38,673 nucleotides of DNA from Candidatus Bathyarchaeota archaeon (GTDB lineage Archaea > Thermoproteota > Bathyarchaeia > Bathyarchaeales > Bathycorpusculaceae). Positions 1 to 38,673 of the stretch are shown here, one piece after another. The number at the start of each line of letters is the position of its first letter. Position 1 is the first letter of the stretch. Position numbers and translations under genes: made by a program. The notes beneath the pieces are model-generated. The model did no database searches and had not been told where the DNA came from. It saw nothing but the letters and a program-made list of their open reading frames with translations. The stretch is taken from the NCBI GenBank assembly GCA_018396955.1, contig JAGTQI010000005.1, positions 1 to 38,673 on the forward strand. Reading direction: 5' to 3'.

Positions 1-1751
1 TTAGGCTCGTACTTTATGAAGATGCTGTCAGTATCGCCATAAACAACCGTCAAGCCTTCCTCCCCAGCCATCTTAATAGCGTTCAAAATAGTGTGCCTAC
101 CCCAAGCGGTGGCGGCCTCAGCAACAGGCTTGATATACCATCTTGCGCCAATCCAGCCTGCATAACCATAAGAAGCATTCGTAATAACCTTAATCGCCTT
201 CTGTCTGGCATCCAAAACACGGTACTCAACGCTGTCTGGGGCGCACTTCCTCATCTTCGAGCGAACCTCATTCCTAACACTTATGAGATGCGACAAAACC
301 TCCTTGTAAAATCCTGGAGGCTCCTTCCTAAACCTATGCTTAACCTCTGGCGCCTCATAAACACCGCATGCTGGAATAGGCTCTTTAGGAGCCACATAAG
401 TGTCTGGTGAAAGATTATATGTTATCATAATGTTCGGATACATAGCTGCAAAGTCTAAAACGGCGATATTCTCATGTAAACCAGGCTTGGGACTAAGCAC
501 TATGGCGCCCGCATAAGGTCTATAAGGCTGCTCAACCCTCTTGGGCACAATCTCCCCAATTTTATGGGCATGCTTAATCAGGAACCATTCAACCCTAAAG
601 CCTACGGCAGCAGTTCCAACATGGTCTAGGGGCAAACCAACAAGGCTTGATAGTTGCACGGCAAAATCCATAATAGCGTTAGCTATACCCATAATACAAC
701 GAGTATTCTCCAACGAAAACCTCTTTAAAGTTTCACGCTTCGCCTTGTCATCCCAGTAATCTGCAAAATCCACATCCTCAATCAGAATGCGGTCTTTAAT
801 TTTCATAACACCAAAATAATCAGCCAAATTCTCCAAGGTCTTAACCTTAACATCTGGAAACTCGTCTGCAAAATCTAAAATGTCAACGTTCGCCCTCCCA
901 GTAATCGAAACATGCCCATAAACACTTGTGTGCGGTTCAGTTCTAGCCCTATCAATTGACAGGCGCAAACCAAGTCTCTTACAACGTTCATTAAGGTAAG
1001 CCCAATCCTGCCTATTTACTCCATAACCCACAATGATATCTGGGTCAAAACTTTGCACATAATTTATGAAAGCCTCTAATACAGGCTTATCATCCATATC
1101 CTCGCCAGCAACAAACTGTGTCTCCTCACCACTGTTGGTTGCCACCGAAATAATAACAACAGGGTTTCTATCAGGCTTCGGAGCCCCCTCACGGCTGTAA
1201 CAAATCATTGAAAAGCCTAAAATTCTTAAATTTGGCACTTCTGCCCTTTCAAAAAATTTCGGAGGAGATGTAGCCACATAAACATGGTCCACCTTTAAAT
1301 CCACATTCTCTAATTCCTCGGCGACCTCAACCTCATGCCAGCCGCATGGAACAACACCGTTGTCGATTAGATAGCGCATCGAATACCGAACATCATCTTC
1401 AAAACACTCCTTCACCCCATCAATTTTTCGAAATGCCTTAGCATACTTGGACATAACGTCTGGGTCACGACAATAAACTTTCAAGGCTTTAATTGGCTTG
1501 CCGAAAAACTTTCTTTCGACAACCTCAACCCTAACAACAAACGGAAACTCCGCCCTTCTTCTAGACTCAATTTCACCAGCAACCTTTGCAGGGTCAAATC
1601 CCTCCTCAACAATAGCGTAAAAATACGAAAGAAAACCCCTATCAACCACCAAAACCCTACTTCCGGAAGAATCTATACCCCAGAGCCACACCTCTGGCTC
1701 ATGATCCCTAACCTCATAATTCACATCCAACAACCAAAACGTAACCGTCAT
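1..1751 (-). CDS. polB: Family B DNA polymerase, archaeal type (3' end runs off window)
   Basis: Reverse-strand translation from ATG at 1751 (MTVTFWLLDVNYEVRDHEPEVWLWGID...) stays open to base 1; contains DFAAMYPNIM (motif A-like), KVITNASYGYAGW and YGDTDSIF (motif C). Not in the supplied ORF track because it is open at the window edge. Confidence 0.93.
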   Translation of the reverse strand, partial: MTVTFWLLDVNYEVRDHEPEVWLWGIDSSGSRVLVVDRGFLSYFYAIVEEGFDPAKVAGEIESRRRAEFPFVVRVEVVERKFFGKPIKALKVYCRDPDVMSKYAKAFRKIDGVKECFEDDVRYSMRYLIDNGVVPCGWHEVEVAEELENVDLKVDHVYVATSPPKFFERAEVPNLRILGFSMICYSREGAPKPDRNPVVIISVATNSGEETQFVAGEDMDDKPVLEAFINYVQSFDPDIIVGYGVNRQDWAYLNERCKRLGLRLSIDRARTEPHTSVYGHVSITGRANVDILDFADEFPDVKVKTLENLADYFGVMKIKDRILIEDVDFADYWDDKAKRETLKRFSLENTRCIMGIANAIMDFAVQLSSLVGLPLDHVGTAAVGFRVEWFLIKHAHKIGEIVPKRVEQPYRPYAGAIVLSPKPGLHENIAVLDFAAMYPNIMITYNLSPDTYVAPKEPIPACGVYEAPEVKHRFRKEPPGFYKEVLSHLISVRNEVRSKMRKCAPDSVEYRVLDARQKAIKVITNASYGYAGWIGARWYIKPVAEAATAWGRHTILNAIKMAGEEGLTVVYGDTDSIFIKYEP

Positions 1752-1812
1752 ACACGCTCCACCCACACACGATTTAGCTTTTAACAAGCAGTTTAAATAA
1801 AGTTTCCATAAA

Positions 1813-1914
1813 TGGCGGGTCCGCCGGGATTTGAACCCGGGATCTCCGGCTTAGAAGGCCGACGCGCTCTTTGGATTAAGCATCACGCTTTTGTCCAAGC
1901 TGCGCCACGGACCC
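1813..1914 (-). tRNA. tRNA-Arg(TCT), CCA encoded, with a probable 22-nt intron in the D-loop
   Basis: Acceptor GGGTCCG/CGGACCC, anticodon arm TCGGC-CTTCTAA-GCCGG, T arm CCGGG-TTCAAAT-CCCGG, discriminator G then CCA. The D-arm becomes canonical (GCGC-AGCTTGGACAGA-GCGC) only after removing 1871..1892. Confidence 0.93.
1871..1892 (-). other. Putative tRNA intron (D-loop), 22 nt, boundary ambiguous by 1 nt
   Basis: Intron AAAAGCGTGATGCTTAATCCAA; exon TTGGA pairs with intron TCCAA, flanked by 3-nt bulges CAA and AGA, inner hairpin AAGC/GCTT: a relaxed bulge-helix-bulge. Confidence 0.75.
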
Positions 1915-2042
1915 TCCGTTGACTTTTAATAATAAAAATTGAGAAATATAGTTTTATCTGCAACTTACATGCGTTAATAGAAAAATTTACTTAAAACTTT
2001 TAAGGACGCATTTTCTTTTCTGTTGTTAGAGGGGGAGGCGGT

Positions 2043-2423
2043 GTGTCTGAAAATAGGATAGGTGACATCCCTATTCCCCTAATAAATTACATATACCTAA
2101 TTAAGTACCGTAAGTCCCCCTATTATGATATAGTTAAACATCTTTTAATGGAGATGGAGATGCATTATGCGAGAGCTGGCAGGGAAGGATCAGAGGTTAT
2201 TTACACGGTTAACCCGAGAATGTTACATGAGGCTATTGAGGAGAAGGTGAAAAGCGAGAAAGTGACGACTGTAAATATTTGCAGAACGATTTTAGCTATA
2301 CTGTACGGTTCCAGACTGCGTGAGGACAAAGACTTCTATGTTACAACTACAAGTGGTGGAAGGAAAAACTATCACATCCGCGTTAATTCACGAACTTTAA
2401 ACACTTTGAAAAGCTTCTTGTAA
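2043..2423 (+). CDS. Hypothetical protein, 126 aa
   Basis: Intact ORF in its own intergenic space, GGGGGAGG upstream of a GTG start; no family recognised. Confidence 0.6.
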   Translation: MSENRIGDIPIPLINYIYLIKYRKSPYYDIVKHLLMEMEMHYARAGREGSEVIYTVNPRMLHEAIEEKVKSEKVTTVNICRTILAILYGSRLREDKDFYVTTTSGGRKNYHIRVNSRTLNTLKSFL

Positions 2424-2425
2424 CG

Positions 2426-5401
2426 CTACTCTATGTATATTGCGGACCGCCAAGGCCTAGCCATCTTCGCCCTATTTTTCGGGTCGTAGCGTTTCTCTTC
2501 TTCCTTTTGAATGATTATTTCTGCGTTTACCTCAGTTTCCAAAAACGTTTTTGCTGTCTCTAATATTCTGGACTCATCTACCATTCCGATCTGCATTAGT
2601 CTCTCCTTCCTTTCTTTTGGCATCTTATTAATTTCTTCAATGATTTTGCCTATGAAATCAGCTATTTCCTTAACTCCCCCTCTTCCTTTCAAATCTTCAT
2701 CTTTAAGCAATTCCTTAATTAGGCTGGCTTGTTCAACTTTTTCTTCCAAAGATTTTTCAATAGCCTTTAGGTAGGCTTTCCATTTCCACTTGGCCGCTGT
2801 GTAATAAAATATTTTTGTGGGTTTTATGCCCGTTGCTCTTATGATGTGTGCCGTATCTTCTAATAGAGTTGCAATAAATGTCTCGCTTTCTTCAGCTTTA
2901 ACATCGACTTTTGCCTCGTCAGGGTTTGGCCACTGTGCCAACGAGGCGAATCCCTTTCCACCCATTTTTTCCCAAAGCTCTTCACAGATATGAGGGGCAA
3001 AAGGTGTCAGCATCAATATTTGAGTTTTTAGCACCTCATCTAGTATGTAGGCCGTGGCGGTCTTCGGTGTTGCTTTTGCGCGTTTCAAATACCATTGTAG
3101 GTCCTGGTCTAACTCGAATAGAATTGTGTGGATTGCCTTACGCACAGCCAGTTTTTCCATGGCGTCCGTTGCCCTTTTGATGTGCTCTTGCAGTCGGCTC
3201 AGAATCCATTTATCGATGGTTGTTAGTTCTTCGTTTGAAGGCTGGCTTTTTTCGCTTGTTTCAGTTTTGGCTGTTTCAATGACAAGCTTGTAAAGCCGTT
3301 CTAGTCTGTCTCGCATTGCCCTTGCAACGGATGGGCTGAAATCTGCGTCCTGTAAAAGTTCCGCTGTTGCTAACACGCTCAGCCTTATTGGATCTGCGCC
3401 GTAGGTTGCCAGCCCTTCCCTTAAGGGTATTATGTTGCCGAAGGATTTGCTCATTTTAGCTCCTTCCATTGTGACAAGCCCGTTGGTCACTATTTGCTTC
3501 GGCCAAAGGCTTTCTGGGAATATGGCCGTATGGTTGAATATCATGAATGTTAAATGGTTTGGAATCAGCTCATGGGCTGAATGTCTGCTGTCGAGGGGGT
3601 AGAAGTATAGGAACTCTTGCCGCATCTCTTCCAAGACTTTGGCGTTTATTCCAGCTTCCTCCGCCACCTCTCCTATGTTTCCAACTCCAAGAAAGATGTA
3701 ATCGAAAACCTTGTCTGTTAGCTGGTCTGGCTGGATTTCATATTCCTTTATGTGGCGGGCTATGGTGTAGTACGCCATATATATAGTTGAGTCTGATAGG
3801 GACTCTATAATCCACTCCGGGTCCCACGGCAATCGTGTTCCCAATCCGGATTTTCTTGCACAAGCCTTTTCATGCAGCCAGTCTATCACATATTTGTATT
3901 GTGCGCGGAGTTCTTCTGGCAGTATTCTCATTTTTTCTAAGCATTTGTGGGCCAGGGCTTTCCATTCCGGTTTTCCATAATCTATAAACCACTGGTTCTC
4001 GAAGATTTTCACAACGCATTCTGTCCCGCAGCGGCACCGCACTGGCCTATTTAGGAGCTCATACATTATTGTGGCTTTTCCAGCGGCTATCAAGTCTTGC
4101 TTAACTTTTTCCTTTGCTTCCGCTACCGATAGGCCAGCGTACTTTCCAGTGTTGTTCTTCATTTTGCCGTTGTGGAACTCGTGTCTGTAAACCTCTTTTG
4201 TGGCGTCTTCAAGTTTGGGGTCTGTCTGCTCCTTTATTCCCATCTTTTTTACAACGTCTGCCGCTGGAACTTCGGAGAATTGTGGGGTTTCAATTATTGA
4301 AATGGCGTTTATGGTTTTTATCACGTCTTCCTTTAGCCCATGCTCCACAAGCCTTGACGGTTCGCTTTTGATGTTTTCTAGGGCCACATAATCGTAGGGG
4401 GCGTGTCCAGGCACCGACATTACTACGCCTGTCGCATTTTTTGGGTCGACAAAGTCTGCTGGCAGAATGTAGATTTCCTCGTTTGTGGCAGGGTTTTTAA
4501 CGAGTTTTCCTATGAGCGCTCGTCCGTCGAAGCTTTCAAGTATGGTCACTTTATGGTTCTGGTATGTCAGTTTTTCAGCACACTCTCGGCTTACTATCCA
4601 TTTTTCACCGTCAACAATGGCTTTCACATACTTTGCTTTTGGATTAAGCCAAATGTTTGTAACACCGAAAACTGTTTCTGGGCGTAGTGTGGCCGTTGGA
4701 AGGACCCACTCCCCGTGTCCGAACTTTATAAGAGTGAACTCGCCTATTTCTGGTTCCACATCGCCTTGCGTGTCATGTTGTCCCACGGGATTACCATCTT
4801 TTGGACACCAGCCTACTGGGTGACTTCCACGGGTTATGTAGCCTCTTTCGCGGAGCTTGTGGAACTGCCATTCTATGAAGCGGTTGTAGTGGGGGTCCAC
4901 AGTTGTGAACTCGCGTCTCCAGTCTATTGAATAGCCTATCTCTTTCATGCCCTCTTTAATTTCTTGGTGGAAATATCTGGCCATAGCAAGCGGTTCTGTT
5001 AACTCTTTCAACTTCTCCCTCGGAACTTTGTAAACATCTACAAAGTCGCTTACCAGATCCTCATCATTCTCCGCTAGACGTTTTGCCATGGCTAAGACCG
5101 GTGTGCCTGTGTAGTGGAAAGCCATTGGCAAAAGCACATTAAAGCCTCGCATCCGCATGTATCTAGCGTAAACATCAGCCAAAGTGTAGGTTCTCGCGTG
5201 GCCTACATGCTGCGGAGAGTTTGGGTACGGATAAGCTACTGTTATGAAAAATTTTGGCTTTGTTGGATCTGGGTTTGCCTCAAAAATTTTTGCCTTTTCC
5301 CAGCGTTTCTGCCATTTCTCTTCGATTCGCCTCAAAGTTTCCATAAAACTTTCTGAGCTGTTTTGAGGGATATTAAAGGTTTTGTCTTCACTGGAGAACA
5401 T
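2426..5401 (-). CDS. leuS: Leucyl-tRNA synthetase (archaeal/eukaryotic type)
   Basis: 991 aa; HIGH-like PNSPQHVGHART, KMSKS (GAKMSKSFGN), N-terminal Rossmann and editing-domain architecture. Confidence 0.96.
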   Translation of the reverse strand: MFSSEDKTFNIPQNSSESFMETLRRIEEKWQKRWEKAKIFEANPDPTKPKFFITVAYPYPNSPQHVGHARTYTLADVYARYMRMRGFNVLLPMAFHYTGTPVLAMAKRLAENDEDLVSDFVDVYKVPREKLKELTEPLAMARYFHQEIKEGMKEIGYSIDWRREFTTVDPHYNRFIEWQFHKLRERGYITRGSHPVGWCPKDGNPVGQHDTQGDVEPEIGEFTLIKFGHGEWVLPTATLRPETVFGVTNIWLNPKAKYVKAIVDGEKWIVSRECAEKLTYQNHKVTILESFDGRALIGKLVKNPATNEEIYILPADFVDPKNATGVVMSVPGHAPYDYVALENIKSEPSRLVEHGLKEDVIKTINAISIIETPQFSEVPAADVVKKMGIKEQTDPKLEDATKEVYRHEFHNGKMKNNTGKYAGLSVAEAKEKVKQDLIAAGKATIMYELLNRPVRCRCGTECVVKIFENQWFIDYGKPEWKALAHKCLEKMRILPEELRAQYKYVIDWLHEKACARKSGLGTRLPWDPEWIIESLSDSTIYMAYYTIARHIKEYEIQPDQLTDKVFDYIFLGVGNIGEVAEEAGINAKVLEEMRQEFLYFYPLDSRHSAHELIPNHLTFMIFNHTAIFPESLWPKQIVTNGLVTMEGAKMSKSFGNIIPLREGLATYGADPIRLSVLATAELLQDADFSPSVARAMRDRLERLYKLVIETAKTETSEKSQPSNEELTTIDKWILSRLQEHIKRATDAMEKLAVRKAIHTILFELDQDLQWYLKRAKATPKTATAYILDEVLKTQILMLTPFAPHICEELWEKMGGKGFASLAQWPNPDEAKVDVKAEESETFIATLLEDTAHIIRATGIKPTKIFYYTAAKWKWKAYLKAIEKSLEEKVEQASLIKELLKDEDLKGRGGVKEIADFIGKIIEEINKMPKERKERLMQIGMVDESRILETAKTFLETEVNAEIIIQKEEEKRYDPKNRAKMARPWRSAIYIE

Positions 5402-5590
5402 GATCCCTCATATTTACACCGACAGAACAGATGCAGAGCTTCAATTAAACCTTTACTGCTCCTTAGTAAATGTGGGAGGCTGATTTAATGTTTCAGCTTT
5501 CAAGTTCAGCATGTTTCGTCTTTGATTTTAGGCTTGGCTGAATTTTCTGGTTAAGATTTCTCGTAGTCTCTCAATTGTTGCTCTATTCTC

Positions 5591-5914
5591 TCATGTGGCT
5601 CTTCTTGTTTCCAGTTCTTTGGCGGCTTCTGTGCTGCGGTTGTATTCGTCTATGGCTTTATTCGTTTGGTCTATAATGTGCTCAATCCAGTCATGTTTTT
5701 CCTTAAAGTCTTCTTCTGTTGTTATGAGCCCTATTCTGTCGCCTAAAATAAAGAGTTTTCCATCCCATAAATATCTGCTGGATTTCCATTCATGTTCAAA
5801 AATGTCTTGCCAAATGTGGTTTGGGGCGGCTTCCAATGGTAGGTCTTTTATGTAAGCGTTGTGGAAATAGCGATCTCTTTCAATTGATATTTTGCTTGCG
5901 TCAAAAGGTTTCAA
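5591..5914 (-). CDS. Hypothetical protein, 107 aa
   Basis: Intact ORF not overlapping stronger genes; charged composition; no family recognised. Confidence 0.5.
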   Translation of the reverse strand: MKPFDASKISIERDRYFHNAYIKDLPLEAAPNHIWQDIFEHEWKSSRYLWDGKLFILGDRIGLITTEEDFKEKHDWIEHIIDQTNKAIDEYNRSTEAAKELETRRAT

Positions 5915-6020
5915 AAGTTTACCTTTTTGGCTTTTTCATCCATGTCTGTGAACAGTTATATAATTATGGTTTTGCGCTTTTAATTGTTGTTATAAGGATA
6001 GCGTAACTAAAAGTTAGACG

Positions 6021-8399
6021 TTATAATTGCAGTTTCTGTCTTATGTCCTGTCGTTTTTCTTCCGCTAATGGTCCAAACTTTTTGATTCTATCTGTGAACA
6101 TTGTGAAGAGTTCTGCGGCCTTTTTGTAGACTGGCAGTGGAACGTAGCTGTATCTAAGCCTCATCGTTTCTATTCCGAAGGCTGCAAGCTCTTTGCCCAT
6201 TTCTATCATGCGTCTCTTTGTGAATTTTTCGTCTACTTCCTCGCTTCCTTCAATTACGAGCACTCCGTCTGCCCCGTAGGCAAACGCCATAAGTATCTGT
6301 TTCTTGCCGAGAATCGCCGTTGTGGGAACCGCCACTATGCGGACGTTTTCCGGATAGTTTGCGCGGTCAAGTCCCAAAAAGTCTACGCCCGTATATCCAA
6401 CATTCTTGTCGACGAAAGCTATTATTCGGATTTCTTCCGGTGTTTTGTCAGCTAAAACTCCCCTTATAGTAGCTTTTATCTGCCTCGATGTTGAGTTTTT
6501 GAAGTCTATGGCTTCTTGTGGGCATATGGGGATGCATGCGCCACAGCCAGTGCACTGGAATGGGTCTATTTTCGCTTTGCCATCTTGCATTGTTATGGCG
6601 TTTACTGGACAAATTTTTATGCATTCACCGCATCCGTTGCACAGCTCTGCGATGACGAAGGCTTTTTCTGGGCTGGTGGTTACGTACTCGCTTTTTAAGA
6701 ACAGGGCTGCCCTTGCCGCTGCGCCTAGTGCATCTGAAACTGTGTCTCTGACATCTTTTGGGCTTAAAGCGCATCCACACGCGAAAATTCCTGTAACAAG
6801 CGAGTCTACCGGGTCAAGTTTTGGATGCTTCTCTGTTATGAAACCGTCTTCGCCTAGGGCTACCTTCATTTTTTCAGCGAGTTCCTTCAAACCGTCTGGC
6901 GGAACCATGGGTGTTGCCAAAGTCACCACGTCAAATTCATCTTCTCGGGTTTCGCCTGTAAGCGTGTCTTCGGCTTGGACCACAAGCTTTCCATTATTGT
7001 TCTTCCATACTTCTGCGACTTTTCCTCTAATAAAAACTACGCCAGCTTCTTGGTCTCGCCAGTACAAGTCCTCATAGCCCTTTCCAGTCGCCCTAATATC
7101 CGTGTAATACACTGTTACGTCTATCCCTAGCATTTTTTTGAGGACAAAGGCTTGTTTAAGGGCGTACATGCAGCATATTCGGCTGCAATATGGAATGTGG
7201 TTCTTGTCCCTTGAGCCGGCGCATAAGATTATGGCGATTTTGCGGACGTCGCTTCCATCAGCCCTCTTAACATAGCCTCCTGTGGGTCCAGTTGCCGAAG
7301 TAAGCCTCTCCAAGTCCATCATTGTTATGACGTCCTTGTAAACACCGTAACCATAGTTTTCCAGTTTCCGCGGGTCGTATAGCTTGTAGCCTGTTGCCAA
7401 AATTATGGCGCCAACGTTCAAATCAACAATTTTGCCCGTATCGTTTAAGTTTATGGCTTTTGCTGGGCAGTATTGCTCGCATTTTCCACATTTTGTGCAT
7501 GCATTAAAGTCTATGGCGTAAGCAGATGGAACAGCTTGTGGAAACTCTATGTAGGCTGCTTTCCGCTGGGATAAGCCCTCATTAAACTCGTCTGGAACCG
7601 TTATGGGACAAACTTTTGCGCATACACCACAGCTTCTGCACTTCTCAACATCAACGCCTCGGGGCTTCATGAAAACTCGAACAATATAGTTTCCGGGGCG
7701 TCCGCTAATATCTTGCACCTCAGCGTATGTCAAAAGATTCACGTTTGGATTTCTCCCTACTTCAGCCATTCTTGGCGTTAAAATGCATTGGGCACAGTCT
7801 AATGTTGGGAAAACTTTTGTCAGTTTAGCCATATTTCCGCCTATGCTGGGTTTCCGCTCAACAAGGTGAACCCTATAACCCAAATATCCAAGCTGGAGGG
7901 CAGCCATTATACCAGCTATGCCGCCACCAACGATGAGAATTTCCCTTGAGCCTTTTTCACTTATCATTTCCAGAGGCTCAAGCTCGAGGCTGCGCTCGTA
8001 TCCTCCCCTAATAAGGCTTATGGCTTTCCTCGTTGCCTCGGGGTTTAGTTTTGGTCCATGAACCCATGAGTCTTGCTCCCTTATGTTTACAAATTCAAGC
8101 ATGTAGGGGTTTAGTCCAGCCCTTTCCAAAACACTTTGGAATGTGGCTAGGTGCATTCTAGGCGTGCAAGAAGCCACCACAACTCTGTCAAGGTTTTCCT
8201 TCTTTATAGCTTCGACAATCATTTCCTGGGCCGGCTTTGAGCACAAATATTTATGATATTTGGCCACGGCGACATTGTCCCAGCTTTTAACAGCTTCAAT
8301 GACAGCTTTAACGTCGACAACATCACCAATATTGCCGCCGCATTCGCATACAAAAATTCCTATGCGGGGTTTCATCGGCTCTTTTTTTTCCTCTGACAT
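6021..8399 (-). CDS. hdrA: Heterodisulfide reductase subunit A (HdrA) with C-terminal MvhD-like domain lacking cysteines
   Basis: 792 aa; N-terminal CECGGNIGDVVD, FAD GGGIAGIMAALQLG, DCAQCILTP, CRSCGVCAKVCP, CTKCGKCEQYCP, CNGCGECIKICP, CTGCGACIPICP. C-terminal segment RIIAFVDKNVGYTGVDFLG...NVRIVAVPTTA...GADGVLVIEGSEE aligns by eye to MvhD. Confidence 0.95.
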   Translation of the reverse strand: MSEEKKEPMKPRIGIFVCECGGNIGDVVDVKAVIEAVKSWDNVAVAKYHKYLCSKPAQEMIVEAIKKENLDRVVVASCTPRMHLATFQSVLERAGLNPYMLEFVNIREQDSWVHGPKLNPEATRKAISLIRGGYERSLELEPLEMISEKGSREILIVGGGIAGIMAALQLGYLGYRVHLVERKPSIGGNMAKLTKVFPTLDCAQCILTPRMAEVGRNPNVNLLTYAEVQDISGRPGNYIVRVFMKPRGVDVEKCRSCGVCAKVCPITVPDEFNEGLSQRKAAYIEFPQAVPSAYAIDFNACTKCGKCEQYCPAKAINLNDTGKIVDLNVGAIILATGYKLYDPRKLENYGYGVYKDVITMMDLERLTSATGPTGGYVKRADGSDVRKIAIILCAGSRDKNHIPYCSRICCMYALKQAFVLKKMLGIDVTVYYTDIRATGKGYEDLYWRDQEAGVVFIRGKVAEVWKNNNGKLVVQAEDTLTGETREDEFDVVTLATPMVPPDGLKELAEKMKVALGEDGFITEKHPKLDPVDSLVTGIFACGCALSPKDVRDTVSDALGAAARAALFLKSEYVTTSPEKAFVIAELCNGCGECIKICPVNAITMQDGKAKIDPFQCTGCGACIPICPQEAIDFKNSTSRQIKATIRGVLADKTPEEIRIIAFVDKNVGYTGVDFLGLDRANYPENVRIVAVPTTAILGKKQILMAFAYGADGVLVIEGSEEVDEKFTKRRMIEMGKELAAFGIETMRLRYSYVPLPVYKKAAELFTMFTDRIKKFGPLAEEKRQDIRQKLQL

Positions 8400-8495
8400 T
8401 TGTTGATGTCTCCAAATGGCATGATTGTTTAAACCCTTAAAAGGGAAAATGCTTTTAAAATCTTACTCTTCAACTTTCAACAAAAGTGACATAAA

Positions 8496-9605
8496 ATGAA
8501 CCCTCAAGAACTTGTTCAAAAGCATAAACTTTTGGAGTGCATCCAGTGTGGCATGTGCACTGGAAGCTGCCCGGTTGCCAAGAAAGCGAATCTAAACATT
8601 AGGCGTTACATGCGTGAAGTTTCAGCTTTGGGAAAATTAGTGATACATCCTCCCAACGAGCTGTGGAGCTGCACAACATGCTCCACCTGTGGCGTGCGCT
8701 GCCCTAAAGACTTGAACCCTTACGAGTTCCTCATAGACCTTAGAAGCATGGCCGTCGAGGAAGGACAAATAGCCCCAACCATAAGAGATGCGTTGGAAAG
8801 CATATTCAAAAACGGCAATCCATGGGGCAGGATTCGCGGGAAACGCATGGAGTGGAGTCAAGGCTTGAATATCAAGCACATTTCCCAAGGGGCTGAAATC
8901 CTATACTATATTGGGTGCACGCCAGCCTATGACCCGAGGGTGCAAAGTGTTGCAAAAAGCCTTGTAAAATGTTTTGAAGCCGCTGGGCTTAACTTTGGAG
9001 TTTTAGGTGAGGAGGAAAACTGTTGTGGAAGCGAAGTCTACGGCATGGGTGAAAAGGGACTTTTCGATTTCTTGGTTGAAGAAAACATGAAAATTTTTAG
9101 CAGGTATGGCGTCAAACAGTTGGTTACAAGTTGCCCTCACGGTTTTCACGCCTTCAAGAATCGGTATAATCAAACAAGCTTTGAACCCCAGCATCACACG
9201 CAGCTTTTGGCAAAGCTTATCGAAACTGGGAAGCTGACGCCGTCAAAAGAAATAGCCAAAAAAGTGATTTATCATGACCCATGCTATCTTGGCAAGCAAA
9301 ACAACATTTACGATGAACCGCGCAAGGTCATTGAAAGCATAAAGGGCGTCACGCTTTTGGAGTTTGACCGTTCAAGAAGCAGAAGCCTATGCTGCGAGGG
9401 AGGAGGCGGAAGAATGTGGGTCGACATTCCGGGACCACGCTTAGCTGAAATCCGCGTTAAGGAAGCTGTTGATGTCGGCGCGGAAATCTTGGCTGTGGCT
9501 TGCCCCTTCTGCATGCTCACAATGGAAGACGCTGTAAAAACAACTGGTAGTGAGGGCAAGATTCAAGTTATGGACGTGGCAGAACTTTTAGCAATTGCCT
9601 TATAA
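8496..9605 (+). CDS. HdrD-like (HdrC-HdrB fused type) iron-sulfur protein with two CCG-type domains
   Basis: 369 aa; CIQCGMCTGSCP, CTTCSTCGVRCP, then IGCTP...NCCGSE...SCPHG and DPCYLG...CCEGGGGRM...CPFC. Confidence 0.88.
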   Translation: MNPQELVQKHKLLECIQCGMCTGSCPVAKKANLNIRRYMREVSALGKLVIHPPNELWSCTTCSTCGVRCPKDLNPYEFLIDLRSMAVEEGQIAPTIRDALESIFKNGNPWGRIRGKRMEWSQGLNIKHISQGAEILYYIGCTPAYDPRVQSVAKSLVKCFEAAGLNFGVLGEEENCCGSEVYGMGEKGLFDFLVEENMKIFSRYGVKQLVTSCPHGFHAFKNRYNQTSFEPQHHTQLLAKLIETGKLTPSKEIAKKVIYHDPCYLGKQNNIYDEPRKVIESIKGVTLLEFDRSRSRSLCCEGGGGRMWVDIPGPRLAEIRVKEAVDVGAEILAVACPFCMLTMEDAVKTTGSEGKIQVMDVAELLAIAL

Positions 9606-9640
9606 AACAAATGTGTGCATAATATTTTCGAGGCTCATGA

Positions 9641-9781
9641 ATGGGGGAAGAAGAAACCTATCATTGTCTACTTTGTGGCAGAGAAATCACAAGAGAGGAG
9701 TATGAAACTTATGATGGGCTTTGCCCAGAATGCTACGAACTTGAAATTGCCGAACTTGACATGGACCTTGAAGAAGACTAG
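9641..9781 (+). CDS. Small zinc-ribbon-like protein, 46 aa (absent from supplied ORF track)
   Basis: ATG 9641 to TAG 9781: MGEEETYHCLLCGREITREEYETYDGLCPECYELEIAELDMDLEED; CxxC...CxxC; fills the gap before trxB. Confidence 0.6.
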   Translation: MGEEETYHCLLCGREITREEYETYDGLCPECYELEIAELDMDLEED

Positions 9782-10308
9782 CGGCTAGCAAAACAATTAA
9801 AATGGCGTTACAGCCAAATACTCGGTTAAGGTTGTTAGGGAAATGGAAGATTGGGAATTAATAATTATTGGCGCTGGTGCCGCTGGCTTAACGGCTGGAA
9901 TATACGCTGTTAGAAGTGGGTTGAAAGCGTTAATCCTTGAGGAGAAGATTGCTGGTGGAACAGCCGCCGACGCCCCAATAATCGAGAACTATCCGGGCTT
10001 CGAGCGGATAAGCGGACTTGAGCTTATGCAGAAAATTGTGGCGCAATGTAGGAGGCTTGGCGCCGAAATCCGAGAGTTTGAAAAGGTTACGAGCCTAAAC
10101 TTAAAGGGCGAGGACAAAATTGTCGAAACTGTTAGGGCTTCTTATAGGGCTAAGGCTGTTATCATTGCTTCTGGCACAAGCTACGCTGAGCTTGGCGTCC
10201 CGGGCGAAAAAGAATTTCGCGGCAGAGGAGTAAGCTATTGTGGCATTTGCGATGGACCACTTTTTAAGGGTAAACGTGTTCTGGTGGTCGGCGGCGGCAA
10301 CTCTGCTG

Positions 10309-10460
10309 TGGCTACAGCCCTCTATTTGACTGATTTAGCTTCAGAGGTTAAGGTTGTACATAGAAGAGATGCGTTCAGGGCTGAGGAGGCGCGCGTTAGA
10401 GCTTTATTGGAAAAACCTAATGTCGAGGTTTTCTGGAATTCTGAGTTGAAGGAGATTAAG
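10309..10460 (+). repeat. Direct repeat copy A (152 bp) inside trxB
   Basis: Read as identical to 10478..10629 at offset 169. Confidence 0.93.
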
Positions 10461-10477
10461 CTCTAACGCGCGCCTCC

Positions 10478-10629
10478 TGGCTACAGCCCTCTATTTGACT
10501 GATTTAGCTTCAGAGGTTAAGGTTGTACATAGAAGAGATGCGTTCAGGGCTGAGGAGGCGCGCGTTAGAGCTTTATTGGAAAAACCTAATGTCGAGGTTT
10601 TCTGGAATTCTGAGTTGAAGGAGATTAAG
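10478..10629 (+). repeat. Direct repeat copy B (152 bp) inside trxB
   Basis: Read as identical to 10309..10460; separated by 17 bp, ctctaacgcgcgcctcc. Confidence 0.93.
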
Positions 10630-11035
10630 GGTGAAAAACTCGTTAGCAAGGTTGTGCTTTCTAATTCCAAAACTGGTGCTGTCACAGAGCTTCCGATAGA
10701 TGGAATTTTTGTTCAGGTTGGTGAAAGGCCTAACAGCCAACTCGCGAAGGAAGCTGGAGTAACCGTAGACGAGCATGGCTACATAATTGTTGATGCTCGT
10801 CAAAGAACAAACGTTCCCGGGGTTTATGCGGCTGGCGACGTTACTAATCACCCGGTTAAGCAGGTTGGGACGGCTGTTGGGCAGGGGATAACCGCCGCCT
10901 TGGAGGCTTATGGTTTTATTCGCAGACCCTACTATTTTAAGCAGTAATGCGCCATTTTGCTCCAAAAATATTATATTATTCTATGGTCTTTCATTCAAAG
11001 CTTCTAGTGCTGATGCGTTTAGATAAGCAACGGGT

Positions 11036-12259
11036 TTGGAGAATGGTGAAATGAGCGGAGAACAAACGGTTGTTGTAAGCATAAACCAAGACTATTGTAG
11101 CCGCTGTTCCATATGTTATTCCATATGCCCCTACGAAGCCGTAAGGCGGGATGCTGAGACCGGCAAGGTGGAGATAGACCTTCAGAAATGTCAGGTTTGT
11201 GGGATATGCTATAGTGCATGCCCGGTTTTCGCCATAGAGATAGTTTATTACGACTACGACAGTTTGGTGGGCTATGTTGAGGGTGAGCGAAAAAGAACCG
11301 GGGCTGAAACGCTTGTGCTTATGTGTCGGGGGAACTCGCCTTCAACAAGGGAAGTTGAAGAAATCCTAGCTGAGCAAGGCTTAAGCATAAAGGATTATAT
11401 TCCGCTTCGCTTGCCGTGTTCTGGGCGTATTCCAACAGAATTCATATTCAAGGTTTTGGGTTCCGGCATTAAAAATGTGGTCTCAGTTCAATGTGAGGAT
11501 TTTTTCTGCCGCTTCAAAGAAGGCACAAAAATCAACACAAGACGGCTTTTTCTTGGGAGAAGAGTTCTTGAAGAGCTAGGCTTCAGCAAGGATGCCGTTC
11601 AGGTTGTTAAATATTCGCGGAAGGCTGTTTATGATACTACGAAGTGTGTTGGCTGCGACAAATGTGTCTTTATATGCCCCTACGCAGCTATAGAGGCTGA
11701 GCCCTTTGCCACGCCGAAGGTTCTTAACGATTATTGCATGGGTTGTGGTGCGTGCGCCTTAGTCTGTCCACATCACGCCATTCAGGTTAAGGGTTTTGAG
11801 TTCGAAAATGTTTTGAAGCGTTATAGCGATTCAGCCATTAGGCTGAAGGCTGAGGGTAAATCACCGGTAATCCTTGTCTTCTGTTGCCAGTGGTCTGAGT
11901 TTTCAGCCCTTGACAATCCTGAAGGCATCCTTTTCAAACGGAACGCCGTCACGTTTGAGGTTCCATGCTTTAAGGCTCTTGACCCAGTGCATGTTGTTAA
12001 TGCTTTGAGGAACGGTTTTGACGGGGTTATGGCTGTTGTTTGCTCTGCTAAGGACTGCAAGCTTCAGGAGGGACGCGACACTGCTGAAAGAAATATGAAT
12101 GTGCTTAGGGACGTTTTGAAGAAAATGGGCTTAATTGAGCGTTTTGAGCTTTATGAGGTTTCTCCAAGGGATGCTGGCAAATTTGAGGAGAGGCTTGAAG
12201 ATTTTGTGAGGAGGGTTTCGGCTTTACCGCCAATAAAACCTTTGAGAATGGAGGCCTAG
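11036..12259 (+). CDS. Polyferredoxin with two MvhD/FlpD-type domains (tandem [Fd-FlpD]x2 architecture)
   Basis: CSRCSICYSICP, CQVCGICYSACP, MCRGN...PCSGRI...QCEDFFC, then CVGCDKCVFICP, CMGCGACALVCP, FCCQW...VPC...VCSAKDC. Start TTG 11036 or ATG 11051. Confidence 0.85.
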   Translation: MENGEMSGEQTVVVSINQDYCSRCSICYSICPYEAVRRDAETGKVEIDLQKCQVCGICYSACPVFAIEIVYYDYDSLVGYVEGERKRTGAETLVLMCRGNSPSTREVEEILAEQGLSIKDYIPLRLPCSGRIPTEFIFKVLGSGIKNVVSVQCEDFFCRFKEGTKINTRRLFLGRRVLEELGFSKDAVQVVKYSRKAVYDTTKCVGCDKCVFICPYAAIEAEPFATPKVLNDYCMGCGACALVCPHHAIQVKGFEFENVLKRYSDSAIRLKAEGKSPVILVFCCQWSEFSALDNPEGILFKRNAVTFEVPCFKALDPVHVVNALRNGFDGVMAVVCSAKDCKLQEGRDTAERNMNVLRDVLKKMGLIERFELYEVSPRDAGKFEERLEDFVRRVSALPPIKPLRMEA

Positions 12260-12263
12260 CCTA

Positions 12264-14499
<2,236 letters not shown>

Positions 14500-14660
14500 A
14501 GTTAAATTTAGGCGTAGGCTAAAGCTTAAATTGGATACCCCCATTTACATTTTGGGTCATGAAAAGCCAATGGCAACTCTCCTTTATAGATATTAAATTG
14601 TGAAAATGGCTTTGAGAAACAGTGCTCCAATCACGTAGTAAACCAGTTAATGATGGAAAA

Positions 14661-14670
14661 TTAAATATAT
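14661..14670 (+). promoter_or_regulatory. Candidate archaeal TATA box upstream of acs
   Basis: gaaaattaaatatatag about 50 nt upstream of the ATG at 14718; purine-rich BRE-like flank. Confidence 0.35.
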
Positions 14671-16155
14671 AGCTGGTAAAACATTTTCTGCTTCTAAAAT
14701 ACATGATGTGATTAGAAATGCTGGAAAAAACACGGTCTGAATCTTTGCCGGTAGAGTTAAAATATTGGCCGGTAAAGAGGTACATGGATGTTTACCGAAA
14801 ATCGCTAGATGACATAGAAGATTTTTGGGAGCAAGAAGCGAGAAAACTTGAGTGGTTTAGAACATGGGATAAAGTTCTTGAGTGGGATCCGCCCTTCGCG
14901 AAGTGGTTTCCAGGAGGCTTAATAAACGCTGCCTACCTTTGCGTTGATAGACACTTGAAAACTTGGAGAAGAAACAAGGTAGCCATGTACTGGGAAGGGG
15001 AGGGAGGCGAGGAGAAAACTCTAAGTTACTCTCAGCTTTATAGGGAAGTAAACCGCTTAGCATGTGCCCTCCAAAAAATAGGCGTTAGAGACGGGGACAG
15101 AATAGCCCTTTACCTGCCGATGATTCCTGAGTTGCCTATCGCCATGTTGGCATCAGCAAGGATAGGCGCAATACACACTGTGGTTTTCTCCGGATTTAGT
15201 TCTATGGCGCTTGCAGACAGGATAAACGATACAGAAGCCAAGGTGCTTATCACCGCAGACGGCGGCTATAGAAGGGGAAAAACCATACCTTTAAAAGAAA
15301 TAGCTGACCAAGCCCTAGAGCACACACCTTCAATTGAAAAGGTTATTGTGGTTAAGCGAACAGGCCAACAGGTTAAAATGAAAGAGGGAAGGGATCTCTG
15401 GTATCATGAAATTGTAGAAGACGCTAAGGAGGACGTGGCTCCCCTACCGGTGGAAAGCACCCATCCGCTCTATATCCTCTACACCTCTGGCACGACAGGC
15501 AAGCCAAAAGGCATAGTTCACAGCACCGGCGGATACTTAGTCTTTATAAATTCGATATACCAATGGGTTTTTGACATTAAGGAGGACAGCGTATACTGGT
15601 GCACTGCGGATGTTGGCTGGGTTACAGGGCATAGCTCAATCGTATATGCGCCGCTTATGCATGGCGCATCTATAGTTGTCTACGAAGGAGCCCCAGATTA
15701 TCCAAGACCAGATAGATGGTGGGAAATAATAGAAAAATACAAGGTTACAATATTTTACACTTCGCCAACAGCCATACGCATGTTTATGAGATATGGCGAA
15801 GAATGGCCTAAAAAGCATGATTTAAGCAGTTTAACAATACTCGGCAGTGTGGGGGAACCAATAAATCCAGAAGCATGGCTTTGGTATTTCAAGCACATAG
15901 GAGGAGAACGCTGCCCAATTGTGGACACTTGGTGGCAGACGGAGACGGGAGGCATAATGATATCGCCAGCGCCAGGAATAGGGCTTGTTCCTCTAAAGCC
16001 TGGGTCAGCCACATTTCCCTTGCCCGGCATTGACGCAGATGTCGTTGACGAAAATGGCAACCCCCTTCCCCCAGGTGTAAGAGGCTACCTGGTTATAAAA
16101 AAGCCTTGGCCAGGCATGTTAATGACTTTGTATAAAGACCCGGAGCGTTATAAGC

Positions 16156-16577
16156 AAACTTATTGGTCTAGGTTTCCAGGGGTCTATTACACCGGAGACT
16201 ATTGCATGAAAGATGAAGATGGCTATTTCTGGCTTCTTGGGAGGGCAGACGAAGTTCTAAAGGTTGCGGGGCACAGACTGGGAACTATGGAGCTTGAGAG
16301 CGCCGTTATTTCCCATCCGGCAGTGGCTGAAGCCGCCGTAATAGGAAAGCCCCACGAAATTAAAGGAGAGGGCATTGTTGTTTTTGCTATCCTAAGGCAA
16401 GGTTACGCTCCAAGCGAAAAACTTAAGGAAGAGTTACGAGAGTTCATGAGAAAAACGATAGGACCTGTGGCCACACCAGACGAAATTTACTTCGTTTCAA
16501 AACTGCCAAAAACAAGAAGCGGAAAAATCATGAGGAGAGTTTTAAGAGCTGTTGTTTCAGGCATGCCAGTAGGCGAT
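16156..16577 (+). repeat. Direct repeat copy A (422 bp) inside acs
   Basis: Identical by reading to 16596..17017 at offset 440. Confidence 0.93.
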
Positions 16578-16595
16578 TTCGCATCCGCCGCAGCT

Positions 16596-17017
16596 AAACT
16601 TATTGGTCTAGGTTTCCAGGGGTCTATTACACCGGAGACTATTGCATGAAAGATGAAGATGGCTATTTCTGGCTTCTTGGGAGGGCAGACGAAGTTCTAA
16701 AGGTTGCGGGGCACAGACTGGGAACTATGGAGCTTGAGAGCGCCGTTATTTCCCATCCGGCAGTGGCTGAAGCCGCCGTAATAGGAAAGCCCCACGAAAT
16801 TAAAGGAGAGGGCATTGTTGTTTTTGCTATCCTAAGGCAAGGTTACGCTCCAAGCGAAAAACTTAAGGAAGAGTTACGAGAGTTCATGAGAAAAACGATA
16901 GGACCTGTGGCCACACCAGACGAAATTTACTTCGTTTCAAAACTGCCAAAAACAAGAAGCGGAAAAATCATGAGGAGAGTTTTAAGAGCTGTTGTTTCAG
17001 GCATGCCAGTAGGCGAT
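16596..17017 (+). repeat. Direct repeat copy B (422 bp) inside acs
   Basis: Identical by reading to 16156..16577; separated by 18 bp, ttcgcatccgccgcagct. Confidence 0.93.
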
Positions 17018-17145
17018 GTCACAACATTAGAAGATGAAGCCTCCGTAGAAGAAGCAAAGCAAGTTTACGAGGAATTCAAAAAGATGATTAAGCTTTGAAT
17101 GAATGAAATTATGGTAAATTCTAATCTCTAGTAATTGTTCTGGAA

Positions 17146-17195
17146 GTAGTATTTTTTGGCTTCACTAGCAGAGCTATACTACTGTTCTTTTTTAA
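17146..17195 (+). terminator. Candidate terminator downstream of acs
   Basis: gtagtat...atactac 7-bp perfect stem (17146-17152 / 17176-17182) followed by tgttctttttt. Confidence 0.4.
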
Positions 17196-17429
17196 TTCTA
17201 AAACTGAATTTAGGTGCGGTGTTTCAACTCCCCCACGCAGAATGTTGGATAGAAACAACACACTTTCAAAGGTCACGTTGTAGTTGAAATTGAATAAGAG
17301 CTGTAAAAATCAAGGTGCAAGCCGTATTTACGTCATTTCTACAGTTAATTTTCCACACACTCAACAACTAAATTTAAATTATAGACACTGCAATAATCTA
17401 GTTTCATTAAATCATCAAATGGTGATGAA

Positions 17430-18374
17430 ATGGAGAAAAAACTTAAATTCGCCTTCTACTGGGCGGCAAGCTGCGGCGGATGCGAAATCGCCGTCTTAGA
17501 CATTAACGAGAAAATCTTGGATGTTGTAGGCAAGGCGGACATCGTTTTTTGGCCTGTTGCCATGGACATAAAATATAAAGATGTTGAAGCCATGCCAGAC
17601 AAGAGCATAGACGTATGCTTTTTCAATGGAGCTATAAGAACAGAGGAAAACGAGTATATGGCAAAACTGTTAAGGCAAAAATCAAAAGTGCTGGTGGCTT
17701 TCGGCTCATGTGCATGCGACGGCTGCGTAGTAGGTTTAGGGAACTTATGGAGTAGAGAGAAAATTTTTGAAAGAGTATACTTTGAGACACCTTCAACGAG
17801 GAATCCGCAGAGTGTAACTCCTCAAACACGAGTTAAAGTTGCGCGAGGAGAGCTGGAACTTCCAGAGTTTTACGACACTGTCAAAACCTTGGCGCAAACC
17901 GTCGACGTTGACTACTTCATTTCTGGCTGTCCCCCTCCAGTTCCAAGGATAATTGAAGCTTTAGACGCCATTTTAAACGGAAAACTCCCACCTAAAGGCT
18001 CAAGCTTCCTACTAAACAAGTCGGTCTGCGACGAATGCCCAAGAGAAAAGAAGGACCGAAAAATAACCCAGGTAAAGAGAATCTACGAAATAGAAGACGA
18101 CTTCAAAACATGTTTTCTAGATCAAGGCGTGATATGCATGGGGCCAGCCACTAGAGGCGGATGCAGCGCCCAATGCCTTAAGGCGAATATACCCTGCACG
18201 GGATGCGGCGGACCAGCTCCGAGAGTGACAGACCAGGGCGCAGCCATGATAAGCGCCTTCGCCTCCATAGCAGCAGATCCAAAGGTTATTGAGCAGGTGG
18301 TTGACCCTGTTGGGACCTTCTACAAGTATTCCCTCGCTAATTCCATTTTAAGGAGGAGGGTGATGCCCAAATGA
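17430..18374 (+). CDS. mvhG: [NiFe]-hydrogenase small subunit, MvhG-type (copy 1)
   Basis: [64 protein letters not shown]. Confidence 0.94.
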   Translation: MEKKLKFAFYWAASCGGCEIAVLDINEKILDVVGKADIVFWPVAMDIKYKDVEAMPDKSIDVCFFNGAIRTEENEYMAKLLRQKSKVLVAFGSCACDGCVVGLGNLWSREKIFERVYFETPSTRNPQSVTPQTRVKVARGELELPEFYDTVKTLAQTVDVDYFISGCPPPVPRIIEALDAILNGKLPPKGSSFLLNKSVCDECPREKKDRKITQVKRIYEIEDDFKTCFLDQGVICMGPATRGGCSAQCLKANIPCTGCGGPAPRVTDQGAAMISAFASIAADPKVIEQVVDPVGTFYKYSLANSILRRRVMPK

Positions 18375-19828
18375 AAGAGATAGTCATAAACCCAATAACA
18401 AGGCTTGAGGGTCACGGGAAAATAACCATATTCCTAAACGATGAAGGCGACGTGGAGGAGGCTTACTTCCAAGTTCCAGAACTCCGCGGCTTTGAAAAAT
18501 TCTGCGAAGGTCGAAGAGCCGAAGACTTGCCATTAATAATGACACGCATTTGCGGAGTCTGCCCAGTTGCCCACCATATGGCAAGCGCCAAAGCCCTAGA
18601 CGCGGCTTTCAATGTTGAACCACCTGAACCAGCCAAAAAACTCCGCGAATTAATGTATTGTGGCTACTACTTATACGACCACACATTGCACTTTTACTAT
18701 TTAGGCGGTCCAGATTTTGTTGTTGGACCAGACGCACCGCCAGAAAAACGAAACGTTTTAGGCGTCATCGAGAAGGCGGGCCTTGAAATCGGCAAGGAGG
18801 TTATAAAGCATAGGGCTTACGGACAAAAGATAACCGAAATCTTGGGAGGTAAGGCCACTCACCCAGTAAGCGCATGCATCCCAGGGGGGTTTGCAAGACC
18901 AATTTCAGAGGAAGAGCGGCGAGAAATCGAACAGATGGTGAGAAGTTGCCTTGAATTCGCCAAGTTTTCGCTGAAGCTCTTCGATGACATAGTCTTAAAA
19001 AACACGGATTATGTAAACCTGATCAAAAGTGAACCATACACGTTGAAGACTTATTATATGGGTTTGGTGGACAAAAACAATAAGGTGAACTTTTACGATG
19101 GAAACGTCCGCGTAGTCGATCCCAACGGCCGAGAATTCGTCAAATTCTCACCAAGAGAGTATTTAGACGTTATAGAAGAGCACGTGGAACCATGGACTTA
19201 CGTGAAGCTTCCATACTTGAAGAAGATAGGCTGGAAAGGTCTTGTGGACGGTCCAGAAAGCGGAGCCTACCGTGTCGGTCCATTGGGAAGGCTTAACGCG
19301 GCGGATGGCATGGCAACACCGCTAGCTCAAGCCGAATATGAGCGGATGTATGCTACACTAGGCGGAAAACCTGTTCACAACACTTTGGCTTACCATTGGG
19401 CTAGGCTTATTGAGCTTTTGTACGCGGCTGAACGCGCCCTAGAACTTGTAACGGACCCAGAAATAACTAGCAAAAATGTCCGCAACAAGCCTGGCAAGCC
19501 AGGCGAAGGCGTTGGAATTGTGGAGGCTGCAAGGGGCACGCTTATACATCATTATCAATTGGACGAGAACGCTTTGGCTAAAAAAGTTAATTTGATAGTT
19601 GCCACCGTCAACAACGCGCCAAGCATCTGCATGTCCATTAGAAATGCGGCTAAAGGCTTAATCAAGAAGGGCAATGTTACCGACGGCATATTAAACATGG
19701 TGGAGATGGCTTTCCGGGCTTACGACCCATGTTTCGCATGTGCCACCCATTTTGCGGTTGGCCAAATGCCCCTGGAGGTTGAAATTTATGACAGCGAGAA
19801 AAGGCTCGTCCAAAAAATCAAAAGGTAA
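18371..19828 (+). CDS. mvhA: [NiFe]-hydrogenase large subunit, MvhA-type (copy 1)
   Basis: RICGVCPVAHH (L1) and DPCFACATH (L2), followed by a 25-aa tail typical of a protease-cleaved C-terminus; 4-nt overlap with mvhG. Confidence 0.95.
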   Translation: MKEIVINPITRLEGHGKITIFLNDEGDVEEAYFQVPELRGFEKFCEGRRAEDLPLIMTRICGVCPVAHHMASAKALDAAFNVEPPEPAKKLRELMYCGYYLYDHTLHFYYLGGPDFVVGPDAPPEKRNVLGVIEKAGLEIGKEVIKHRAYGQKITEILGGKATHPVSACIPGGFARPISEEERREIEQMVRSCLEFAKFSLKLFDDIVLKNTDYVNLIKSEPYTLKTYYMGLVDKNNKVNFYDGNVRVVDPNGREFVKFSPREYLDVIEEHVEPWTYVKLPYLKKIGWKGLVDGPESGAYRVGPLGRLNAADGMATPLAQAEYERMYATLGGKPVHNTLAYHWARLIELLYAAERALELVTDPEITSKNVRNKPGKPGEGVGIVEAARGTLIHHYQLDENALAKKVNLIVATVNNAPSICMSIRNAAKGLIKKGNVTDGILNMVEMAFRAYDPCFACATHFAVGQMPLEVEIYDSEKRLVQKIKR

Positions 19829-19859
19829 AGGAAAAGGGAGGAAAAGGAGGGGAGCAAAG

Positions 19860-22280
19860 GTGAAAGCCATGGAAGAGGCAAAAGTTGGAGTCTTCCTATC
19901 CGACTGCGGAGGACAAATAGCAAAAATCCTAGACTTCGAAGCCCTAACAAACTTTGTTAAGACTGTTCAAGGCGTAACCTTTGTCGCTAGAGCCAACGAG
20001 TTCTGGCGAGGCGAAGGCCTAAAAATCATAGTAGACGCCGTTAAGACTAAAAAGGTAAACCGCGTCGTCGTAGCAGAAGCAGTTCCAAAAATCAGCGAGG
20101 TAGCCATAGCAAAGGCTGTTGAAGAGGCTGGACTTAACCCGCATTTAGTTGAGGTTCTAGACCTAAAAGACCATTGTGCATTGCCCCACAGGGACACGCC
20201 TAAAGAGGCTACTGAAAAGGCTAAGGCGATGCTCTTAGCCGCCATTGAAAAGGCTAGGCTGCTAGAGCCAATTGAAAAGACAGAGTTTCCAGCCGTTAAA
20301 TCCGTCCTAGTTATTGGCGGCGGAATAGCTGGGATGCAAGCAGCTGAAGACCTAGCTGACATGGGCTTCCAAGTTCACTTAATAGAGAAGGAGCCCTTCC
20401 TGGGAGGTTTAGCCGCTAAAGCCGTTCGCTTTTTCCCAACAGACGACTGCGCCATATGCATCCAATCTCCAGCGACGGATCTGAAAACTGTGACCCAGAC
20501 ATCGAGGAAATGTGTTTACCGCTCTGGTTTTTCGGAGATTCCAAACCTAAACATTTTGACAAACGCCAAAGTCGTGAAGGTTGAGGGCGGCCCTGGAAAC
20601 TTCAAGGTGACTGTAGAACGAAAACCCCGCTATGTGGATGAGAAGAAATGTGTGGCATGCGACTTGTGCACAAGCGTCTGCCCGGTTGAAGTTCCAGACG
20701 AGTATAACGCCAAGCTCACTAAGCGGAAAGCCATTTACATAAACAAGCCGCTGGTTTACCCGCCAGCTTATGCCATAGACGCCAAAGTCTGCAAGTTCCA
20801 CGAATGCGCCAAATGCGTTGAAGTTTGTCCGACAAAAGCCGTTAATCTAGACCAGAAAACAGAGCATGTGACCCTTAATGTTGGCGGCATAATTGTGGCT
20901 ACAGGCTTCCGCGAGTATGACCCAAGCGTTATAAAAGAGTACCATTATGGCGAATATCCGGACGTGATAACGCATCTGGAGCTGGCAAGGATGCTGGACG
21001 CCTTCGGCCCAACAAACGGAGTGCCAGTAAGACCCTCAGATAGGAAACCGGCAAAACGCATAGTCTTCGTGCAGTGTGTAGGCTCAAGGGACAGGCGTTG
21101 GAACCCCTACTGTTCAAGTATTTGCTGTATGATTTCGCTGAAGCACGCCACACTAATTAAGGAGGCTTATCCAGACACGGACGTTACCATATGCTATATA
21201 GATATCCGCACAACTGGCAGAGAACATGAATACTATTATGAAAGAGCTCGGGAAATGGGTGTGAAATTCGTTAAGGGAAGACCATCCGAAATAATCCACG
21301 ATCCAGCCACAAACACTCTGATTGTGGAGGTTGAAGACGAGCTTTTAAGAAGGCTTATGGAGCTTGAGGCCGACTTGGTGGTTTTAGCCGCAGCCATGGT
21401 TCCATCCGAGGACACAAAGGAGCTGGCGCAAATCCTCGGAGTAGAACTGGACCAAGATGGCTTCTTTAAAGAGTATAACGCCAAGCTTAGGCCTACCGAA
21501 ACAAAGCGGAGAGGCATATTCATATGCGGAGGCGCCGTCTTCCCGAAGGACGCCCCTACAACCTCGCTTCATGCACATTCAGCAGCCGTTAAGGCAGCGA
21601 AATTCCTTATGAATGGCAAAATTACCAAAGACTTGAAAGTAGCCGTTGTAAATGAGGATTACTGTGGCAACTGCCAGTTCTGTCCAGTGACATGCCCATA
21701 TGGCGCCATTACCCTTGAGCCTAAAGGCGACGGCCACTTTGTGGCTAAGGTTTCTGAACTAATATGCGAAGGCTGCGGCGTCTGCGTTGGCACATGCCCA
21801 GTAGGCGCCATAGAACTCCGCCACCTCAAGCCAAGCCAAATATCCGCCCAGATGAAGGCGCTATTGTCTGTTAATGGTACTTCCAAGCCGCTTGTGCTGG
21901 CTTTCAGCTGTTCAGAATGCGGCCATGCAGCTGTAGACTCTTCCGGAATGGCTATGATGAGCTACCCTGCCAACGTCAGAGTCCTGCGGGTTCCATGCAC
22001 AGGCGTAATCCAAGTCCAGCACATACTTGAAGCTTTTAAGGCTGGAGCCCAAGGGGTCATGGTGGTTGGCTGCAAACCAGACGGGTGCCACTATGAGGTT
22101 GGAAGCCAAAAAGCCCAGAAGAAGGTTGAGATGGCAAAGATGCTGCTCCAAGCCTATGGCATAGAGCCCGAAAGACTCGAAATGTTCAACCTAGTCTTCA
22201 TAGAAGGCGACAAATTTGCAGAAGCAGCCAAAGCCATGACCGAAAGGGTGGAAAGGCTGGGCTTACTCCAACTCGCATAA
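19860..22280 (+). CDS. hdrA: HdrA with fused, cysteine-retaining C-terminal MvhD domain
   Basis: FAD GGGIAGMQAAEDLA, CVACDLCTSVCP, CHECAKCVEVCP, CGNCQFCPVTCP, CEGCGVCVGTCP, C-terminal FSCSECG...VPCTG...GCKPDGCHYE. Start taken at GTG 19860 after a GGAGG tract; track start 19740 overlaps mvhA. Confidence 0.92.
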   Translation: MKAMEEAKVGVFLSDCGGQIAKILDFEALTNFVKTVQGVTFVARANEFWRGEGLKIIVDAVKTKKVNRVVVAEAVPKISEVAIAKAVEEAGLNPHLVEVLDLKDHCALPHRDTPKEATEKAKAMLLAAIEKARLLEPIEKTEFPAVKSVLVIGGGIAGMQAAEDLADMGFQVHLIEKEPFLGGLAAKAVRFFPTDDCAICIQSPATDLKTVTQTSRKCVYRSGFSEIPNLNILTNAKVVKVEGGPGNFKVTVERKPRYVDEKKCVACDLCTSVCPVEVPDEYNAKLTKRKAIYINKPLVYPPAYAIDAKVCKFHECAKCVEVCPTKAVNLDQKTEHVTLNVGGIIVATGFREYDPSVIKEYHYGEYPDVITHLELARMLDAFGPTNGVPVRPSDRKPAKRIVFVQCVGSRDRRWNPYCSSICCMISLKHATLIKEAYPDTDVTICYIDIRTTGREHEYYYERAREMGVKFVKGRPSEIIHDPATNTLIVEVEDELLRRLMELEADLVVLAAAMVPSEDTKELAQILGVELDQDGFFKEYNAKLRPTETKRRGIFICGGAVFPKDAPTTSLHAHSAAVKAAKFLMNGKITKDLKVAVVNEDYCGNCQFCPVTCPYGAITLEPKGDGHFVAKVSELICEGCGVCVGTCPVGAIELRHLKPSQISAQMKALLSVNGTSKPLVLAFSCSECGHAAVDSSGMAMMSYPANVRVLRVPCTGVIQVQHILEAFKAGAQGVMVVGCKPDGCHYEVGSQKAQKKVEMAKMLLQAYGIEPERLEMFNLVFIEGDKFAEAAKAMTERVERLGLLQLA

Positions 22281-22307
22281 GAAGGAACAAAAATAGGAGA
22301 TGCCAAA

Positions 22308-22814
22308 ATGTCTGGAGAAAAACCCCTCGACTTCACAAAGGAGATAACCAGCAAGCTCGGCGGGGAAACAATAGCCCGCTGCTACCAGTGCGGAACATGC
22401 GCCAGCACATGCCCAGTCACCAGAACAACAGAACGCTACAACCCTCGCCAAATAATAAGGCTTGCTCTGCTAGGGCAAAGGGACGAAGTTCTAAAGGGCG
22501 ACTCCATATGGCTTTGCGCCTCATGTTACAACTGCCAAGAACGATGCCCCCAAAAAGTTGAGATCGCAGACGTAATATATGCTTTAAGAAACATAGCCAT
22601 CCGTGAAGGCAACATACCAGCCATATACACAGAATTCGCCAATGGACTCATGAGTGAAGGGCGCCTAGCCCCAATATCAAAATTCTTGGAAAAGAAAAGA
22701 GCCGACTACGGCTTACCACCACTGAAGCCGACTGGCGTGGAAGCCATTAAAAAGATTCTAGCGGCAACAGGCTTCGACAAAATCATGTTCAAAAAGGAGG
22801 GTACACCACAATGA
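22308..22814 (+). CDS. hdrC: Heterodisulfide reductase subunit C
   Basis: CYQCGTCASTCPVT and CASCYNCQERCPQKVEIADVIYALRNIA; 4-nt overlap with hdrB. Confidence 0.95.
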   Translation: MSGEKPLDFTKEITSKLGGETIARCYQCGTCASTCPVTRTTERYNPRQIIRLALLGQRDEVLKGDSIWLCASCYNCQERCPQKVEIADVIYALRNIAIREGNIPAIYTEFANGLMSEGRLAPISKFLEKKRADYGLPPLKPTGVEAIKKILAATGFDKIMFKKEGTPQ

Positions 22815-23686
22815 CAAGCTACGCCTTGTTTTTAGGTTGCACAATACCAGCCCGTCAGCCCCACTATGAACTCGCAGCAAGAAAAGCCCTAACAAGGCTT
22901 GGAATACAACTTGTGGACATGGAAGGCGCAACATGTTGCGCTCCGCCACCACTCCAATCCATAGACTTGGAAACAAGTTTGGCAATAGCCGCCTACAACA
23001 TCTGCCTAGCAGAAGAAGCCGACTTAAACATTGTCACGTTGTGCACCGGATGCTTCGAATCCCTAACAATTGCGAATCGCCTCCTAAAGGAAAAGCCGGA
23101 ACTACGCGAAAAAGTCAACAAGATTTTAGCTAATGCTGGTAAAGAGTTTAGAGGCACAAAAGAGGTTAGGCATTACTTACAAGTCTTAATGGACGACATA
23201 GGCATAGACCGCCTAAAACAAAGCATAGTCAAGCCCCTAAACAACCTTAAAGTAGCCGCCTTTTCCGGATGCCACCTCCTACGCCCAAGCGAGCTCCTAC
23301 GTTTCGACGACCCAGAACGCCCCCGCATATTCGACACTCTAATAGAGGCTTTAGGAGCCAAAAGCATACCATATAAGAATAAGCTGCGGTGCTGCGGGGG
23401 GCTCCTCAGAGGCTATGCAGATGACGTGGCACTAGCCATAGCAAGAGACAAAATTGTAAACGCCTACAACGCCGGAGCAGACTGCATATCAACCCTATGC
23501 CCCTTCTGCTTTTTAACCCTAGACCTTGGACAAATGCTAATAAAAGCAACCTACAAGGAAGAATACAACATGCCAATAATCCACTACGCCGAACTATTAA
23601 GCCTAAGCCTAGGGGTAGAGCCAAAAGAACTCGCACTAGATTTCCACAAGGTAAAAATAGACAGAGTTTTGGAAAAGATAGGCTGA
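22811..23686 (+). CDS. hdrB: Heterodisulfide reductase subunit B
   Basis: Two CCG domains: LGCTIPARQ...TCCAPPPL...LCTGC and SGCHLLRPSE...LRCCGG...LCPFC. Confidence 0.95.
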   Translation: MTSYALFLGCTIPARQPHYELAARKALTRLGIQLVDMEGATCCAPPPLQSIDLETSLAIAAYNICLAEEADLNIVTLCTGCFESLTIANRLLKEKPELREKVNKILANAGKEFRGTKEVRHYLQVLMDDIGIDRLKQSIVKPLNNLKVAAFSGCHLLRPSELLRFDDPERPRIFDTLIEALGAKSIPYKNKLRCCGGLLRGYADDVALAIARDKIVNAYNAGADCISTLCPFCFLTLDLGQMLIKATYKEEYNMPIIHYAELLSLSLGVEPKELALDFHKVKIDRVLEKIG

Positions 23687-23689
23687 AAC

Positions 23690-23730
23690 GTTTTCAACAA
23701 ACTTTTTCCAACAACTTTTTTCAATTTTTG
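23690..23730 (+). terminator. Candidate archaeal T-tract terminator after hdrB
   Basis: Three successive T runs: aactttttccaacaacttttttcaatttttg. Confidence 0.5.
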
Positions 23731-23783
23731 TTAGAAAGTGTTAAAAGCTTACGATATGGCATATGGTTTTGAGGATGCTCTGA

Positions 23784-23981
23784 ATGAAAATTACAGCCCT
23801 TAAAGAGCATAAATGCTTCTGCTGTGGCGGAGTTATCAAAAAAGGCGAGGAATGCTTTGTATTTATAGTGAATCCTGAAAACCCAAGTAAAAGTGAGTTT
23901 GACGTTATTTACACTTGTGCGAAATGTGCTGAAGAGGAGGCTTGTCGGCGGAGGATTAAACAGAAGGGCGTGGCTGTTTAA
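23784..23981 (+). CDS. Small zinc-binding protein, 65 aa
   Basis: CFCCGGVIKKGEECFVF...YTCAKCAEEEAC; CxxC pairs. Confidence 0.65.
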   Translation: MKITALKEHKCFCCGGVIKKGEECFVFIVNPENPSKSEFDVIYTCAKCAEEEACRRRIKQKGVAV

Positions 23982-23992
23982 CGCTTCACGCC

Positions 23993-24457
23993 TTAACTTC
24001 TATAGTCCACCGTTGTCTTTAGCTTTGGAATCTCAACTTCTAAAGCCTTATTATTGTTACACTTCATAATTATGTTTTCAACTTGCAACTCATGAAGTGG
24101 GAGGTTAAGTTTCCAACACGTGTTTTCTAGGCATATCTGTAAGCTATCATCAAACTTGTTAACTGTTACCCGCTGGTCCCTGCAGCGGCACTGCATTAAA
24201 ACCTTAACATAATTTTCATCTTCAAAAATGTCTATTAAGGGCTCTTCAATATGGGGCAGCGGAATAAAGTGTTTTGCAGTTGGACTTTTCTCAAACCTCT
24301 CCTCAATAACATACTTTTTCTTGATGAGCCTTTCCATGGGCTCTAAGGGGTTTTCTCCTTTAATCTCCTCTTCTTTAAGGCTTTCCACTAGTTTTTTAGC
24401 TAAAACTTTGCAGAAGACGTCTATATTCCTTAAAACTTCTTCAAAATCACCACTCAT
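23993..24457 (-). CDS. Hypothetical protein, 154 aa; C-terminal half has a weak Hsp20/GvpH-like beta-rich look
   Basis: Intact ORF; FEDENYVKVLMQCRCRDQRVTVNKFDDSLQICLENTCWKLNLPLHELQVENIIMKCNNNKALEVEIPK resembles an alpha-crystallin-type pattern. Confidence 0.6.
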   Translation of the reverse strand: MSGDFEEVLRNIDVFCKVLAKKLVESLKEEEIKGENPLEPMERLIKKKYVIEERFEKSPTAKHFIPLPHIEEPLIDIFEDENYVKVLMQCRCRDQRVTVNKFDDSLQICLENTCWKLNLPLHELQVENIIMKCNNNKALEVEIPKLKTTVDYRS

Positions 24458-24547
24458 GACGTCTTCCTCTAAAGTATTATTACATTTTAGCCTATTTAAC
24501 CTTGTTTATTCTAAGCATAGCCGAATTATGAATTATGCTTTTGAAAG

Positions 24548-25621
24548 CTATTTCTTTCCAATAGTCAAAGGCAGAGTTCTGACGTGCTTAACTGCCCGAA
24601 CAACATCGCCAACATACTTGCCCGGATCTTCTAGAGCTCTGTTTATGGCTATTTCAGCTATTGTGGCGCCTTTGTCGGCAATTTTGCTTAGGCACGATAG
24701 AATGGAACGAATGTAGGGGATTTCTGGAGCTTCCCTCATAAGCCTATTCGAGTCAACTTCAAGCACTTTTATCATCTCTAAAAGCTGGTTTGCAACCTTC
24801 AAATCCCTTGTGAAAATGCATTCAATAGATTTCTGAAGAATTGTCTGGGTCAGCTCACTTAAATGGAATATTCGGTCAACGACATCGTTGGGAATCCTAT
24901 TCCTATAAATCTCCATTTCAAGAACTTCTCTGGCCATGTCTTCAGAGTAATCCGCAACCAACTCTAAATACTGAAGTATAAGCCTGGCAGCCGGTATGAA
25001 AAGCACATCAACCATGCCAACTTCTTCAGCAATAGCCGGCTTCACTTGTGCAGAAAGAAGTAAACGCACTGCCAAATAATAGATTTTGTCCGCTTCGTCT
25101 TCTCTGGCTATTGCCTCCTCCACAATCTCATATTTTTTCTCCTTAAAGCCTTGCATTGCCTCAGAAAGTATTGTTGACGCTATGAGAGCAAGCCTCCGTA
25201 TGAGCATGTCAAGCTTAAACTTTGTAGAGTCTATGGAACACTGTAAAAGTATGCTTTTAGGGGTCTCCTCAAGAATGCCAAGCCCAATAAGCTTTTGAAC
25301 TATTCTCCGCACTTCATCCACGTGGTTTCTACTAATACGACTTGTGGAAATTACCCGTATAACATCTCGTCCAAGAATATAGCTTCCAACAATAATTCTT
25401 TCAAGCATTCCAGGCTCATCACATGCGTCAGCATTCACTATGTATTCCTCGGCCTCCTCTTTTTGGGCTATATGCCTCGGCATTATTTTTAGGGAGCCGT
25501 CCCTTTCAGGTATTATGAATAGTAGGTCTCTTGGTTTTATGCCGTGTTCTTTGATCCACTCGTTTGGTAGCGAAACTGTCATGGTTGAGTGGCCTACTCT
25601 TTGAACCTTTCTAATTTCCAA
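24548..25621 (-). CDS. AbrB-type DNA-binding domain fused to PhoU domains (archaeal phosphate uptake regulator)
   Basis: N-term MEIRKVQRVGHSTMTVSLPNEWIKEHGIKPRDLLFIIPERDGSLKIMPR (SpoVT/AbrB) then helical PhoU-like repeats. Confidence 0.85.
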   Translation of the reverse strand: MEIRKVQRVGHSTMTVSLPNEWIKEHGIKPRDLLFIIPERDGSLKIMPRHIAQKEEAEEYIVNADACDEPGMLERIIVGSYILGRDVIRVISTSRISRNHVDEVRRIVQKLIGLGILEETPKSILLQCSIDSTKFKLDMLIRRLALIASTILSEAMQGFKEKKYEIVEEAIAREDEADKIYYLAVRLLLSAQVKPAIAEEVGMVDVLFIPAARLILQYLELVADYSEDMAREVLEMEIYRNRIPNDVVDRIFHLSELTQTILQKSIECIFTRDLKVANQLLEMIKVLEVDSNRLMREAPEIPYIRSILSCLSKIADKGATIAEIAINRALEDPGKYVGDVVRAVKHVRTLPLTIGKK

Positions 25622-25747
25622 AGGTTTCCCTCTATTTATAGTATTTACTTTAGCACATTTATTTATTCTATATTTTCTATTTGCGTTAGATATATATTTT
25701 TCGCTTTGCTCTATATATCATGCAGATGTAAAGGAGGTTGATGTGAA

Positions 25748-26338
25748 ATGTCTGAATGGAAAACCGTAAGCATAAGACAAGAGCTGATAAAAGAGATTGA
25801 AAGACTCCTCAGGACAGGACGTTACAGGAGCATATCAGAATTTGTCTCAGAAGCCATAAGGCTACGCCTAGAAGAGCTAATGAGAGCTGAGGGAATTCCG
25901 CCGGCAAAACGTGAAATGCTTTTGGCAATACCAGAACAGCTGCTATACACGCCTAAGCATACATGGGCGCAAATAACCCCCGAAGGAAACATCCGTGTGG
26001 GTGTTTCAGACTACGCTCAAAGACACCTTAAAGGCATTGCCAACATAATAACTGAACCCGTTGGAAAGGAAATAGCGAAAATGGAGCCGTTCGGTGTGGC
26101 TGAGACCTGGATGTTTATGTTTGATTTATACGCGCCCGTAAGCGGCAAAATTGTTAAAGTTAACGAGCAGTTGAAGGATAAACCTTACCTAGTAAATGAG
26201 GATCCGTATGGCGAGGGCTGGATAATCGAAATTAAGCCCAAAAACTCTTTGACGCTTGAAGAGGAACTCAAAAGTCTTCTAAGCTCCAGGGAATACAACA
26301 AGTGGGTTAGCAAGCTTGAGGGGAGGCTCCGTGAATAG
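25748..26338 (+). CDS. Ribbon-helix-helix DNA-binding domain fused to GcvH-like (lipoyl-carrier fold) domain with lipoyl Lys replaced by Met
   Basis: KTVSIRQELIKEIERLLRTGRYRSISEFVSEAIRLRLEEL (RHH) plus YTPKHTWAQITPEGNIRVGVSDYAQRHL...VAETWMFMFDLYAPVSGKIVKVNEQLKDKPYLVNEDPYGEGWIIEIKP (GcvH). SD aaggaggttg upstream. Confidence 0.9.
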   Translation: MSEWKTVSIRQELIKEIERLLRTGRYRSISEFVSEAIRLRLEELMRAEGIPPAKREMLLAIPEQLLYTPKHTWAQITPEGNIRVGVSDYAQRHLKGIANIITEPVGKEIAKMEPFGVAETWMFMFDLYAPVSGKIVKVNEQLKDKPYLVNEDPYGEGWIIEIKPKNSLTLEEELKSLLSSREYNKWVSKLEGRLRE

Positions 26339-26458
26339 GCTTCAATTCCCCCCTTTTTCTCTTGGAATTTTTAAGTTATGTTTGTGTCAAGCTTGATTTA
26401 GGTGGCTTAATATATCGGGTTTAGCATTCAAATATCCTTCTAAGAAGGGCTGGTTAGC

Positions 26459-28177
26459 TTGACGGAAAAACTCCTACAAGAGGTTAGGAAATTTCCTCCT
26501 TGTCGAGCGGCATGTCCAGCACATGTCAACGTCCAAGCTTATGTGGCTCTCATTCAAAGAGGCAAGTTCAAGGAAGCCGTCGAAGTTATAAGGCGGGATA
26601 TGCCCTTTCCAGCCATCTGCGGAAGGGTTTGCTTCAGCCCATGTGAAGATGCATGTGCAAGAGTCAACCTTGATCAGGCGGTTGCCATACGCGCTTTGAA
26701 AAGGCTTGTGGCCGACATTGAACGTGAACAGGGAAGAGTTGTCGCAGAGCCCGTTCCAAAAAAGTACGGCGAAAAAATAGCAATAATAGGCGCTGGCCCA
26801 GCTGGATTAACAGCAGCTTATGAGCTTGCGAAGTTGGGCTATCCTGTTACTGTTTTTGAGCGGATGGATGAGCCTGGCGGCATGATGCGCTACTGCATAC
26901 CAGACTTCCGTTTAGAAAAATTTGTCGTTGCCAATGAAATCGCCTATATCAAGGACATTGGTGTTGAAATCAAAACTGGTGTCGAGTTCGGCAAGGACAT
27001 AACCATTAAAAGCCTTAAAGAGGATGGTTATAAGGCGATTTTCTTATCTATCGGCACACAATTGGGCATGAAATTAAATGTTCCCGGAGAAGACTTGGAG
27101 GGCGTAATAAACGCTGTTGACTTTTTAAGGGCAATAGCTCTGGAGAAGAAAATTACGGTTGGCGAAAGAGTAGCCGTTATCGGCGGCGGCAACACAGCCA
27201 TAGATGCTGCGAGGATGGCTAAAAAGCTCGGCGCTAAAGAGGTTATGATTCTTTATAGGCGGTCCCGCGAGGAGATGCCAGCGCTCCCACATGAAGTGGA
27301 GCTTGCCGAGAAGGATGGGATAAAGTTCTATTTCCTAGTGGCTCCAAAGCAGATTATAGGCGAGAATGGAAGGGTTAAGGCTGTTGAATGCTTAAGGATG
27401 CGCCTGGGCGAGCCTGACGAAAGCGGGAGAAGACGACCAATACCGATTGCCTTCTCGGAGCACCAGTACGAGGTAGACATGGTTATCCCAGCTCTTGGGC
27501 AAATTGTTGAAACATCTATTTTGCCGCCGGAACTTATAAGCAAGGAAAAGCGGGGACCACCGCTACAAGTGGACCCATTAACCCTTGAAACCAATGTTCC
27601 CGGGGTTTTCGCGGGTGGGGATGTTGCTACTGGTCCGGCGAGCATTATTGAGGCTGTTGGCGCCGGTAAACGTGCAGCCGTTTCAATACACCGTTATTTG
27701 AGGGGTGAGGATCTGAGGAAGGGCGTAGAAGAGGAGAAGATTGAGGAGACTACTTGGGTTAAGGATTGGCGGTTGCTGGAGAAAAAGGAGCGTAGATATG
27801 ATGCTCCGATAGAGAAACCCCACCTAAGCTTTGAAGAGGCAAAGGAATATCTTGAAAAGTTGAAGCGTCAAGCAAGGTTTGAGGCTTTTCGATGTCTTGG
27901 ATGTGGACCGTGTGCAGAGTGCCTTGCCAGCATGGACTTGTGTGAGGGCGACAAGGCTGTTGTTGATGAGGGCAAATGTGTAGGTTGCAACGTCTGCGCA
28001 GTCGTCTGCCCAGTGGGTGCCATCAAAAAGAACGAGAAGGGCGTAGCCCAAGTAAACGAAGACCTTTGCAAGGGCTGTGGACTATGTGCGGCGCGTTGCC
28101 CAGAGAGAGCTATAACTATGAAGAAGCTTTCCGACGAGCAGATCATAACAATGGTTTTAACAGCCTTGGAGAGGTGA
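26459..28177 (+). CDS. GltD/NfnB-like NAD(P)H oxidoreductase with C-terminal 2x[4Fe-4S] ferredoxin domain
   Basis: [58 protein letters not shown]-term CVGCNVCAVVCP, CKGCGLCAARCP. TTG start. Confidence 0.92.
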   Translation: MTEKLLQEVRKFPPCRAACPAHVNVQAYVALIQRGKFKEAVEVIRRDMPFPAICGRVCFSPCEDACARVNLDQAVAIRALKRLVADIEREQGRVVAEPVPKKYGEKIAIIGAGPAGLTAAYELAKLGYPVTVFERMDEPGGMMRYCIPDFRLEKFVVANEIAYIKDIGVEIKTGVEFGKDITIKSLKEDGYKAIFLSIGTQLGMKLNVPGEDLEGVINAVDFLRAIALEKKITVGERVAVIGGGNTAIDAARMAKKLGAKEVMILYRRSREEMPALPHEVELAEKDGIKFYFLVAPKQIIGENGRVKAVECLRMRLGEPDESGRRRPIPIAFSEHQYEVDMVIPALGQIVETSILPPELISKEKRGPPLQVDPLTLETNVPGVFAGGDVATGPASIIEAVGAGKRAAVSIHRYLRGEDLRKGVEEEKIEETTWVKDWRLLEKKERRYDAPIEKPHLSFEEAKEYLEKLKRQARFEAFRCLGCGPCAECLASMDLCEGDKAVVDEGKCVGCNVCAVVCPVGAIKKNEKGVAQVNEDLCKGCGLCAARCPERAITMKKLSDEQIITMVLTALER

Positions 28178-28178
28178 A

Positions 28179-28931
28179 ATGAAAATGGAGTCTTCTAATC
28201 CGCCAAAAATTGTTTGTTTCATGTGTAACTGGGCTTTCTGCGAGGAGGAGATGCGGGTTCCCTACAATGTCAATGTGATCCGCGTCATGTGTGTTGGAAG
28301 GATGGATCCCGCACTGGTTTTGGAAACTTTTGCCAATGGAGCTGAAGGCGTTTTGCTTGTTGGGTGTAAACCTCCGGACTGCCACTTTGTTGATGGAAAC
28401 CTCCACGCTGAACGTGCGGTCAAAATGTTAAAGAAGCTGCTGGCTTTGGCTGGGCTTGAGCCTGAAAGATTAAAGCTTCTGCTGGTATCACCATTAGAGG
28501 ACAAAGACTTCAGCCGCCACGCCAAAGGGTTCTCCGAAGAAGTTTGGAAGCTTGGAAACTCTCCATTAAGCAAGGAAGAAATTGTAGCTAATCTTATAGC
28601 GGCTAAGGAGGCGGCTTCAGCGTTTAGGCTTCGCGTCTTGCTGGGAAGAGAGGAAGAGCTGACCGAGTTTATGAATGCTTATGGTGAGAAAATACCGGAA
28701 GAAGAGTTTGACGCTTTGTTAGATGATATCGTTAGGGCTGAGTTCATCCGCTACAAAATCCACTACTTGACAAGGACTAAGCCCCGCTCTGTTAAGGAGT
28801 TAGCCCAAATCCTTGGGATAAAGCCTTCTGCTGTTTTGAGGCACATAACGAATATGCGGCGTAAGGGCATGATAGCCCTAGACCATGTGGAGGGTTACAC
28901 GCCATTGTATAAGGCTTTGGAGGTGCGATAA
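28179..28931 (+). CDS. MvhD-type [2Fe-2S] domain fused to C-terminal winged-HTH domain
   Basis: CFMCNWAFCEEE...RVMCVGRMD...VGCKPPDCHFVDGN then RYKIHYLTRTKPRSVKELAQILGIKPSAVLRHITNMRRKGMIALDHVEGYTPLYKAL. Confidence 0.88.
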   Translation: MKMESSNPPKIVCFMCNWAFCEEEMRVPYNVNVIRVMCVGRMDPALVLETFANGAEGVLLVGCKPPDCHFVDGNLHAERAVKMLKKLLALAGLEPERLKLLLVSPLEDKDFSRHAKGFSEEVWKLGNSPLSKEEIVANLIAAKEAASAFRLRVLLGREEELTEFMNAYGEKIPEEEFDALLDDIVRAEFIRYKIHYLTRTKPRSVKELAQILGIKPSAVLRHITNMRRKGMIALDHVEGYTPLYKALEVR

Positions 28932-28934
28932 GAG

Positions 28935-31900
28935 ATGGCTGAAGGGAAGGTTGGCGCAGTTCTAGTCGTTGGTGGAGGCGTGGCTGGAATACAAGCTGCT
29001 TTGGACTTGGCTGATTCTGGCTTTAAAGTGTACATGGTTGACCAGTCGCCCAGCATTGGCGGCGTCATGGCTCAACTTGATAAGACTTTCCCAACAAATG
29101 ATTGTTCCATGTGTATTTTGGCTCCTAAGCTTGTTGCCGCTGGGAGACATCCAAACATTTCGCTGATTACGAACAGCGAAGTGTTGGGCTTAAGCGGAGA
29201 AGCTGGAAACTTCGAAGTGAAAATTCGAAAACGCAGTCGTTACATAAATGAGGAAAAGTGCAATGGCTGTGGGCTTTGTGCGCAAAAATGTCCAGTTGAA
29301 GCCATAGACACCTACAACAAGGGCTTAACGGACAGAAGCGCCGTCTACGTCGAATTTCCACAGGCGGTTCCATTACGCTTCAAGATAGACCGCGAGAAAT
29401 GCATTGGCTGCAGAACATGTCAAGAGGTTTGTAAGGCAAATGCTGTTGAATACGACCAAAAGGACAGCGAAATAGTTCTAAATGTTGGCGCAATCATATT
29501 GGCACCAGGCTTCGAACCATTTGATGCACGGCTGAAAAGCGAATATGGTTATGGGCGATATGCAAATGTTGTCACAAGCATAGAGTTTGAACGAATTCTG
29601 AGCGCTTCCGGACCATATGGCGGAATTGTTTTAAGGCCTTCAGACGGCGAAATTCCACGTAAAATTGCCTTTATCCAATGTGTGGGTTCCCGTGACGCTC
29701 AGCTTGGGAACAATTATTGCTCGGCTGCTTGTTGCATGTACAGCATTAAAGAAGCCATTATAGCCAAGGAGCATGTTCCAACAAAGCTGGACTGCACAAT
29801 TTTCTATATGGATATACGCGCTTACGGAAAGGAGTTTGACGCCTACTATAAGCGTGCCCAGGAGGAGTATGGCATACGCTTTGTCCGCTCAAGGGTTGCA
29901 AGCATAACCGAAGATCCAGCAACCGGCAACTTGCTCGTCCATTATGTGGGCGAGGATGAAACTCCGAGAATTGAAGAGTTCGATATGGTTGTATTATCCA
30001 CAGGCATGCAGTCGCCAAAAGACGTGGAGAAACTGGCTAAGACGCTTGGAATAAAGCTTAACAAGTACCGTTTCTGCGAAACCAAAACTTTTACGCCTTT
30101 AGAAACTTCAAAGCCCGGCGTATATGTTTGCGGAGCCTTTAGTTCTCCGAAGGATATTCCGGAAAGTGTTGCTCAAGCAAGTGGTGCCGCGGCAAAAGCC
30201 ATGGCAATAATAGCCCCAGAACGGGGTAAGCTTATTGCTGTTAAGGAGTATCCGGCTGAAAGGGACGTTAGCCAAGAGGAACCTCGCATAGGAGTTTTCA
30301 TATGCCACTGTGGCATAAACATCGGCGGTATTGTGCGGGTTCCTGAGGTTGTGGAATACGCCAAGAAGCTTCCAAATGTTGTTTATGCTGAAGACAACCT
30401 TTACACGTGCTCCGATGACACTCAAAAGCGGATTAAGGAGAAGATTAAAGAGTATAACCTAAACCGTGTTGTTGTGGCTTCTTGCACGCCCAGAACCCAC
30501 GAGCCGCTCTTTCGTGAAACCGTCCGCGAGGCTGGCTTAAACCCATACCTTTTTGAGATGGCGAACATCCGAGACCAGTGCAGTTGGGTGCACATGCATG
30601 AGCCAGACGAGGCTACGGAAAAGGCGAAGGACCTTGTCCGCTCGGTTGTCGCCAAGGCAAGACTCTTAAAGCCGTTGAAAAATCCGACGGTTAAAGTCAC
30701 TCCTGTAGGGCTTGTTATTGGCGGCGGAGTTTCCGGAATGACTGCAGCGCTGGAGTTGGCAAATCAAGGCTTTGAGGTTCACCTTGTAGAACGTGAGAAA
30801 GAGCTTGGCGGACACCTGAGGAAAATCTACTATTTGCTTGAGGGTGAAGACCCGCAAAAGCACTTAGAGAGGCTTGTTAAGGCTGTTATGGAGAACAGGC
30901 TTATCCATGTTTATCTTGGTGCAGAGGTTGTTGAAGTAAGCGGTTTTGTCGGCAACTTCAAATCGAAAATAAGGCTGAGCAGCGGCGAGGAAAAAGAGGT
31001 GGAACACGGCGTAGTCATTGTTGCAACCGGCGCGGTAGAGTATAAGCCAAAAGAGTATTTGTATGGAGAAGACCCCCGTGTCATGACCCAACACGAGCTG
31101 GAGGAGAAAATAGCCAAAGGCGAGTTTAAAGCCAAAAAAGTTGTCATGATTCAGTGTGTGGGCGCGAGAAACGAGGAACGCCCCAACTGCGCGAGGATAT
31201 GTTGTGGACAAGCCATCAAAAACGCCCTAAAAATTAAGGAGCAGAATCCGGACGCTGATGTTTATGTCTTATACAAGGATGTTAGAAGTTACGGCTTTAA
31301 GGAGGAGTACTACCGCGAGGCTGCGGCAAAAGGTGTCATTTTCATAAACTATTCTGATGAGAGAAAGCCAAAAGTAACAAATGATGGCGGGAAGTTAAAA
31401 GTAGCCTTCTACGAACCGGTGCTAAAGCAGGAAGTCCAATTAGAGCCAGACTACGTCATTTTAAGCGCTGCAACCATTCCCAACCCCGACAACAAGCGCA
31501 TAGCCGAAATGTTGAAAGTGCCGCTGACAAAGGACGGCTTCTTCCTTGAAGCTCACATGAAGCTTCGCCCAGTGGACTTCCAAACCGACGGCGTTTTCCT
31601 ATGCGGCATGGCTCATTCGCCAAAGTTCATTGATGAAAGCATCTCCCAAGCGTGTGCTGCTGCGGCGCGGGCAGCTACAATATTGTCAAAGAAGGTCCTT
31701 GAAATGGAAGGGATTGTGGCAAGTGTAGATGAAGATTTATGTAGTGGATGCAGAATCTGTGAATTTCTATGCCCCTACGGCGCGATTGAGATGAAAGAGA
31801 GAGACGGCAAAATAGTGGCTCACGTGATTGAAGCCTTATGCAAGGGCTGTGGCGTCTGCGGAACGGCATGCCCAACAAAGGCCATAACCCTCGGCCACTT

Positions 31901-31967
31901 CACAACTGAGGAAATTCTCGCCCAAGTTAGGGCAGTATTGCAGGAAATGGAGGTAGCAGCCAAATGA
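28935..31967 (+). CDS. hdrA: Double HdrA: two fused HdrA-type flavoprotein halves (1010 aa)
   Basis: Two FAD sites ([28 protein letters not shown]), internal second HdrA N-term ([11 protein letters not shown]...[11 protein letters not shown]), [24 protein letters not shown]-term [24 protein letters not shown]. Confidence 0.93.
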
Positions 31968-32404
31968 GAGAATCCCAAAAAGATTTCGAGCCGAAAATTG
32001 TTGGTTTTCTATGCAACTGGTGTGCCTATGCAGGGGCGGACTTGGCTGGTGTAAGCCGCATCCAATACCCTCCAAACATCCGTGTTATCCGCGTCATGTG
32101 CAGCGGAAGAATAGACCCTGCCTTTATCCTTGAAGCCCTAAAAAATGGCGCCGACGGCGTTTTGGTGGCTGGCTGCCACCTGCCATCCGACTGCCATTAT
32201 CTTAGTGGTAACTTTAAGGCTTTGAGAAGGGTAACGCTATTAAAGAGGGTGCTCAAAGATTTTGGGATAGAACCTGAACGTGTGCGGCTGGAATGGGTCT
32301 CCGCCAGCGAAGGAGACAAATTCGCAGCTGTGGTACGAGACATGGTTGAACAGATTAAGAAGCTCGGTCCAAACCCGTTAAAGGTGATGGAGGAAAAGAA
32401 ATGA
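31964..32404 (+). CDS. mvhD: MvhD/FlpD-type [2Fe-2S] electron transfer subunit
   Basis: [49 protein letters not shown]; 4-nt overlaps with neighbours. Confidence 0.95.
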
Positions 32405-32970
32405 GTGAGACGAAAAGTGAAGCCCGCGAATATGTTCCGCCAGTGATTAAGGCTGAGGAGCTTGACCCAAAGTTCAAGTATAAAATGAGCAAGATGCACG
32501 GCGCAGAAAAAGTGATGGTTTGCTTCCAGTGTGGGACATGTACAGCTGACTGCCCTATCGCCAGATTCAGCGAATTTTACCGACCGCGCCGAATAGCCCG
32601 CATGGTTCAATTGGGCTTGAAGGATAGGCTTTTGCTGGACAAAGCTTTGTGGCTGTGCTCATCATGCTTCACGTGTGTGGACCATTGTCCACAAGGTGTG
32701 GAAATTGCTGGTATAGTTCGAGTTTTGCGGAACATGGCAGCCGCGGACAAAAACCTTCTTCCACTAGTTTACAAGGAGTTAGCTACAAACTTGATGAAAA
32801 GCGGCTTTGTCTACGAGATTCCAGAGTCAAGGCTTCAAAAACGGGTTGAGCAGGGGCTTCCGCCGCTGCCAAAGCCAAACGTGAAAGATGTTATGAAAAT
32901 TTTTGAGGTTACTGGTTCCGCTTGTTTGCTTGAAAAGGTTCAAACTTTTGCGAAGGTGGAAAGTAAATGA
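32401..32970 (+). CDS. hdrC: Heterodisulfide reductase subunit C (copy 2)
   Basis: [16 protein letters not shown] and [28 protein letters not shown]. Confidence 0.95.
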
Positions 32971-33845
32971 GCAACCCTAAATATTTGTTGTTTCCGGGCT
33001 GCGTGATTCCTTATAGGCTTTCAAGCTACGAGATATCCGCCAGAAAAGTTCTCGCCAAACTTAGTGTGGAAATTGTTGAAATGCCAGAATACAACTGCTG
33101 TGGTTACCCAATGGACGTTATAAACCATGATCTAATGCTGACATTGGCGGCGAGAAACCTTTGCATAGCAGAGAATGTGGGCTTACCAATAATGACCCTC
33201 TGCAACGGATGCTTCTGCAGCCTTAACGAAACCAACAAAATTCTAAAAGAGGACAAAAAGCTCCGAGACAAGATTAATGGCTATTTGAAAGAGGTTGGCA
33301 TGGAGTTTAAAGGCACAACAGAAGTCAAACACTTAATCTACGTGCTTTCAGAGGATGTGGGTTATGAGCGGATAAAAAACGCTGTTGTAAAGCCTTTAAC
33401 TGGTATTCGTGTAGCCCAGCACAGCGGATGCCACGTTTTAAGACCCCGCAAATATGTGGGACGGGACGATCCGGAAAACCCGACAACCCTCAAAGAACTG
33501 ATTAGGCTGACTGGAGCCGAATGCTTAGATTATATGGACGAGACAGAGTGCTGCGGCAACCCAATAATAGGCGTTAATGAGGATGTGCCCTTCCAAATGG
33601 CTAAAGAAAAACTTGACCACGTGCGAACTGCTGGTGCCCAAGCGCTTATAACTGTCTGTCCCTTCTGCCACATAATGTTTGACCTAAACCAACCCCGCAT
33701 AGAAAGAGCCTTCAACGAAAAATTCAACATGCCAGTCCTCCACTATCCACAGCTTCTAGGATTAGCCATGGGATTCTCACCTGAAGAGTTGGCCCTAAAC
33801 GAGCTCAGGGTAAAACCAACAGAATTATTAAACCAAATTAAATAG
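32967..33845 (+). CDS. hdrB: Heterodisulfide reductase subunit B (copy 2)
   Basis: PGCVIPYRL...NCCGYPMD...LCNGC; SGCHVLRP...ECCGNP...VCPFC. Confidence 0.95.
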   Translation: MSNPKYLLFPGCVIPYRLSSYEISARKVLAKLSVEIVEMPEYNCCGYPMDVINHDLMLTLAARNLCIAENVGLPIMTLCNGCFCSLNETNKILKEDKKLRDKINGYLKEVGMEFKGTTEVKHLIYVLSEDVGYERIKNAVVKPLTGIRVAQHSGCHVLRPRKYVGRDDPENPTTLKELIRLTGAECLDYMDETECCGNPIIGVNEDVPFQMAKEKLDHVRTAGAQALITVCPFCHIMFDLNQPRIERAFNEKFNMPVLHYPQLLGLAMGFSPEELALNELRVKPTELLNQIK

Positions 33846-33848
33846 AGA

Positions 33849-34841
33849 GTGAGTTTTATGGCAAAACAGAAATTGAAATTTGCCTTTTATTGGGCGGCCA
33901 GCTGTGGCGGATGTGAAATTGCCGTTTTAGATATTAACGAGAAAATCTTGGAGGTTTTGCAAATCGCGGACATTGTTTTTTGGCCTGTTGCCATGGACAT
34001 TAAATATAAAGATGTTGAAGCCATGCCCGACAAATACATTGATGTTTGCTTCTTTAATGGTGGAATCCGAAACAGCGAACAAGAGTATATGGCGAAGCTG
34101 TTAAGGCAGAAGTCGAAAGTGCTTGTGGCTTATGGCGCTTGTGCACATCTTGGCGGTGTTCCTGGGCTGGCTAATCTCCACAACAGAGAGGAAATCTTCG
34201 AAAAGGTTTATGCCCAAACATTTTCAACAGACAACCCCAACAGGGTTTTCCCACAGCCAAAAGTCCGGGTTAAGGAGGGCGAATTGGAGATTCCAGAGTT
34301 CTATGACACTGTGCGAACCCTAGACCAAACAGTGGATGTTGACTATTATGTGCCGGGCTGTCCGCCGGCGGTGGAGCGCACTTTATTCGCCTTGGAAGCC
34401 ATAGCTAAAGGCGAGCTGCCGCCAAAAGGCTCTGTTCTAGCACCGTTAAAGTCTGTTTGCGACGAGTGCCCCAAAAAGAAGGAGGACAAGAAAATATCGC
34501 GGATATACCGCGTCTACGAGAAGGCTCCGGACCCGGAGAAGTGCCTACTTGAGCAGGGAATCCTCTGCATGGGACCAGCCACAAGGGGCGGCTGCAGCGC
34601 AAGATGTCTTAAGGTGGATATGCCATGCACTGGTTGTGGGGGTCCATGTCCAAACGCTCCGGAGCAGGGCGCCGCCATGATTAGCGCTTTGGCTTCCATA
34701 CTTGGCTTGGAGGAGGAGAAGGAGAAATACACCGAGGAGGAGGTTGAAAGGCTGATAGACCAAATTAAGGATCCTATTGGAACCTTCTACATGTATGCTT
34801 TACCAGCTTCGATACTGCGGAGGAGGGTGATTCGCGAATGA
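33849..34841 (+). CDS. mvhG: [NiFe]-hydrogenase small subunit, MvhG-type (copy 2)
   Basis: [52 protein letters not shown]; true start may be ATG 33858. Confidence 0.94.
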   Translation: MSFMAKQKLKFAFYWAASCGGCEIAVLDINEKILEVLQIADIVFWPVAMDIKYKDVEAMPDKYIDVCFFNGGIRNSEQEYMAKLLRQKSKVLVAYGACAHLGGVPGLANLHNREEIFEKVYAQTFSTDNPNRVFPQPKVRVKEGELEIPEFYDTVRTLDQTVDVDYYVPGCPPAVERTLFALEAIAKGELPPKGSVLAPLKSVCDECPKKKEDKKISRIYRVYEKAPDPEKCLLEQGILCMGPATRGGCSARCLKVDMPCTGCGGPCPNAPEQGAAMISALASILGLEEEKEKYTEEEVERLIDQIKDPIGTFYMYALPASILRRRVIRE

Positions 34842-36292
34842 AGGAGATAATAATTGACCCTATTACTAGGCTTGAGGGACACGGTAAAATAGCCATATTC
34901 TTAAACGATGCTGGCGAGGTGGAGAACGCCTACCTTCAAATTCCGGAGCTTCGCGGTTTTGAAAGGTTCTGTATTGGGCGGAAAGCCGAGGATATGCCGC
35001 TTTTGACTAGCAGAATCTGTGGTGTCTGTCCAGTGGCGCACCACATGGCTGGGACAAAGGCTTTGGATGCTGCCTTTAACGTGGAGCCACCGTCGGCGGC
35101 TAAAAAGCTTCGTGAACTTATGTATTGTGGCTATTACATTTACGACCACACATTGCACTTTTACTATTTAGGCGGACCAGACTTTGTTGTTGGACCAGAC
35201 GCGCCGCCGGAAAAGCGCAATATTCTTGGGGTTATTGAAAAGGCTGGCTTGGATGTTGCTAAGGAGGTTATTAAGCATAGGGCTTATGGACAGCGAATAA
35301 CCGAAATTATTGGTGGAAAGGCTACTCATCCGGTCTGCGGTTTGCCCGGCGGTATTTCCAAGCCTTTAAGCGAGGAAAATAGGCGGGAAATTGAGAAGAT
35401 GGCAACTTCAGCTGTTGAATTTGCAAAGTTTTCCTTGAAGCTTTTCCATGACATTGTTTTGGACAACACCAAGTACGTTGAGCTAATTAAGAGTGACGCT
35501 TACACCCTTCGCACCTATTACATGGGTTTAGTGGACGAGCACAACAAGGTGAACTTTTACGACGGGAAAATAAGGGTTGTAGATCCAAACGGTAAAGAAT
35601 TCGTGAAGTTTGAGGCTAAAGATTATTTAGAGCACATCGCAGAGTATGTGGAGCCATGGACCTATGTTAAGCTTCCATATCTGAAGAAGGTCGGTTGGAA
35701 AGGCTTTGTTGACGGTCCTGACAGCGGCGCTTACCGGGTGGGACCCCTTGGAAGGCTTAATGCGACGGATGGCATGGCTACACCATTAGCCCAAGAAGAA
35801 TACGAGTTTATGTATAAGACTTTGGGCGGGAAACCAGTGCACTCAACTTTGGCTTACCATTGGGCTAGACTTATCGAACTTTTGTATGCGGCTGAAAGAG
35901 CCGTTGAGCTTGTCAAAGACCCGGAGATAACGAGCACTAATGTGCGGAGTAAGCCTGGCAAGCCCGGTGAAGGCGTAGGCGTTGTTGAAGCGGCTAGGGG
36001 CACTTTGATTCACCATTATGTTTTGGACGAGAACGCCTTAATCAAGGATGTCAACTTGATTGTGGCTACCGTTAACAATGCACCTTCGATTAACATGTCC
36101 ATTCGGAATGCGGCTAAGGGTTTGATTCAAGGAGGCAAAGTAGACCAAGGCTTGCTTAACATGGTTGAGATGGCTTTTAGGGCTTATGACCCATGCTTTG
36201 GATGCGCCACTCATTTTGCTGTTGGGCAGTTGCCATTAACCGTTGAAATCTACAACCATGAGGGAAAACTCGTTAGAACCGTGCAGAGGTAA
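34838..36292 (+). CDS. mvhA: [NiFe]-hydrogenase large subunit, MvhA-type (copy 2)
   Basis: RICGVCPVAHH and DPCFGCATH plus 25-aa C-terminal tail. Confidence 0.95.
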   Translation: MKEIIIDPITRLEGHGKIAIFLNDAGEVENAYLQIPELRGFERFCIGRKAEDMPLLTSRICGVCPVAHHMAGTKALDAAFNVEPPSAAKKLRELMYCGYYIYDHTLHFYYLGGPDFVVGPDAPPEKRNILGVIEKAGLDVAKEVIKHRAYGQRITEIIGGKATHPVCGLPGGISKPLSEENRREIEKMATSAVEFAKFSLKLFHDIVLDNTKYVELIKSDAYTLRTYYMGLVDEHNKVNFYDGKIRVVDPNGKEFVKFEAKDYLEHIAEYVEPWTYVKLPYLKKVGWKGFVDGPDSGAYRVGPLGRLNATDGMATPLAQEEYEFMYKTLGGKPVHSTLAYHWARLIELLYAAERAVELVKDPEITSTNVRSKPGKPGEGVGVVEAARGTLIHHYVLDENALIKDVNLIVATVNNAPSINMSIRNAAKGLIQGGKVDQGLLNMVEMAFRAYDPCFGCATHFAVGQLPLTVEIYNHEGKLVRTVQR

Positions 36293-36327
36293 GTCTTCGC
36301 TCTTCCCCTTTTTATTTTTGGAGATTT

Positions 36328-36819
36328 TTGTTTTTGGAAGTTTCTTTTGAGAAGAAGTTGAGGGATTGGCTTTCCGATGCCGAAAGGGTTGTTATCGCCG
36401 GTATTGGTAACCCTATCCGCATGGATGATTTTGTCGGCGTGAAAATTGTCCGTGACTTGCTGGGGAAAGTTTCTGGAAAGGTCTTGCTAGTTGAGTGTGA
36501 GACTGTTCCTGAAAGTTTTGTTCAGCAGATAGCGGATTTTAAGCCTTCGCATGTTTTGCTTATTGATGCTGCTGTTATGGGTTTGGAGGCTGGCGAGTGT
36601 AGGCTTGTTAAGCCTGAACGCTTGCGGGTTTTTCCGGCTATTTCAACTCATATGCTTCCGCTTCGGGTTTTTTGCGAGTATCTTGCCAAAACCGTTGGTG
36701 CCAAAATAGCCCTACTGTTAATAGAGCCTAAAAATACGGATTTTGGGGAAGGCTTGTCTGGGGAGGTTAAGGCTTCTGCGGAGAGAATTGTGAAATTTTT
36801 GTTGTCTGTTCTTCCATGA
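36328..36819 (+). CDS. Hydrogenase maturation protease (HycI/FrhD-like)
   Basis: VVIAGIGNPIRMDDFVGVKIV, ECETVPESF, VLLIDAAVMGLEAG, STHMLPLRVFCEYL; immediately downstream of mvhA copy 2; start codon uncertain (TTG). Confidence 0.88.
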   Translation: MFLEVSFEKKLRDWLSDAERVVIAGIGNPIRMDDFVGVKIVRDLLGKVSGKVLLVECETVPESFVQQIADFKPSHVLLIDAAVMGLEAGECRLVKPERLRVFPAISTHMLPLRVFCEYLAKTVGAKIALLLIEPKNTDFGEGLSGEVKASAERIVKFLLSVLP

Positions 36820-36969
36820 GAGGCTATAGATTGTCAATTTTGCTGATGGCTGGGAACTGCAAAATTGCTACATCAGACAATAATAAACTAACGACTAACG
36901 AAAAGTCAATAATAAAATTAAACCCTCAACAACCAAAAACACAAAAGAATAAAAAGATGGACAGGGAGC

Positions 36970-37479
36970 TTACGTCGGCGGAGCCACTTTTAACGCTTCT
37001 TCAAAAAGCCTCTTAGTAGCCGTTATGCGGGCCTTCTGAGCCAAAACATCGGCCGTAACAAGGTCTAATGCTTCTTCTGGACACCACTTAACACACTGGG
37101 GGCCGTCAGGCTTGTCCCTGCACAAGTCGCAGATAAAAACCACCTTCTTCTCCGGATGGAGCGAAACCGCCCCATAATCACAAGCCTCAATACACCATCC
37201 GCACCCATTACACTTGTCCTCGTCCACAATGATTGTGCCATTCTCCTCAGACTGCGTTAAGGCGTCCCTTGGGCAAGCGGCAACACAAGGCGGATCCTCG
37301 CAAAGCCTACAAGTAATAGAAATGTTCACCAGCGGATTAAGCCTAACAACCCTAATCCTGGACTTCAAAGGATTGAAAGCCTTCTCCTTAGTCCAAGCAC
37401 AAACGTACTCACAGACTTGGCAGCCAACACACTTGTCAGGGTCAGCTGAAACAAATTTCCTTTCATGAATCTTAACCAT
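36970..37479 (-). CDS. 4Fe-4S ferredoxin, aldehyde oxidoreductase-associated type
   Basis: CVGCQVCEYVC, CRLCEDPPCVAACP, CNGCGWCIEAC, CDLCRDKPDGPQCVKWCP; adjacent to AOR. Confidence 0.88.
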   Translation of the reverse strand: MVKIHERKFVSADPDKCVGCQVCEYVCAWTKEKAFNPLKSRIRVVRLNPLVNISITCRLCEDPPCVAACPRDALTQSEENGTIIVDEDKCNGCGWCIEACDYGAVSLHPEKKVVFICDLCRDKPDGPQCVKWCPEEALDLVTADVLAQKARITATKRLFEEALKVAPPT

Positions 37480-37498
37480 TCACAATGCCTCCATCCCG

Positions 37499-38673
37499 CT
37501 AAGCCTTCCGGATTTTCGCCTCTACGATTGGGATTAGGTCGTCCATGCCCAAAGCCTTAAGCTTTTCAGGTGTTGGCACACCGTCCTTAGTCCAACCCCT
37601 CACCTCGTAATAGTCATCCAACATTAAATCAAGCTCCTCCTGAGACACATAGGCGCCCTTAGACGGACCCTCATCTGGAACTGGAACGTGCATAACCTTG
37701 TAGGGCAAGTGGTCATCCTTTCTGCCCAAGCCTTCTCGCACATTTATAACTCTGGCAAGATTGTTTATGCGCTCACCCTTCAAACGCATCTCTTCAGGAG
37801 TCGTCTCCCAACCAGTAATTAAAGTGTAAACCTTAGCTAGGTCTTCAAATTCCTTGTAGTAGGTTCCCCTTGAAAACTTGCAGATAATCAGCGAATCAAT
37901 AATTGTGTAGAGGTCCTCAATGTCCTTAACGGCTTTAGCCCTGCCCTTCTCATACTTCAGCCTGTTAAACTTGCCCTTAACATCGAAGGCATAAGCCCCA
38001 TGCCTATTATGATCTGCTCCACGGAAGGAAACCGCATATCCCAAAGCTGCTGTTTTGAGGCTTCTAAGGTCATATCCCGTAGCCTCGACACCTTTAATGT
38101 GCTGTGCAAGTTTTTCTGCACCCTTGCCAATTTTTTCAGCCGCGATTTTTACGCCTTCGGCTAGGATGTTGCCGATGCCCTCGCGTTTGCCCATCTTCTC
38201 CAAAAGCCTCACAAGGGCTTCATGGTTTCCGAAACGGGCTTCAATGCCGTCCATGTCCTTAGCTGTTAAAATTCCATTTTCAAAACAATCCATGGCAAAA
38301 GCAACAACCACGCCGGCGCTAATGGAGTCCATCCCGTAATAGTTGCAAAGCTCACTGCCCTTAATCACAGCGTCCAAACGGTCTATTCCACAGTAGGGCC
38401 CAAGAGACCATAAAGGTTCATACTCAACCCTTGCCATAGCCCCCTTATACGGGCCTTCATTAACAACACATATATGTTCACATCTCATGGCGCAAGAGCT
38501 GCAGGCAATAATTTTCGCCACATACCTCTCATTCAAATATTCGCCGCTAACCTTCTCAGCAGCCTCAAAATGCGCATTATTATAGTTCCTTGTCGGCATA
38601 CAGTGTAGGGCATTATGCACCAGAACATTCTCAGGCGTGCCTAAAGTTCGGTACTTCTTCGTCGCCGGTCCCT
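37499..38673 (-). CDS. aor: Aldehyde:ferredoxin oxidoreductase (tungsten), 5' end off window
   Basis: C-terminal AOR-type sequence (VLVHNALHCMPTRNYNNAHFEAAEKV, CSSCAMRCEHIC, GADHNRHGAYAFD); frame stays open past the track's GTG 38620 to the window edge (GPATKKYRTLGTPENVLVHNALH). Confidence 0.9.
   Translation of the reverse strand, partial: GPATKKYRTLGTPENVLVHNALHCMPTRNYNNAHFEAAEKVSGEYLNERYVAKIIACSSCAMRCEHICVVNEGPYKGAMARVEYEPLWSLGPYCGIDRLDAVIKGSELCNYYGMDSISAGVVVAFAMDCFENGILTAKDMDGIEARFGNHEALVRLLEKMGKREGIGNILAEGVKIAAEKIGKGAEKLAQHIKGVEATGYDLRSLKTAALGYAVSFRGADHNRHGAYAFDVKGKFNRLKYEKGRAKAVKDIEDLYTIIDSLIICKFSRGTYYKEFEDLAKVYTLITGWETTPEEMRLKGERINNLARVINVREGLGRKDDHLPYKVMHVPVPDEGPSKGAYVSQEELDLMLDDYYEVRGWTKDGVPTPEKLKALGMDDLIPIVEAKIRKA

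Follow-up and report, generated by a model that had tools for sequence, protein, structure and literature searches.

What does a protein do that joins a ribbon-helix-helix (RHH) DNA-binding domain to a GcvH-like domain with no lysine at the lipoyl site? The question is raised by a 196-aa reading frame in a 38,673-nt stretch of a Candidatus Bathyarchaeota contig, which we analysed at its full length and refer to as the window. The sequence-only reading of this DNA had proposed a carrier domain repurposed as the sensor or effector part of a transcription factor. It is the lysine that normally defines a swinging-arm carrier domain, and to our knowledge gene regulation in Bathyarchaeia is almost unknown.

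Domain make-up and lipoyl site of the fusion

The reading frame begins with ATG, has an aaggaggt ribosome-binding stretch 5′ of the start, and is divided as follows:

25748 to 26338, + strand: RHH-GcvH-like fusion, 196 aa (ORF call, Pfam, NCBIfam, AlphaFold model)
25748 to 25888, + strand: RHH DNA-binding domain, aa 1-47 (Pfam RHH_1, family profile against NikR, invariant residues)
25928 to 26311, + strand: GcvH-like domain, aa 61-188 (Pfam GCV_H, AlphaFold model, Foldseek)
26102 to 26125, + strand: hairpin E119-T-W-M-F-M-F-D126, in which the lipoyl Lys has become Met122 (26111-26113; alignment column counts)

For the C-terminal part, Pfam GCV_H matched aa 65-188 over the full profile (E=1.2e-30) and NCBIfam PRK01202 scored above its model's cut-off (2.9e-36), while the gcvH equivalog TIGR00527 stayed at 103.7 bits, below its cut-off of 115.85. 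This part can be aligned over its whole length with H-proteins of solved structure, and the AlphaFold monomer model (mean pLDDT 83, mostly 85-97 within the GcvH part) retrieved H-proteins in Foldseek with E-values down to 6.9e-14 and a TM-score of about 0.9 by target length. Pfam and Foldseek thus agree that both the domain and the fold of GcvH (H-protein) are present, as the sequence-only reading had it from end to end.

The N-terminal assignment is weaker in the single sequence, with an RHH_1 match at aa 6-43 (E=0.0018) of 18.6 bits, about 2 bits short of the gathering score of 20.5. Across an alignment (A3) of 56 proteins, consisting of 42 fusions, 2 lone copies and 12 canonical GcvHs, RHH_1 matched 27 at E<=0.01, with a best value of 4.3e-6, and residues L13, S30, F32, V33 and A36 were invariant across 21 diverse members. 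A profile built from the family's first 52 residues matched NikR chains (E=0.005); a ribosomal eL39 chain ranked higher (0.0019), but its match covers 18 residues and has an E-value of 9.8 when taken separately. In the monomer model, residues 2-22 are helical at low N-terminal confidence, not a strand followed by a helix, and no ribbon strand is formed. By the family-wide RHH_1 hits and the NikR match, the N-terminal ~45 aa are nonetheless identified as a strand-helix-helix domain of the CopG/Arc/MetJ type, and the claim of a CopG/RHH domain, faint in one sequence yet strictly conserved in the family, held up.

At the lipoyl hairpin, the E-S-V-K of GcvH aligns with E119-T120-W121-M122, so that the attachment lysine is replaced by a methionine encoded at 26111-26113. 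The model places a turn at residues 121-123, between strands 114-120 and 124-128, which is the position of the lipoyl hairpin, and the DPYGEGW-type motif and hairpin framework of GcvH are retained. Among 42 distinct fusion proteins, site 122 is Met in 31, Trp in 7, Pro in 3, Leu in 1 and Lys in none; W121 is invariant (42/42), and position 123 is Phe in 40 and Leu in 2. Two diverged members have a Lys two residues beyond the site (ETWLFKFD and ETWMFKFE), with none at the site itself. By comparison, all 12 canonical GcvHs in the alignment carry the lysine, as do those collected from the loci, and the tip of the host genome's own canonical GcvH reads ESVKAVSD. The search for further fusions and the alignment of the lysine position that the sequence-only reading had proposed therefore returned a whole family, making its Lys-to-Met claim stronger than originally put; relatives with lysine at the site, which would have confined the loss to this sequence, did not turn up. 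On the sequence evidence, lipoate cannot be attached to the GcvH domain of the fusions at its usual position. Cysteine is absent from 38 of the 42 members and no alignment column has more than one, which makes it unlikely that the protein itself senses through thiols or Fe-S.

The host genome encodes a separate canonical, lysine-bearing GcvH beside a complete glycine cleavage set, and the fusion copy is therefore not needed for glycine cleavage. The genome's inventory comprises GcvP subunits and GcvT as well as two proteins of the BPL/LplA family. With these proteins present, the possibility that the fusion replaced a lost canonical GcvH was ruled out.

Distribution and gene neighbourhood

The fusion was found in 40 of 163 genomes of one Bathyarchaeal order, in four families, and scans of 398 genomes with a profile and with a DNA pattern for the tip did not find it elsewhere in the phylum. 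A scan of GTDB contigs, which used two peptide patterns that more diverged fusions elsewhere could escape, returned only Bathyarchaeal fusions and one Lys-bearing GcvH of Desulfobulbaceae. Pairwise dN/dS, a rough figure with many pairs near saturation, was about 0.05 for the gene as a whole, and 0.05 and 0.06 for the GcvH and RHH parts, respectively, with tip codons changing synonymously. A mutation or pseudogene of a single genome is ruled out by the 40 genomes and this dN/dS, and an assembly artefact by the identical junction in many independent MAGs.

In the tree, a branch with 100/100 support separates the fusions and two lone copies from canonical GcvHs. Families f6 and f7 and genome G006 have a tandem pair of diverged fusion copies, A and B, both without the lysine; in genome G058 a third RHH gene adjoins the tandem pair (L052:12264-12617), with a short Cys-containing C-terminal part in place of GcvH. 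The two lone copies, L133 (genome G483) and L098, are Lys-less GcvH proteins without the RHH domain and occur as extra copies alongside a fusion. L133 encodes 126 aa with a scrap of RHH-like sequence at its N-terminus and has a well-supported place among the fusions from its family, which suggests that it lost the RHH domain secondarily. L098, a lone protein reading ETWMFMFD, sits on a long branch whose position is uncertain; it comes from the MAG record set JAOUKN, which also holds the fusions of L094. Being extra copies in fusion-bearing genomes and placed among the fusions, both look secondary, although they indicate that the GcvH-like domain can persist without DNA binding. The prospect that the two parts might be separate proteins in relatives thus comes down to these two genes.

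Around the fusion, the window contains a divergent regulator and two operons:

17430 to 23686, + strand: upstream Mvh-Hdr operon of MvhG, MvhA, HdrA-FlpD, HdrC and HdrB (Pfam; conserved in many f1 loci)
24548 to 25621, − strand: divergent AbrB(MazE)-PhoU regulator, 357 aa (Pfam PhoU 2.4e-14, MazE 3.6e-6)
26459 to 36819, + strand: downstream operon of GltD-like/Fer, FlpD-wHTH, HdrA (1010 aa), MvhD, HdrC, HdrB, MvhG, MvhA and HycI (Pfam, conserved order)

The placement between two Hdr operons, as noted in the sequence-only reading, is real and conserved in many relatives. A strong AbrB-PhoU match was present in 37 of the 40 fusion genomes; two of the remaining three have the gene truncated at a contig end. 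Downstream, most loci have the order GltD/Fer, FlpD-wHTH, HdrA, MvhD, HdrC, HdrB, MvhG, MvhA. Several loci of genus g45 instead have TauE/SafE, a 125-aa orphan and then, where the contig permits, a NuoEFG-like and [NiFe] hydrogenase operon, an NAD-type hydrogenase operon containing no Hdr. At L129 (G436) and L130 (G493) the fusion regulator is present with no such operon adjoining, and 9 of the 40 fusion genomes lack a match to FlpD-wHTH, the marker used for the Hdr operon. With two types of downstream operon, the constant partner is AbrB-PhoU, and the genes usually found on the output side belong to hydrogen-linked redox metabolism of either kind. The neighbouring operons are of the HdrABC-MvhADG type with [NiFe] hydrogenase and differ from the sHdr clusters of sulfur oxidation, in which LbpA is encoded. 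The suggested link to sulfur-oxidising Hdr-like systems is not supported by this comparison, given the operon type, the absence of the LbpA lysine and the g45 loci without Hdr.

The slot itself can hold other proteins. In genome G434 (contig C9, L172:7258-8055), an RHH domain of the fusion's type is joined to DUF2096 (Pfam 3.2e-12) in place of GcvH, and this gene lies divergent from AbrB-PhoU and upstream of HdrA, just where RHH-GcvH would be. This swap is direct evidence that the RHH domain stays constant while the C-terminal domain is a module that can be exchanged. Two genomes with AbrB-PhoU and without RHH-GcvH have a stand-alone Lrp/AsnC ligand-binding (RAM) protein in the divergent slot (L173:6265-6591 and L174:1372-1710).

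Several further features of these loci were recorded. A conserved ~125-aa orphan is encoded with a TauE/SafE-like membrane protein 3′ of RHH-GcvH in family f9 (L044:7947-8321 and L124:8003-8374, both − strand), and its L044 copy has no Pfam match. In the window, 28179-28931 encodes an FlpD/MvhD delta-subunit domain with a winged helix-turn-helix, found at E<=1e-40 in 44 of the 163 genomes of the order. An NADH-oxidase-like Pyr_redox_2 domain is spread over two ORFs, 9843-10466 and 10495-10947 (profile positions 2-210 and 162-291), for which a frameshift, an assembly error or a real split are the alternatives. The listed ORFs of MvhA (18371-19828) and HdrA-FlpD (19740-22280) overlap by 89 bases, and the GTG start listed for the latter is probably too early. 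A stand-alone AMP-binding_C domain of 150 aa (16646-17098) directly follows a full acetyl-CoA synthetase-like protein that already contains one.

Candidate sites and the role of the GcvH-like domain

The intergenic region shared with AbrB-PhoU holds two candidate elements:

25640 to 25649, no strand assigned: AGTATTTACT palindrome, candidate operator of the RHH protein or of AbrB-PhoU (RGTAWWTACY scan)
25691 to 25720, + strand: TATATAT-N14-TATATATCA block, candidate promoter/operator, ending 27 bp 5′ of the start codon (exact-copy search, locus comparison)

The palindrome is the only RGTAWWTACY site in the window. Within 407 kb we counted 22 such sites against about 8 expected by shuffling over the whole 407 kb, and 15 of the 22 lie <=330 bp upstream of RHH-GcvH genes. 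It also stands beside AbrB-PhoU in one genome without RHH-GcvH, so the site may belong to AbrB-PhoU. The TATATAT-N14-TATATATCA block has a single exact copy in both the window and the genome, was seen among the compared loci only before RHH-GcvH genes, and has a spacing 1 bp shorter in many relatives. A regulon search with it gave one exact and one 2-mismatch site, against one for a control pattern, and no regulon could be drawn; TATA-rich upstream blocks of this kind may represent the core promoter instead of an operator. The window has neither element 5′ of the downstream Hdr operon, and only gene position suggests that the protein may control this operon directly.

The reading we favour, and consider probable, is that of a one-component transcription factor whose pseudo-carrier GcvH domain docks a partner or oligomerises through its W-x-F tip. 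The N-terminal RHH domain would dimerise and bind DNA in the intergenic region common to the divergent AbrB-PhoU gene, and the protein might in this way control its own gene and, probably, the AbrB-PhoU gene and the downstream hydrogenase/Hdr operon. The C-terminal part keeps the H-protein fold, with no means of holding lipoate in the normal position, and would serve as effector module by protein-protein contact, either partner docking or oligomerisation, with the fixed hydrophobic W-[MW]-F tip as the likely contact surface. The earlier idea of a carrier turned effector is well supported by the conserved fusion, the loss of the lysine, purifying selection, the promoter-side placement and the RHH-DUF2096 swap, its sHdr connection being the part that is not supported. 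More tentatively, the Lys-less carrier might act as a signal receiver that reads out the status of lipoyl or glycine-cleavage enzymes, or of a partner redox enzyme, and sets the H2-linked bifurcation operons accordingly, as one occupant of a modular effector slot.

Narrower or different roles can be weighed against the same data. The GcvH domain could sense the state of lipoylation or of glycine cleavage as a Lys-less decoy that docks an LplA-type ligase, GcvP, GcvT or a dihydrolipoyl oxidoreductase, with partner occupancy setting DNA binding. The strong constraint on the entire GcvH fold fits this, as does a genome encoding GcvP subunits, GcvT, GcvH and two BPL/LplA-family proteins. The tip of a real GcvH, however, enters the active sites of its partners, and here it is replaced by bulky hydrophobics; the gcv genes, moreover, are not adjacent, and we regard the decoy as unlikely. 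Comparably doubtful is a purely structural oligomerisation module that raises the cooperativity of DNA binding with no signal input: a hydrophobic tip suits an oligomer interface and no Cys is conserved, but the DUF2096 swap and the diverged tandem duplicates look more like changing inputs than a scaffold.

Two further explanations appear very improbable. One makes the protein an LbpA-like carrier of electrons or sulfur that serves the adjoining Hdr complex and happens to bear a DNA-binding domain, in keeping with its conserved linkage to Hdr operons and with LbpAs being GcvH-like proteins tied to sHdr genes (PMC6067878); against it stand the absent lysine, the lack of Cys in 38 of 42 members and the several g45 loci where an NAD-type hydrogenase, not Hdr, lies downstream. 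The other takes the RHH part for an antitoxin-like or adaptor module, the protein then not being a transcription factor of these operons. ParD antitoxins are indeed among the weak RHH matches, but no toxin-like neighbour was found among the annotated genes around the fusion, and its neighbours, metabolic operons and a further regulator, come in a fixed order.

If the favoured reading of a regulator with a pseudo-carrier effector is true, a stable Lys-less GcvH lineage under selection and joined to a DNA-binding domain would be a clear case of a metabolic carrier becoming a regulatory module. RHH-GcvH would then be a concrete candidate regulator for the hydrogenase and heterodisulfide-reductase operons of Bathyarchaeia, and the W-x-F tip allows the pseudo-carrier idea to be tested directly with point changes.

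Comparison with known systems

Within the literature covered, text searches turned up no account of an RHH-GcvH regulator. The fusion has the whole domain and the fold in common with GcvH, from which it differs by the absence of the lipoyl lysine, the E-T-W-M-F-M-F-D tip and the added N-terminal RHH domain. It resembles LbpA in being a GcvH-like protein encoded with Hdr genes, and differs in the added RHH domain, the lost lysine and the Hdr-Mvh operons with [NiFe] hydrogenase. In LbpA the lipoyl lysine is strictly conserved in 95 proteins, and two cysteines are conserved with the exception of some archaeal members (PMC6067878). The fusions do not have this cysteine pair, and, the defining lysine being absent, the protein is a member of neither GcvH nor LbpA.

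Among regulators, the closest layout is that of the NikR type, with an N-terminal RHH domain and a C-terminal effector domain. The C-terminal domain of NikR is metal-binding and ACT-like, whereas the effector here is GcvH-like (GCV_H), which sets the fusion apart from NikR with its nickel domain. Archaeal CdrS (PMC7439475) is likewise a small RHH transcription factor of archaea, to which the N-terminal part has a weak match (E=0.0031), but its model is 61 aa long and without a GcvH domain, compared with 196 aa including GcvH in the fusion. Simiate/ABITRAM, a eukaryotic GcvH-like protein, has been proposed as a nuclear-speckle transcription/splicing factor (PMC3859600); it shares the placing of a GcvH-related protein in transcription instead of glycine cleavage, a likeness by description only and hence a lead, and it is eukaryotic and without RHH. 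Overall, RHH-GcvH is a real architecture with no earlier description found, of a known kind, the one-component regulator, and with a mechanism that is partly supported.
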